DNA of 53,281 nucleotides from an uncultured Chthonomonas sp. (GTDB lineage Bacteria > Armatimonadota > Chthonomonadetes > Chthonomonadales > Chthonomonadaceae). A model generated the notes under the pieces. It was not told the DNA's origin. It saw only the letters and a program-made list of their open reading frames with translations, and did no database searches. The DNA is taken from contig CAIONQ010000045.1 of NCBI GenBank assembly GCA_903859705.1, positions 1 to 53,281 on the forward strand, read 5' to 3'. Positions 1 to 53,281 of this stretch are shown here, in pieces. Position numbers and translations under genes: made by a program. How positions within the stretch are numbered: position 1 is the first letter of the stretch; every line of letters starts with the position of its first letter.

Positions 1-930
1 AACATACTCGGTCGTCACTTCAATAAATCGCGCGCCGGCCTCGGTCAGCCGGCGTGCAAGCAGGCAGCCCAGCCCAAATCGGCCGGTATTGTATTTAGCG
101 TAGGACTCTTTCGGCTCCAGCGAGAGATCGAACGCCTTCGCAGCCGGCGAGCTCAGCAGCCGGTAGGCGTTATCCAGCGAGCGAGTAAGCGACTCCTTCT
201 GATAGTCGCTACCGAACCGGTTGATGGGGCTTTCCGCCAGTAGTTTCTTGTAAAACTTCTCGCGATTCTCAAAGCGGGATGGGCTCATGCCGGCCGGCGG
301 ACGCACCGCAGCCATTGCCTGGTCGGGATAAGGCAGGTTAAACGGGCCGAACTCACTGCCCAGAAAACCTGCCTGCTGGAATGCCTTCAGCTCCTCGCCC
401 TCGCCTACGTCGAAACGCTGGCCGATGTTTATGAACGGTGGCATAGCGTCATTACGCGGCCCCAGAGTGCGAGCGATCACCGCGCCGATGTGCGGGCAGG
501 CAACCGTCTGCGGCGGCGCATACCCTGTGTGCCAGTGGTACTGGTGGCGAGAGTGCAGGATGAATCCCAGATCGGCGGCTGTATAGGTGCGGATGAGAGT
601 GCCGCGATCCATCACTGAGGCAATGTTCTCCAGCCCCTGAGATAGTTTGATGTTATCGACCTTCGTGTCGATCGAAGGGAATGTGCTCAGCACGCGGTCG
701 GAGGGCAGGCCTGTTTCGTACGGCGTGTAGCGCTTCGGGTCGAATGTCTCGGTGTGCGCCATCCCACCACCCATCCACAGTACGATCACAGTGTCGGCCG
801 TCTGCAGCGGCTTCTTAGCCGCCTGTCCGTTCTCACGTGCCAAAGAAGGCGTGGGGTATCCCGCAGCCAGGGCCGATAAGGTCGCCGCACTTGCTGTCTT
901 CAGAAAATCACGCCGATTTTTGCTCTGCAT
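1..930 (-). CDS. DUF1501 family secreted protein, partial (C-terminus beyond window)
   Basis: The frame runs open from an ATG at 930 to the left edge, giving the first 310 residues. The N-terminus MQSKNRRDFLKTASAATLSA carries a twin-arginine motif (RRDFLK) followed by a short hydrophobic stretch, so the protein is probably exported folded by Tat. Then come VIVLWMGGGMAHTETFDPK and later HSRHQYHWHTGY, matching the sulfatase-like DUF1501 family. These proteins are almost always encoded beside DUF1549/DUF1553 proteins, and here the partner lies 135 bp upstream on the same strand. A purine-rich GGAAGG precedes the ATG. The biochemical role of the family is not established; the fold resembles the alkaline phosphatase superfamily. 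Family assignment is firm, function is not. Confidence 0.85.
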   Translation of the reverse strand, partial: MQSKNRRDFLKTASAATLSALAAGYPTPSLARENGQAAKKPLQTADTVIVLWMGGGMAHTETFDPKRYTPYETGLPSDRVLSTFPSIDTKVDNIKLSQGLENIASVMDRGTLIRTYTAADLGFILHSRHQYHWHTGYAPPQTVACPHIGAVIARTLGPRNDAMPPFINIGQRFDVGEGEELKAFQQAGFLGSEFGPFNLPYPDQAMAAVRPPAGMSPSRFENREKFYKKLLAESPINRFGSDYQKESLTRSLDNAYRLLSSPAAKAFDLSLEPKESYAKYNTGRFGLGCLLARRLTEAGARFIEVTTEYV

Positions 931-1065
931 GCTCTAACCTTCCACAATCCGTTTCATACAATTCGCATCTGTCCTTCGCCCCGCTTGCAGGGAGAGGGAT
1001 TGATGCGGGTACCGCAAACTGTTGTTGTTCGCCACAATGCCACGGGAAGCTAATGCCTGGCCAGC

Positions 1066-3432
1066 TCAATATATCAGTTGGAACTCCGGCTGCATTACCA
1101 GGCTCCAGATCAGGTCTTCGGTGCCTTCACGGGTTACCGTCGGGCCAAGCAGGCTGTTCGCAGCCTGCGCTTCTGCGGCGGAGGGCCAGCGTCCAAGAGC
1201 CTTTCGGTAGAGCGCACGCGCCAGTTGCGCCGGTGAGGCGGTTGACGCCGACCATCTTTCCGCGCCCTGGGTAAGGATCTGCGAGAGCGTCTGCCCGTTC
1301 GTGAGTTCAAGCGCCTGCAACGTGGTGGCCACGGTCGATCGCTGAGATACAACCTGCTCGCGGTTAGGGCGATCCATCGCACGCATCAGCGGGTCCGCAA
1401 GGGTCATGGATGCGCGCGCCTGCACGAGCGACCTCTCGCCGGTGACGACGTAGAAGGCGACAGAGGTGGGAGCATTGGCCTGCTCCGTGGCGCCTGTATC
1501 GGGACCAACGGTAGCCCTAAACCGCGTTGCGCCCGGAGGAAGCAGGTACGTGATGACCGAGTTCGCATGCGTCCCCAGTCCGTTTGGAAATACCTTGCCG
1601 TCGATCCGGATCGGCTTCTCAACCACACTCTTATTTATCTGCACCAGCCCGTAGCCGGTGCTTGCGGCAAACCACTTCATATCGGTAAGCTTTGTTTCGC
1701 CGCTCTGGCCGGTTATGCGCGGCTCCGCCCAATCCGCCCATGCCAGATCTATCTTGTCGCGCGTGGAGGCGACGATAAGCGAAAGCACCTCCGCACCCGT
1801 GATATCTATATCTATATCTACGGAGCCGGACTTAAGAGGAGGGCTCGCGAATTTAACGGATCCGCCATTGGGAACGACTGGCTTGCCTCTCTCTATCCGC
1901 ATCCCGGTGGCAGGGCGCGGCCAAACTCCGGTGAGGGTGGAGACCGCGTCCACGAACTGCTCTGCGGACATCCGTTTGACAACCGGGCCCGCAAAGGTGA
2001 AATTTGGCGAGTGTTCGGTTCTCATGCCAACCGCCGGCAACTGGTATGCGCGAGAGGAGACAATCTGAAGGATTGTGCGGCGCACGTCATAGTTATGATC
2101 TGCGAAGTCTGCCGAAAGCCAATCCAGCAAATCAGGGTTCCAGGGGCGGTTGTCCATCTCATCCGTCGGCTCAACCAGACCGCGGCCCATCAGCTTGCCC
2201 CAAAGGTGATTTACAAAGGTGCGTGCGAGCCTGCCGTTCGTCTTCGAGGTAAGAATTGCCGCCAGTTGCTGCTGCCGCTGAGCGCGAGGCGCAGAACTAT
2301 CGATCGGTCCCAGTTCCGGGTAGAGAAACTTGATGTTCGCCGTTTGCCCGGTAGGGCGATCGCACCGCACCATCTCCAGCGCGCGATCCGAGAATATGCC
2401 TGCCATTCCGTAGGCGTCCGCCAGCTTCCATGTGCTGATGAAGCTGTTGTGGCACGAGGCGCATTTGAGGTTAACACCCTGAAAAACCTGAGATACGTTC
2501 TGGGCGGCCTGCATTTCTGTAGTTTGGCTCGCGTTTACCACGCCGCGCCAGACGATACCCTTGATAAACCCCGCCGATTCCGGCCCCGGGTTTATCAGCT
2601 CCGTACAAAACTTGTCGAACGGCTTATTGGCAGCCAGGGAATCGTGCAGCCAGTCCGTGATCTGCGTTCGCCCGCCGTCAATGTAGCCCGTGCCGACGTA
2701 ATCGTTACGCAGCATGTCGTTCCAAAACGAGATCCAGTGCTCCGCATAACTTCGATTTTGTTCGAGCAGCCGAGCCGCCAGGAGCGCCCGCTTATCCTGC
2801 CGGCGATCTGCAATGAAGGCATCGAGCTCCTCTGGCGAGGGCAGCAGGCCGATAGTATCCAGCGAGACGCGGCGGCAATAGGCGGCATCATCCACAACGG
2901 GCTTCGGCGCGACCTTATGTGCGGCAAAGTACGGCTGGAGAAGCAGGTCTATCGGATTGTGCAGGCCGGATCCCGGCTTTGCAGCGGGAACCGGTGGGCG
3001 CCTCGGCAGAAGCGGCGCCGACCAGGCGGCCTGAGCGCCAGAAGCACCGAATGTAAGGCCGGAATCGATCCAGTTGCGCAGAAGCGTAATCTCCGATGCG
3101 GTAAGGCGCGCGCCGCGTGCAGGCATTATGCGCCCCGGCTGTGCACCCGAGACCAGTTTTATGAGGAGGCTCTCGGAGGCGTGCCCAACCACCACAGCCG
3201 GCCCCGATGCGCCGCCCTTAAGCACGTCCGCGCGGCTGTCCAGCCTCAGGCCGCCTAGCTTTGTGCCGTTGCCATGGCAGGCATAACAGCGGCTGGTAAG
3301 AAGCGGCTTGATCATCTTATCGTAATCTACGACATAGTGGATGGCCGGCTTTTGAGCCCGTGCGATACCGCAACAGAGGGAGAGAAGCACAATTAGCGCT
3401 GAGAGTAACCTGTGTGGAATATGGCCAGGCAT
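1066..3432 (-). CDS. Secreted c-type cytochrome-like DUF1549/DUF1553 protein (PSD1 type)
   Basis: 788 residues. A Sec signal peptide (about 1-26, ending GIARAQ) is followed by a planctomycete-type cytochrome-c domain with the haem motif C49-Y-A-C-H53. DUF1549 follows and contains a second CxxCH (C324-A-S-C-H328), and then DUF1553. Between the latter parts, around residues 500-640, is a beta-rich insert with FPNGLGTHANSVITYLLP, resembling an NPCBM-type carbohydrate-binding domain. The start is supported by GGAG five bases before the ATG. It forms an apparent two-gene operon with the DUF1501 gene downstream. Such proteins are abundant in Planctomycetota and related phyla and are linked by genomics to polysaccharide breakdown at the cell surface; the reaction is unknown. 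A short GATATA-type tandem repeat at 1801-1818 encodes the run VDIDIDIT. Confidence 0.85.
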   Translation of the reverse strand: MPGHIPHRLLSALIVLLSLCCGIARAQKPAIHYVVDYDKMIKPLLTSRCYACHGNGTKLGGLRLDSRADVLKGGASGPAVVVGHASESLLIKLVSGAQPGRIMPARGARLTASEITLLRNWIDSGLTFGASGAQAAWSAPLLPRRPPVPAAKPGSGLHNPIDLLLQPYFAAHKVAPKPVVDDAAYCRRVSLDTIGLLPSPEELDAFIADRRQDKRALLAARLLEQNRSYAEHWISFWNDMLRNDYVGTGYIDGGRTQITDWLHDSLAANKPFDKFCTELINPGPESAGFIKGIVWRGVVNASQTTEMQAAQNVSQVFQGVNLKCASCHNSFISTWKLADAYGMAGIFSDRALEMVRCDRPTGQTANIKFLYPELGPIDSSAPRAQRQQQLAAILTSKTNGRLARTFVNHLWGKLMGRGLVEPTDEMDNRPWNPDLLDWLSADFADHNYDVRRTILQIVSSRAYQLPAVGMRTEHSPNFTFAGPVVKRMSAEQFVDAVSTLTGVWPRPATGMRIERGKPVVPNGGSVKFASPPLKSGSVDIDIDITGAEVLSLIVASTRDKIDLAWADWAEPRITGQSGETKLTDMKWFAASTGYGLVQINKSVVEKPIRIDGKVFPNGLGTHANSVITYLLPPGATRFRATVGPDTGATEQANAPTSVAFYVVTGERSLVQARASMTLADPLMRAMDRPNREQVVSQRSTVATTLQALELTNGQTLSQILTQGAERWSASTASPAQLARALYRKALGRWPSAAEAQAANSLLGPTVTREGTEDLIWSLVMQPEFQLIY

Positions 3433-3792
3433 GCTGCTCCTAAAGAAAACTGGTGAGACCGGTAGGAAGGAAGTGACAAGTACCGACTATTGCCCCTAAT
3501 TCATATTACGCCTGCAGAAGTCCTGCTTTATCGCCCGCTTACGCCGTTGATGCATAATGCGCTGCGGACGGCGCAAACCTACTTTATGGAACGTAGGTGT
3601 CGTATCTCCGGCTTAAATCCAGAAGTCTCTTAGAGATGTGTGGCGTGCTTTATTGTTTTTGTGTGCTTGTGTTCTGTTGGTTTAATTGGTATTGTTCTGT
3701 ATGGCGTTTATCACAACAAATCGGAAACTATTGCTCTAACGAGCCTGTATAAGGGCCTATTGGTTTGGTTACGCGTAGCATCTGGAGGTGTT
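3433..3792. other. Intergenic region between divergent DUF1549 and radical SAM genes
   Basis: No gene is supported here. The reading frame of the radical SAM gene stays open back to a GTG at 3640 and would encode a hydrophobic segment, but it has no ribosome site and a good one exists at 3793. A sigma70-like promoter fits at 3667-3695. A GGAAC at 3588-3592 is followed after 16 bases by CGGC, one mismatch from the ECF-type pattern seen elsewhere in this window; on its own it is weak. Confidence 0.5.
3667..3695 (+). promoter_or_regulatory. Possible sigma70-type promoter of the radical SAM gene
   Basis: TTGTGT and TATTGT are separated by exactly 17 bases in a T-rich stretch about 100 bp before the ATG at 3793. 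If used, transcription would begin near 3702, downstream of the alternative GTG at 3640, which supports the shorter protein. Pattern only. Confidence 0.3.
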
Positions 3793-5352
3793 ATGAGGAT
3801 ACTCATTGTTAATCCGCCGCACCTGGCCATCGGCAGCCGTATCCCAAAAGAGCAGTTGCCCCCTCTCGGGTTACTTGCCATTGGCGGCCCCTTAATTGAT
3901 GATGGGCATGATGTTACACTCCTGGATGCCGAAATTGGCCCTATGCCGATTTCCGATGTTGTTAATTTTGTGGTGGCACACAACCCGCAGGCTCTGCTTA
4001 TTGGCCATTCTGGCTCTACTTCTGCGCATCCAATTGTTTCTGAGATCACTACAAAGGTACGGGCGATTCTTCCTCATGTCGTGATTGTATATGGAGGTGT
4101 GTTTCCTACCTACCATTACAAAGAGGTGCTGCAATCCGATCCACAGATTAACTACATCGTTCGCGGGGAGGGAGAAGAAACTGCACGCCAACTGATGAGG
4201 GCACTTTCCGAGGAAACCCCGGTTGATCTGATTCCGGGTATCGCTTTTCTGCGCTCTGGATCTCTGGTTGAAACGCCTCCGGCACCTATGATCCACGATC
4301 TGGATGCATACAGGGTTGGATGGGAGTTGATAGATCACGCCAACTACGGTTACTACGGTGGTATGCGCGCAGTGGTAATTCAATTCTCTCGCGGCTGCCC
4401 TCACAAGTGCAACTACTGCGGTCAGCGTGGGTTTTGGGCCAGGTGGAGATATCGTAACCCGCAAAAGCTTGCTCAGGAGATCGCCCGCCTGCACCGGGAG
4501 CAGGGCGTTGTGCTGTTTAACCTTGCGGATGAGAATCCAACCGTTAACCGCGCCGCATGGATAGAGTTCTGCAAAGCAATGATTGCAGAGAATGTTCCGA
4601 TAACTATCATTGGCTCAACACGTGCCGATGATATTGTGAGGGATGCGGACATCCTGCACCTGTACCGCAAAGCCGGCATTGAGAGGTGGTTGCTTGGGAT
4701 TGAAAACACCGATGAGGACACGCTGCAGAAAGTGCGTAAGGGTGGCACCACACGCTCCGATAGGGAAGCGATTCGCCTTCTGAGAGAGCACGGCATCCTT
4801 TCACTGGCCACCTGGGTTGCCGATTTTGAAGAGGTGACGGATAGGGATTTCTTCCGCTCTATGCGGCAACTATTTTCTTATGACCCTGATCAGATCATGG
4901 CGCTGTTTGTTACGCCACATCGTTGGACCGCCTATTACCGTGAAGCCCAGAACCGCCAGGTAATTCAGTTAGACAGAAGGCTGTGGGATTACAAACATCA
5001 GGTGCTAAAAGCCAAAAACATGCCACCGTGGCGCGTTATGCTGTGGGTTAAATTCATTGAGGTGGCGCTTCAGCTTCGGCCCGCTGCGCTATGGCGCAGC
5101 TTTATGCAGCCAGATAGGGCAAGCAGGCACGGTATGCGATGGTTTACGCGCATGGGCCGCCGGGTGTGGCTGCATGAGTGGTTTCGATTTTTTCTGGATA
5201 AGAGAGTTACAAATGGCCCAACTGTAAGAGAGTTCTGGGGGCAACCACAGGATCATGAGGAGATACCGCTACTCATAACACCGCGCGTAACTTCAGGGCT
5301 AACTAAAAATGCGCGGCCTGCTGATGTTACCGAAGCAACGAGCAACAGTTAG
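3793..5352 (+). CDS. B12-binding radical SAM protein, BchE-like
   Basis: 519 residues from the ATG at 3793, which has GGAGG at optimal distance. Residues 1-140 form a cobalamin-binding-type Rossmann domain (MRILIVNPPHLAIGSRIP; GHSGSTSAHP; IVYGGVFPTYH; VRGEGEE). The radical SAM core follows with C202-PHK-C206-NY-C209 binding the 4Fe-4S cluster. The C-terminal third is rich in Trp and Arg. The whole sequence resembles the group annotated as anaerobic Mg-protoporphyrin IX monomethyl ester cyclase (BchE) and relatives. No other chlorophyll-synthesis gene is present in the window, so the substrate is open; the same architecture serves methylases and ring-forming enzymes. It stands alone, with unrelated convergent and divergent neighbours. 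Confidence 0.8.
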   Translation: MRILIVNPPHLAIGSRIPKEQLPPLGLLAIGGPLIDDGHDVTLLDAEIGPMPISDVVNFVVAHNPQALLIGHSGSTSAHPIVSEITTKVRAILPHVVIVYGGVFPTYHYKEVLQSDPQINYIVRGEGEETARQLMRALSEETPVDLIPGIAFLRSGSLVETPPAPMIHDLDAYRVGWELIDHANYGYYGGMRAVVIQFSRGCPHKCNYCGQRGFWARWRYRNPQKLAQEIARLHREQGVVLFNLADENPTVNRAAWIEFCKAMIAENVPITIIGSTRADDIVRDADILHLYRKAGIERWLLGIENTDEDTLQKVRKGGTTRSDREAIRLLREHGILSLATWVADFEEVTDRDFFRSMRQLFSYDPDQIMALFVTPHRWTAYYREAQNRQVIQLDRRLWDYKHQVLKAKNMPPWRVMLWVKFIEVALQLRPAALWRSFMQPDRASRHGMRWFTRMGRRVWLHEWFRFFLDKRVTNGPTVREFWGQPQDHEEIPLLITPRVTSGLTKNARPADVTEATSNS

Positions 5353-5414
5353 ATATTGATCGAAAAACAGGCGTAGCGCACCTGGCCCCTACAATTGTTA
5401 ACTAAAGAAAGAAG

Positions 5415-5447
5415 GCTGCACTCATCAGCATGGCTGACGAGTGCAGC
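5415..5447 (-). terminator. Hairpin terminator between convergent genes
   Basis: Perfect 9-bp arms GCTGCACTC / GAGTGCAGC enclose a second small stem CAGC/GCTG. Read on the minus strand, the hairpin is followed by CTTCTTTCTTT, a moderate T-rich tail, so it best serves the stress-protein gene ending at 5514. It may also stop the radical SAM transcript. Confidence 0.6.
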
Positions 5448-5513
5448 GGATAGCCGCTGATGAGAAATGGTTGCCCGCTTCCATAGCTGCCTTCCCTGAA
5501 ATTTCGGCGCGTA

Positions 5514-6059
5514 TCAGTGCTGTGCAGCAAGGGCCGAAGCTAACTGGCCGGTGTGGTGTTGCAGCATTTCTGGAGATGCTACTTCCAGGATTTCACGTGC
5601 ACGGGATGCATCTGCCGCGGTGCCAGCTGCAACCAGCACAAACTTGCCAGCTGTAATGGCCGTCTCATATTGCACGACACTATCTTTAGGAATGCCGACG
5701 CTGAAGAGAGCGGCACCGATAGCACTCAAACCCCCAACAACCACTGCACCTTCAAGCGTACCCACAATCCAACCTACCAACGGTCCCGCAACAAGAATTG
5801 GGCCAACACCGGGAATCATGAAAAAGGCGGAGCCAAAAAGCATGCCCCACAGGCCGCCCCAGAATGCGCCGGATCCGCCCCAGGCTTTCATTCTGTCGCC
5901 GGTATTGTAATAGCCAACAACATGTTCATTTGTGTGGTAATCGCGGCCGATAATCGACAGCATCTGCATGTTAAATCCGGACTTCTGTAGGTCATGCACT
6001 GCCGCTTCGGCAGCCGCGTGTGACGAATATACCGCCACCACTGACTCTTCGCTGTTCAT
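5514..6059 (-). CDS. General stress protein, YflT/17M-like, with glycine-zipper core
   Basis: 181 residues. The N-terminal 60 residues (ESVVAVYSSHAAAEAAVHDLQKSGF) match the YflT-type general stress domain, a ferredoxin-like fold. The middle (about 75-135) is strongly hydrophobic and rich in Gly and Ala (WGGSGAFWGGLWGMLFGSAFF, GPILVAGPLVGWIVG), as in DUF1269-like proteins, so it may insert in or lie against the membrane. The C-terminus repeats the KFVLVAAG and REIL elements. AAGGA precedes the ATG by nine bases. An ECF-type promoter lies 70 bp upstream, placing the gene under the sigma factor encoded at 17985 if that factor reads this site. Molecular function is unknown; members elsewhere are induced by heat and osmotic stress. 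Confidence 0.75.
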   Translation of the reverse strand: MNSEESVVAVYSSHAAAEAAVHDLQKSGFNMQMLSIIGRDYHTNEHVVGYYNTGDRMKAWGGSGAFWGGLWGMLFGSAFFMIPGVGPILVAGPLVGWIVGTLEGAVVVGGLSAIGAALFSVGIPKDSVVQYETAITAGKFVLVAAGTAADASRAREILEVASPEMLQHHTGQLASALAAQH

Positions 6060-6128
6060 AATCTTAATCCTTAATGCCCGCTCCGCAAATGAAGCTATAT
6101 GCTTGCCAGCGGATAGATGCGATGGCTG

Positions 6129-6154
6129 GACGCGGGTGCCACTTCAATTGTTCC
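6129..6154 (-). promoter_or_regulatory. ECF-type promoter GGAAC-N17-CGTC ahead of the stress-protein gene
   Basis: On the minus strand GGAAC (6154-6150) and CGTC (6132-6129) are separated by 17 bases. This is the canonical -35/-10 layout recognised by many ECF sigma factors, including general-stress EcfG types. The predicted start near 6122 gives a leader of about 60 bases. Two further sites in this window have the same spacing. Confidence 0.6.
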
Positions 6155-6312
6155 GTGGCATTAATTTTATGAACACGCCGCCCATTTAGTACGTCCCCTT
6201 AGCGCAACTCACAGGATACAGGTATGCGTTCCGGTAGCTGCAATATTGGCGTTTGTTTCTGCAAAAAGGCATCTTCCTTGTGTCTGGCAGTGCAATAGAA
6301 AGGCCGGGAATA

Positions 6313-9300
6313 ATGGCAGAACGAGGAATAGTCCTGGGCTTTTATCAGGACCGGGCAGTAGCCCTTGAAGTACTTACTTTGTTGCGTTCTAATCCGCGCT
6401 TCCAATCGGCTGTAATCGTTTCCGATGAGAATGGTAAAACTACAGTAACATGCAATTGGTCTTTAATGCGCGGGAAACTTAGCCCGAGCCTAATCCTAAA
6501 GTACAGCCGATGGCTGGTGCGAAATGAAGCTCTGGTTATTATTCAGGCTCTCCCGGTGGCTATGAGGCAGGCGGTAGATACCCTGCATCTTGGGCTGCTG
6601 GCACCCACAGCAACGTTTGTTTTGCTGCCTTCAATCGGAGCCACCGATCTCCCATATGATGAGTTCAGCCAGGCCGCACCCGCAACGCTGGAGGCTCTGC
6701 AGGCGGAAGCGGTACGGCTTGCAGAAGTGCATGTGCAGGCTGGCACCCATCGGGGTGGTGCACGCCCGTTAAACGACAGACTTTCGGATAGTGAAGCCAT
6801 TCTTAACCAGGTACAAGAGTCGCTAAGTACGGCGGTACGCACGGGGCAACCGGTATCGATGTCGGCAGAATGGCTGTTAGATAATGCCTACATATTGCAG
6901 GGGCATATCGATGAATTTCGAAGTAATCTGCCCGCCCGCTTTTATGATGAGCTTCCCCGCATTGGTGAAGGTCCCCAAATAGGGCTACCACGCGTTTACA
7001 CTATTGCAACGCGGCTTATCTCCATTGCTCACATTCGGCTGGACCGGGAGTGGCTCGATGCCTTCTTGCGAACTTACCAGGGCGTTTCGGAGCTTACAAT
7101 GGCAGAATTGTGGGCCCTTCCGCTCATGCTCCGCCTCAGAATGATTGAGTGCGTACGCCACCTGGCCATCCAGGTAGTGCGGCGCCAGCGTGAAAGCGAA
7201 CTTGCAGACTTTTATGCAAACCGCCTGCTCACGGCGGCAAGGCAGGATCGTGATCGTTTGCTGCCCTTTGTTACCGAGCTTGCTAAGGAGCAGCCAGATC
7301 CATCCACATACCTTGCGGATCAGCTCTCAAGCTACCTGTATGATGAAGAGAGAGCGCTCGCTTCCCTAACCGGTTGGCTGGAATACAGGCTGGGTGCACC
7401 GCTGGTTACATCCACACAGCAGGAACACCTCAATCAGACCACCGAGCTTGTTGCGCTGGCAAATGCTATCGCAGCTTTGCGCCACCTGGCCCGCTATGAT
7501 TGGCGCGAGGCATTTGAGGGGTTGTGTGGCGTAGAAGCAATCCTGAGGAGAGACCCGAGTGGTGTTTACCCCAACATGGATTTCAACACGCGAGATCAGT
7601 ATCGGCATGTTGTAGAGGAAACGGCGCGCCGCTCTGGCCACTCCGAAAAGCACATTGCGGAGCTGGCGCTTGCTATGGCTACAAGCGCAACCACGGATCT
7701 TACCCGCCACGTTGGGTACTACCTTGCAGATGCTGGCAAAGCGGCAATTGAGGCACAAACGGGATGCCGCCCGCCATTAACAGAACTGGCACGAAGGTAT
7801 GTGCGCAAGAACTCCGAGGTCGTCTATCCATCTGCTGTGGCCCTCATAAGCATTCTGGTGCTGTGGTCTCTGATTGATGCAACGGCATCTGCAAAATCAG
7901 GTGCTGTTGTTCTCATGAGTTTCACAATGCTCGCCATGCTGCCAGCCAGTGAAATTGCATTGCAGATTGTGAACCATCTGGTTATCCGCCAAATTCCACC
8001 CAGAGCGCTTCCACGCATGAGGTTTGATGCTGGAATTCCGGAAGAGTTCACAACTCTGGTTATTGTGCCGATGATGCTGCTAACGCCAGATAGCATCTGC
8101 GACGAAGTTGCGCAGCTTGAGATACGTTACCTGGCAAACACAGATCCCAACCTCCTTTTTGGATTATTGAGTGACTATTCTGATGCCCCACAAAGAGACA
8201 TGCCCGAAGATATTGAGCGCCTCGATGTGGCAATTCAAGCAATTCAAAAGCTAAGTGCCAGGTATGGCCCGGGGCGCTTCTACCTGTTTCATAGAGATCG
8301 CCAGTGGAGCAAGTGTGAGGAGCGATGGATAGGTTGGGAACGCAAGCGCGGCAAACTGGAACACTTAAACCGGTTTCTGGTTGGTAACCCGGATCCAGAG
8401 CAGCCACGGTTTTTGCGGTCCGGCGATCCTGCAATTCTCTCCAAGATTCGGTTCGTAATAACTCTAGATGCAGATACCCAATTGCCGCGGGATACCGCCC
8501 GCCACCTTATCGAGACTCTGGCCCATCCTCTGAACCAACCACAGCTGTCTCCGGATGGCAGGGAAGTTGAGCGTGGGTACACCATTGTGCAGCCCGGTGT
8601 TAGTACCAGCCTGCCGAGTGCTACTTCCACAAGGTTTTCACGCATCTTCACGGATGCAACGGGCCTCGATCCCTACACGCATGTCAGCTCAGATGTTTAT
8701 CAAGATCTGATGGCAGAAAGCAGTTATCAGGGAAAGGGGATTTATGATTTAAGAGCGTTCAACAGCGTTCTGTCAGATAGGTTTCCGGAATCCCACCTCC
8801 TGAGCCACGATCTTATTGAAGGTGGACATGTGCGCGTTGGCCTTGCCAGCGATATCGAGTTGCTGGATCAATTCCCCGGCGATTACCTGGCATATACCAA
8901 GCGCCAGCACCGCTGGATCCGCGGCGACTGGCAGATTGCCGATTGGCTGTTTCCCACAGTACCAGGCCCCAGAGATCAGCGTGTTCATAATGCACTCTCG
9001 TTTTTCAATAGATGGAAAATTGCAGATAATCTACGCCGCAGCCTCTTGCCGGCAGCATCCATTGCGCTACTTCTGTTTGGATGGCGCTTTACAGCGGCAC
9101 CAGTTTTAGTGAGCGTATTTGTTGGCTCTGTAATGTTATTGCCGCCGCTAGTTCTGTTCGGTGCCAGCATCTCCACTAAATCTGATAGCGAAAAAAATGT
9201 ACTTCGCCAGCTCGGAATAAGCTTGCAGCGCGCAGCGATCTGTGCAGTGCTGCTGCCCGAGCAGGCCTACACGGCACTGGATGCTATTATTCGGGTGATG

Positions 9301-12300
9301 TATCGACGGATTGTTTCACATCGGCTATTGCTTCAATGGGAAACTTCGCAGGAAGTTGGCAAAGGAGCAAAAAAACGAGAAAGGGCCCTGCAGCGTCTTG
9401 CGGCCCCGCCGCTGTGCCTTGGCATCATTTGCGCTTTATTTGTTATTATTCATCCAGCCGCCCGTGTTGCTGCCCTGCCGTTTGTTGGGATATGGGCACT
9501 GGCACCCATGATGATTATGTGGATGAATGCTCCTGTACGGAAGTGGCCAGCGCAGTCTCTGTCAGTAGAAGATCAGGTTATGCTTCGCCTGGTAGCCCGG
9601 CAAACCTGGCGGTATTTTGATGACTTTGTTGGGCCAGAAACCAACTGGCTCCCCCCCGATAACTACCAGGCAGATCTCCGAGTAGAAGTGGCCCAGCGTA
9701 CATCTCCTACAAATATCGGTCTTGGTTTGATGGCAAATCTCGCTGCAGCTGATTTTGGTTACATCACAGTGGATAGCTTGATTGATCGCACCGAAAACAC
9801 ATTGAAGACAATGGAGACAATGGAGACCTTTGAGGGGCACATTTTAAACTGGTACGACATCAGAGATCTCAAGCCTCTACTGCCTCGTTACGTTTCCATG
9901 GTAGATAGCGGAAATCTGCTGGGCGCACTTTGGACGGTTGCACAGGGATTGCAAGAGCTTGTGTCTGCCCCGGTTCTCTCGCCCGCTGCCCTTGCGGGAT
10001 TGCAGGATACGTTGCGTAGCATGCGGCCATTGCAGCAACATGCCTGGCAGGATCCAGATCAGATTGAGTTACGCCTGTTGGAGCTCGAGAACCTGGCCGG
10101 GCATGCTTCGCAGGAATTGAAGGAAATAGTTCATCGGGTTCGCCTATCGGCAACCCCTGCGTCCTATCTGTTAGAAGCGGTTCATCGAACAGAAACAAAT
10201 ACAAACAATGCCGTTTACTGGGCTGAGAAGGTATCGGATCACGTTTCTCAGTGGAGTCAGATTGTAGACCGATACCTACGATGGGTAATTGTGCTTGAGG
10301 CTCCGCCTGAAGGCGGCTTGCTTGCCTGCGGGCCGGATGCCCATACCTGGCGGCGGCAGGCACTGGCGTCTTCGCCATCTTTGCGTGCCCTCGCCACTGG
10401 CAATGTGCCAGGGTTGCGAGAACTGGTTGGATTACAGCGTCGCAGCAGCGAAATGCACCTTAGTCCGGCCGTTTGTAAATGGTTGGATGACCTTGCAGCA
10501 TCGGCATCCGATGCGCAACGCCTGGCTTCTGAACGACTGGCAGAATGCAACGCAATTATCAATCGGCTGCACCACCTGGCCGATGGTATGAATATGCGAT
10601 TTCTATATGACGCAACGCAGCGCCTCTTTACCACCGGTTACAACGTGAGCGACCGTCGGATGGATGAAAGCTGCTACAACCTGCTGGCTAGTGAGGCGCG
10701 TCTCGGCAGTTTTATAGCCATTGCAAACGGCCAGATACCGGTTGAGCACTGGTGGGCACTGGGCCGCCCGTATGGTGAAGCCTATGGGCAGAAGATATTG
10801 CTTTCATGGGGCGGTACCATGTTTGAGTACCTCATGCCATTGCTGCTAACCAGAAGCTATGAGAATTCACTGCTTGATCAGGCATGCCGTGCCGTGGTTT
10901 CTTGCCAGATATCTTATGGCAAAATGCGAAGCATTCCGTGGGGCATATCTGAGTCTTCCTACAGCGCAGTAGATGCCCAGCGAACTTACCAGTATCGGGC
11001 TTTTGGTGTTCCGGGCCTCGGTTTGAAGCGCGGACTGGAAGATGATCTGGTAGTTTCGCCCTACTCCTCGGCGCTGGCGCTGGCCCTGGAACCGGCAGCT
11101 TCGGCAAAGAACCTTCGAAAACTTGCCAGCTTGCCCCATCTCGAAATGCATGATGGCTATGGCTTTTATGAATCGATAGATTACACGCGTCAGCAAAATC
11201 AAATGGGCAGGCGCGGCATTGTAGTAAGGTCTTTCATGGCACATCACCAGGGAATGATTCTCTCTGCCATCGACAATGCCATTAACGAAAACACTATGCA
11301 GGAGCGCTTTCATCGGGATCCACGGGTGTGTGCTACAGAATCTCTACTATTTGAACGTATCCCCTCGGCTCCGGCGATAACCGGGAATAATCCACAGCAA
11401 GAGGTGGTACCGCGTGTTCCCGCCACCGTAGCGCCATCGCCTTCTGGCCGCGTAGATACGCCAAATACCGCTGCGCCACAAACCAACCTGCTATCAAATG
11501 GCAACTTTAGTGTTATGACTACCAATGCGGGTGGGGGCGGTTGCCAATGGCAGAATATCGAGATCTCACGGTGGCGTTCCGATGTTACCTGTGATTCCTA
11601 CGGCGAATATCTCTATTTGAAGAATATTGAAACGCGGGCAGTATGGTCTGCCACCCATCAACCCGTGCTTGCAGACTTACAGCAGTATCTTGTAACGTTT
11701 TCTTCAGATAAAACGGAGTTTTGCAGGCGCGATGGCGACATTGAAACCAGAACAGAAATTGTTGTGTCTCCGGAAGATAACGTAGAAGTACGGCGTGTAA
11801 CACTTGTAAACCGATCCAGGCAACATAGAACGATCGAGCTCACCAGCTATGTGGAGTTGGCACTCTCTGATCACCGTGCAGATAGGGCGCATCCTGCATT
11901 TAACAAACTGTTTGTGGAAACCGAGATGCTGGCACACCAGAGTGCGCTCCTCGCGCATAGAAGGCCGAGGTCGCCATCAGATCCGCCTATCTGGGCAGTA
12001 CATGTATCCGCGGCAGATGAATGCGATATCCTGCCCCAGTTCGAAACAGATAGGGCACAGTTTATTGGGCGAGGGCGTACAGCAAAAGATCCCGCAGCCA
12101 TGCATGGTGATTTGACGGGCACAGCAGGGTTTGTACTGGATCCGATTTTCAGCTTGAGAAGGCGTGTAACCGTGGAATCTGGGCAACGAATCCAGATTGC
12201 ATTTGTAACGGGTGCGGCCGCTTCACGTGAAGAGGCGGTTGCCATTGCGGATAAGTACTCCACACTTCAATCTTCCGATAGAGCCATTGAAATGGCCTGG

Positions 12301-15300
12301 GCCCACGCCCAGTTGGAACTACGGCATCTCGGCATACACCAGCAGGATACTCAGGCCTTTCAGCAGCTTGCCGCACACATCTTTTATCCATCGGCTCTCT
12401 TGCGGCCATCACCAGAACGCCTGATCCGCAACACGCTAGGTCAATCATCGCTATGGGCACAGGGCATCTCTGGAGATCTGCCAATAGTTACGGTAACTAT
12501 TGGCGATACACGAGACATAGTGCTTGTACGCCAGGTGCTGCTGGCGCGTTCTTACCTGCTGGCTCGCGGGCTCAAAATGGATCTAATACTCCTGAATGAG
12601 GAGCCAGATACTTATGGGCAACCACTGCTCACACAGCTTCGCAGGCTGATGGAAGCCTTTGTGCCATCGGCCACTGCCGAACAGCCGGGTGGTGTGTTCT
12701 TACGGTCTGCCGATCAGGTGCAAGAGCCAGAGCGTACGCTTCTGCTTACGGCATCACGCATTGTGTTTGTGGCAGCGCGGGGTGGTTTACAAGAGCAACT
12801 GAGTGCTCCTGCAATTGGGGCCGCTACCGCGCCAGCGCTGTTAGGGTGGCGAAACGCTGCCGAGGCAGGAGCACCGTTGCCGGTACGGGATCTGACAATC
12901 GATAACGGTGTTGGAGGATTTACATGTGATGGTAACGAGTATGTTATTCACCTGGATGCCGGATGTGTTACCCCACTTCCATGGGTTAACGTTATGTCTA
13001 ACAAGGCTTTCGGTACCATTGTTTCGGAGTCTGGTTCAGGATTTACCTGGAGTCTAAATAGCCAGACGAACCGGCTTACACCGTGGTCGAATGACCCGAT
13101 TTCGGATACTCCTGGAGATGTCATTTACATCCGAGACGAGGAATCAACCCGCGTGTGGACGCCAACCGCGCTACCAATCCGAGAGCAGGAACCTTACCGA
13201 ACAACGCATGGCAAAGGCTACACTCATGCTGAACACAATAGTCATGGAATCAATCAGGTTCTCACCACTTTTGTGCCAGTTGATGCGGAAGGGGGATCGC
13301 CGGTAAGGTTACAGCGGCTGAGCCTTACTAACCTCTCAAACCGGCGGAGAAGGCTCAGTATTACGCTTTATTGTGAGTGGGTACTTGGTACTGAGCGTGA
13401 AGATACTCAGCTGCATGTTAGTACGCAGTGGGATGCCGTTTCGCAATGTTTGTTTGCCCGTAATCCATTTCATCCCGATGATGGTGGCAGGGTTACCTTT
13501 GTTACCTGCAGTGCCGCTGTTTTGTGCTACACCGGCGATAGAACCGAGTTTCTGGGCCGTAACGGCTCGCTAAGCGCACCTGCAGCTATGTCTCGCACAA
13601 GGCTCTCCGGCAGAGTGGGTGCTGGCCTGGATCCATGTGGAGCCTACCGTGTTCAGGTTTTGCTGGAGCCAAGAGAGAAGGCTGATGTAGTATTTGTGCT
13701 CGGACAAGCGGCCAATGTGGCAGAAGCTCGTGAGCTTGCTGCACACTTCCGAACGCCACGTTCCTTTGAGACTGCGTTGAAAACCACCCGAGATTGGTGG
13801 AGCAATGTTCTCAATACTGTTCAAGTACAAACGCCTTCTGTGTCTGTAGACTTTATGATGAACGGCTGGCTGCTATATCAGGCGCTAAGCTGCAGAATCT
13901 GGGGACGTTCTGCGTTCTACCAGTCTGGTGGTGCGTACGGCTTTCGCGATCAGTTGCAGGACTCTATGGCGCTGGTTTATGCTGCCCCTGATATCGCTCG
14001 TGAGCAGATCCTCCGCGCTGCTGCCCGGCAGTTTCCTGAAGGCGATGTTCAGCACTGGTGGCATCCCGGCAGTGGCGCTGGGGTTCGCACACGCATCTCG
14101 GATGATATGCTCTGGCTACCATTCGTTACTGCTCACTATGTAAGAGTAACTGGTGATACCGGAATTCTGGATACACAGGTGCCGTTTATACAGGGCAAGC
14201 TCATTGCAGAAAATGGGATGGAAGCATTTTATAGCCCTACTATTACGAGCGATACGGCAACACTGCTTGAGCACTGCAGGCGATCTATTGAAAAAGGATC
14301 GACTTCAGGTATTCACGGATTGCCCCTGATCGGGAGTGGTGACTGGAATGACGGCCTGAACCTGGTAGGAAAAGATGGCAAAGGCGAGAGTGTTTGGCTG
14401 GCATGGTTCCTGGTATGTGTGTTAAACGATTTTGCGAACACCGTGCTCCAACATGGCGCCTCGGCTAACCCTACGGCGCTGATTGAAGCCACAAAATACC
14501 GGGAGCAGGCCGAAGGTATTGCCAAAGCGGTGGATGACACCGCATGGGATGGTGCCTGGTATCGCCGTGGCTACTTTGACAATGGAGACTCGCTTGGTTC
14601 TGTTCAAAATGAGGAAGCACAGATTGATTCCATTGCTCAATCGTGGAGCGCCATCTCAGCAGCAGGGGATCCCGTGCGAGCAATTGGCTCAATGCAGGCG
14701 GTAATGCACAGGCTTGTGCTTGAGCAAGAGAAAATGGTTCTGCTTTTTGCGCCGCCTTTTGCATCATCTGCTGTAGAACCAGGCTATATAAAGGGGTATC
14801 CACCGGGAGTGCGTGAAAATGGCGGCCAGTACACCCATGGGTCTCTCTGGGTGCCAATGGCGCTGGCCCGGCTTGGGGATGGCAATAACTGTAACGCAGT
14901 GTTGGAAATGATGAACCCGATTTCACATACCAGAACACCGGCAGACATCAAGTGCTATAAGGCAGAACCCTACGTAGTTGCTGCAGATGTTTATGCGCTG
15001 CCGGGAAGGGTAGGCCGAGCAGGATGGAGCTGGTATACCGGCGCGGCTGCCTGGATGTACAGAATATGGCTGGAAGAAGTTCTGGGGTTTCAGGTGCGTG
15101 GAAACCAGCTGAGTTTTCACCCATGCTTCAAAAACACATGGGTATCGGTTGAAATGACGTACCGTTATCACGGCTCCCAGTTCAACATCCAGATACGCAA
15201 TCCTGCGGCGGTAAGTTCAGGAGTAAAAGAGGTAAGCCTGGATGGTGTTACATGTACCGATGGAGTGATTGCATTGCTAGACGATGGAGCCACCCATACG

Positions 15301-15330
15301 ATTGTTGTACTGATGGGGCAAACTGCCTGA
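6313..15330 (+). CDS. ndvB: Cyclic beta-1,2-glucan synthase, NdvB/ChvB-like (GT84-GH94)
   Basis: About 3005 residues, slightly longer than the usual 2800-2900. The protein makes beta-1,2-glucan from UDP-glucose at the inner membrane. N-terminal region 1-500 is soluble; membrane segments lie near 505-570, 910-960 and 1035-1070. Between them is the GT84 glycosyltransferase, with DADTQLPRD at about 720 and the KRQHRWIRGDWQ motif at about 864. A glycoamylase-like domain follows (about 1420-1660; GTMFEYLMP, MAHHQGM). Two beta-supersandwich modules start near 1728 and 2201. The GH94 phosphorylase-type catalytic barrel has GSGDWNDGLNLVG with Asp-Asn-Asp near 2677, which controls chain length. I chose the ATG at 6313 because AAAGG lies nine bases before it; a TTG at 6253 and a GTG at 6280 are in frame but less likely. 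It is flanked by stress and two-component genes, suggesting osmotic or envelope adaptation. Confidence 0.88.
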   Translation: MAERGIVLGFYQDRAVALEVLTLLRSNPRFQSAVIVSDENGKTTVTCNWSLMRGKLSPSLILKYSRWLVRNEALVIIQALPVAMRQAVDTLHLGLLAPTATFVLLPSIGATDLPYDEFSQAAPATLEALQAEAVRLAEVHVQAGTHRGGARPLNDRLSDSEAILNQVQESLSTAVRTGQPVSMSAEWLLDNAYILQGHIDEFRSNLPARFYDELPRIGEGPQIGLPRVYTIATRLISIAHIRLDREWLDAFLRTYQGVSELTMAELWALPLMLRLRMIECVRHLAIQVVRRQRESELADFYANRLLTAARQDRDRLLPFVTELAKEQPDPSTYLADQLSSYLYDEERALASLTGWLEYRLGAPLVTSTQQEHLNQTTELVALANAIAALRHLARYDWREAFEGLCGVEAILRRDPSGVYPNMDFNTRDQYRHVVEETARRSGHSEKHIAELALAMATSATTDLTRHVGYYLADAGKAAIEAQTGCRPPLTELARRYVRKNSEVVYPSAVALISILVLWSLIDATASAKSGAVVLMSFTMLAMLPASEIALQIVNHLVIRQIPPRALPRMRFDAGIPEEFTTLVIVPMMLLTPDSICDEVAQLEIRYLANTDPNLLFGLLSDYSDAPQRDMPEDIERLDVAIQAIQKLSARYGPGRFYLFHRDRQWSKCEERWIGWERKRGKLEHLNRFLVGNPDPEQPRFLRSGDPAILSKIRFVITLDADTQLPRDTARHLIETLAHPLNQPQLSPDGREVERGYTIVQPGVSTSLPSATSTRFSRIFTDATGLDPYTHVSSDVYQDLMAESSYQGKGIYDLRAFNSVLSDRFPESHLLSHDLIEGGHVRVGLASDIELLDQFPGDYLAYTKRQHRWIRGDWQIADWLFPTVPGPRDQRVHNALSFFNRWKIADNLRRSLLPAASIALLLFGWRFTAAPVLVSVFVGSVMLLPPLVLFGASISTKSDSEKNVLRQLGISLQRAAICAVLLPEQAYTALDAIIRVMYRRIVSHRLLLQWETSQEVGKGAKKRERALQRLAAPPLCLGIICALFVIIHPAARVAALPFVGIWALAPMMIMWMNAPVRKWPAQSLSVEDQVMLRLVARQTWRYFDDFVGPETNWLPPDNYQADLRVEVAQRTSPTNIGLGLMANLAAADFGYITVDSLIDRTENTLKTMETMETFEGHILNWYDIRDLKPLLPRYVSMVDSGNLLGALWTVAQGLQELVSAPVLSPAALAGLQDTLRSMRPLQQHAWQDPDQIELRLLELENLAGHASQELKEIVHRVRLSATPASYLLEAVHRTETNTNNAVYWAEKVSDHVSQWSQIVDRYLRWVIVLEAPPEGGLLACGPDAHTWRRQALASSPSLRALATGNVPGLRELVGLQRRSSEMHLSPAVCKWLDDLAASASDAQRLASERLAECNAIINRLHHLADGMNMRFLYDATQRLFTTGYNVSDRRMDESCYNLLASEARLGSFIAIANGQIPVEHWWALGRPYGEAYGQKILLSWGGTMFEYLMPLLLTRSYENSLLDQACRAVVSCQISYGKMRSIPWGISESSYSAVDAQRTYQYRAFGVPGLGLKRGLEDDLVVSPYSSALALALEPAASAKNLRKLASLPHLEMHDGYGFYESIDYTRQQNQMGRRGIVVRSFMAHHQGMILSAIDNAINENTMQERFHRDPRVCATESLLFERIPSAPAITGNNPQQEVVPRVPATVAPSPSGRVDTPNTAAPQTNLLSNGNFSVMTTNAGGGGCQWQNIEISRWRSDVTCDSYGEYLYLKNIETRAVWSATHQPVLADLQQYLVTFSSDKTEFCRRDGDIETRTEIVVSPEDNVEVRRVTLVNRSRQHRTIELTSYVELALSDHRADRAHPAFNKLFVETEMLAHQSALLAHRRPRSPSDPPIWAVHVSAADECDILPQFETDRAQFIGRGRTAKDPAAMHGDLTGTAGFVLDPIFSLRRRVTVESGQRIQIAFVTGAAASREEAVAIADKYSTLQSSDRAIEMAWAHAQLELRHLGIHQQDTQAFQQLAAHIFYPSALLRPSPERLIRNTLGQSSLWAQGISGDLPIVTVTIGDTRDIVLVRQVLLARSYLLARGLKMDLILLNEEPDTYGQPLLTQLRRLMEAFVPSATAEQPGGVFLRSADQVQEPERTLLLTASRIVFVAARGGLQEQLSAPAIGAATAPALLGWRNAAEAGAPLPVRDLTIDNGVGGFTCDGNEYVIHLDAGCVTPLPWVNVMSNKAFGTIVSESGSGFTWSLNSQTNRLTPWSNDPISDTPGDVIYIRDEESTRVWTPTALPIREQEPYRTTHGKGYTHAEHNSHGINQVLTTFVPVDAEGGSPVRLQRLSLTNLSNRRRRLSITLYCEWVLGTEREDTQLHVSTQWDAVSQCLFARNPFHPDDGGRVTFVTCSAAVLCYTGDRTEFLGRNGSLSAPAAMSRTRLSGRVGAGLDPCGAYRVQVLLEPREKADVVFVLGQAANVAEARELAAHFRTPRSFETALKTTRDWWSNVLNTVQVQTPSVSVDFMMNGWLLYQALSCRIWGRSAFYQSGGAYGFRDQLQDSMALVYAAPDIAREQILRAAARQFPEGDVQHWWHPGSGAGVRTRISDDMLWLPFVTAHYVRVTGDTGILDTQVPFIQGKLIAENGMEAFYSPTITSDTATLLEHCRRSIEKGSTSGIHGLPLIGSGDWNDGLNLVGKDGKGESVWLAWFLVCVLNDFANTVLQHGASANPTALIEATKYREQAEGIAKAVDDTAWDGAWYRRGYFDNGDSLGSVQNEEAQIDSIAQSWSAISAAGDPVRAIGSMQAVMHRLVLEQEKMVLLFAPPFASSAVEPGYIKGYPPGVRENGGQYTHGSLWVPMALARLGDGNNCNAVLEMMNPISHTRTPADIKCYKAEPYVVAADVYALPGRVGRAGWSWYTGAAAWMYRIWLEEVLGFQVRGNQLSFHPCFKNTWVSVEMTYRYHGSQFNIQIRNPAAVSSGVKEVSLDGVTCTDGVIALLDDGATHTIVVLMGQTA

Positions 15331-15341
15331 TCTCAATTAGG

Positions 15342-15367
15342 GGAACATCTGGGTATTGTTGTGCGTC
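15342..15367 (+). promoter_or_regulatory. ECF-type promoter GGAAC-N17-CGTC upstream of the two-component pair
   Basis: GGAAC at 15342-15346 and CGTC at 15364-15367 are separated by 17 bases, identical in motif and spacing to the site ahead of the stress-protein gene. It starts just 11 bp after the ndvB stop and would give a leader of about 265 bases to the kinase gene, leaving room for a small RNA or small protein. Confidence 0.55.
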
Positions 15368-15433
15368 TCACCGCCAACAAGTTGCTCAGTACCTGAATCT
15401 TTGCCTTGGCGCCTCATCTTTTGGAGTGATTGT

Positions 15434-15505
15434 ATGGAGAATGTAATGTTCGATACACATTTTCAGAACTATTCTGATTGTCGCAGCATTGGAAAGACAA
15501 ATTGA
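15434..15505 (+). CDS. Possible 23-aa small protein
   Basis: An ATG with TTGGAG seven bases upstream opens a 23-codon frame (begins MENVMFDTHF) ending in TGA. It lies on the transcript expected from the ECF-type promoter at 15342. There is no hydrophobic segment and no recognisable family; it may be a chance ORF in a leader. Confidence 0.2.
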   Translation: MENVMFDTHFQNYSDCRSIGKTN

Positions 15506-15641
15506 ATTCCTCTTGTAGATTTGATTACGTGCCGGCAATAGTTCGCCTGTTTCATGCGTTTCCAGCTCTCTATAAGGCAAGTGAAGGTGGGACACATGTG
15601 ATCGAGACATGTTTTCTCATCCACTACCCCGGTGACTGCGG

Positions 15642-16994
15642 ATGACGCAAGGTGGTGATAACACGACTCCGCATGACACAGAAGCACCAGTTCATCCAGA
15701 CGTCCTGAGCCAACAAAATGAAAACCTGGCAAAAGCAAATGAAGCGCTTATGGCTAAGGTGTTAGAGTCGCGCCGCGCTGAAAAGGCTGTTAGAAGCCAG
15801 ATGGCGGCCTTAACACAAACACTGGGGTTGCTGGCAGCGGAACCAGAGAGAGATAGCTTTATAGGTGAGGTGCTCAAGGCGATCACCACACAGCTTGGGG
15901 CCAACTCCGGTGGTTTCTGGCTGTACGATGATTCTGCCAAGATCCTCTCCCTGCATCTGGATTACGATGCCGGGCATATAGCTCCTGCAGCGCCATTGCA
16001 ATCCCTGAATGCCAATGCGGATAGCATTGGCACCGGAAATGGGCTGTACATTACGTTTGAACCCGCTTCAGAAACGCATGAAACCGGGAAACACCTGGGT
16101 GTTACCGTGTATGATGATATAGCAAACGATCCAAGGTTGGAAAAGTGCCGAGCGCACCTGCTGGCACGTGGAACACGAACATTGTTCTTAATACCGCTCT
16201 ATCTCGAAAACGAATTAATCGGGAGTTTCAGCGTGCACAGCAAACGGCAACGCTCATACTTACATGGAGAAATAGAACTCGCCCAGGCACTGGTGCAACA
16301 GGCCGGCCTGGCAATTCAATGGGCTCGAACAGCGGAACAGAGTAGGCAGGCAGCCGTGCTTGAAGAAAGAAACCGCCTTGCGCGAGAGATACATGATAGC
16401 CTTGCACAGTCATTTACAGGCATACTGATTCAGTTAGGCGTTGCCCAGAGAATATCGAGCTCCTCGCCAGATGATGCCTGGGGACTAATAGAGCACGTGC
16501 GGCTTCTGGCAATCCAGGGCCTGGCCGAAGCGCGTAGATCGGTGTGGGCACTTCAGCCCAATGCTCAGGAGTTTACCGATCTCGGTACTACTTTGCAGGG
16601 ACATATAGATAGAATACTTGCCAACGGGTCTATACAGGGAATAGTGCACATTCATGGCAATGCACGTGTGCTACCATCCGATGTAGGCCTTAACCTGCTG
16701 AGAATTGCACAGGAAGCAGTGAACAATGCTGTTCAGCACTCTCAGGCACCACAAGTGTTTGTAGAGCTAACGTTTGAAGATGCTCAGGTTAAACTGTTTG
16801 TGCAAGATAACGGCCAGGGATTTGATGCTCAGCACCAGGAGAATGGTGGGGGGGTTGGGCTCACTGGCATGCGGCAGCGAGCCGAGCGCATTGGTGGACA
16901 CCTAACAATAGTAAGCACTCCGGGTGCCGGTACTGAAGTAGCAGTAACCGCACCAATCCCTTCCATGCCGGTTGGGGGACAGAAAACACAATGA
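15642..16994 (+). CDS. Sensor histidine kinase, NarL-partner type, with GAF domain
   Basis: 450 residues with no membrane segment, so a cytoplasmic sensor. A coiled coil (about 25-65) leads into a GAF domain (about 65-225). The HisKA_3 dimerisation box EERNRLAREIHDSLAQSFTG holds the phosphoacceptor H251. The HATPase domain follows, with NAVQHS (N box), DNGQGFD (G1) and GGGVGLTGMRQRAERIGG (G2). Its stop overlaps the next gene's start by four bases (ATGA), so translation of the kinase and its regulator is coupled. The GAF ligand is unknown; there are no Cys or His clusters that would suggest haem or iron-sulfur sensing. An ECF-type promoter 275 bp upstream suggests stress-controlled expression. 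Confidence 0.88.
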   Translation: MTQGGDNTTPHDTEAPVHPDVLSQQNENLAKANEALMAKVLESRRAEKAVRSQMAALTQTLGLLAAEPERDSFIGEVLKAITTQLGANSGGFWLYDDSAKILSLHLDYDAGHIAPAAPLQSLNANADSIGTGNGLYITFEPASETHETGKHLGVTVYDDIANDPRLEKCRAHLLARGTRTLFLIPLYLENELIGSFSVHSKRQRSYLHGEIELAQALVQQAGLAIQWARTAEQSRQAAVLEERNRLAREIHDSLAQSFTGILIQLGVAQRISSSSPDDAWGLIEHVRLLAIQGLAEARRSVWALQPNAQEFTDLGTTLQGHIDRILANGSIQGIVHIHGNARVLPSDVGLNLLRIAQEAVNNAVQHSQAPQVFVELTFEDAQVKLFVQDNGQGFDAQHQENGGGVGLTGMRQRAERIGGHLTIVSTPGAGTEVAVTAPIPSMPVGGQKTQ

Positions 16995-17623
16995 GCCCGG
17001 GACGTAGTATTAGAGTTCTTATCGCAGATGATCACCCTGTAGTACGTACGGGGCTGGCTCTGATGATAAAATATGAAGAAGGCATGGAAGCCGTAGCGCA
17101 GGTATCTAATGGCGCCGAGTGTGTAAAACTCTACCGCGAACACATGCCAGATGTTGTGCTGATGGATCTAAAAATGCCTGAGATGGATGGAGTACAAGCT
17201 ACAGCCGCCATACTTTCGGAGTTTCCTGCGGCACGTATAATTCTATTGACAACGTATGATGGCGATGACGATATATATCGTGGATTACGTGCAGGAGCCC
17301 GGGCATATCTACTAAAGGACGCGTCCTGTTCAGATCTATTGGAAACGATACGCATTGTGCACACCGGCAAAAAACACATAACGCGTGAAGTCGGCGCGAA
17401 ACTGGCAGAACGATTAGATGAACCAGAACTTACTGAGCGAGAACGTGATGTTTTGCGGCTAATGGCTCGCGGAAAATCCAATGTAGATATCGGCGACGAA
17501 TTGTGCATTACAGAAGGCACAGTAAAGTTTCACATTAACCACATATTGAGCAAATTGAGCGTGAATGATCGTACCCAGGCGGTGATAGTCGCCCTGAAAC
17601 GGGGAATGGTTAGTTTGGGCTAA
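16991..17623 (+). CDS. Response regulator, NarL/LuxR family
   Basis: 210 residues. The receiver domain (7-125) has the acidic pair D13-D14, phosphoacceptor D59 in VLMDLKMPEMDG, T87 region LLTTYD and lysine in YLLKDAS. The C-terminal LuxR-type helix-turn-helix (about 145-205) contains LTERERDVLRLMARGKSNVDI and EGTVKFHINHILSKL. It is the cognate partner of the kinase with which it overlaps. Targets are unknown; the inverted repeats at 17774-17792 and 17905-17922 downstream are candidates because NarL-type regulators bind such sites. Confidence 0.9.
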   Translation: MSPGRSIRVLIADDHPVVRTGLALMIKYEEGMEAVAQVSNGAECVKLYREHMPDVVLMDLKMPEMDGVQATAAILSEFPAARIILLTTYDGDDDIYRGLRAGARAYLLKDASCSDLLETIRIVHTGKKHITREVGAKLAERLDEPELTERERDVLRLMARGKSNVDIGDELCITEGTVKFHINHILSKLSVNDRTQAVIVALKRGMVSLG

Positions 17624-17773
17624 TGCGAATGTTAGATGCTCTTTGCTCTTTAAGTCATAACGTGCATCGACTTTTGATACCACTGCTGCCAGTATGAAAA
17701 AATCTGCCTATCTCAGGTTAGTGATTTCTCCTATCAAATCCACCATTAAAGACTGAACTTGCTATAGGCGCGC

Positions 17774-17792
17774 TAGTTTGCGATTCAAACTA
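17774..17792. promoter_or_regulatory. Inverted repeat TAGTTTG-N5-CAAACTA
   Basis: Perfect 7-bp arms around a 5-base loop in the 361-bp gap between the response regulator and the sigma gene. It lies 150 bp after the regulator's stop and has no T tract, so an operator is as likely as a terminator. Confidence 0.35.
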
Positions 17793-17904
17793 CTATGTAA
17801 CTGTAATTTTGTGGCCCACAGTGCGCTGAGCTCTATCGTGGCCCTCTGCCAGAGGATTGTGCGTACCTGGCTTAATTCTATACCGCGCTTCTTGAGTTAT
17901 ACAG

Positions 17905-17949
17905 TTGATGCATTGGCATCAATTTTGGAACGTGTTTTCACGGTTCCAA
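17905..17949 (+). promoter_or_regulatory. Two adjacent hairpins immediately ahead of the sigma gene
   Basis: The first is TTGATGC-ATTG-GCATCAA (17905-17922), perfect 7-bp arms. Two bases later comes a 10-bp stem (17925-17949): TTGGAACGTG pairs with CACGGTTCCAA across a TTTT loop with one bulged G. The second hairpin contains the GGAAC of the putative ECF-type promoter. The pair could be a dyad operator overlapping the promoter. The rest of the 17624-17984 gap shows nothing else recognisable. Confidence 0.45.
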
Positions 17950-17953
17950 CGTA
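17927..17953 (+). promoter_or_regulatory. Possible autoregulatory ECF-type promoter (GGAAC-N18-CGTA)
   Basis: GGAAC at 17927-17931 is followed after 18 bases by CGTA at 17950-17953, one base wider than the three better sites in this window and with A in place of C or T. The implied start near 17960 gives a leader of about 25 bases, long enough for the purine-rich GAGAGA before the ATG. Confidence 0.35.
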
Positions 17954-17984
17954 GTTTGCTTCGAGAGAGACAGGCAATTAAAAT

Positions 17985-18677
17985 ATGACCGCATACGCTC
18001 CAACATGGCAGAATGCACCGTATGTTCAATCGGTGGAGGCAACACCCGACAAGGCAGGTATGAATGCCAATGCAAACGTGCCCCGTATCTCAAGTGAGGA
18101 AGTGCAGCTGATTGAACGATGTAAGGCTGGTGATGCCGCAGCATGGGATCAGCTGTTTAACACTTATCAGCCATTTATCTATAGAATTGCGTACTCATTT
18201 TGCGCGAATATCAACGATGCATCGGATATCGCTGGCCACGTATTTGTACAGGTGTACTTAAAGCTTCACACGTTTCGTGTCGAAGCCAGTTTCAACTCCT
18301 GGATATACCGAATAGTGCGCAATGCTTATCTGGATATGAATGTGCGCCCAATCCATTGCAGCATGTATAGCCTGGATACGGGCCCAACACAGTTTGGAGG
18401 AGAGAGCTGGGGCAATAGTATCCCAGAAACTGCTCCCTCGCCAGAGGCCCTGTGCTGCGGCCGTGAGAAAACAGGAATTCTAACCCGGGCAATCGGCAAC
18501 CTTCCTGGTACTTACCGGGAGATGCTTGTTATGTATCACCTTAAGGGCATAACATATGCGGAGATTGCGAACGCAACCGGGTTGCCAATAGGTACTGTTA
18601 AGTCCAGACTAAACCGTGCAAAGTCGCTGCTAAGGGAACGGCTTGCGCCTATGAAAGAAGTCTTTATCGGCGCTTAG
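17985..18677 (+). CDS. RNA polymerase sigma-70 factor, ECF-like
   Basis: 230 residues. A 35-residue N-terminal extension is followed by region 2 (about 40-115: WDQLFNTYQPFIYRIAYSF, DASDIAGHVFVQVYLKL, FNSWIYRIVRNAYLD) and region 4 (about 165-222: LPGTYREMLVMYHLKGITYAEIANATGLPIGTVKSRLNRAK). Region 3 is absent, as in ECF factors. There is no recognisable anti-sigma gene next to it, so its control is probably transcriptional or through a distant or unconventional partner; the upstream two-component pair is the obvious candidate. Sites with GGAAC-N17-CGT(C/T) surround the gene in the window and are its likely targets. Confidence 0.88.
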   Translation: MTAYAPTWQNAPYVQSVEATPDKAGMNANANVPRISSEEVQLIERCKAGDAAAWDQLFNTYQPFIYRIAYSFCANINDASDIAGHVFVQVYLKLHTFRVEASFNSWIYRIVRNAYLDMNVRPIHCSMYSLDTGPTQFGGESWGNSIPETAPSPEALCCGREKTGILTRAIGNLPGTYREMLVMYHLKGITYAEIANATGLPIGTVKSRLNRAKSLLRERLAPMKEVFIGA

Positions 18678-18731
18678 CTATCGGTCCACTTCTATGTGGT
18701 TTGGTACTCCTTATAGCCACCAAACAATAAT

Positions 18732-18757
18732 GGAACATATCTGTGATCTGTGCCGTT
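18732..18757 (+). promoter_or_regulatory. ECF-type promoter GGAAC-N17-CGTT ahead of the 50-aa basic protein
   Basis: GGAAC at 18732-18736 and CGTT at 18754-18757 are separated by 17 bases. GGAAC-N16/17-CGTT is the consensus of general-stress EcfG-type factors in other bacteria. The predicted start near 18764 gives a leader of about 45 bases to the ATG at 18810. Confidence 0.55.
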
Positions 18758-18809
18758 TGACATCCACAGGGTAGCCCTGTTCGCTTAGTAGCAGAAAGAA
18801 GTACTTACC

Positions 18810-18962
18810 ATGGAAAAGAACGGAAAGAAGCTGAAAACCAAAGTGGTTAAAGTGAAGGCAACAGATTCTACAGTTGAACTGGCCGCGGAAGCGCCGGTGG
18901 ATCCAAAGCGGAAAGCCGCGGAGGCTCCTCAGGCCAAGAAAGCTGGCGGCAAGAAACATTAG
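18810..18962 (+). CDS. Small Lys/Ala-rich basic protein (50 aa)
   Basis: An ATG preceded by AGAAAGAAG opens a 50-codon frame ending in TAG at 18960-18962. The protein begins MEKNGKKLKTKVVKVKAT and ends with AKKAGGKKH; nearly a third is lysine, alanine and proline are frequent, and there are no aromatic residues. It resembles histone-H1-like or other disordered nucleic-acid-binding tails in composition only. An ECF-type promoter stands 53 bp upstream, and the sigma gene is the preceding gene, so a stress-induced role is likely. I know of no family for it. Confidence 0.6.
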   Translation: MEKNGKKLKTKVVKVKATDSTVELAAEAPVDPKRKAAEAPQAKKAGGKKH

Positions 18963-19030
18963 TAATTCTATAAGCTGTGGCTGGAGTAGATCCAGAGGCT
19001 CTAAAGCGTCAGTAAACATCGCAACTGGGT

Positions 19031-19064
19031 CCGGCAAAGTTGCCGGGCGGGTGGTTTACACCCG
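19031..19064 (+). repeat. Two tandem small hairpins
   Basis: CCGGCAA-AG-TTGCCGG (19031-19046) is followed by CGGGTG-GTTTA-CACCCG (19048-19064), both with perfect arms. No T run follows. They could stabilise the 3' end of the upstream transcript or form part of a small RNA. Confidence 0.4.
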
Positions 19065-19152
19065 GTGATCTATCTGAAACTCTCGCCTCTATCTGAACCT
19101 GCCATATCGCCCGGAAGTGAAGTGCAACCTTCCCTGCCGGACACCAATACCA

Positions 19153-19188
19153 CGGGCCACAGATAACAAAACAGTTATCCGTGGCCCG
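19153..19188 (+). terminator. Strong hairpin, probable terminator
   Basis: Arms CGGGCCACAGATAAC and GTTATCCGTGGCCCG pair over 15 positions with one mismatch around a 6-base A-rich loop, followed by AGGTATTTTGTC. It most likely ends the transcript of the 50-aa basic protein. Confidence 0.6.
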
Positions 19189-19393
19189 AGGTATTTTGTC
19201 TATCTACCAGGTGTCTTACGGCTCGTAGTTCTGCCATCATACCTGCGCCGGCACCCCATCAATCCCCAACATGGATCGCCAATATTTTTGCTCGCAGCAG
19301 CCGAGCAGTAATGGCATTGGTAAGCAGGAAGGTATATTATCAGGAGTTAAAAGGAGCACTTGTATCTGCCGATAGTTATGGGAGGGATTTGGG

Positions 19394-21085
19394 ATGCCTG
19401 TTTGTTCCGCAAAAGTCCGATCACGGATGATCAGAGCGCTTGCAGCGTGCGCGGTTGCTCTGGCACTATCAAGTACCGAGGCACATGCTCAGAAGCACAA
19501 TGAGTATGTTGCAGGCTACTTAATTGTTCCCATATCAGATAGGCCGGATCGCTCGTTTAGTGCGGGTTACTCGATGTACATTTCTGCGTGGCCGTTGCTG
19601 CGTACCTATCCGGGGCATCGGTTTCAAAGTGGTTTGCCCGGAACGTGGATGTTTGCTCAGCACGATGGCAAAGCCCCAGAAAACATGTACTCCGATATTG
19701 AAGGTGGCCTTGGTTGGTGGACGGATACGCGATTTCCCACCGAAACGCCGAAGTTTATCATGGGCGGGGTTGCCCCCAATTTTTCTGCTATTGCCAATGG
19801 CCCAGCGCATGGTTGGGGAGATTGGAAAGAGCCACGTGGGCTCTATGGAGTAGCGCAACTCACACCCTGGCTGCTGTTTCCGCTAGATGGCCTCAATATC
19901 AAACGAGGAGCAGCCGGAGAGCTATTTGGCTACGGTTACCTGAACCTTCCGCTTGTGGAAGCGCGTACCACCACCGAGGGGCAGGCGGTGCCAACTGGCT
20001 CCAACTGCTGGACCCTGTTCCTCAACTCAGCAAACTTTAAGGGCCCTGTAGCCTACTTTCAACCACAGTTCTTCTCTCATGCCACTATCAAAGAGCCACG
20101 CCTAATTGGGCAGCTTCTGGATACTCGCCCATCGGACCCTAACCGCGCCGTACAGATGGAGACACAGTACATTCCCTGCCGTATGGTAACCGATTCTCAC
20201 GGAGAATCCTGGGCTCGCATCTCACCAACCGCCTTCCCTGGAAGTGAAGATGGCAAATCCACCCTGATCCATCAGGATAATGTCTACAGCAAGGCGGCCC
20301 TGTATGATTCGGTTGCAGCGTGGTTTGCAGGCGGTCCACCCTCGGCCGGTTCACTAAATCCGGAGGGCATCCACTCGCGCACCTTCTCTGGTGGTGGCGG
20401 CGCAACATGGCAGGTACGCGTACCACATCCAGATGGCAGTGATGCAAAAGAGGTGCGAACCAACATCGACTGGAGTGCGTTTGCAAAACCCGTGGCTCTT
20501 GATGACCATACGTTTGGATATGAGTGGAACTTTAGCGCAGCTTCAAAAACTCACACACCAACGGGCGATCTAACCACACTTCCAGAGTACTATCACCTCA
20601 ATGGCGCACCGGGCTCTAACAAGGCTAAATGGGAGCCGGTGCCCGCCTCCCAGGTTCCTGCAGAAACTGGCCTAAATGCTTACCAGTGGACCACTCCCAA
20701 CGAAGGGAACCCTCAGCCATACGATACGCCCGAAGATCCCAACAGTTTGTGGAAGAAGCCGGGGCCAAAGGCAGGCCCATTCAAGGCCCACCTTGCAGAT
20801 GGCAGTGTGGTAACGTACTACTGGTATCGGTTTGCCGATCAGCCTGCTGTACTCGCCTCTGGTCTTTCTGATCAAGAGCGCGAGCAGTTACAGAAAAAGG
20901 TTGAGATGATTCATCGCAGTTGGCCCAAAAACCGCAACTACCTTCCACCACCCACCACAAAGACGGCCGGCAAACTCGCAGGTATCGATCCCGCGCTTCT
21001 TATGAAGCCGCCGAAGGGCTTGGAAATTGGCTTTGTGCCAATCGCCACCCGCCAGGAGCTTGATGCAATACCTGGCAAGCGATAG
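19394..21085 (+). CDS. Secreted protein of unknown function
   Basis: 563 residues. A signal peptide (about 1-33, hydrophobic core ALAACAVALALSS, cleavage near AHAQ) indicates export. GGGAGGG before the ATG supports this start. The mature protein is rich in Trp, Pro and Gly, with a region mentioning HGWGDWKEPRGLYGVAQLTPW and several aromatic beta-strand-like stretches, and has no membrane segment after the signal peptide. I recognise no domain or catalytic motif. A chagasin-type protease inhibitor gene follows 48 bp later with its own ribosome site, so the two are probably co-transcribed and both act outside the cytoplasm. Confidence 0.75.
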   Translation: MPVCSAKVRSRMIRALAACAVALALSSTEAHAQKHNEYVAGYLIVPISDRPDRSFSAGYSMYISAWPLLRTYPGHRFQSGLPGTWMFAQHDGKAPENMYSDIEGGLGWWTDTRFPTETPKFIMGGVAPNFSAIANGPAHGWGDWKEPRGLYGVAQLTPWLLFPLDGLNIKRGAAGELFGYGYLNLPLVEARTTTEGQAVPTGSNCWTLFLNSANFKGPVAYFQPQFFSHATIKEPRLIGQLLDTRPSDPNRAVQMETQYIPCRMVTDSHGESWARISPTAFPGSEDGKSTLIHQDNVYSKAALYDSVAAWFAGGPPSAGSLNPEGIHSRTFSGGGGATWQVRVPHPDGSDAKEVRTNIDWSAFAKPVALDDHTFGYEWNFSAASKTHTPTGDLTTLPEYYHLNGAPGSNKAKWEPVPASQVPAETGLNAYQWTTPNEGNPQPYDTPEDPNSLWKKPGPKAGPFKAHLADGSVVTYYWYRFADQPAVLASGLSDQEREQLQKKVEMIHRSWPKNRNYLPPPTTKTAGKLAGIDPALLMKPPKGLEIGFVPIATRQELDAIPGKR

Positions 21086-21133
21086 CACTTGTGACTGAAT
21101 GAAATAACAAAACCTTCAAGGAGAACACTACAC

Positions 21134-21547
21134 ATGCACAATAAACAGTTAGCCGTTACTGTGGCTTTGATCGCTTTTATGGCAAATACACCAATTCTCG
21201 CCCAGGATAAAGTGAAGCCGGTACCAACAAAGCTCGTTATCTTAAATGAGGCCGGATCAGGCAAGAAGGTTACACTTACAAAAGGCATAAGCCTTGTGGT
21301 CAACCTGCCAGATAATGCATCAACTGGGTTTGCCTGGGAGGCCACCATTCCGGCAGTGATTAAACTCAAATCTGCAAATGTCGACCCGCCTAAAGATAAA
21401 ATGGCTGTTGGTGGCGGCACGATAAAGCACTTCATATTCACCGGCGCTAAACCAGGCAAAGGTACTCTCAAGCTTATTTACCGCCGCTCGTTTGAGAAAA
21501 ATGTACCGCCCGCAAAAACATTTCAGGTGGAAGTAACCGTTAAGTAG
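21134..21547 (+). CDS. Chagasin-family (I42) cysteine protease inhibitor, secreted
   Basis: 137 residues with a signal peptide (1-24, ending PILAQ). The mature domain shows the three inhibitory loops of the chagasin fold: NASTGFAWE (the NPSTGY-type loop, L2) near residue 58, MAVGGGTIKHFIF (the GxGG-type loop, L4) near 92, and RRSFEK (the RPW-type loop, L6) near 120. Each departs a little from the consensus. Chagasins are tight inhibitors of papain-like peptidases. AAGGAG precedes the ATG. The cotranscribed upstream secreted protein could be its target, its partner or unrelated. Confidence 0.82.
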   Translation: MHNKQLAVTVALIAFMANTPILAQDKVKPVPTKLVILNEAGSGKKVTLTKGISLVVNLPDNASTGFAWEATIPAVIKLKSANVDPPKDKMAVGGGTIKHFIFTGAKPGKGTLKLIYRRSFEKNVPPAKTFQVEVTVK

Positions 21548-21592
21548 CCGGGCTGCATCGCCACCTTCAGGCCGAATTGTAATTAACTTAGA

Positions 21593-21620
21593 ATCCCCGC
21601 ACGCTAATCCCGGCGGGGAT
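21593..21620 (+). terminator. Hairpin, possible terminator
   Basis: Perfect arms ATCCCCGC / GCGGGGAT around a 12-base loop, 46 bp after the chagasin stop and 22 bp before the next ATG. No T run follows, so it may instead be an mRNA-processing or regulatory stem for the next gene. Confidence 0.4.
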
Positions 21621-21641
21621 CAACACTTTCAGGTACTCACG

Positions 21642-23372
21642 ATGGCCATCAAAACCAATAAAATGAAACTCGCCACAGCCTTCTACCAGACTATTGCTCT
21701 TGCTTCCTGCCTGGGTGTTGCTCCGGCAGCAATAGCCCAACAGGTGCGTGCACAACACGGCATGGTTGCCTCTGCAAGCAGTATTGCTTCTCAGGTTGGC
21801 GTGGATATCTTGAAAAAGGGTGGCAACGCGGTAGACTCTGCCTGCGCAGTAGGGCTTGCTCTGGCAGTTACTTACCCGGTAGCGGGCAACCTTGGTGGCG
21901 GAGGCTTTATGCTAATTCGCCAGCCAGACGGAAACTCCATCGCAATTGATTATCGCGAAACTGCGCCCGCTGCGGCGGCTCGAAACATGTACTTAGATGC
22001 TGCTGGCAATGTAAAGCCCGGGTTATCGCTTACGGGGTATCGGGCATCCGGGGTGCCAGGCACCGTTGCCGGATTGGGGATGGCCCACAAGAAATACGGG
22101 CACCTGCCCTGGCGAGATATTGTGGAGCCAGCACGCAAGCTTGCAGCGCAAGGCATCCCGGTTAGCTATGGTATGGCAAATGGCCTCCGTGCTACGAAGG
22201 AACTGGCAAAGTTTGCTGAGAGCAAGCGCATCTTTCTCAAGTCTGGAGAGTACTACCGTACGGGTGATACCTTTAGGCAGCCGGAGCTTGCTGCCACGTT
22301 GGAACGCATTCAGAAGCTTGGCCCGGCAGAGTTCTACACCGGTGCTACCGCAAAGCTGATTATCGAAGACATGAAGAAGCATCGTGGGCTGATAACCCTC
22401 AACGATCTAGCTTCCTATCACCCCGTGGAGCGTACACCGGTAAAGGGAACGTATCGTGGCTACGATATTATCTCTATGCCTCCACCCAGCTCTGGCGGCG
22501 CTGCCCTGATTCAGATGCTGAATATTCTGGAAAGGCATGATCTGGCCAGTATGGGCTACAATTCGGCATCAGCAAATCACCTGATGATCGAAACCATGCG
22601 CCGAGCCTTTGCAGATAGATCTGAATTCCCAGGCGATCCTGATTTTGTGAAGGTGCCCGTTGGCGGGCTTACTTCTAAGAAGTATGCCGAAGAGCTGGAT
22701 GCCACTATCCGCACGGACCATGCAACCCCAAGCACTGAAATTGGGCACGGTGCGCCAGGAGTATATGAAAGCCCGGAAACCACCCATTTCTCTGTGGTGG
22801 ATAGTGCTGGCTGCGCGGTATCCAACACCTACACCCTCAATATGGGATATGGCAGTGCGGTTACCATAGCGGGTGCAGGCTTTTTGATGAACGATGAGAT
22901 GGATGATTTCACCAGCAAACCGGGCTCGCCAAACGGGTTTGGGCTAATACAGGGTGAGGCAAATGCCATTGTGCCGGGCAAACGGCCACTCTCTTCCATG
23001 ACACCCACCATTTTGTGTCGCAACGGTAAGCTGTTTATGGTTATTGGCAGCCCGGGTGGCCCCACAATCATAAACACCGTGCTGCAAGTAATCCTAAATG
23101 TTGTGGATCACGGCATGGATATTGGGCATGCCATTGCGGCACCACGCTTTCATCATCAATGGATACCAGATGTGGTTGCCGCCGAAACATACGCATTCCC
23201 AGCTGAGGTAATGCAAGCGTTAACCGCACGCGGCCACATTATAGATCAACCCGCGCAGGCTAAAGTCAGGCATCAGGGTGATGCCGAGGGCATCCTCATC
23301 GATCCAACTACCGGAGACCGAGTTGGTGCCTCCGATCCACGCTCTTCGGATGCTGCTGCAAAAGGCTACTGA
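21642..23372 (+). CDS. ggt: Gamma-glutamyltranspeptidase, secreted
   Basis: 576 residues, the usual length. It hydrolyses or transfers the gamma-glutamyl group of glutathione in the periplasm. A signal peptide spans about 1-30 (LASCLGVAPAAIAQQ). The large-subunit start GGNAVDSACAVGLALAVTYPVAGNLGGGGF is typical. Autocleavage should occur before T381 in ETTHFSVVDSAG, which becomes the N-terminal nucleophile of the small subunit. The small subunit has the substrate-binding PLSSMTPTI and GSPGGPTIINTV motifs. An ATG at 21663 is an in-frame alternative start. It ends in front of a bidirectional terminator. Confidence 0.93.
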   Translation: MAIKTNKMKLATAFYQTIALASCLGVAPAAIAQQVRAQHGMVASASSIASQVGVDILKKGGNAVDSACAVGLALAVTYPVAGNLGGGGFMLIRQPDGNSIAIDYRETAPAAAARNMYLDAAGNVKPGLSLTGYRASGVPGTVAGLGMAHKKYGHLPWRDIVEPARKLAAQGIPVSYGMANGLRATKELAKFAESKRIFLKSGEYYRTGDTFRQPELAATLERIQKLGPAEFYTGATAKLIIEDMKKHRGLITLNDLASYHPVERTPVKGTYRGYDIISMPPPSSGGAALIQMLNILERHDLASMGYNSASANHLMIETMRRAFADRSEFPGDPDFVKVPVGGLTSKKYAEELDATIRTDHATPSTEIGHGAPGVYESPETTHFSVVDSAGCAVSNTYTLNMGYGSAVTIAGAGFLMNDEMDDFTSKPGSPNGFGLIQGEANAIVPGKRPLSSMTPTILCRNGKLFMVIGSPGGPTIINTVLQVILNVVDHGMDIGHAIAAPRFHHQWIPDVVAAETYAFPAEVMQALTARGHIIDQPAQAKVRHQGDAEGILIDPTTGDRVGASDPRSSDAAAKGY

Positions 23373-23379
23373 AACAAAT

Positions 23380-23425
23380 ATCGGGCGGTACCAGCAGAAC
23401 CATTGAGGCTGCGGCACCGCCCGAT
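23380..23425. terminator. Bidirectional hairpin terminator
   Basis: Perfect 10-bp arms ATCGGGCGGT / ACCGCCCGAT enclose a 26-base loop between the convergent ggt and DUF1549/DUF1553 genes. Confidence 0.55.
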
Positions 23426-23441
23426 CTTCATACTCTACGCC

Positions 23442-26324
23442 TTAATCCAGATAAAAGAACTCGTCTAGATTTATTGCCAGTAAGCACATGTACTTCTGGG
23501 CCAGTTCTTCCGAGGAGCCCCGCTTCTTCAATCTATCCCTCAGGGCAAGGCACTCTTTAATGTCTTTGAGCGAAGGCTCTCGCTGCTGCACAAGCTCTAA
23601 CATGCGTTTTGCAAAAGCAGCTGGCACGGATCCCACATCTTTTCTTACTCTGGCCGCCATCACCTCCGCCTGTGCATTGGCAAATGGGCCATTCATAAGG
23701 CCCAGCGCCTGTGTGGGCTGCGTAGAGGCAAAGCGGCTGGGCGCAGAGCGATCTCCGTCCGGCAAATCAAACGCGGCCAGCATGGGGTATGTAAGGGAAC
23801 GTTTTGCAAAGATATAGATGCTACGTCGGTTCATATCTTCCGGAGCCATCCGCTCGGTATACCAGTCTTTACCCGGGCGGCTCTGCGCAGCCAGAATCTC
23901 TTTTGGTATCTCAGGGTACACGCCAGGGCCAAACATTTTCAGATTTAAGGCTCCTGTCACCGAGAGGACTGAATCTCGGATCTCCTCAGCAGTGAGGCGG
24001 CGCATATCGAACCGCCAGAAGGTATCGTTCTGCGGATCTTTGCTCAGTGCCAGGGTATTGCCTGTCGAAGCCTGTTTGTAGGTATCGCTGGAGAGTATCA
24101 GCTTATGCAGCTTCTTAAAGCTCCAGCCATCTTTCATAAACTTCTGTGCAAGCCAGTCTAACAACTCCGGCTGAGTTGGGCGGGAACCCTGCAGGCCAAA
24201 ATCATTGGGAGTGCGCACAATGCCTCTGCCAAAATGGTACTGCCACACGCGATTAACGATGACGCGTGCCGTAAGTGGATTGTCTTCTGAGGCAATCCAG
24301 TTTGCCAGTGCAGTCCTTCGGCCCGTAGTTTTGCCATCAACAGGCGGCTGATATTTAAAGACAACATCGGGTGCAACGCATATCGGCACACCTGGCTCAA
24401 CCGTATCGCCTTCAGCAGTCGGCACGCCTCGCAGCAGGATATGCGTTGGCTTTGGCCCCGTATTTTCGGTTACAGATATCACTTTATCTGTAGGCGGCGC
24501 CTGCTCTTCTAGAGCTGCCTGTGTATTAATTACGCTCTCCAACTCATCAGCTTTGTCTTTTCCGATGAGCTTGGCAAGGTCCGGGCCCAGGAGCGTTGGC
24601 AACTCTCCGGCACCGCAGCTTTCCAGGGCAGAGAGCGGGCGCCATGCAAAGTCTGGGCCGCTCCATGAGATGGCAAGCCCGTGCATGTGCTGGCGCTGAA
24701 CGTAGATAAGGCTGACTCCATGTTTCCCCGGCGATAGATGCCGCTTCGCCACCATTTCAGTTGGCTTGCCATCTTTTGTGGCAAACGTTTCAAACAGCGT
24801 GCCATCAACCGAGAATCGGAACCCGCCCTGAGATTTGAAACGGAATGTGTACTCGCCATCCTTTGGCACCGTTAACTGGGCGTTGTACTCTATTGAGAAC
24901 TCTTCGTTGCGCTGCCGGGGGGCTATACTTATGAAATTGCCTTTAACATTACCGCTCGCTATAGAAGGTTCGTTCTCAAATTCCGGTATTCTTCGCCAAT
25001 CTCGCTCATACAGCCTGTAAGTGGTTTCGGATAGATCGGCAGGGTTGTAGTATTGGGCACCCTTTGAGGCAATCAGCTTTTCTATTTCCGTAATTTTTGC
25101 CAGGCTGGCAGTGCGGCTTTCCTTAAGCGCAGCCATCTTCTGATCGTACTCTCGCTTTGCAGCCGAATCAACAAACCACACCGTTTCATCTGAATCACCG
25201 CCGTTGCGGTAACGGTTCATTGGGCGGAACACAGCCAGCATCTTGTAGTAATCGCGCTGTGGAATGGGATCGAGCTTATGATCGTGGCAGCGAGCACAAT
25301 CCAGAGTTAGGCCGAGAAACGCCTGCCCGGTGGTGGCCACAATATCATCAAGGTCGTCGTACTCCGCCTGCAGTCTGTCTGCTGGCTCATCATCCCACAA
25401 TCCCAGTCGGAAAAATCCTGTGCCAACCGCGGGAGCATGGGCCGGATCACCCATTTCATCCCCAGAAATTTGCTCTTTTACAAACTGGTTGTATGGTTTG
25501 TCCTGATTAAAGGCCCGAATAACATAATCACGATAGCGGTAGGTGTATGGCTTGGGGTTATCCCGCTCGTAAGAGTTCGTTTCGGCAAAACGCACCAGGT
25601 CTAGCCAGTGTCGGGCCCACTTCTCGCCGTAATGGGGCGATGCCAGCAGGCGGTCCACCAGCTTATCGTAAGCATTGGGCGCTTTATCGGCTATAAATAG
25701 TCGCACCTCTTCCGGGGTTGGCGGCAGGCCAGTTAAGTCGTAACTCAGGCGGCGAATTAACTCTCGCCTTGTGGCAACACCAGTTGGCTTAAGGCCCTTT
25801 TTGGCAAGGCCAGATCTTATGAACGCATCTATTGGGTTTGTTGCGCCCGCAATCTTGGGAACTGAAGGATGTGTGATCTTCTGGAAGCTCCAGTGCTTTT
25901 TGCCCAATTCGGCAAGAGTTGCTGCTGGCTTCGATTTGCCCGTGGGCCAAACTGCTCCAGAGGACACCCACTGCTCCAGCGCGGCAATTTTGTCCTTTGC
26001 AAGCTCGCCGCCAACCGGCATCTTCTGTTTGCCGCCCTCGCCTTTAACGCGCACAAGTATCTCTTTTGCAATCTGCATAGATACGGGTGCATCCAGGCGC
26101 AATCCACCTTGTTTGCTGGATTCGCTGTGGCAAGAAGTGCAAGATGCAAGCAAAACAGGCCGCACCTTGCTTTCAAAAAATGTGATTTGCTCTGCAGAAG
26201 CCTGGGCACCAGGTTTCTGCGCTTGTGCAGGCATGTGCGCTGTGCAACAAAGAGATATGGTTAAGACTGAAAGCAGTCGTTGAAGCTGAATGGAAAAGAG
26301 TGTATCTGGCAAAATGACCCTCAC
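23442..26324 (-). CDS. Secreted PSD1-DUF1549-PA14-DUF1553 cytochrome-like protein
   Basis: 960 residues from a GTG at 26324. A signal peptide covers about 1-36. The planctomycete cytochrome-c domain has C62-TS-C65-H66. DUF1549 carries the family's signature WARHWLDLVRFAET and C343-AR-C346-H347-DHKLDPI. A PA14-like beta domain (about 440-560: DGEYTFRFKSQGGFRFSVDGTLF, RQHMHGLAISWSGPDF) is inserted before DUF1553 (NPLTARVIVNRVWQYHFGRGIV; LLDWLAQKF). PA14 domains usually bind glycans. Unlike the copy at 1066, it has no DUF1501 neighbour. It is probably surface-exposed and linked to polysaccharide use; the reaction is unknown. The start codon is uncertain because no good ribosome site precedes it. 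Confidence 0.85.
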   Translation of the reverse strand: MRVILPDTLFSIQLQRLLSVLTISLCCTAHMPAQAQKPGAQASAEQITFFESKVRPVLLASCTSCHSESSKQGGLRLDAPVSMQIAKEILVRVKGEGGKQKMPVGGELAKDKIAALEQWVSSGAVWPTGKSKPAATLAELGKKHWSFQKITHPSVPKIAGATNPIDAFIRSGLAKKGLKPTGVATRRELIRRLSYDLTGLPPTPEEVRLFIADKAPNAYDKLVDRLLASPHYGEKWARHWLDLVRFAETNSYERDNPKPYTYRYRDYVIRAFNQDKPYNQFVKEQISGDEMGDPAHAPAVGTGFFRLGLWDDEPADRLQAEYDDLDDIVATTGQAFLGLTLDCARCHDHKLDPIPQRDYYKMLAVFRPMNRYRNGGDSDETVWFVDSAAKREYDQKMAALKESRTASLAKITEIEKLIASKGAQYYNPADLSETTYRLYERDWRRIPEFENEPSIASGNVKGNFISIAPRQRNEEFSIEYNAQLTVPKDGEYTFRFKSQGGFRFSVDGTLFETFATKDGKPTEMVAKRHLSPGKHGVSLIYVQRQHMHGLAISWSGPDFAWRPLSALESCGAGELPTLLGPDLAKLIGKDKADELESVINTQAALEEQAPPTDKVISVTENTGPKPTHILLRGVPTAEGDTVEPGVPICVAPDVVFKYQPPVDGKTTGRRTALANWIASEDNPLTARVIVNRVWQYHFGRGIVRTPNDFGLQGSRPTQPELLDWLAQKFMKDGWSFKKLHKLILSSDTYKQASTGNTLALSKDPQNDTFWRFDMRRLTAEEIRDSVLSVTGALNLKMFGPGVYPEIPKEILAAQSRPGKDWYTERMAPEDMNRRSIYIFAKRSLTYPMLAAFDLPDGDRSAPSRFASTQPTQALGLMNGPFANAQAEVMAARVRKDVGSVPAAFAKRMLELVQQREPSLKDIKECLALRDRLKKRGSSEELAQKYMCLLAINLDEFFYLD

Positions 26325-26604
26325 GGTGTGTCAGAACCTGGCATTCGCGGCGTTCCGCAGTTACCTTAGATGTTACCCCAGCATCAAAGTGTCAGGAAAG
26401 CTTCACCACACACAACACATATTCACCCACTGTAGCCAGTTTTTGCATAATTCCGTTCTCGAATACTGAAGGTGACTGTTCTATTAGGTATGATGATAGT
26501 ATCCTATGCTCACCTCATCACAACAATCCATCCTGCTTTAGTATGCAAATCCGGCTACCACATGCGGGAAATGTCTTCGAACTTTAGAACTGCCTCCTGT
26601 AACG

Positions 26605-27105
26605 ATGAAGAAGAAAAAATTTCAATTTAAACTATCTGCAAAAGCGCTCCTGTTCTTATTTGTGGTCGGTGTTATAGGGATCTACATTGGTACGCAAGAC
26701 CGAACTCCAGACAAAATGAAGCAATTGCTTAAGCTTCACCACCGCGAACTAACAGAAATAGTTCAGAAAATTAAAGACTCCAATGTTCCATTGGGATCCG
26801 ACCGATACTATCGTGTTAATACACACTTCGACCCAGCTTCGCTGATGCGAACCGATCTTCTGCACGAGGATGGTTTTACAATCGATGTTGGCAAAATTGG
26901 GGTGTACCACAAGTCCGAAAAGAACTACATTATCACCATAGTGTTAGAGGATCGCGGGTCTACGATGTACGGCCTTATGTATAGCGATGCACAGGTAAAT
27001 AAATCCAACAACGTTCAATGGACCGTTGAGAGGGCCACGCCCCTGATTTTTGCAGGCAAAATGCTTGAAGATCACTGGTGGTACGCGTACAATAACCTGC
27101 ACTAA
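26605..27105 (+). CDS. Unknown membrane-anchored protein
   Basis: 166 residues. MKKKKFQFKLSAK is followed by a single hydrophobic segment (about 14-30, LLFLFVVGVIGIYIG), an N-in signal anchor. The remainder, about 135 residues, lies outside the cytoplasm and is rich in charged residues and Tyr, with no Cys and no recognised motif. No convincing ribosome site precedes the ATG. The MEKHLA gene begins 44 bp later in the same direction. The 280-bp upstream gap is AT-rich and holds nothing recognisable. Confidence 0.65.
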   Translation: MKKKKFQFKLSAKALLFLFVVGVIGIYIGTQDRTPDKMKQLLKLHHRELTEIVQKIKDSNVPLGSDRYYRVNTHFDPASLMRTDLLHEDGFTIDVGKIGVYHKSEKNYIITIVLEDRGSTMYGLMYSDAQVNKSNNVQWTVERATPLIFAGKMLEDHWWYAYNNLH

Positions 27106-27149
27106 TCTCGTTACGCTGTAGTGCGACATTTCTTGTGCAGGATGTATCA

Positions 27150-27635
27150 ATGACAACTTCTCAGTCGGAACCTCCATATGGAGATATCGAGTGGCTTTCC
27201 ACGCACAGTGCGCGCCTTGCAAATAGTCTGGCCAGGCTAACAGGTAAACAACTCATTCCGGAAGATACCGCAGGCCAGAGCCCTGCTGATTGGTTGTTTA
27301 GTGCTCCGTTTTCTATCGTTTCACACGGTACAGAAGCCGATCCCATTTTCAACTACGCCAACCGCACTGCCCTACACCTCTTTGAAATGAACTGGCAGGA
27401 GTTTACGGAGCTGCCTTCGCGCAAATCTGCGGAGCCTGTTCATCGCGATGAGCGTGCGCGCCTGATGGCTTCTGTACAATCTCGCGGCTATATCGATAAT
27501 TACGGCGGCATCAGAATCTCAAAGACCGGGCGAAGATTTCGTATCGAGAATGCCATTGTCTGGAATGTGTTGGATGAAGACGGCACGGTTATTGGCCAGG
27601 CCGCCATGTTCGATAGGTGGACCCCCGTTGAGTAG
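27150..27635 (+). CDS. MEKHLA domain protein (PAS-like)
   Basis: 161 residues from the ATG at 27150, which has GCAGGATG eight bases before it. Almost the whole protein is a MEKHLA domain: ADPIFNYANRTALHLFEMNWQEFTELPSRKSAEPVHRDERARLMASV and later IENAIVWNVLDEDGTVIGQAAMFDRW. MEKHLA domains are related to PAS sensor folds and occur alone in bacteria and at the C-terminus of plant HD-ZIP III factors. There is no output domain, so it may bind a ligand or partner directly. Cytoplasmic. Confidence 0.85.
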   Translation: MTTSQSEPPYGDIEWLSTHSARLANSLARLTGKQLIPEDTAGQSPADWLFSAPFSIVSHGTEADPIFNYANRTALHLFEMNWQEFTELPSRKSAEPVHRDERARLMASVQSRGYIDNYGGIRISKTGRRFRIENAIVWNVLDEDGTVIGQAAMFDRWTPVE

Positions 27636-27746
27636 ATAACAACAGTGATGGCTGAATAGCGGCAGGATACACTCGGCCTTACAGGGAATGAAACAACGTA
27701 TCTGGTGACTGTACACTGCCACCTTTCTATTCAGGAGTCCCGTTCT

Positions 27747-28502
27747 ATGAAAGCACTTCACATCGCTGCCGGAGCCGTAATGCTCGCTTCCGCACTCTTC
27801 GGCACGCCCTCTGCCGCATTTGCGCAGGATACGCCAAAATTAAATGCGGTACCGGTAGTGAAAGAACTGCCAAAAGCCGGGCCAGATGGATGGATCCCCT
27901 TGTGGGATGGCAAAACTCTTACAAACTGGAAGAAAACAGATTTCTTTCGAACCACAAATGTTCGAGTAGATCCAAACTTTAAAGGCTCCCCGGTTATCAT
28001 AATCGAATCTGGCGGGCCCTTAAATGGGTTTAACTGGACAGGGGCCGCACTGCCAAAATCAGATTACGAAATTGATCTCGAAGCTATGAAGATCGATGGC
28101 GATGATTTTATGTGTGGGCTCACTTTTCCCGTTGGCAATACCCACGCTACACTGGTTATGGGTGGTTGGGGTGGCTACACTACCGGCATATCCAGCCTGG
28201 ATTCTATGGATGCTTCCGAAAATGAAACCCAGTGCAGCGTAGATTATGTAAAAGAGCGCTGGTACCACGTACGTATGCGTGTTACTGGCACGGTACTGCA
28301 AACCTGGCTAAATGATAAGAAGATAATTGATGTTAAAATAACGGGCCGCAAGGTTGGGCTGCGTTTTGGTGAAATCGATAAATCAACGCCGCTGGGCATT
28401 GCCACTTATAAAACTACTTCAGCATACCGAAACATCAAACTTCGCAAGCTTACTGCTAAAGATCTGGAAACCCCACCACCGCCGCCTGTAGCCAAACCTT
28501 AG
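27747..28502 (+). CDS. Secreted DUF1080 protein (3-keto-disaccharide hydrolase family)
   Basis: 251 residues from the ATG at 27747, preceded by AGGAG. A signal peptide ends near AFAQ (about 27). The DUF1080 domain, a concanavalin-like jelly roll, shows the typical DGWIPLWDGKTLTNWK opening and FEIDLEAMK-, GLRFGEID- and IKLRKL-type strands. Characterised members hydrolyse 3-keto-glycosides produced by Gfo/Idh/MocA oxidoreductases; one such oxidoreductase lies at 29791. It ends in a proline run (TPPPPPVAKP). Its stop lies five bases before the end of the convergent DUF1643 gene. Confidence 0.82.
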   Translation: MKALHIAAGAVMLASALFGTPSAAFAQDTPKLNAVPVVKELPKAGPDGWIPLWDGKTLTNWKKTDFFRTTNVRVDPNFKGSPVIIIESGGPLNGFNWTGAALPKSDYEIDLEAMKIDGDDFMCGLTFPVGNTHATLVMGGWGGYTTGISSLDSMDASENETQCSVDYVKERWYHVRMRVTGTVLQTWLNDKKIIDVKITGRKVGLRFGEIDKSTPLGIATYKTTSAYRNIKLRKLTAKDLETPPPPPVAKP

Positions 28503-28506
28503 GTTG

Positions 28507-29034
28507 CTACTCTGTGGGCCAGTAATGCACGCAACCTGTTGCGCCGCTTACATACAACGGATGCCTGGGCTCGCCACTTTGTGTAAGGCCCAGGCATTTC
28601 AATTCACCCAGCTTCTTACACACCGCTGCCACGCGTTCTTTGCCCGCAAAACCACCCCACGCTGCAATTACCAGATGAGAGCTTGCCGCCGCAGAAAGCA
28701 GGTAATCGTCGTTTAAGGGTCCAATAGGGTCAGGCGCAATCTTTATCTCTGCAGGGTTTGTGGCACGAAAAGCGTACAGGTTTACAACACGCAGCGATCC
28801 AAAGCCCCATCGTCTCGCAAAGCCAATGCAACGCCGGATAGTAGGGTCGTCTACATTTGCATCCGCTGTGCTGGGGTTTAGCATTATAAAGCACACGCCA
28901 GGCAGGTGTTTATCCCATCTGCGTATCAACAGGTAGCGGTAACTACCATCTTCCGATAGTACAGCTTCCCGGCACATCTGCTGCCTGGTTGGTTCAGAAA
29001 CAAGCTCAAAGTCAGGCTCCTGTGTATCCCGCAT
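28507..29034 (-). CDS. DUF1643 family protein
   Basis: About 175 residues from the ATG at 29034. I prefer this to a GTG at 29109, which would overlap the divergent HAD gene by 31 bases. The domain signature is clear: GVCFIMLNPSTADANVDDPTIRRCIGFA, WGFGSLRVVNLYAFRATNP, and HLVIAAWGG. The family is widespread in bacteria and phage and has no established function. It shares a short divergent promoter region with the HAD gene. Confidence 0.8.
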   Translation of the reverse strand: MRDTQEPDFELVSEPTRQQMCREAVLSEDGSYRYLLIRRWDKHLPGVCFIMLNPSTADANVDDPTIRRCIGFARRWGFGSLRVVNLYAFRATNPAEIKIAPDPIGPLNDDYLLSAAASSHLVIAAWGGFAGKERVAAVCKKLGELKCLGLTQSGEPRHPLYVSGATGCVHYWPTE

Positions 29035-29078
29035 GAGGCTGTTTGCCCCCTCAGTATCTTGAAAGGCGTTCAACGAAA

Positions 29079-29753
29079 ATGGTTTCTCCTCACGATCTTC
29101 GTGCGCCACTGGGCGTGCTATTTGATCTGGATTCTACACTATATATTAACGATGAATTGTTGGAAGAACAGGGCCTTGCAGCATTTCAGGCTATTGGCGG
29201 CGGGCAAGAGCTATCTCTACTAATGCGGGTACTGAACGATGCGGCGGTTGCAGAACCGCGGCAGATGCGCGCCTTGTTGGATGCGATTCCCAGGGAAAGC
29301 CTGAGCAATCCGGTACGTGAAATTGGCCATAACATTATCGCAAACTGGATTGCGCCTATGCAGCTTGTTGCCGATGCTGTTCCGCTGCTTAATCAACTTG
29401 AGGTTCTGGGTATTCCGTTTGGAATAATCACAAATGCTCCTGATGTTCAGTGGCTGAAAATCAAGCGACTTGGGCTTCACACACGTGCACGCTGTATTTA
29501 TGTTTCAGATCAGTTTGGGGCACACAAGCCAGATCCAACCATCTTCCTGGCGGCTGCAAGCAGCCTCAACTTAGATCCACAAAATATACTAATGGTAGGA
29601 GATTCACTCGCGAGTGATGTTTTTGGGGGATGCGGTGTAGGAATGCAGGCAGCCTGGGTATGCCGCGAGGGCATACCCAATCCGCTGCCAGAACTTCCCT
29701 CAGGGGCCGCTCCCATTGCCTTGCTTACCGAGCTGTTACCGTTGTTTGGTTAA
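29079..29753 (+). CDS. HAD-superfamily hydrolase
   Basis: 224 residues from the ATG at 29079, with AAAGG about a dozen bases before it. Motif I is VLFDLDST, giving nucleophile D16 and acid/base D18. Motif II is IITNAP, motif III the Lys in GAHKPDPTIF, and motif IV MVGDSLASDVFGG. The alpha-helical cap between motifs I and II is of the phosphoglycolate-phosphatase/haloacid-dehalogenase type. The substrate cannot be read from the sequence. Confidence 0.88.
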   Translation: MVSPHDLRAPLGVLFDLDSTLYINDELLEEQGLAAFQAIGGGQELSLLMRVLNDAAVAEPRQMRALLDAIPRESLSNPVREIGHNIIANWIAPMQLVADAVPLLNQLEVLGIPFGIITNAPDVQWLKIKRLGLHTRARCIYVSDQFGAHKPDPTIFLAAASSLNLDPQNILMVGDSLASDVFGGCGVGMQAAWVCREGIPNPLPELPSGAAPIALLTELLPLFG

Positions 29754-29790
29754 AACGCGGCCCATAACAGCCACATTGGCCCGTTTACAG

Positions 29791-30807
29791 TTACACACCC
29801 AGCATAGATAGCAGTGGTGAGTCTTCAATCTCAAGTGGGAGTTTTACTCGCCCACGTTTGCGGCTGGATTCGTAAGTGGCGAAGATGAGCTCTGTTGCCC
29901 GCATGGCATTGTCCACACCTAGAATTGGCGTTCGGCCCGTCTTCATGCAGTCTATGGCATCCAGAATGCACGCAGTGGTGTCTCCGTGCGGAGGGGTAAG
30001 GTCGGTGAGATCCGGCACTTCCCATCCGGTTCCGCTGCTGCGCAGCATCCGGAGTGCAGGGCCCCCCTTCACGTTCACCTCAATTATGCCTTCACTGCCG
30101 ATTATTCGGTTGTCGCATGTGCCACCGGTGTCTTCACCGGTAATAAGCAGCCCTGCTACGCCATTGGCATACTTGATGTAAGAAGATCCAAAAGACTCAA
30201 CGTACACACCGAAAACGGGCACAGCATTTTCCGGGTCTATCTGCCCCAGCACCCATTCGGCTGGCGTTTCGTTATTGTAGAAGTTAAACATATCGAACCA
30301 GTGTGTGCCCCAGTCGAACATGTTTGAACAGTAGCCCTCAAGGCGGGAAACTTTGCCGATTGCGCCTTCCTGAGCCAACAGCTTTGCCTTTGCGTAGTGC
30401 GCTCCAAAACGGCGCTGATGGCAAAATGTTACCTGCGCACCGGATGCTTTTATGGCAGCAGCCATCTTCTTGCATTCACCCCAGGTTGGTGCAATAGGCT
30501 TTTCTGCATGTACGGTCTTCACGCCAGCTGCCAATGTATCTAGCAGGTGCTCCTCATGCATGCCAGTCCAGGTACAACTGCTTACGATGTCTGGCTTTAC
30601 CTTTGCCAGCATCGAGTGGTGATCTGGGAAAGTTTCACCTATCTCAAACTTAGAAGTAATCCGCTCCAGCGCTGCCGGATCCGGATCACATACGGCCACA
30701 ATCTCTACTTCATCTGAGTAGCTGTAGGCTCTTGCATGCTCAGTGCCACGGCCACCGCAGCCAATTATGGCGGCCTTAATCTTCTTCGATCCTACTTCTT
30801 GAGTCAC
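29791..30807 (-). CDS. Gfo/Idh/MocA-family NAD(P)-dependent oxidoreductase
   Basis: 338 residues from a GTG at 30807, which has GGGGAGG seven bases upstream; an ATG at 30822 is upstream in frame but would place that ribosome site inside the gene. The Rossmann motif is AIIGCGGRGTEHA (G16-G21), and the catalytic EKP motif E102-K103-P104 is intact. The C-terminal beta-sheet domain includes GAHYAKAK and FDWGTHWFDMFNF, the latter holding the conserved active-site histidine. These enzymes oxidise sugars or inositols, and in this context it may form the 3-keto sugars acted on by the DUF1080 protein at 27747. Confidence 0.9.
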   Translation of the reverse strand: MTQEVGSKKIKAAIIGCGGRGTEHARAYSYSDEVEIVAVCDPDPAALERITSKFEIGETFPDHHSMLAKVKPDIVSSCTWTGMHEEHLLDTLAAGVKTVHAEKPIAPTWGECKKMAAAIKASGAQVTFCHQRRFGAHYAKAKLLAQEGAIGKVSRLEGYCSNMFDWGTHWFDMFNFYNNETPAEWVLGQIDPENAVPVFGVYVESFGSSYIKYANGVAGLLITGEDTGGTCDNRIIGSEGIIEVNVKGGPALRMLRSSGTGWEVPDLTDLTPPHGDTTACILDAIDCMKTGRTPILGVDNAMRATELIFATYESSRKRGRVKLPLEIEDSPLLSMLGV

Positions 30808-30913
30808 CCTGGACCTCCCCATTGATCTTGCTTGCGCTGCAGCAGCCTCATGATCTTTAAGAGCATACCTGAACCTTGCCCCCTGAAAACTGCGGATATT
30901 GCCGCCATAACGA

Positions 30914-30947
30914 ATGAAGCGCAGAACCTGCAGGTTCTGCGCTTCAT
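30914..30947 (-). terminator. 34-nt perfect palindrome after the RND operon
   Basis: The half-site ATGAAGCGCAGAACCTG is followed directly by its exact reverse complement. In RNA the stem would be about 15 bp with a tiny loop. It lies 25 bp past the adaptor stop at 30972 and 107 bp upstream of the Gfo/Idh start. No T run follows on the minus strand, so it could be a terminator, a processing site or a dyad operator. Confidence 0.5.
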
Positions 30948-30971
30948 AACCGGCCGTAAGTGCGGTTGTTG

Positions 30972-32648
30972 TTACGGTTTAGGGGGTGGTGGAGCATCCG
31001 TCGCTTTTACAGATACTCCTTCTTTCAGATCGTCTCCTGGTGCCGTTACCAGTTTCTCGCCGCCCTTCAATCCCTCCCGTATCTCAAGTTCTGTTCCGTA
31101 ATCGCGCCCTATCTTTACAGGCACAAAGTGAATCTTGCTCTCCGGGGTTACTATTGCCACGCGTGTTCCCTCGGCATTAACCACAAGGGTGTTGCTCGCA
31201 ATGCGCAGGCTGCTGTGTGTTTTGCTGCCTTCAAACCGCACCCGGGCATACATGCCGGGCAGAAGTATGCCCGCCGGGTTGGGAACATGTACCTCTGCAA
31301 GCCGCGTGCGCGTTGTAGTATCCAGCGCGCCCGCCAGCCGGTAAACACTGCCTTTAAACACCTGTCCAGGAAGCTGCTGAATGGATACATCGGCGCTCTG
31401 GCCCTCAGTTACGGCCTGCAGCGAGCTCTGCGGAATGCTTACCATGATGCGGAGTGTATCCGTTCTGGCAATTCCAAACAGCCCGGCGCGTGGTGCAGCG
31501 CTGTTGTCTGCAGCGCCACCGGCATTTACAAGCGATCCCACTTCTACATTGCGCGCTGTGATTACTCCATCAAACGGCGCAGATATCTTCGAGAATGCCT
31601 GTAACGCCGCAAAGTGCAGGGCATTCGCCTTGCTGGCTGCAAGATCTGCATTGTTGGCACTCACAAGCGATTTGCTGGAACTTACCGCCGCCTTTGCCGC
31701 TGCTGCACTTGCCCGTGAAGAATCTACACCTATGCTTGCCGCTGCCACGGTTTGCCCGGCCGCCGCAACCGCAGCCTCTGTCGCGGCAGTATCAGCTTTG
31801 GATCCGGCAAGTGCATGCTGTGCTGCCTGAACATCCGATTTGGCAGATCGAACTTGAGCTTCGCCACTTACTACGGCCGCATGGGTTGCATCTCTATCTG
31901 CACGGTGTTGGTCCAGATCAAGTTGGGATATTGCGCCCTGTTTGGCCAGCGTTTGCCAACGCATGTAGGTTTTCTGCGCCAGGTCTTCCTGAACACGGGC
32001 CTTCTGTAGGTCTGCCTGCCTGGCTTCCAGCGTGCTCTTTGCTGTATCCAAACGTGCGGAAACACTTAGTTCGTTTGCGCGTGATGCCTCTACCTGTGCT
32101 TTTGCTCTGGCCTCTTCCGCTTTAGCCGTAAGCACAGCTGCCTGCTGCCTGGCAATTTCAGATTGCGCCTGGCGGGAGGAAGCCGCTGCGCGGTCCTCAT
32201 CCGAAGTGGATTGCCGCACCACCGCCTTCGATTTATCTGCCTGCGCCTGTGCCTGTGCAACCTGTTGTGCTACTTCGGGAGATTCCACTTCTGCTAGTAA
32301 ATCTCCGGTTTTCACTCTAGAACCAATGTCCACCAATCGGCGTGACAGATATCCGGAACTGCGTGCCGATATTACGGTGGTTTCAATAGCCTGCACATCT
32401 CCCGGTAAATCGAGGGCATCATCCGGGGCCTGGTGCAGAGTTACTGTAAGCACCGTTGGTGCCGCGTGTGAGTCATGCGCTTCTGCAGCCAGTGCCGATT
32501 GCTGTTTAAGCCGCGGCAATGTCCCGGCAGCAAGCAGGGCCGCTATCAGCACAATGCCGCCCACCGTAAGCACGGCATTGCCACTCCGAGTGGGAGCCGT
32601 TCCGCCAATTTCGTGACCGCTATTCTCCGCATCTGGTTTCGAACTCAT
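30972..32648 (-). CDS. RND efflux periplasmic adaptor (HlyD/MFP family)
   Basis: 558 residues, well above the usual 350-420. A cytoplasmic tail of about 25 residues and one membrane segment (VLTVGGIVLIAALLAAG) lead into a biotinyl-lipoyl half (SSGYLSRRLVDIGSRVKTGDLLAEVESPEV), a very long alanine/glutamine/serine-rich coiled-coil hairpin (about 120-355), the second lipoyl half (FDGVITARNVEVGSLVNAGG), a beta-barrel and a membrane-proximal domain. The length is explained by the hairpin. AGGAACC precedes the ATG. The inner-membrane pump gene lies 84 bp upstream on the same strand. No outer-membrane channel gene is in the window. Confidence 0.9.
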   Translation of the reverse strand: MSSKPDAENSGHEIGGTAPTRSGNAVLTVGGIVLIAALLAAGTLPRLKQQSALAAEAHDSHAAPTVLTVTLHQAPDDALDLPGDVQAIETTVISARSSGYLSRRLVDIGSRVKTGDLLAEVESPEVAQQVAQAQAQADKSKAVVRQSTSDEDRAAASSRQAQSEIARQQAAVLTAKAEEARAKAQVEASRANELSVSARLDTAKSTLEARQADLQKARVQEDLAQKTYMRWQTLAKQGAISQLDLDQHRADRDATHAAVVSGEAQVRSAKSDVQAAQHALAGSKADTAATEAAVAAAGQTVAAASIGVDSSRASAAAAKAAVSSSKSLVSANNADLAASKANALHFAALQAFSKISAPFDGVITARNVEVGSLVNAGGAADNSAAPRAGLFGIARTDTLRIMVSIPQSSLQAVTEGQSADVSIQQLPGQVFKGSVYRLAGALDTTTRTRLAEVHVPNPAGILLPGMYARVRFEGSKTHSSLRIASNTLVVNAEGTRVAIVTPESKIHFVPVKIGRDYGTELEIREGLKGGEKLVTAPGDDLKEGVSVKATDAPPPPKP

Positions 32649-32731
32649 GTTCGGTTCCTTTCAAACTCCATTCCTGCTTTAGCAGCGCTAAAGCAGGCTA
32701 TTGCCAATGCTGTTATAAACCTCAGTAGTTG

Positions 32732-35700
32732 TTATGCTGATGGAAGCGCTGCGTGTGCTCCCGGATCTACGGTTTCATCGTAATCCAGTTCTATTGGCCT
32801 CGGCTGTTTCTTACGCAGCAGGCTGTACATAACCGGCACAAAGAAGAGTGTGGTAAACGTTGCTACTGCAAGTCCGCCGATTACCGCGCGCCCAAGCGGG
32901 GCGTTTTGCTCGCCGCCTTCACCAAGCCCAAGCGCCATAGGCAACATGCCAATAATCATTGCCATTGCCGTCATTACAACCGGCCGCAGGCGCGTAAAGC
33001 CTGCCGCCAGGGCAGCCTGAAAGGCATTATCGCCCTCAGCACGTCTGTCGTTAGCAAACGTTACCATTAGAATGGAGTTTGCGGTTGCTACACCAATGCA
33101 CATAATCGTTCCCATGAGCGATGGCACCGAGAACGTAGTTTGTGTTGCGTACAACATCCACAAAATGCCGCTCAATGCGCCCGGGAGCGCTGTGATGATA
33201 ATCAGCGGATCTATCCAGGATTGGAAGTTGACAACCATCAGCAGATACACCAGCAGAATGGCGAAAGCAATGCCAATCCCCAATCCCACAAAGGAGTCGT
33301 TCATGCTCTGAACCTGGCCACGAACAATTATGGTTGTTCCTCTCGGCAGTGACTTCTGGTAGCCGCTAATGATCTTGTAGATGTCTTTCGCAACGCCGCC
33401 GAGATCACGGCCCTGTACGTTTGCAAACACATCAAACACGGGCTGCACGTTGTAGTGGTTGATAACTGCCTGTGTGCGTGATCTACCCAGCGATGCAACG
33501 TTACTCAGGATCTGAGGTGCCTGGCCGCCTGTACCAGTTACCGGGGTATTGATCAGGTCGCTAACCGAGCCCATTTTGTACTGCGGAGTTTGCACTGCAA
33601 CGTTGTAGGATACGCCGTTCTTTGGGTCCAACCAGTAGTTTGGCGAAGCCTGCCCGCTGGAGCTAAGCGAGATTAGCAGGTTGTTTGCAATGTCTTTCTG
33701 GGTAATGCCCAGCAGTTGTGCCTGCTGCCTGTCTACATTCACCGCAATTTCAGGAGTGTTAAGCACCTGATGCACGTGTACGTCTACCGCACCCGGCACA
33801 TGCTTCACCTGCTCGGCTATGGCTTCTGTCAGCCCAAAGTTGGCTTTGTCTCGGCCAACTACCTGAATATCAATGGGGGCCGGAAGCCCGAAGTTCAGGA
33901 TCTGGTTTACGATATCTGCAGGCTGATAGAAGAACACCTCCTGCGGAAACTTCTCTGCCAACCGCTTGCGCAGTATCTTCATATACTGTGGAGTGGGGGC
34001 ATGTTCGCCCTCTTTGAGCGAAACCAGGATCTCGCCGTCAATATTGCCAATAGTGCCAGAATCGCTGAATGCCAGGTTTACACCGCCTGCAGGCAAGCCG
34101 ATGTTGTCCAGTATCAGATCCAGTTGATCAGCAGGAATAGTCTCCCGAATCACCTGCTCCACACCGGCAAATATGCGTTCTGTTTCCTCTATGCGTGTTC
34201 CAGCAGGGGCGCGCACATGCAGGCGGAACTGCCCGGCATCCACATTCGGGAAGAAATCTCTTCCAATAAGCGGCAGCAAAGCAAACGAGCCCACAAACAG
34301 AAACATAAATCCGCCAACAAGCAGGGGCCTGCGCGTTAGTGCCAGGTGCAGATATCCAACATAGAAGTTTCGGAAGCGCTCAAAAACCCGGTTAAATGCC
34401 GTGTGCACAGCCCATATTGGGCCGCCATTAACCGCTACATGGTGCCCGCTTTCATCCATGCGGTACAGGTGCAGTTCATGCCTAAGCAATAACTTCACCA
34501 TAACCGGTACCAGCGTACGTGAGAGCAAGTACGAAGCCAGCATGGCAAACACAACTGCCAGTGCCAGCGGTGTAAACAGATATTTTGCAGGGCCAGTAAG
34601 AAACACCACCGATACAAACACAATGCAGATACTGAGGGTAGATACCAGCGTTGGTACAGCTATCTGCTGCGCACCATCCAGAATGGCCTTCTGAAGCGGC
34701 TTTCCCAACCCCAGGTTTCTGTGTATGTTTTCTATCTCAACGGTGGCATCATCTACCAATATTCCAACCGCCAGCGCCAACCCGCCCAGCGTCATAACAT
34801 TCATCGTCTGGCCCATAGCACCCAGGGCAATGATTGATACGAGAATGGAGAGCGGGATGGAGATTGCCACAATCAGGGTGCTGCGCCAGCTTCCCAAAAA
34901 TAGCAGAATCATCATAGCCGTCAGGCAGGCGGCTATTAGTGCCTCTCGCACAACGCCTCCAACCGCGGCCCGCACAAAAATCGACTGGTCGAACCGTAGC
35001 TCAAGGTTTAAGGCAGGCGGCAGAGTGGATTTAACTTTCGGCAGCACCTGCTTAATGCGGTCTACAACGCTCAGTGTTGAGGCATCGCCATTCTTCAATA
35101 TGGTTAGCAGGCTGGAGCGCCTGCCATCCTGTCGAACAATGTTGCCCTGCACGGCATACCCATCATGCACCTGTGCCACATCGCGCATGTATACCATGGT
35201 GCCGTTTACAGTTTTAATAGGCAGGTTATTAAAGTCGTCCACAACATCCGGGCTGCTGTTGAGCCTTACGTTTAGCTCCTGGCCACCCATTTTTGCAGTG
35301 CCTGCAGGGATAATCAGGTTTTGTGCGCTTATGGCATTGCTAACGTCTACCGCAGTTAGCCCCTTGGCCTGCAGGGCGGGCAAATCAAGATCTACCATTA
35401 TCTGCCGTGCTTTGCCGCCATAAGGCAGAGGCACCGCAGCACCCTGAACAGTTGCAAGTTGTGTTCTTACAAAGTTCAGGCCCAGGTCAAACAGCTGTTG
35501 TTCTGATAGTGTTTTACTTCCCACACCCATCTGCAAAATGGGTACACTGGAGGCGCTATACTGCAAAATAAGCGGTGGCGTTACACCCGGCGGCATAACG
35601 CGTAAAATGGTTTGCATAATGGCTGTAAGCTGTGCAACGGCAGCTTCGCCCTTTACGCCAGGCTGAAAGTAAAACTTGATTACTGTAATGCCTGAAAGCG

Positions 35701-35953
35701 ATTGGCTCTCGATATGCTCTATATTATTGACTGTGGTGGTGGCGGCGCGCTCACTGATAGTGGCAATGCGCTTCTCCATTTCACTTGGGGAAATCCCACC
35801 AAACTGCCAGATAACGGAAACCACAGGGATGTCAATTACCGGGAACACATCCGTCGGAGTCTTAATAATGGTGGAAACGCCGAGTATCAGGATGAGAAGC
35901 GCCATCACTACAAATGTGTACGGGCGGCGCAGGGCGAGCTGAACTATCCACAT
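32732..35953 (-). CDS. RND multidrug efflux pump, AcrB/MdtB-like
   Basis: 1073 residues, the normal length, with 12 predicted membrane segments in two halves and two large periplasmic loops. The start MWIVQLALRRPYTFVVMALLI is typical. The proton-relay pair D401-D402 in GGLALAVGILVDDATVEIENIHRNL is conserved, pointing to hydrophobic/amphiphilic export rather than heavy-metal efflux, although the periplasmic domain is not diagnostic. It is cotranscribed with the adaptor. Export substrate unknown. The gene is divergent from the GH32 gene across a 306-bp region containing a TGTGCA cluster. Confidence 0.92.
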   Translation of the reverse strand: MWIVQLALRRPYTFVVMALLILILGVSTIIKTPTDVFPVIDIPVVSVIWQFGGISPSEMEKRIATISERAATTTVNNIEHIESQSLSGITVIKFYFQPGVKGEAAVAQLTAIMQTILRVMPPGVTPPLILQYSASSVPILQMGVGSKTLSEQQLFDLGLNFVRTQLATVQGAAVPLPYGGKARQIMVDLDLPALQAKGLTAVDVSNAISAQNLIIPAGTAKMGGQELNVRLNSSPDVVDDFNNLPIKTVNGTMVYMRDVAQVHDGYAVQGNIVRQDGRRSSLLTILKNGDASTLSVVDRIKQVLPKVKSTLPPALNLELRFDQSIFVRAAVGGVVREALIAACLTAMMILLFLGSWRSTLIVAISIPLSILVSIIALGAMGQTMNVMTLGGLALAVGILVDDATVEIENIHRNLGLGKPLQKAILDGAQQIAVPTLVSTLSICIVFVSVVFLTGPAKYLFTPLALAVVFAMLASYLLSRTLVPVMVKLLLRHELHLYRMDESGHHVAVNGGPIWAVHTAFNRVFERFRNFYVGYLHLALTRRPLLVGGFMFLFVGSFALLPLIGRDFFPNVDAGQFRLHVRAPAGTRIEETERIFAGVEQVIRETIPADQLDLILDNIGLPAGGVNLAFSDSGTIGNIDGEILVSLKEGEHAPTPQYMKILRKRLAEKFPQEVFFYQPADIVNQILNFGLPAPIDIQVVGRDKANFGLTEAIAEQVKHVPGAVDVHVHQVLNTPEIAVNVDRQQAQLLGITQKDIANNLLISLSSSGQASPNYWLDPKNGVSYNVAVQTPQYKMGSVSDLINTPVTGTGGQAPQILSNVASLGRSRTQAVINHYNVQPVFDVFANVQGRDLGGVAKDIYKIISGYQKSLPRGTTIIVRGQVQSMNDSFVGLGIGIAFAILLVYLLMVVNFQSWIDPLIIITALPGALSGILWMLYATQTTFSVPSLMGTIMCIGVATANSILMVTFANDRRAEGDNAFQAALAAGFTRLRPVVMTAMAMIIGMLPMALGLGEGGEQNAPLGRAVIGGLAVATFTTLFFVPVMYSLLRKKQPRPIELDYDETVDPGAHAALPSA

Positions 35954-36259
35954 AGATCGAATTGCTTTCTTGCTGTTTCGTAACCTGTAAGTGCCTGCGG
36001 TGCTGCCAATTCCAAAGTGCAGAAAGGCAGCCCAATACGGCTTTTACGTGCGAGCGGCATCCATGTTCTGCGAAATTGCATACCATGGCAATAATTTATT
36101 AATGTGCATTGATTATTGTGCAATGCAAGTTTGCACAGGCTCAATGTGCACACTGCAGGATTACCGCAATGTTCCCACGAAAACTGCCGCCAGATGTCGA
36201 TTTGGATTGTCTTACGTGTTATAAGTAATTTTCTGTGTATTCACCACAAATGGAGCCAA
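35954..36259. other. Divergent regulatory region between RND pump and GH32 genes
   Basis: 306 bp with no supported gene. It contains the TGTGCA cluster at 36103-36152 about 110-155 bp before the GH32 start and 150-200 bp before the pump start. A frame continuous with GH32 extends back to 36116 but encodes a Cys/His-rich stretch with no ribosome site. Confidence 0.5.
36103..36152. promoter_or_regulatory. Cluster of five TGTGCA half-sites (candidate operator)
   Basis: TGTGCA occurs at 36103-36108, 36117-36122 and 36145-36150 on the plus strand, and its reverse complement TGCACA at 36132-36137 and 36147-36152. GCATTG (36106-36111) and CAATGC (36121-36126) form an inverted pair around the second copy. 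Five copies of a hexamer in 50 bp in a divergent promoter region is far above chance and suggests a DNA-binding protein, perhaps regulating the fructan gene. Confidence 0.5.
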
Positions 36260-38200
36260 ATGATCCGCATGAAACGTGTAATGCACTTCCAACTTTTTGT
36301 ATCGCTTGCCACTCTGCTGGCGGCCGCTATGCTAGCCGGAGCGGAGATTCACAATGGCAAGATGGATGATGTTATTCTTGCCGATTTTGAGCAGGCTACT
36401 TATGGGGATTGGAGCACGGTGGGTACAGCATTTGGTACCGAACCAGCCCATGGTGCGCTGCCCGGGCAAATGCCAGTAAGCGGTTTCCTGGGTAACGGGC
36501 TGGTGAACAGTTTTCATGGCGGAGATGCTGCCACGGGCAGCCTCACCTCTCGCCCGTTCCTCATCAATCGTAGCGTAATCAATTTCCTAGTAAGTGGTGG
36601 GCGGCACCCAGGCGAAACAGGTCTTCGGCTAGTAATAAATGGCGTTACGGTTAGAACCACTACTGGTACGGATAGTGAACGTCTGGATTGGGCAAGCTGG
36701 GATGTACAAACGCTGGAAGGCAAAACCGCCAGAATAGAAATATTTGATAAGGCCGTTGGCGGCTGGGGACACATCAATGTGGATCAGATCATTCTCAGCG
36801 ATACCAGAAAGGCACCCGTGATTATGAAAGATGTGCTGTATGCAGAGACTTATCGGCCACAATTTCACTTCTCTGCTAAAAAGAACTGGCTGAACGATCC
36901 CAACGGGCTGGTGTATTACCAGGGCGAATACCATCTGTTTTTCCAGCACAATCCGGATGGTATAAACTGGGGAAATATGACCTGGGGCCATGCGGTTAGC
37001 CCTGATCTTGTGCACTGGACCCAGTTGGAGCATGCCCTACTGCCAGATAAACTGGGCACTATGTTTTCAGGATCTGCTGTCGTAGACTGGCACAACACAT
37101 CCGGCTTTGGAACTGCTGCCGAACCTCCGATAGTTGCCATGTACACTGCTGCCGGCGGCACCAATCCAGAATCTAAAGGCGAACCATTCACACAATGCAT
37201 CGCTTACAGCACCGATAAAGGCAGAACCTTTACAAAATATGATCATAACCCGGTGGTGCCACACATTGCCGCCGAAAACCGAGATCCAAAGCTTATCTGG
37301 TTTGCACCAACTCGCACCTGGGTTATGGCGCTGTATCTGGATAAAGAGGATTACGCCCTGTTTACATCGCCAGACTTAAAGGGTTGGAAGCAGATACAAA
37401 CGGTTACCATGCCCGGTGCCAGCGAATGCCCGGATTTCTTCCCCATCTCCGTTCAAGGTGAAAAAACCAGAAAATGGATACTTACCGGTGCCAATGGGCA
37501 CTACCTTGTGGGAGATTTTGATGGAGCACAGTTTAAATCGGAGCCAGGATTTACACCGCAGATAGCGGATAACGGTGCTAATTACTATGCCGTTCAGAGC
37601 TATAGCGATATCCCGAGTGCAGATGGCCGCAGAATTCAGATTGCCTGGATGAATGGTGGCCGCTATCCGGAGATGCCCTTCAACCAGCAGATGAGCTTCC
37701 CATGCGAACTTACCCTGCATCGCCTGCCAGATGGGCTGCGCCTATACCGATACCCCGTGAAAGAGATAAGAGGCCTTTACGATTCAGCCGTTACATATGA
37801 GAGTATTTCACTCTCTCCAGGCATCAATGCCTTCGAAAAGAACGAATCGATAAAGGGCCGGGAGTTAGATATAGATCTGGAATTTGAGCCTGGCACCGCA
37901 ACAGAGTTGGTGCTAAGCGTGCGTGGAGAACTGATCATTTACAATTGTAAAGAGCAAACAATTAGTTTCCTGGGCAAATCATCTCACCTGGAGCCTGCCA
38001 ATGGAAAAGTGCAGTTGCGCGTATTGATAGACCGCACCACCATCGAGCTCTTCGGGAACGGAGGAAGGGTGAGCATGAGCTCCTGCTTTGTTCCATCTCC
38101 AGAAAATCACGATGTTTCTTTAACGGCCAGTGGAGCACCCATAAAGCTGCCCTCAATTAAAGTACACACCCTCAAATCCGCATGGCAAGGTGTGCATTAA
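36260..38200 (+). CDS. Secreted GH32 fructan hydrolase (levanase/inulinase-like)
   Basis: 646 residues from the ATG at 36260; an ATG at 36269 is also possible. A signal peptide spans roughly 1-27. Residues 30-185 form a beta-sandwich module (DVILADFEQATYGDWSTVGTAFG; VINFLVSGGRHPGETGLRLVI), as found at the N-terminus of several bacterial levanases. The GH32 five-bladed propeller carries nucleophile D213 in WLNDPNG, the transition-state stabiliser D342 in ENRDPK and acid/base E389 in SECPDFFP. The C-terminal beta-sandwich is complete. It releases fructose from levan, inulin or sucrose outside the cytoplasm. Exo- or endo-action cannot be told. No fructose transporter or fructokinase adjoins it, although a PfkB-type kinase is 4.4 kb away. 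Confidence 0.92.
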   Translation: MIRMKRVMHFQLFVSLATLLAAAMLAGAEIHNGKMDDVILADFEQATYGDWSTVGTAFGTEPAHGALPGQMPVSGFLGNGLVNSFHGGDAATGSLTSRPFLINRSVINFLVSGGRHPGETGLRLVINGVTVRTTTGTDSERLDWASWDVQTLEGKTARIEIFDKAVGGWGHINVDQIILSDTRKAPVIMKDVLYAETYRPQFHFSAKKNWLNDPNGLVYYQGEYHLFFQHNPDGINWGNMTWGHAVSPDLVHWTQLEHALLPDKLGTMFSGSAVVDWHNTSGFGTAAEPPIVAMYTAAGGTNPESKGEPFTQCIAYSTDKGRTFTKYDHNPVVPHIAAENRDPKLIWFAPTRTWVMALYLDKEDYALFTSPDLKGWKQIQTVTMPGASECPDFFPISVQGEKTRKWILTGANGHYLVGDFDGAQFKSEPGFTPQIADNGANYYAVQSYSDIPSADGRRIQIAWMNGGRYPEMPFNQQMSFPCELTLHRLPDGLRLYRYPVKEIRGLYDSAVTYESISLSPGINAFEKNESIKGRELDIDLEFEPGTATELVLSVRGELIIYNCKEQTISFLGKSSHLEPANGKVQLRVLIDRTTIELFGNGGRVSMSSCFVPSPENHDVSLTASGAPIKLPSIKVHTLKSAWQGVH

Positions 38201-38478
38201 GGCGAGTTGGCATCCTGTGCATCGGCGGTGGCTATGGGTTTTCTGCGCCTCTTCAAGGTAATTGCCACCGCCCATCCTGTAGCGGCGCTCACGGGGATAC
38301 CAACCAAAAAATCATTAAACACGGCCTGCCAGTGTGCGCCTGCCGGGCTAAGGTGGGCTGCTTTGTCCTGCAGAGCAGTCTGGTATCCAAGGGCATGCAC
38401 TGCCGCCATGCCAATGATGCTGGCAACAATGCATAGGGCAAATTCTGCCCGTGATGGTGGCGGTGTAGGCTCATTCAT
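38197..38478 (-). CDS. Small membrane protein
   Basis: 93 residues from the ATG at 38478, which has AGGAAAAGG directly before it. Two hydrophobic segments (EFALCIVASIIGMAAVHALGY and FLVGIPVSAATGWAVAITL) flank a polar loop, followed by a basic KRRRK tail, so both ends are probably cytoplasmic. No family recognised. Its last four bases overlap the end of the convergent GH32 gene. The strong terminator at 38516 separates it from the EamA gene upstream. Confidence 0.5.
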   Translation of the reverse strand: MNEPTPPPSRAEFALCIVASIIGMAAVHALGYQTALQDKAAHLSPAGAHWQAVFNDFLVGIPVSAATGWAVAITLKRRRKPIATADAQDANSP

Positions 38479-38515
38479 GCCTTTTCCTGTTCTGCAAGCA
38501 ATGCGCATTTAATTG

Positions 38516-38553
38516 GGGCCGGCAATTGTGGGTTATCCCACAGTTGCCGGCCC
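38516..38553 (-). terminator. Strong hairpin terminator after the EamA gene
   Basis: A 17-bp stem: GGGCCGGCAATTGTGGG pairs with CCCACAGTTGCCGGCCC across a TTAT loop with only one wobble position. It lies 34 bp after the EamA stop on the minus strand. Confidence 0.6.
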
Positions 38554-38586
38554 TAGCTACACTATTATAGCAGGCACACTTACCCG

Positions 38587-39498
38587 TTACTTATTGTGGG
38601 CATTGCTGGTGAGCGAACCAATCAACACCCCTGTAAATATCAGGCCGCAGCCACCCACTGCCGATGCGCGCATCGCCTCGCCCGCAAGCACGCCAAACCC
38701 GCCCGCCCACACGGGTTCCATTGCATAGATCAGTGTGGCCTTTGTGCTGCAGATATTCTGCTGCACACGTGCCATAACCACCAGAGCAAATGCTGTGGCA
38801 AACAGGGCCATAAAGCCTGCCGAGGCAATTACAGTTGGGGCGGGCAGGTGTGGGGTGCCTCCACGTATGCCCATAGCAATGCCGCTAAAAAGGCCAACTG
38901 CCACAATCTGCAGCACTGCCAGCCGGGTGGCATCCGTCTCGGGAGCAAATTTTCCCACCACCACGATGTGCAGCGCCGTCGTGAGCGCAGCTCCTATCAT
39001 CAGCCATTCCCCAATACCCAGTTGCAAGCTGCGGCTGCCATTTAACGATATGAGGCTGAGGCCAATAAAAGAGATAACAATTCCAACAATAGCACGGAAG
39101 CCGGGCACCTGCCGTAATAGCGGTAATGAAAGCAGCGGCACCGCCGGAATGCTGAGGCCAACGAGGAATCCTGCTTTTCCTGCAGAGGTGAGGGGAGCAC
39201 CCACTGTTTGAAATGCAAGTGCAAGAAACAGGATGCCGCCCAGTAGCAGCCCGCGGCGCAGCTCCATCCAGGTAACACCACGCATTCGGCGAAAGTAAAC
39301 CAGCCCAAGAAATACCGATGCCATGCTGAACCGAATGGTTAGAAACATGAATGGATCGGTGTGCTCAACCGCACGGCGCGTAATTAAGAATGTGCTGCCC
39401 CAAATTACGGTTACCAGCATAAGCATAGCGTAATCCATGGTGCGCTGTTGATGGGACTTAAGATTGGCCGCCGATGGCAACCAGCGTCTAATCTGCAT
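38587..39498 (-). CDS. EamA/DMT-family metabolite exporter
   Basis: 303 residues from the ATG at 39498, which has GGGAGG before it. Ten hydrophobic segments in two EamA repeats; the first repeat shows TVIWGSTFLITRRAVEHTDPFMFLTIRFSMA and the second LFATAFALVVMARVQQNICSTKATLIYAMEPVWAG. Members export amino acids, nucleosides or other metabolites. The start overlaps the end of the upstream Lrp/AsnC gene by 11 bases, an arrangement that usually means the regulator senses the amino acid exported. Confidence 0.9.
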   Translation of the reverse strand: MQIRRWLPSAANLKSHQQRTMDYAMLMLVTVIWGSTFLITRRAVEHTDPFMFLTIRFSMASVFLGLVYFRRMRGVTWMELRRGLLLGGILFLALAFQTVGAPLTSAGKAGFLVGLSIPAVPLLSLPLLRQVPGFRAIVGIVISFIGLSLISLNGSRSLQLGIGEWLMIGAALTTALHIVVVGKFAPETDATRLAVLQIVAVGLFSGIAMGIRGGTPHLPAPTVIASAGFMALFATAFALVVMARVQQNICSTKATLIYAMEPVWAGGFGVLAGEAMRASAVGGCGLIFTGVLIGSLTSNAHNK

Positions 39499-40033
39499 GA
39501 TCTGCCTCCCTACTTTCCGTGTACAAATCGTCTGCCTCTCCAGAATGCTCGCCAAGGCGCATGGCACGTGCCGAGGTGCGGAGTGGTGCAGAAAGGGGCT
39601 CTTCCCTGAGCGTGAGCAGTACTATGGATGTGATGGTGCGCGTAACATCCGGAAAGCTGCGGATCCGTGCAATCAACTCTCGCAATGCCTGCGGAGATGC
39701 AGTGCGTACTTTTAAAATGTAGCTATCTTCGCCATCTACATCGTGGCACTCCAGCACTTCCGGGGCACGCCGGGTGTACTGCTCAAAAGCAAGGCTGTCA
39801 TCCTCGGAGGCACCGGTTCGCACACGTATAAACGAAAGCAAACCCTGGCCCACAGGTTCCGGATTAATGAGAGCGGTGTATCCGCGAATGAGCCCAGCTT
39901 TTTCCAGGCGCTGCACACGAGATGTAACCGCAGGAGAGCTCAATTCAACCAGGCGAGCAATGGCGGTATGGGCCATTCGGCCATCTTCCTGAAGATATCC
40001 CAGGATTTTGAAATCTAAATCATCAAGTTCCAA
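39488..40033 (-). CDS. Lrp/AsnC-family transcriptional regulator
   Basis: 181 residues from a TTG at 40033; AAGGAG lies eight bases upstream and the nearby ATG is out of frame. The N-terminal winged helix (DDLDFKILGYLQEDGRMAHTAIARLVELSSPAVTSRVQRLEKAGLI) is standard. The RAM effector domain (about 65-150) follows, with VLECHDVDGEDSYILKVRT. A C-terminal tail of about 30 charged residues exceeds the family's usual length (about 150). It probably regulates its own operon with the EamA exporter in response to an amino acid. Confidence 0.93.
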   Translation of the reverse strand: MELDDLDFKILGYLQEDGRMAHTAIARLVELSSPAVTSRVQRLEKAGLIRGYTALINPEPVGQGLLSFIRVRTGASEDDSLAFEQYTRRAPEVLECHDVDGEDSYILKVRTASPQALRELIARIRSFPDVTRTITSIVLLTLREEPLSAPLRTSARAMRLGEHSGEADDLYTESREADHAD

Positions 40034-40284
40034 TTTTCTATCTCCTTAAACCATTTGAACAATTTTACTTTAATATTTAATGAAAATCAAGGTGTGTGGC
40101 AATGATTTTGCTGCTGAATGGCCATCGCGGCCCCACTCTTCAATGTGCGCATTTCATCGTGCTGCTTTTTGCGGAGAAGGGTATCATTTACCCGGCGCAA
40201 ATAACGGCGCCCTTCAAGCGTAATAAATGAGTTAGCGTGTGCCAACAAGTGCGCCGCAGCAACAGCTCAAAGGAGATAAAATCA

Positions 40285-40749
40285 ATGCCTCAGATTGGTG
40301 AAAAAGCCCCCGAAATCGTGCTTCCGGATCAAAACGGGCAAACGGTAACTCTCTCAAGTTATCAGGGCAAAGTGGTGGTTCTTTACTTCTATCCTAAGGC
40401 CGATACTCCCGGCTGCACCACTGAATCGTGCGCATTTCGAGATGCCGCACCTATCTATGCCGATGTGAACGCCGTTATCATTGGCATCAGCCCGGATAAA
40501 TCCAGTGCTCAGCTTAAGTTTGCTAACAAATACGAGCTACCATTTACCCTGTTTGCCGATGCTGATCACGCAGTGGCTGAGACATATGGTGTGTGGGTAG
40601 AAAAATCGATGTACGGCAAGAAGTACATGGGTATTGATCGCACCACCTTCGTAATTGATCGCGAAGGCAACATCGCAAAGATATTTCCCAAGGTGAAGAT
40701 TGCAGGGCATGCCGAAGAGGTATTGGCCGCCGTGAAAGAGCTGGCGTAA
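40285..40749 (+). CDS. bcp: Thioredoxin-dependent peroxiredoxin, BCP type
   Basis: 154 residues from the ATG at 40285 with AAGGAG upstream. The peroxidatic C44 lies in YPKADTPGCTTESCAFRD, and C49, five residues later, is the resolving cysteine of the atypical two-Cys BCP class. It reduces hydrogen and organic peroxides in the cytoplasm with electrons from thioredoxin. The next gene, pepF, follows after 50 bp in the same direction. Confidence 0.95.
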   Translation: MPQIGEKAPEIVLPDQNGQTVTLSSYQGKVVVLYFYPKADTPGCTTESCAFRDAAPIYADVNAVIIGISPDKSSAQLKFANKYELPFTLFADADHAVAETYGVWVEKSMYGKKYMGIDRTTFVIDREGNIAKIFPKVKIAGHAEEVLAAVKELA

Positions 40750-40799
40750 CCAGCTGCACGTGGAGAGCAGAAGCAGTTTATAAGGAAGGCGCATAAGCC

Positions 40800-42605
40800 A
40801 TGAGCACCATACCAGAACGAGCCAGTGTAGATCCCCTGTACACATGGGATGCAGAGAGTATCTTCGCAACGCCAGAAGCGTGGGAAGCGGCTGCAGCCGC
40901 ACTTCCAGCGGAAATAGAGGCTCTGGATTCTTTCCGTGGAAAGCTTTCGGAAGGGGCGGAAACACTGCTCGCCTGGTTTGGAGCTTATGAAGCCAGCCTG
41001 CGTAACCTGCAAGATCTATTTCAGTATTCTATGATGTTCTCTGCTGTGGATACCAGCAATCAGGAGGCCGCCGCACGGGGTGCAGTTGCAGGCGGCCTGT
41101 ATGGCAAGTGGATGGCCGCATGTGCTTTTGCAGAACCAGAGATCCTTTCAATCGGCATGGATACATTGGAAGCCTGGATGCAATCGTCTGCTGATTTGGC
41201 CATATACCGGCATCGTTTACAACTTCTGGAAGAGGGCAGGAAGCATGTTTGCTCGCCAGAAGTGGAACGGCTGCTGGGGCAAACGGAAGATATATTCGGC
41301 GGAGTTGGCACGGTTCATAGTCTGCTTTCAGATTCTGAAATTGTGTTCAGAGCCGCTATCGATTCGCAGGGTAATGCTCATGAAGTGATTCAGCCCACCA
41401 TCCATAACTTGCTTGCCTCACCAGATAGAGCCCTGCGACAGGCGGCCTGGGAGAGTTACGCCGATGGCTACCTGGCATACAAAAAGTCGCTCGCAGCCTG
41501 CTTCTCTACCTGTGTTAAACAAAACGTTTTTAAGGCCACGGCGCGCAACTATCCTTCCGCAGTGGCCCAGTCTATGCACAGTATGAATATGCCCGTAGAC
41601 GTGTTTCATTCTGCCATTAACGCATACCGGGCCAATGTCGGCATCTGGCATCGCTACTACGCACTTCTGAAAAGAATACTCGGAGTAGATGTTCTGCGCC
41701 CGTGGGATATCAAGGCTCCCATCGCGGCTACCTCGCCAGAAGTGCCTTACAGCACCTCCATTGAGTGGATTTGTGATGCAATGGCACCGCTCGGGGCAGG
41801 GTATGTAGACCCCATGCGCCAGGGACTGGAGCAGGATCGCTGGGTAGATGTATATCCCAACCGTGGCAAAAATATGGGGGCGTTCTCCAGTGGGCATCAG
41901 GGCGCAAGGCCATTTATCTTCATGAGCTACGATAACAAGCTCACCGGAATGAGCACCCTCGCCCATGAGCTTGGCCACTCCATGCACTCCTGGCTTGCCT
42001 GGCAAAATCAGCCATTTGTTTACTCAGGGTGTGGTTCAGAAGTGCCTTCTAACTTCAATCAGGCACTCACAAGGGCACACCTGCTTAAAACTGTGCCAGA
42101 TAAGAATTTCCAGGTTGCACTTATCGAAGAGGCGATGTCTAACTTCCACCGCTACTTCTTGATCATGCCTGTAATCTCCGCATTTGAACTGGAAGTGCAC
42201 ACCCGTACAGAGCAGGGCCAGGCCCTTACGGCCAATGCGCTTAACTCACTGATGACAGAACTCCTGGCCGAAGCCTATGGGCCGTCGATGGATCTTACAG
42301 GTTGTGAAGAGCAGCTTGGGAGCATGTGGGCCCAGTTCCCAACCCATATTTATGGCGGCTTCTTTATGATTCTTTATACAATTGGCATCGCAGGAGCCCA
42401 TGCACTTGCCGAGCCGATTCTGGACGGAGACTCTGATGCTGCCCAACGGTATCTGGAGTACCTTAAGGGCGGCGCAGCGCGCACAGAGCTGGATGGCCTC
42501 AAACATGCGGGGTTGGATATAACCAGCCCGGAGCCCATCAACAGCGCCTTCAAGGTGCTGGAGGGCATGATAGATAAGCTCGAATCTGCATACGCCTCAA
42601 TCTAA
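40800..42605 (+). CDS. pepF: Oligoendopeptidase F family peptidase (M3)
   Basis: 601 residues, the usual length. An N-terminal helical domain (LYTWDAESIFATPEAWEAAAAAL; LLSDSEIVFRAAID) leads to the metallopeptidase core with H389-ELGHSMHS, where H389, E390 and H393 bind zinc and catalyse. The third ligand is in the helix FHRYFLIMPVISAFELEVH. It cleaves short peptides in the cytoplasm. A good purine-rich site (AAGGAAGG) precedes the ATG. It is the second gene of a run bcp-pepF-kinase-mrp with short spacers (50, 27 and 60 bp). Confidence 0.93.
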   Translation: MSTIPERASVDPLYTWDAESIFATPEAWEAAAAALPAEIEALDSFRGKLSEGAETLLAWFGAYEASLRNLQDLFQYSMMFSAVDTSNQEAAARGAVAGGLYGKWMAACAFAEPEILSIGMDTLEAWMQSSADLAIYRHRLQLLEEGRKHVCSPEVERLLGQTEDIFGGVGTVHSLLSDSEIVFRAAIDSQGNAHEVIQPTIHNLLASPDRALRQAAWESYADGYLAYKKSLAACFSTCVKQNVFKATARNYPSAVAQSMHSMNMPVDVFHSAINAYRANVGIWHRYYALLKRILGVDVLRPWDIKAPIAATSPEVPYSTSIEWICDAMAPLGAGYVDPMRQGLEQDRWVDVYPNRGKNMGAFSSGHQGARPFIFMSYDNKLTGMSTLAHELGHSMHSWLAWQNQPFVYSGCGSEVPSNFNQALTRAHLLKTVPDKNFQVALIEEAMSNFHRYFLIMPVISAFELEVHTRTEQGQALTANALNSLMTELLAEAYGPSMDLTGCEEQLGSMWAQFPTHIYGGFFMILYTIGIAGAHALAEPILDGDSDAAQRYLEYLKGGAARTELDGLKHAGLDITSPEPINSAFKVLEGMIDKLESAYASI

Positions 42606-42632
42606 CCAATCACGTATCGGGAGAATATCTGC

Positions 42633-43625
42633 ATGACGGAAGTATCCGCCAAACTATACGATGTCGCCACATTCGGTGAAACAATGCTACGCCTTGCCGC
42701 GCCGGGATGCGGCAGGCTGGAAGAGGCAGTTACTCTGGATGTGCGGGTTGGCGGATCGGAATCCAACACCGCAGTGGCCCTGTCTCGGTTGGGCTTCAAG
42801 GTTGCCTGGTGGAGTAAGCTGCCAGCAAATCCAATGGGCAGGCGAATAGAAAATGAGATCCGTCGTTGGGGAGTTACCACCGATGCGGTGATATGGGATG
42901 AAACTCCACAGGCGCGAGCAGGGCTCTATTTTCTGGATTTTGGTGCGCCACCACGTGGCACAGACGTATACTACGATCGGGCGGCAAGCTCCGCAAGCCA
43001 CATAACCGCACATGAAATGGATTTGCCCAATTGCCCAATTGGCCAATCCAGGCTGCTGCACCTCAGCGGCATCACCCCCGCTCTCAGCCCGTACGCCTTA
43101 AAGGCAACTACTCATGCCATGGCATTGGCAAAGCGTTCTGGCACACCGGTATCGTTCGATGTGAACTACCGGGCCAAACTCTGGAGTCCCTCGGCCGCAC
43201 GTGAGGCACTGGAACCGCTGATGTCAGGCATCGATCTGCTGATTTGCCCTCTGGCAGATGCAGTGAATATCTTCAGCATTCACGCCGGCGGAATAGATAC
43301 AGCGGCCGAGTTCCGAGAGCGTTACAACCTTAGCTCTGTAGTAATTACTATGGGCGGCGATGGCGCTGCTGCGATAGATTCTGAAGGCAAAGTCTATACT
43401 GCTGAGCCCTATAAGCTAACGCATGTTGTTGATAGAGTTGGCGCCGGAGATGCATTCAATGCAGGAGTGCTCATGGGCTGGCTCGCGGGAGATATGCAAG
43501 AGGGGCTAAAGTACGGCCTCGCCATGTCCGCGCTCAAACACACCATTCCGGGTGATCTCCTTATCTCAACACGCGCTGAAATCGATGCGGCCAGAAATGG
43601 TGGCGATGGCGGCATCAAACGCTGA
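42633..43625 (+). CDS. PfkB-family sugar kinase, KdgK-like
   Basis: 330 residues. The N-terminus DVATFGETMLRLAAPG and VGGSESNTAVALSRLG match the 2-keto-3-deoxygluconate kinase branch of the PfkB fold. The C-terminal signature DRVGAGDAFNAGVLMG holds the catalytic base D273 and the anion hole. A KDG or fructose substrate is plausible; a uronate-dehydrogenase-like gene lies two genes downstream and a GH32 hydrolase is 4 kb upstream. GGGAGA precedes the ATG. Confidence 0.85.
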   Translation: MTEVSAKLYDVATFGETMLRLAAPGCGRLEEAVTLDVRVGGSESNTAVALSRLGFKVAWWSKLPANPMGRRIENEIRRWGVTTDAVIWDETPQARAGLYFLDFGAPPRGTDVYYDRAASSASHITAHEMDLPNCPIGQSRLLHLSGITPALSPYALKATTHAMALAKRSGTPVSFDVNYRAKLWSPSAAREALEPLMSGIDLLICPLADAVNIFSIHAGGIDTAAEFRERYNLSSVVITMGGDGAAAIDSEGKVYTAEPYKLTHVVDRVGAGDAFNAGVLMGWLAGDMQEGLKYGLAMSALKHTIPGDLLISTRAEIDAARNGGDGGIKR

Positions 43626-43632
43626 TAAATTC

Positions 43633-43652
43633 TAATCGCGCAGTTGCGATTA
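43633..43652 (+). terminator. Short hairpin after the sugar kinase gene
   Basis: Perfect arms TAATCGC / GCGATTA with a 6-base loop, eight bases after the kinase stop and followed by a pyrimidine-rich stretch. It may reduce read-through into mrp. Confidence 0.4.
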
Positions 43653-43685
43653 TCATACATATTCCTTCATTAGGAGCAATTTAGC

Positions 43686-44756
43686 ATGCAGGCAGTTACG
43701 GAAGAACAGGTGCTGAACGCGCTACGCGTAGTTCAAGATCCTGATTTACATAGAGATATTGTTGCGCTTGGGTTTGTAAAGGACATTCGCATTTGCGAAG
43801 GTTCCGTTGCATTCAAGGTGGAGCTAACCACGCCCGCTTGCCCTGTGAAAGACCTCCTGAAGAAGCAGGCGGAGCAAGAGGTTGCCAAAATCCCCGGCGT
43901 AACCACCGTGTCCGTTGAGATGACTGCGCAGGTTCGCTCGCGGGAAAAAGCCGCCGAAGAGCTGCTGCCCGGGGTTAAAAATGTAATCGCCGTAGCCAGC
44001 GGCAAGGGTGGTGTGGGCAAAAGCACCGTTGCCGCAAACCTGGCAATAGCGCTGCAGCGCACCGGCGCAAGAGTGGGCCTGCTGGATGCCGATATATATG
44101 GCCCGACCATGCCGCTGATGATGGGAAGCACCCACCGACCGTTGATGACGGAAACAGCAACCGGGGCCAAAATTGTGCCGGTAAATGCCCACGGCGTTTT
44201 GATGATGTCTCTCGGCCTGATTCTGGATCCGGATAAAGCGGTTGTGTGGCGCGGACCGATGATCGCCAGCGCCGTTCGGCAGATGCTGGGAGATGTAATC
44301 TGGGGAAATCTGGATTACCTTGTTGTGGATCTGCCCCCGGGCACCGGCGATGCCTCGCTTAGCCTGGCGCAACTCGTTCCCATCTCCGGGGTTGTAATCG
44401 TTACCACGCCACAGGCGGTTGCGGCAGAGATAGCAAACAAAAGCGTAATCATGTTCCGCACTGTTGGGCAGGGGCAGGGCCGGGAAATTCCCATACTGGG
44501 TGTCATTGAGAATATGTCTGGCTCAGTATTCGGCACGGGTGGCGGTACCATAGCGGCCGAGAAGTTTGGCGTACCGCTGTTGGGCACCATCCCCCTGGAA
44601 AATGGCGTGTGCGCAGGGGGAGATTCGGGCGTGCCTATTGTCCTCAGTGGCCCAGATTCAGAGGCAGCTCTGTCCCTCAACCGCATTGCCGGTGCGCTGG
44701 CAGCCCGCCTTAGCGTGCTGCAGCACGAAGGCGCTGCAGATAAGCCAGAGGCTTAA
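43686..44756 (+). CDS. mrp: Mrp/ApbC iron-sulfur cluster carrier ATPase lacking the CxxC motif
   Basis: 356 residues. A MIP18/DUF59 domain (1-85: VLNALRVVQDPDLHRDIVALGFVKDI, with TTPACPVK) precedes the P-loop ATPase: deviant Walker A ASGKGGVGKST (104-114), Walker-type DADIYGPTMPLM and DLPPGTGDASL. In most Mrp/ApbC proteins the region after ENMS holds a CPHC-type cluster-binding pair; here it reads E275-NMSGSVFGTGGG, with no cysteines and a shortened loop. A similar cysteine-free form is known in some actinobacterial Mrp proteins. The Fe-S donor role is therefore uncertain. The 3' end overlaps the convergent SDR gene by four bases. Confidence 0.9.
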   Translation: MQAVTEEQVLNALRVVQDPDLHRDIVALGFVKDIRICEGSVAFKVELTTPACPVKDLLKKQAEQEVAKIPGVTTVSVEMTAQVRSREKAAEELLPGVKNVIAVASGKGGVGKSTVAANLAIALQRTGARVGLLDADIYGPTMPLMMGSTHRPLMTETATGAKIVPVNAHGVLMMSLGLILDPDKAVVWRGPMIASAVRQMLGDVIWGNLDYLVVDLPPGTGDASLSLAQLVPISGVVIVTTPQAVAAEIANKSVIMFRTVGQGQGREIPILGVIENMSGSVFGTGGGTIAAEKFGVPLLGTIPLENGVCAGGDSGVPIVLSGPDSEAALSLNRIAGALAARLSVLQHEGAADKPEA

Positions 44757-45499
44757 CTAGCGCTCCGTTCGGGATTAAACGCATCATCCACCGGGTTGTA
44801 TCCCAGTCGAGAGCGCGTATCGTTAAGATCTAACCAGCTATGCTGATTATTTGAGACCCCGTGTACGATCATGTAATCGATATCCGGGGTCTCTATGCAT
44901 CTATCCAGCAAATGACATAAATCGCGCAGAGTAACAAAGATAGAGCGCACATCCACCGGGGTATCGCCCACAATGTGGCTTAAATCGCCAACGGCTCCAA
45001 TGCGAATACACAACGTAGAGAGCCCCTCTCTTAACCCGAAATAGGCTCCCAGAGATTCTCCAAATGCCTTGGATGCACCGTACACATTGCCTGGCATAGG
45101 GGCGTCGTAGGTTCTTACCTGCCTGTCTGCCGGGTAACCAAACACCGCATTCACGCTGCTGGCAAAAACCACGCGTCGGCATCCCGCATCCTTTGCTGCC
45201 CTGAAAATATTGTACGTAGCCTTGAAATTCGGCCCAAGCAGATCGTCGTAAAAATCTGCCCAGGTTCGCGGGTCGGCCGCCATATGCACCACGGTATCAA
45301 TCCCCTCACACAGCGCTCTGGTCGTTTCTAAATCCGCCAAATCTGCCACATGGCACTCATGCTCGCCCGCATCCGCGGTGGGCCTTAAGTCTACAAGTCG
45401 AAACGAATACGCATCGGCAGCATGTATGCGGTAAGCGGTGCCAATTCTGCCTGCCGATCCGGTTAGCAGAATTCGCCTGCGGGAATCGGATTGTGTCAT
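44753..45499 (-). CDS. NAD-dependent epimerase/dehydratase, uronate-dehydrogenase-like
   Basis: 248 residues, short as in the uronate dehydrogenase branch of extended SDRs. The cofactor motif is TGSAGRIG (13-20), D37 in RLVDLRP favours NAD, and the catalytic residues are S114/S115 in VFASSVNAV, Y140 and K144 in YGASK. The C-terminus (GVSNNQHSWLDLNDTRSRLGYNPVDDAF) matches that branch. Uronate dehydrogenase oxidises galacturonate or glucuronate to the aldaric lactone. GGGAGA before the ATG supports the start. A divergent gap of 181 bp separates it from the polysaccharide-export operon. Confidence 0.82.
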   Translation of the reverse strand: MTQSDSRRRILLTGSAGRIGTAYRIHAADAYSFRLVDLRPTADAGEHECHVADLADLETTRALCEGIDTVVHMAADPRTWADFYDDLLGPNFKATYNIFRAAKDAGCRRVVFASSVNAVFGYPADRQVRTYDAPMPGNVYGASKAFGESLGAYFGLREGLSTLCIRIGAVGDLSHIVGDTPVDVRSIFVTLRDLCHLLDRCIETPDIDYMIVHGVSNNQHSWLDLNDTRSRLGYNPVDDAFNPERSAS

Positions 45500-45680
45500 G
45501 CGGTAAGTCTCCCATACATCAATTTCAGCTGTCGCCAGCCTCTGCAGAGTATACTCCGCCGATTAAGCTGCTGTTAAGATTCACACTGTGGGTTCGGAAG
45601 TATGAGTAGCATCGGGTATATTAGTTAAGCAGTTATCATTTTCAAGACGAAACAGGGACACGCTTTCTCCTCTACCAGAT

Positions 45681-46532
45681 ATGGAACAATCCTCAAGTAA
45701 CACCACTTCCGCACCACTTCTTACGATACGCCCGAGTTCTGGCTGGAGCGCAGTCAACGTTCGTGAACTCATTCAATACCGCGATCTGCTATTCGTATTT
45801 GCATTACGCGATATAAAGCTTCGCTACCGGCAGACGCTGCTTGGCCCCATCTGGATTTTGCTTCAGCCACTGATGGGTGCCGGTGTCCTTTCCTTTATCT
45901 TTGGCGGTATCGCCCACCTCAAGGCGCCAGGTACGCTTCCGTACTTCGTGTACTGTTTTACTGGCCAGCTCGGTTTCTCAATTTTCTCTGGAATAGTATC
46001 CAGGGTGAGTACGAGCCTTACTGGCAATGCGCACCTTGTGGCCAAGGTCTACTTCCCTCGCCTCCTGTTGCCTTTCTCAACAGTATTTGCAGTGATGGTG
46101 GACTTCTGTGCGGCCGCAACCATTTTGCCTGTGCTGATGGTTATGTACCATGTGGTGCCGGGCTTGGGGATCTTACTGCTTCCGTTCTGGATCCTGCTGT
46201 TTGTATTGCTCGCTCTGGGAGTAGGGCTGCTTGCAGCAGCGCTTATGGTATCGTATCGAGACGTAAGCGCACTGATCACGGTAATCATGGGCTTTCTGCC
46301 CTATGTGAGTGCGGTTGGCTTTGATCCATCCACGCTCAACTACCGAATGAGGATGCTGGTGCTGGTAAATCCTGTGGCACAGATTCTTGAGGGCTTTCGC
46401 TGGTCGCTGTTGAATACACAGATGCCCACTCCCAAGCACATCCTCTTTACCACTCTGGTTTCGGCAGGCTCCTTTGTGCTGGGAACCCTGCTGTTCCGTA
46501 AAATGGAGAAGAAGTTCGCAGATGTCATCTAA
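45681..46532 (+). CDS. wzm: ABC-2 polysaccharide export permease (Wzm-like)
   Basis: 283 residues with six membrane segments. The N-terminal amphipathic stretch LIQYRDLLFVFALRDIKLRYRQTLLGPIWILLQPLMG is diagnostic of the Wzm/TagG group. It exports complete, lipid-linked polysaccharide chains across the inner membrane. Its last codons overlap the start of the ATPase gene (ATG at 46522), as is usual for this pair. Confidence 0.93.
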   Translation: MEQSSSNTTSAPLLTIRPSSGWSAVNVRELIQYRDLLFVFALRDIKLRYRQTLLGPIWILLQPLMGAGVLSFIFGGIAHLKAPGTLPYFVYCFTGQLGFSIFSGIVSRVSTSLTGNAHLVAKVYFPRLLLPFSTVFAVMVDFCAAATILPVLMVMYHVVPGLGILLLPFWILLFVLLALGVGLLAAALMVSYRDVSALITVIMGFLPYVSAVGFDPSTLNYRMRMLVLVNPVAQILEGFRWSLLNTQMPTPKHILFTTLVSAGSFVLGTLLFRKMEKKFADVI

Positions 46533-47769
46533 GGACCTTGCGATCTCGGTTCGCGGATTATCCAAGAGCTACACTATCGTTCATCAGGGCGGTTCAGTCG
46601 ATGACCCGAGCGCGGCTTCTGCTGCAGACTCTTCGTCGGCGCTATCTCAGATCCGCGGATCCATGTTTCAGCGTGGATCCCGGGAAACTTTCTGGGCACT
46701 CAGGGATGTGTCTTTCGATGTGAAGAAAGGCGATGTTGTTGGCATTATTGGCCGCAACGGAGCCGGCAAGAGCACTCTGCTAAAAACGCTCTCCCGCATC
46801 ACGGAGCCTACCGAAGGATCCATCGAACTCTACGGCCGTGTAGGTAGCCTGCTGGAAGTTGGTACCGGTTTTCACCCGGAGCTTACGGGCCGTGAAAACA
46901 TATTCCTTAACGGGGCAATTCTGGGGATGCGGCGTGCGGAAATTCTGGCTAAATTCGATGAGATCGTAGAGTTCTCAGGGGTGGCCAAGTTTCTGGATAC
47001 ACCGGTAAAACGCTACTCCAGTGGAATGTACGTTCGCCTCGCGTTTGCAGTGGCCGCACATCTTAATCCAGAGATACTTATTGTGGATGAGGTGCTCGCG
47101 GTAGGTGATGCAGAGTTCCAGAAAAAATGCCTCGGTAAAATGCAGGATGTTGCCGCACACGGTCGAACCGTACTGTTTGTAAGTCATAACCTTACGGCTG
47201 TTACGGCACTGTGTAACCGCGGCATTTTTATGCGGGGTGGCACAATACTCTGCGATGGCGATGTTAACCTGGCGATCAATGCATACTCAGATTCGTTCCG
47301 ATCCGAAGCAGGTACGCGCACAGAGAGCCAGAACAAACCCTACGGCTTCCGCAGTATTCGCCTCATAAACCTGGATGATCCTAACGAGATGGAGATCCTA
47401 ACCTGCCAGACACCTGCCCGATACGCGCTTGAATTTAAGTGTGTTATTCCAGAGAGCAGGTCCGTAAACGTTGGCTTCACTCTGATTAACGATGCAGAAG
47501 TGTGTGTTGCCTCGTGCAGTGCGCTGGATTCTGTTCAGCGTTTGCCCGCAGGCCCGGTTACAATGCGCATTGAACTTCCAATACCAAGCATGCCTTCCGG
47601 TAACTTCCGCGTAGAAGGGGCAGTATGGGATTCCTCGCGCGAGTACGATAAGTCGGACGGTCTCCTGTTCTTCTCGGTAACGAACACCATGTCGATTCTG
47701 AACCTTAACGGTTCAAAACCACGCGGTGCCACACTCATCCTTTCTCCTTGGCAGATCGAAACCTCCTGA
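46522..47769 (+). CDS. wzt: ABC polysaccharide export ATPase with C-terminal binding domain (Wzt-like)
   Basis: 415 residues from the ATG at 46522, which overlaps the wzm stop. Walker A GRNGAGKST, the family's signature YSSGMYVRLAFAVAAHLNPEILIVDEVLAVGD, and an H loop VLFVSHNL are intact. An insert of about 30 residues precedes Walker A. The C-terminal 150 residues form a beta-sandwich (YGFRSIRLINLDDPNE; NFRVEGAVWDSSREYDKSDGLLFFSV) as in Wzt proteins of E. coli O8/O9a, where it recognises the chain terminus. This suggests a capped polysaccharide, which would need a capping enzyme that is not obvious here. Confidence 0.92.
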   Translation: MSSKDLAISVRGLSKSYTIVHQGGSVDDPSAASAADSSSALSQIRGSMFQRGSRETFWALRDVSFDVKKGDVVGIIGRNGAGKSTLLKTLSRITEPTEGSIELYGRVGSLLEVGTGFHPELTGRENIFLNGAILGMRRAEILAKFDEIVEFSGVAKFLDTPVKRYSSGMYVRLAFAVAAHLNPEILIVDEVLAVGDAEFQKKCLGKMQDVAAHGRTVLFVSHNLTAVTALCNRGIFMRGGTILCDGDVNLAINAYSDSFRSEAGTRTESQNKPYGFRSIRLINLDDPNEMEILTCQTPARYALEFKCVIPESRSVNVGFTLINDAEVCVASCSALDSVQRLPAGPVTMRIELPIPSMPSGNFRVEGAVWDSSREYDKSDGLLFFSVTNTMSILNLNGSKPRGATLILSPWQIETS

Positions 47770-47850
47770 CGGCAACTTATCTGCCTGTATCTCCTCAAAA
47801 CGAACCTGCTGTCGGCAGCTTGAATTTACCTCGAGAGGGTTGGTAAAGAT

Positions 47851-49248
47851 TTGAAATATCTCATTGTAGGTGCGGGCCCAACGGGAATCGGAGCGGCCTT
47901 AGCGCTGAATGAACTCGGTTGCAGCGACTATCTTATGATAGATGGTCAGGATATTGCAGGGGGGCTGTCGTCGTCCTTTGTTGATGATGCCGGGTTTACA
48001 TGGGACCTCGGTGGGCACGTGCAGTTCTCTCACTACGAGATTTTTGATGAGTATATGGATAAGGCTCTCGGCAAAGAGGGCTGGCTTAACCACCAGCGCG
48101 AAAGCTGGGTCTGGATGCGCGATACATTTGTGCCATATCCATTTCAGTTCAATCTGCATCGCCTGCCGCCTAAAGAGCGTTGGGATTGCGTAAAGGGACT
48201 CTTCGAAGCCAGCAAAGCAGAGCCCACCAAACCCTCACATTTTAAAGAGTGGGCTATTGCCACTTTTGGCGGGGGCGTTACTGAGCACTTTTTCTACCCG
48301 TATAATTTCAAAGTGTGGGCACATCCTCTAGAGCTTATGAGCTATCAATGGGTTGGTGAGCGAGTGGCCGTACCGGATTTAGCGAAAGTAATGGAGGGCG
48401 TGTGCCTCGGGGAAGATCAAGTTTCCTGGGGGCCAAACAGCACGTTCCGCTTCCCGCTCCGTGGTGGAACAGGCTCCATCTGGCGTGCACTCGCAGGCTT
48501 TATTCCTGAAGAGAATAAGAAGCTCGGGGTACGAGTAGTATCTGTTGATCCGGCCGGGCACACGGTAACGCTGGATAATGGCGAAGTGCTTGCCTACGAG
48601 AAGCTAATTTCTACCGTGCCAGTAGATCAGTTTACGGAACTGGCCAACTTGCCACAGCTCTCGGCAGAAAGTAGCCAACTGCTCTACTCCAGTACGCACG
48701 TTGTTGGTATTGGCCTGGAAGGGCAGCCTGCAGAGCCACTTGAAACCAAGTGTTGGATGTATTTCCCGGAAGAAAACTGCCCGTTCTACCGGGTTACGGT
48801 GTTCAGCAACTACAGCCCCAATAACACGCTGGCCCCTGGCGAAACCTGGAGCCTTATGGCGGAAGTGGCCCAGAGCCCATACAAGCCAGTGGATCAGGCC
48901 ACCGTGGTAGAAGATGTCGTTCAGGGAATGATCAATGCAAAGCTCATTTCGCCAGATGATAAAATCCTGAGCAAGTGGTACTGCTTTCTGGATCATGGAT
49001 ATCCAACGCCAAGCGTAAATCGAGATAGCCATATTAATGCTGTGCTACCAGAGCTAGAGAAGTTTGATATCTACTCGCGCGGCCGTTTTGGTGCCTGGAA
49101 GTATGAAGTAAGCAATCAGGATCACTCGTTTATGCAAGGCTGGGAATGCGCGGTTCGCCTACTAACGGGTGCTGGTGCCGAGGCAGAGCCTACGTTGCAT
49201 ACACCCAGCGCAGTTAACAAACAATACAATCGTCGTAATCCGTCCTGA
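47851..49248 (+). CDS. glf: UDP-galactopyranose mutase, eukaryotic type
   Basis: 465 residues from a TTG at 47851 directly before the dinucleotide motif GAGPTGIG (7-14); GAGAGGG lies upstream. It resembles the fungal and protozoan enzymes more than the bacterial Glf of about 370 residues: the histidine loop is DLGGHVQFSHYEIFDEYMDKAL (H56, H61), followed by VPYPFQFNL, FFYPYNFKVWAHPLE, WGPNSTFRFPLRGGTGSIW and VSNQDHSFMQGWE. The enzyme converts UDP-galactopyranose to UDP-galactofuranose with reduced FAD. Beside Wzm/Wzt and two glycosyltransferases it should feed a galactofuranose-containing surface polysaccharide. Confidence 0.85.
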   Translation: MKYLIVGAGPTGIGAALALNELGCSDYLMIDGQDIAGGLSSSFVDDAGFTWDLGGHVQFSHYEIFDEYMDKALGKEGWLNHQRESWVWMRDTFVPYPFQFNLHRLPPKERWDCVKGLFEASKAEPTKPSHFKEWAIATFGGGVTEHFFYPYNFKVWAHPLELMSYQWVGERVAVPDLAKVMEGVCLGEDQVSWGPNSTFRFPLRGGTGSIWRALAGFIPEENKKLGVRVVSVDPAGHTVTLDNGEVLAYEKLISTVPVDQFTELANLPQLSAESSQLLYSSTHVVGIGLEGQPAEPLETKCWMYFPEENCPFYRVTVFSNYSPNNTLAPGETWSLMAEVAQSPYKPVDQATVVEDVVQGMINAKLISPDDKILSKWYCFLDHGYPTPSVNRDSHINAVLPELEKFDIYSRGRFGAWKYEVSNQDHSFMQGWECAVRLLTGAGAEAEPTLHTPSAVNKQYNRRNPS

Positions 49249-49317
49249 CACAGTTTTCTGAAAAGGCTCAGTACCTGGTACGCCTATCTGGCACCCATAC
49301 CTGAGTGGGAGTGAGCA

Positions 49318-50595
49318 ATGTCCGACCTGCTTGTAAAGCACCCATTCCGAGATATCGCGAAGGGTGGAGGTCCAACAGGCTATCTCTATAATCTCCGCAC
49401 AGCGGCAGCAGAATTCGGCTTAGATACTGGCGTAACCTTCGATATCAACGAAGATATGAAGGCACCACCGCGCCCACCAGTACCACCGCCTGCCCCGTGG
49501 CCGCTATGGAAAAAAGTATATAACCTCCTTCGCAGAGGCTATGGAGCTGCCGCTACAACCGTCGGCAGCTCTATACCAAAACCACCGGATTATATCCCTG
49601 AAAATTTCGATGCCGAACTGGATGCGTTTGAAGACTGGAAGAACCACCACTATGGATGGATCACCGAGTCTTACGCACGCAAAATGTTTGATGCCGACCT
49701 GTTATTTGCGAATGATATCTGGTTGGCATCGGCCATAGCCAGGCTCTGCCCGGAGCTGAGTAAAGAAAAGCTTGTGCTCATTTCTCACTCTCCAACGTGG
49801 ACCATCATCGAAGCCACAGCGCGTATTTTGCCGGATTATCCCGACCCTCGCTATCTGAATATTAAGCGTGTCCGCAGTATTGTGGATGAAAATCTGGAGA
49901 CAATGGCCTCCATCAGGGCAGTGTTATGGCCCTGTGCCGAAGCAGTGCCAGAATATCCGGAGTGGGTTGAAGTGAATGCAAACGGCCGTGGTGCGAATGT
50001 ATTTGCCGAAACAGGAGTTCAAAAGCCCACAGGCACATTGAGCGGCGCAGATATGCGCACTCAGTGGCAGATAGAACCTAACCAGAGAGTGGTTCTGTTT
50101 ATCGGCCGCGCACATCCACATAAAGGCTTTCACCGCTTTCACTCCTGGGCTCAAGCCGCACGCAAACAGGGCGATACAGGCTACGTATTTGTGCACGCAG
50201 GCCAGCCACCAAACGATGTCGATAAGAACAGTCCGCTGAGGCATGTGGGGTACATAAAAGATAATGCTGCAGCATATGCTGCAGCCGATCTGGTTGTTAT
50301 TCCCAACCAGTTCTCTTATATGGATATTGGCCTGCTAGAGTCATTGAGCCTCGGGGCGAAGATCGCAATTTCCCCCACCGGTGGGCACAGGCTCTTCCCT
50401 GAGATATGCCCGGATATTCCTACAATTCCTGATACAAATGCCGATGATGAGTGGCAAACGCTCAAGCAATATATTCAAGAGTATGCAGCAACTACTACTC
50501 GGCAAGAAGCGTTCCAGAAGCTCTGGGAATCGCGTTTTTCCTTAGAGCCATTCTGTGCAAACCATGTTCGTGTGTGTCGGGAGCTAACAAAGTAG
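49318..50595 (+). CDS. Glycosyltransferase, GT4-like
   Basis: 425 residues. GGGAG precedes the ATG. The N-terminal half lacks the usual hydrophobic anchor and contains a proline-rich stretch (PPRPPVPPPAPW, about 57-68). The C-terminal half has the GT-B nucleotide-sugar domain: RVVLFIGRAHPHKGFHRFHSWAQ, VGYIKDNAAAYAAADLVVIPNQFSYMDIGLLESLSLGAKIAIS, with the E-x7-E-like ending. Cytoplasmic or peripheral membrane. Given glf and Wzm/Wzt next to it, it is likely to add galactose or galactofuranose to a lipid-linked polysaccharide. Confidence 0.82.
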   Translation: MSDLLVKHPFRDIAKGGGPTGYLYNLRTAAAEFGLDTGVTFDINEDMKAPPRPPVPPPAPWPLWKKVYNLLRRGYGAAATTVGSSIPKPPDYIPENFDAELDAFEDWKNHHYGWITESYARKMFDADLLFANDIWLASAIARLCPELSKEKLVLISHSPTWTIIEATARILPDYPDPRYLNIKRVRSIVDENLETMASIRAVLWPCAEAVPEYPEWVEVNANGRGANVFAETGVQKPTGTLSGADMRTQWQIEPNQRVVLFIGRAHPHKGFHRFHSWAQAARKQGDTGYVFVHAGQPPNDVDKNSPLRHVGYIKDNAAAYAAADLVVIPNQFSYMDIGLLESLSLGAKIAISPTGGHRLFPEICPDIPTIPDTNADDEWQTLKQYIQEYAATTTRQEAFQKLWESRFSLEPFCANHVRVCRELTK

Positions 50596-50641
50596 GCATC
50601 ACTACTTGATGATGCCCCGGCCCGGATTAGGAGTATCTTTC

Positions 50642-51862
50642 GTGCGCATCGCTTACCTGAGTTATCAGTTTCCGAAGTACGCAAACTATGGCGGCATCGG
50701 TACGTATGTTAAGCAGGTGGCATCGGGCATGGCCGCTCTTGGTGATGATGTTGAGGTGTTTTGCGGGCACGATACAGAAACCGGCAGCTCCGATGAGGGC
50801 GGATACCGCGTTAATTACACAAAGAGCGATAGAGAAGGTTTCTGCACTGCGGTAGTGTCTGTGTTTGCCGAAAGGCACCGCCTCAAACCCTTTGACATCA
50901 TTGAAGTAGCTGATTACAATGCCGAAGGCGTGCATCTGATCCCCGCTCACCCGGAACTGCCCGTAGTAATGCGCCTTCACACTCCCGAATATCTGGTGAA
51001 ACGGGTAGAAGATGCTATCCACCCCATGCTCCGCCGCATTCGCGCACACTTTGGCGCAATCAAGCGCGGCAAGCGAAGCGCACTGCTATACAACCGCAAT
51101 GCCGATCCCGAATACGCCCATTCCCTTCTGGCCGACAGATACATGGCACCATGCCGTGATATTCTGAACATTGTTGGTAAGGATTGGAAACTTGATCGCA
51201 GCCGGTGTGCCGTTGTTCCCAACCCATTTACGCCATCATCCGATCTGTTGAAGATACCTGTTGAGAACACTAGCAAAACCATAACCTTTATAGGCCGTGT
51301 AGAAGTACGAAAAGGTGTTCTGGATCTTGCCGGTGCCATTCCGGGCGTGCTGCAGAAGCATCCTGATTGGCAATTTCGCTTTGTGGGTGCCTACGGTGGG
51401 TCTCCTAAGCGCCGCACTACAATGGATATATTCATACGGGAGGCAGTTGGCGAACATTACGCCTCCAACCTTGTTTTCACCGGCGCGCAACCACATAGCG
51501 CAGTTACAGGCGAACTCGAAAGTGCAGGCATCTGCGTATTCCCTAGCCTCTGGGATAACTTTCCTGGAGTGTGCCTGGAAGCCATGGCCGCTGCCAGGCC
51601 CGTAATTGCTACAAACGCGGGTGGCATGCCAGAGATACTTGCTGAAGGCAAGGCAGGCGTACTGGTGCCGCCACAAAACCCGGCTAAGCTGGCAGCGGCC
51701 ATAAATGCCCTTATTGAATCCCCGGAGCAGCGAACAAAACTTTCCCTCGCTGCCCGCCAACGTATCACAACGGCCTATCCGGCACCGGTAGTAGCACCTC
51801 AAATTAGAGAGCAGTATGAGCTAACCATAAAGTACCGAAAAGCCGCTGGACCAAGAACATAA
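50642..51862 (+). CDS. Glycosyltransferase, GT4 family
   Basis: 406 residues from a GTG at 50642, which has AGGAG eight bases before it; two ATGs at 50606 and 50609 sit in front of that site and are unlikely. The GT-B architecture is complete: N-terminal YLSYQFPKYANYGGIGTYVKQVASGMAALG, and in the C-terminal half FIGRVEVRKGVLDLAGAIP, PHSAVTGELESAGICVFPSLWDNFPGVCLEAMAAARPVIATNAGGMPEIL, including the E-x7-E motif. It is the last gene of the glf/Wzm/Wzt cluster, 46 bp after the preceding transferase gene. Confidence 0.92.
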   Translation: MRIAYLSYQFPKYANYGGIGTYVKQVASGMAALGDDVEVFCGHDTETGSSDEGGYRVNYTKSDREGFCTAVVSVFAERHRLKPFDIIEVADYNAEGVHLIPAHPELPVVMRLHTPEYLVKRVEDAIHPMLRRIRAHFGAIKRGKRSALLYNRNADPEYAHSLLADRYMAPCRDILNIVGKDWKLDRSRCAVVPNPFTPSSDLLKIPVENTSKTITFIGRVEVRKGVLDLAGAIPGVLQKHPDWQFRFVGAYGGSPKRRTTMDIFIREAVGEHYASNLVFTGAQPHSAVTGELESAGICVFPSLWDNFPGVCLEAMAAARPVIATNAGGMPEILAEGKAGVLVPPQNPAKLAAAINALIESPEQRTKLSLAARQRITTAYPAPVVAPQIREQYELTIKYRKAAGPRT

Positions 51863-52051
51863 GTTTTACTGCGCACAATAGATTGTAAATATCTGCTTTT
51901 GACTTGATCGGCTGTTTGCCTGCCGGCTATTGTCACTTTTCATAATTACCAGTTTTGCCTTCCGCACCGTTTAAGATCCGCTCTACCAGGAAAGCCACCT
52001 ATGTCGCCAGGGTCCCATTGGTCCATGCATTGAGATTTTCCTCATGCAAGG

Positions 52052-52064
52052 GCCCTCGCATAAG
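52052..52064 (+). repeat. First copy of the GCCCTCGCATAAG element
   Basis: The 13-base core GCCCTCGCATAAG is repeated almost exactly at 52641 and 52697. Here the similarity ends soon after the core. Confidence 0.5.
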
Positions 52065-52155
52065 CCATATTCAACGGCCCCAGCAAACTGCAGTACAAGC
52101 GCCGACCTGGCGCTAAAACACTAGCCTGGCAGCCAGAACCACCCACGCTGTAACT

Positions 52156-52261
52156 GTGAACCTGCAAGGGGCGTATAACAGCTCCAGTTTCGCCAACCAC
52201 GCGGCGATCTGCCGCAAAGACTCAAAACCATCATTGCCTCGAGGAGGCGACGGGTAACTGT
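52156..52261 (-). repeat. Diverged about 100-nt repeat, copy 1
   Basis: Its last 39 bases (ending GGGTAACTGT) match copy 2 at 32 positions; the first part aligns with short gaps. On the minus strand both copies translate to the pattern SYPSxPRGxDGF...YAPxxFT, so this may be a decayed coding repeat or a structured element. Confidence 0.5.
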
Positions 52262-52369
52262 TTGTTTTTGCGGCGAAGCCGAAGCGTACTGGTGCCGTCG
52301 CAAGGCGCACTTGGTCCATCATGTTCAAATCGCAAAGTGCGCCAGCGAAAATCAGACCGTGTCGTCAAC

Positions 52370-52469
52370 GTGAATTTCAACGGTGCGTAGTAAACTCGAT
52401 AGCACCAATCGGCAACCCGCCGAAACAATGCAAAACCATCGAAGCCCCGAGGAATCGAGGGGTAACTGT
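52370..52469 (-). repeat. Diverged about 100-nt repeat, copy 2
   Basis: Second copy of the unit starting GTGAA and ending GGTAACTGT; the shared blocks are CAAAACCATC, CGAGGA and GGGTAACTGT. The central block can fold on itself in both copies. Confidence 0.5.
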
Positions 52470-52597
52470 GAGCTGCGTAACAACAGACGGAGGCTCGAGG
52501 ACCCGGTTTTGCGGCGCTTCTCAGGTCTAAATAAATACCGACAGCGCCGCATACACTGGGACGAGCCGGAGGCCCCTTTTTCAAATTTACGGGGGGA

Positions 52598-52648
52598 CTG
52601 GGGGGCGTAACCAGCGCCCCCAGCGGGAGCGCGAGGGCTGGCCCTCGC
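52598..52648 (+). repeat. Two GC-rich hairpins
   Basis: CTGGGGGGCG (52598-52607) pairs with CGCCCCCAG (52615-52623) with one bulge; GCGAGGGC (52631-52638) pairs with GCCCTCGC (52641-52648) across TG. Dispersed repeats often look like this, with the second stem overlapping the direct repeat that follows. Confidence 0.5.
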
Positions 52649-52671
52649 ATAAAGAAAATCAATGTTACAAA
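52641..52671 (+). repeat. Direct repeat, second copy of the GCCCTCGCATAA element
   Basis: 31 bases starting GCCCTCGCATAAAGAAAA. It matches the copy at 52697 over its whole length with one indel and a few changes; the spacing between starts is 56 bases. Confidence 0.55.
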
Positions 52672-52696
52672 GCAATCGGCAAACAGAAAACTATTA

Positions 52697-52727
52697 GCCC
52701 TCGCATAAAGAAATCAACACTTACAAA
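52697..52727 (+). repeat. Direct repeat, third copy of the GCCCTCGCATAA element
   Basis: 31 bases starting GCCCTCGCATAAAGAAAT and ending TTACAAA, 71 bp before the terminase stop. It is too short a series for a CRISPR and the spacer lengths differ. Confidence 0.55.
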
Positions 52728-52797
52728 TTACGGCACAAGCCGTAGAAAGAAAACCCCATTCGAGAGCCGTGGAGAAACCTCTCCACAACAAAAACCC

Positions 52798-53281
52798 TCA
52801 CCAACTTCGTGCCACCTTACTCAACTCCAGAGAAAACCTATCAATCTGCGGCACCAACGCCCGCCTCTCAGGCACCACAAACGAAGCGCCGTAAAAGGCC
52901 AGCGCCAGGGCGTCCACAAAATCTGCAGACCCGATGCCGCGCCGCTTCATATCCCGGGCACTCTCCACTACCACCTTGCCGCTTTCGGTATAAGAATACA
53001 CCGCCAGAGAAAGCTGAGCAATCAACTCCCCATGCTCCGGAATAGAGATCAGCTCATCCGGGGAATAGACCGCCAACCCACCCGCACCCTCCACAGCGGT
53101 GCCAACCACCGCCGCGCCTGTCACCACAGAATGCGTATTTTCAAACCGCTGGCGCAACAGCCAGAACAATTCCGACCGTAGATTGCGGAACCGCTCACGG
53201 CTTGTCTTACCATCTGGCCAGCGCAAATCCGTTGGCGCTTCTCCCATATTAACAGCCATCGGCGCAAAGCCCAGGTCCGTG
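52798..53281 (-). CDS. Phage terminase large subunit, C-terminal nuclease domain (partial)
   Basis: The frame is open to the right edge; about 161 residues are visible. They read as the end of an RNase-H-fold terminase nuclease: an FAPMAVNMGEA strand, then FRNLRSELFWLLRQRF, LIAQLSLAVYSYTESGKVVVESARDMKRRGIGSADFVDALALAFYG, the last with the acidic residue of the nuclease site (SADFVDALALAF). The ATPase half lies beyond the window. Terminases of this type package DNA in tailed phages or gene-transfer agents. No other phage gene is visible, so prophage, remnant or transfer agent cannot be told apart. Confidence 0.8.
   Translation of the reverse strand, partial: TDLGFAPMAVNMGEAPTDLRWPDGKTSRERFRNLRSELFWLLRQRFENTHSVVTGAAVVGTAVEGAGGLAVYSPDELISIPEHGELIAQLSLAVYSYTESGKVVVESARDMKRRGIGSADFVDALALAFYGASFVVPERRALVPQIDRFSLELSKVARSW

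Follow-up and report, generated by a model that had tools for sequence, protein, structure and literature searches.

A predicted UDP-galactopyranose mutase of the fungal and trypanosomatid class in a bacterial polysaccharide locus belongs to a family widespread among bacteria

UDP-galactopyranose mutases (UGMs) of the class called eukaryotic form a widespread bacterial enzyme family. A 53,281-nucleotide stretch of DNA from an uncultured Chthonomonas sp. (contig CAIONQ010000045.1; hereafter the window) encodes a protein of this class within a polysaccharide locus. We consider it, with a probability of roughly 0.8, to be a functional UGM of the type found in fungi and trypanosomatids, a copy from a bacterial branch that most likely reached this lineage, along with the polysaccharide locus around it, by transfer from another bacterium. 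The enzyme itself adds one more member to a known class; the point of note is how broadly bacterial that class is. In open-access papers we found no statement to that effect, though a specialist's BLAST search would reveal it, nor any description of bacterial members of the class or report that one had been assayed.

Results

The window protein belongs to the eukaryotic UGM class

The original prediction placed a eukaryotic-type UGM of 465 residues in this locus, and both the open reading frame (Table 1) and the class assignment are borne out. A GAGAGG stretch lies 5' of its TTG start. In a phmmer search of all PDB sequences the sole strong matches are the UGMs of Aspergillus fumigatus (AfUGM) and Trypanosoma cruzi (TcUGM), at E ~1e-141; classical bacterial Glf sequences all fail to reach E 0.01. 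The reverse query, a distant relative's classical Glf, matches all bacterial Glf structures and AfUGM weakly. Members of the eukaryotic class share ~47–60% identity with each other and 14–18% with classical Glf (PMC3624792). The window UGM falls within that range, with 47.1% identity to AfUGM and 48.8% to TcUGM (the two share 49.2%); to classical Glf it is 14–20% identical by structural alignment. An AlphaFold2 model, built from 46 aligned bacterial sequences, reached a mean pLDDT of 92.5, and Foldseek and VIA-align returned T. cruzi UGM (Z 51.0) and A. fumigatus UGM (Z 49.9) as top matches, with classical Glf at Z 26–30, level with protoporphyrinogen oxidase (Z 30). By sequence, residues and predicted structure the window protein is thus of the eukaryotic-type class. 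Assignment to classical Glf was rejected: PF03275 (GLF) finds no match over cut-off in the protein, no Glf sequence in the PDB is matched at E 0.01, and the model is far nearer to eukaryotic UGM. Nesting inside classical Glf, the outcome that the original prediction had set against itself, was not observed.

Table 1. Features of the window around the UGM gene (coordinates in the window; dot, no strand).
Feature	Coordinates	Strand	Basis
Genus-variable stretch	44757..53281	.	synteny with congener G001 breaks off before it
Wzm-type ABC-2 permease, polysaccharide export	45681..46532	+	Pfam/NCBIfam
Wzt-type ATPase with C-terminal extension	46522..47769	+	Pfam/NCBIfam, translation inspected
Eukaryotic-class UGM, 465 aa	47851..49248	+	TTG start, no internal stops
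Histidine loop GGHVQF; G54-G55-H56 = AfUGM G61-G62-H63; Q58, usual bacterial residue	48010..48027	+	alignment; PMC3624792
180s flap equivalent VGERVAVPD; R171 = AfUGM R182	48352..48378	+	alignment
200s flap equivalent SWGPNST; N196 = AfUGM N207	48424..48444	+	alignment
Active-site segment YEVSNQDHS; Y418, N422, Q423 = AfUGM Y453, N457, Q458	49102..49128	+	alignment
GT4-like glycosyltransferase	49318..50595	+	Pfam
GT4 glycosyltransferase	50606..51862	+	Pfam/NCBIfam

The active site is that of a UGM

The AfUGM residues that contact substrate and FAD are listed in Table 3 of PMC3624792. We mapped them by aligning the window UGM with AfUGM and TcUGM, taking the letters from the PDB alignments. All 13 tested substrate contacts (Y104, F106, Q107, F158, N163, W167, R182, N207, Y317, R327, Y419, Y453 and N457) are kept, and the same set recurs in 89 close bacterial homologues, except F106 in five sequences. 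The tested FAD contacts are also kept except G456, which is Ser421, and this too recurs in the 89 homologues with hardly an exception. According to PMC3624792, the two-glycine histidine loop and the 200s flap are unique to eukaryotic UGMs and Gln107 is absent from bacterial ones. Here the loop occurs in the window UGM and in 89/89 close bacterial homologues, the uracil contact Gln107 corresponds to Q99, and the second mobile flap (203–209) with Asn207 is present by sequence. The three segments quoted in the original prediction as matching fungal and protozoan enzymes do occur in the protein, and they correspond to three AfUGM elements: its histidine loop, its substrate/uracil helix and its 200s flap. 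The match is inexact in the loop, which reads GGHVQFSHY and not GGHVIFSHY as in AfUGM and TcUGM.

That substitution is characteristic of the bacterial proteins. AfUGM position 65 is Gln in 88 of the 89 close homologues, and in 57/72 bacterial rows of a wider set that excludes Streptomyces and takes in more divergent sequences, some of which carry Ile, Met, Leu or Val. Ser421, in the YEVSNQDHS segment, stands where AfUGM and TcUGM have Gly, and Gly456 is common to the eukaryotic proteins, Streptomyces and several divergent bacteria. The window UGM has the commonest bacterial residues, GGHVQF and Ser421, in place of the GGHVIF and Gly of AfUGM and TcUGM. The eukaryotic state (Ile65, Gly456) may be the older one, with the window's state derived in one large bacterial group.

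UGM chemistry, with reduced flavin N5 as nucleophile, an N5-galactose iminium and ring contraction, is established for eukaryotic and classical bacterial enzymes (PMC3624792, PMC7662398). With every tested catalytic contact conserved, the window UGM is best read as catalysing this reaction too, and likely converts UDP-Galp to UDP-Galf with reduced FAD. NAD(P)H would probably reduce the flavin directly, since most residues of the eukaryotic NADPH site are kept: of I65, F66, H68, R91, S93, Y104 and Y317 (PMC7662398), six of the seven remain and I65 is Gln58. Asn57 of the published list was left out because it does not agree with AfUGM numbering, where residue 57 is Leu. For TcUGM, flavin reduction by NADPH is listed at 0.6 per s (PMC3624792, Table 6). 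NADPH is the likely direct reductant, judged from these residues and with less certainty because of Gln58; the I65-to-Q and G456-to-S changes lie beside the flavin, where they could affect how NADPH is used. Reduced N5 would then attack the anomeric carbon of UDP-Galp and expel UDP, the N5-sugar iminium would open and reclose as a five-membered ring, and UDP would re-add to give UDP-Galf.

Could the same chemistry act on another nucleotide sugar, such as UDP-GalNAc or UDP-arabinopyranose? A Campylobacter jejuni UDP-N-acetylgalactopyranose mutase in the PDB (4mo2) demonstrates that substrate preference can drift in the wider fold, but all tested galactopyranose, uracil and diphosphate contacts of AfUGM are kept in the window UGM, and we consider a different sugar improbable.

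Automated annotation would name the protein an FAD-dependent oxidoreductase of the protoporphyrinogen-oxidase/amine-oxidase superfamily, lacking mutase activity. Its Pfam matches are indeed limited to the generic Amino_oxidase and NAD-binding families, its nearest NCBIfam models form the uncharacterised PRK07208 group with scores far below cut-offs, and plasmid homologues (28–39% identity) are annotated as FAD-dependent oxidoreductases or NAD(P)-binding proteins. Against this stand Z 51 to eukaryotic UGM versus Z 30 to protoporphyrinogen oxidase, the complete UGM active site and the glycosyltransferase neighbourhoods described below, which leave this reading very little room.

The gene lies in an ABC-dependent polysaccharide locus

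The bacterial polysaccharide context that the original prediction described, with the UGM between Wzt and two GT4 genes, was recovered. The gene order is Wzm-Wzt-UGM-GT-GT: Wzm/Wzt-type ABC permease and ATPase subunits adjoin two GT4-type glycosyltransferases, as in an ABC-dependent polysaccharide locus. The listed wzt frame opens at a TTG at 46474; the ATG at 46522, which overlaps the wzm stop, is the likelier start. The C-terminal extension of Wzt is present and gives no Wzt_C (PF14524) match at Pfam E 1. A galE, source of UDP-Gal, lies elsewhere in the genome (450.6 bits); within the locus, no gene was assigned by name as a galactofuranosyltransferase. From the arrangement of the locus, the neighbouring glycosyltransferases would incorporate Galf into a glycan for export through Wzm-Wzt. 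In homologous loci, the 82 open reading frames adjoining UGM include 19 GT2, 7 GT4-type, 3 ABC ATPases and 2 Wzt_C proteins; these neighbourhoods are supporting rather than statistical evidence.

Gene order is common with the congener G001 from 36116 to ~44753–44756, the end of an Mrp-type ATPase gene. The UGM locus is not found after the Mrp gene in G001, which has no UGM homologue anywhere, and the locus block therefore occupies a genus-variable site. GC content is flat over the synteny break and thus offers no compositional hint that the block came in recently. Two other genes of the window may be recorded: an NAD-dependent sugar epimerase/dehydrogenase at 44753–45499 (minus strand), related to the glucose-6-phosphate dehydrogenase Azf (154 bits against a cut-off of 400), and one frame of 3025 aa at 6253–15330 (plus strand).

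The class is widespread and patchy in bacteria

The rarity implied by the original prediction does not hold. A scan of one genome per bacterial or archaeal species found at least 537 encoding stretches, the best 80 of which are all bacterial and span 12 named phyla: Omnitrophota, Acidobacteriota, Pseudomonadota, Bacteroidota, Verrucomicrobiota, Sumerlaeota, Lentisphaerota, Kiritimatiellota, Planctomycetota, Myxococcota, Bdellovibrionota and Chloroflexota. Named cultured strains among these 80 include representatives of Thiocapsa marina, Spirosoma, Fibrisoma, Siphonobacter and Aquirufa. Among the matches listed, the nearest relatives come from Omnitrophota, Acidobacteriota and Chromatiaceae (59–64% identity to the window UGM). 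Occurrence is patchy. In the host's own order 11 of 31 genomes carry a homologue; samples centred on other phyla gave 4/301 (Chloroflexota), 1/398 (Pseudomonadota), 12/246 (Planctomycetota), 6/193 (Myxococcota) and 1/296 (Bacteroidota), each count including the centre genome, which was picked for having the gene. PF03275 matched nothing in the window's genome or across its order (31 genomes sampled), and exceeded its cut-off in 0/12 other genomes or records with eukaryotic-class UGM genes; classical Glf and eukaryotic-class UGM seem to replace each other. One family member (L012/L016, contig C288 of G010) has its homologue split over two frames, by assembly error or as a pseudogene.

Mobile elements carry relatives as well. 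Plasmids of Chimaeribacter, Methylomagnum and Pantoea (L103, L104, L106) encode distant homologues (~30% identity) as the C-terminal part of ~870–1260-aa proteins annotated as FAD-dependent oxidoreductases; that of the Methylomagnum ishizawai plasmid adjoins galT and galK. Two Streptomyces plasmids (L102, L105) carry a diverged UGM-like branch (38% identity), its active site kept except Q458M and S461A, beside glycosyltransferase, NUDIX and phosphotransferase genes, with a BREX locus nearby in L102. Known phages gave weak matches (22–27% identity to the window UGM). Two phage contigs encode a UGM of the class: L144:9986-13026 and L145:100-3121 (IMG/VR 3300044646_001039 and 3300046011_008422), both with terminase large subunit and portal matches. 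Their UGMs are 75% identical to each other and 53–54% to the window UGM, and in both contigs a ParB-like protein and a glycosyltransferase-like protein follow. The latter matches the phrog_842 DNA-base glucosyltransferase in both, and in L144 also the TET-associated glycosyltransferase TAGT (PF20691, E 1e-6). Galactofuranosylation of phage DNA is possible.

The window gene is nested among bacteria

Did the window's lineage donate the eukaryotic gene, or receive its own from a eukaryote? The original prediction allowed both directions and proposed placement as sister to eukaryotes in a maximum-likelihood tree as the check. In favour, identity to AfUGM and TcUGM (47–49%) equals that between the two (49%). 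We built an IQ-TREE maximum-likelihood tree (76 rows, 467 columns, LG+C20 PMSF) in which the eukaryotes are two sequences, AfUGM (with a 12-residue gap) and TcUGM. The window UGM is sister to two Omnitrophota sequences (99/88) and next to an Acidobacteria sequence (100/96), within a group that also holds Chromatiaceae and Terriglobia; it joins no eukaryotic clade to the exclusion of bacteria. The best tree uniting it with AfUGM and TcUGM is 60 lnL worse (AU p 0.0198), and it has the eukaryotic residue at one of the 12 positions where AfUGM and TcUGM agree against bacteria. The AU test, the bacterial nesting, the residue signatures and the bacterial nearest relatives thus reject the window UGM as sister or closest donor of the eukaryotes, and make acquisition from a eukaryote very improbable.

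In the tree, the copies from other members of the host's family and order (L003–L009) group instead with Bacteroidota and Myxococcota. The window gene was therefore probably not inherited vertically, and transfer between bacteria accounts for it best.

Where, then, do the eukaryotic enzymes belong? AfUGM and TcUGM branch off near the weakly supported base of the tree. A single eukaryotic clade is allowed: constraining the tree to one gave a likelihood 6.9 lnL better (p 0.638), and the two pair in roughly half of the 200 bootstraps. When far homologues serve as outgroup, the eukaryotes fall among bacteria with weak support; with Streptomyces-type sequences as root, they stand beside bacteria (99/96), a support that drops to 46/92 on adding sequences from the planctomycete, Chloroflexota and Myxococcota samples. 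The Streptomyces and far-outgroup branches are long, making long-branch attraction a concern for these rootings. A TcUGM-query search of the Chloroflexota-, Pseudomonadota-, Planctomycetota-, Myxococcota- and Bacteroidota-centred samples found no supported bacterial sister of the eukaryotes. The odds appear to us evenly balanced that eukaryotic UGMs derive from the bacterial radiation, once or more, and not from the window's own branch.

Discussion

In reviews, the GGH loop, Gln107, the second flap and efficient reduction by NADPH count as features of eukaryotic UGMs on which eukaryote-selective inhibitors could be based (PMC3624792, PMC7662398). Bacteria from 12 or more named phyla also have the two-glycine loop, Gln107, the flap residues and most NADPH-site residues. 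These likely galactofuranose makers escape searches that rely on the GLF domain. Because bacteria with the class include the cultured environmental genera Spirosoma, Thiocapsa and Aquirufa, new enzymes are at hand to assay. The origin of the eukaryotic galactofuranose pathway becomes a testable question: if the eukaryotic UGMs do derive from the bacterial radiation, the fungal and trypanosomatid pathway began with a gene taken from bacteria.

Comparison with known systems

AfUGM (PDB 3UTH, 5HHF) resembles the window UGM in sequence (47% identity), fold (Z 49.9), substrate contacts, GGH loop, 180s and 200s flaps and the equivalent of Q107. In contrast to AfUGM, the window UGM lacks the AfUGM residues around 344–365, has Q58 for I65 and S421 for G456, and is encoded in a bacterial locus. 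TcUGM (4DSG/4DSH) is of similar length, with 49% identity, Z 51.0 and the same active-site residues, and like the window UGM it lacks the AfUGM 342–365 stretch; the window UGM differs from it in Q58, S421 and tree position. Classical Glf (PF03275; E. coli, K. pneumoniae, M. tuberculosis, D. radiodurans) would share the reaction predicted for the window UGM and shares the three-domain fold and polysaccharide context, but lacks the two-Gly histidine loop and the Gln uracil contact and is 14–20% identical.

Wzm/Wzt O-antigen and galactan export loci likewise place an ABC permease and ATPase beside glycosyltransferases and a UGM, whereas the window's UGM is of the other class and its transporter scores below the NCBIfam galactan-exporter cut-offs. 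The bacterial homologues (L020–L099, from Thiocapsa marina, Spirosoma, Aquirufa, Omnitrophota and others) stand on different branches; they are 50–64% identical to the window UGM, have the same active site and often stand beside glycosyltransferases.
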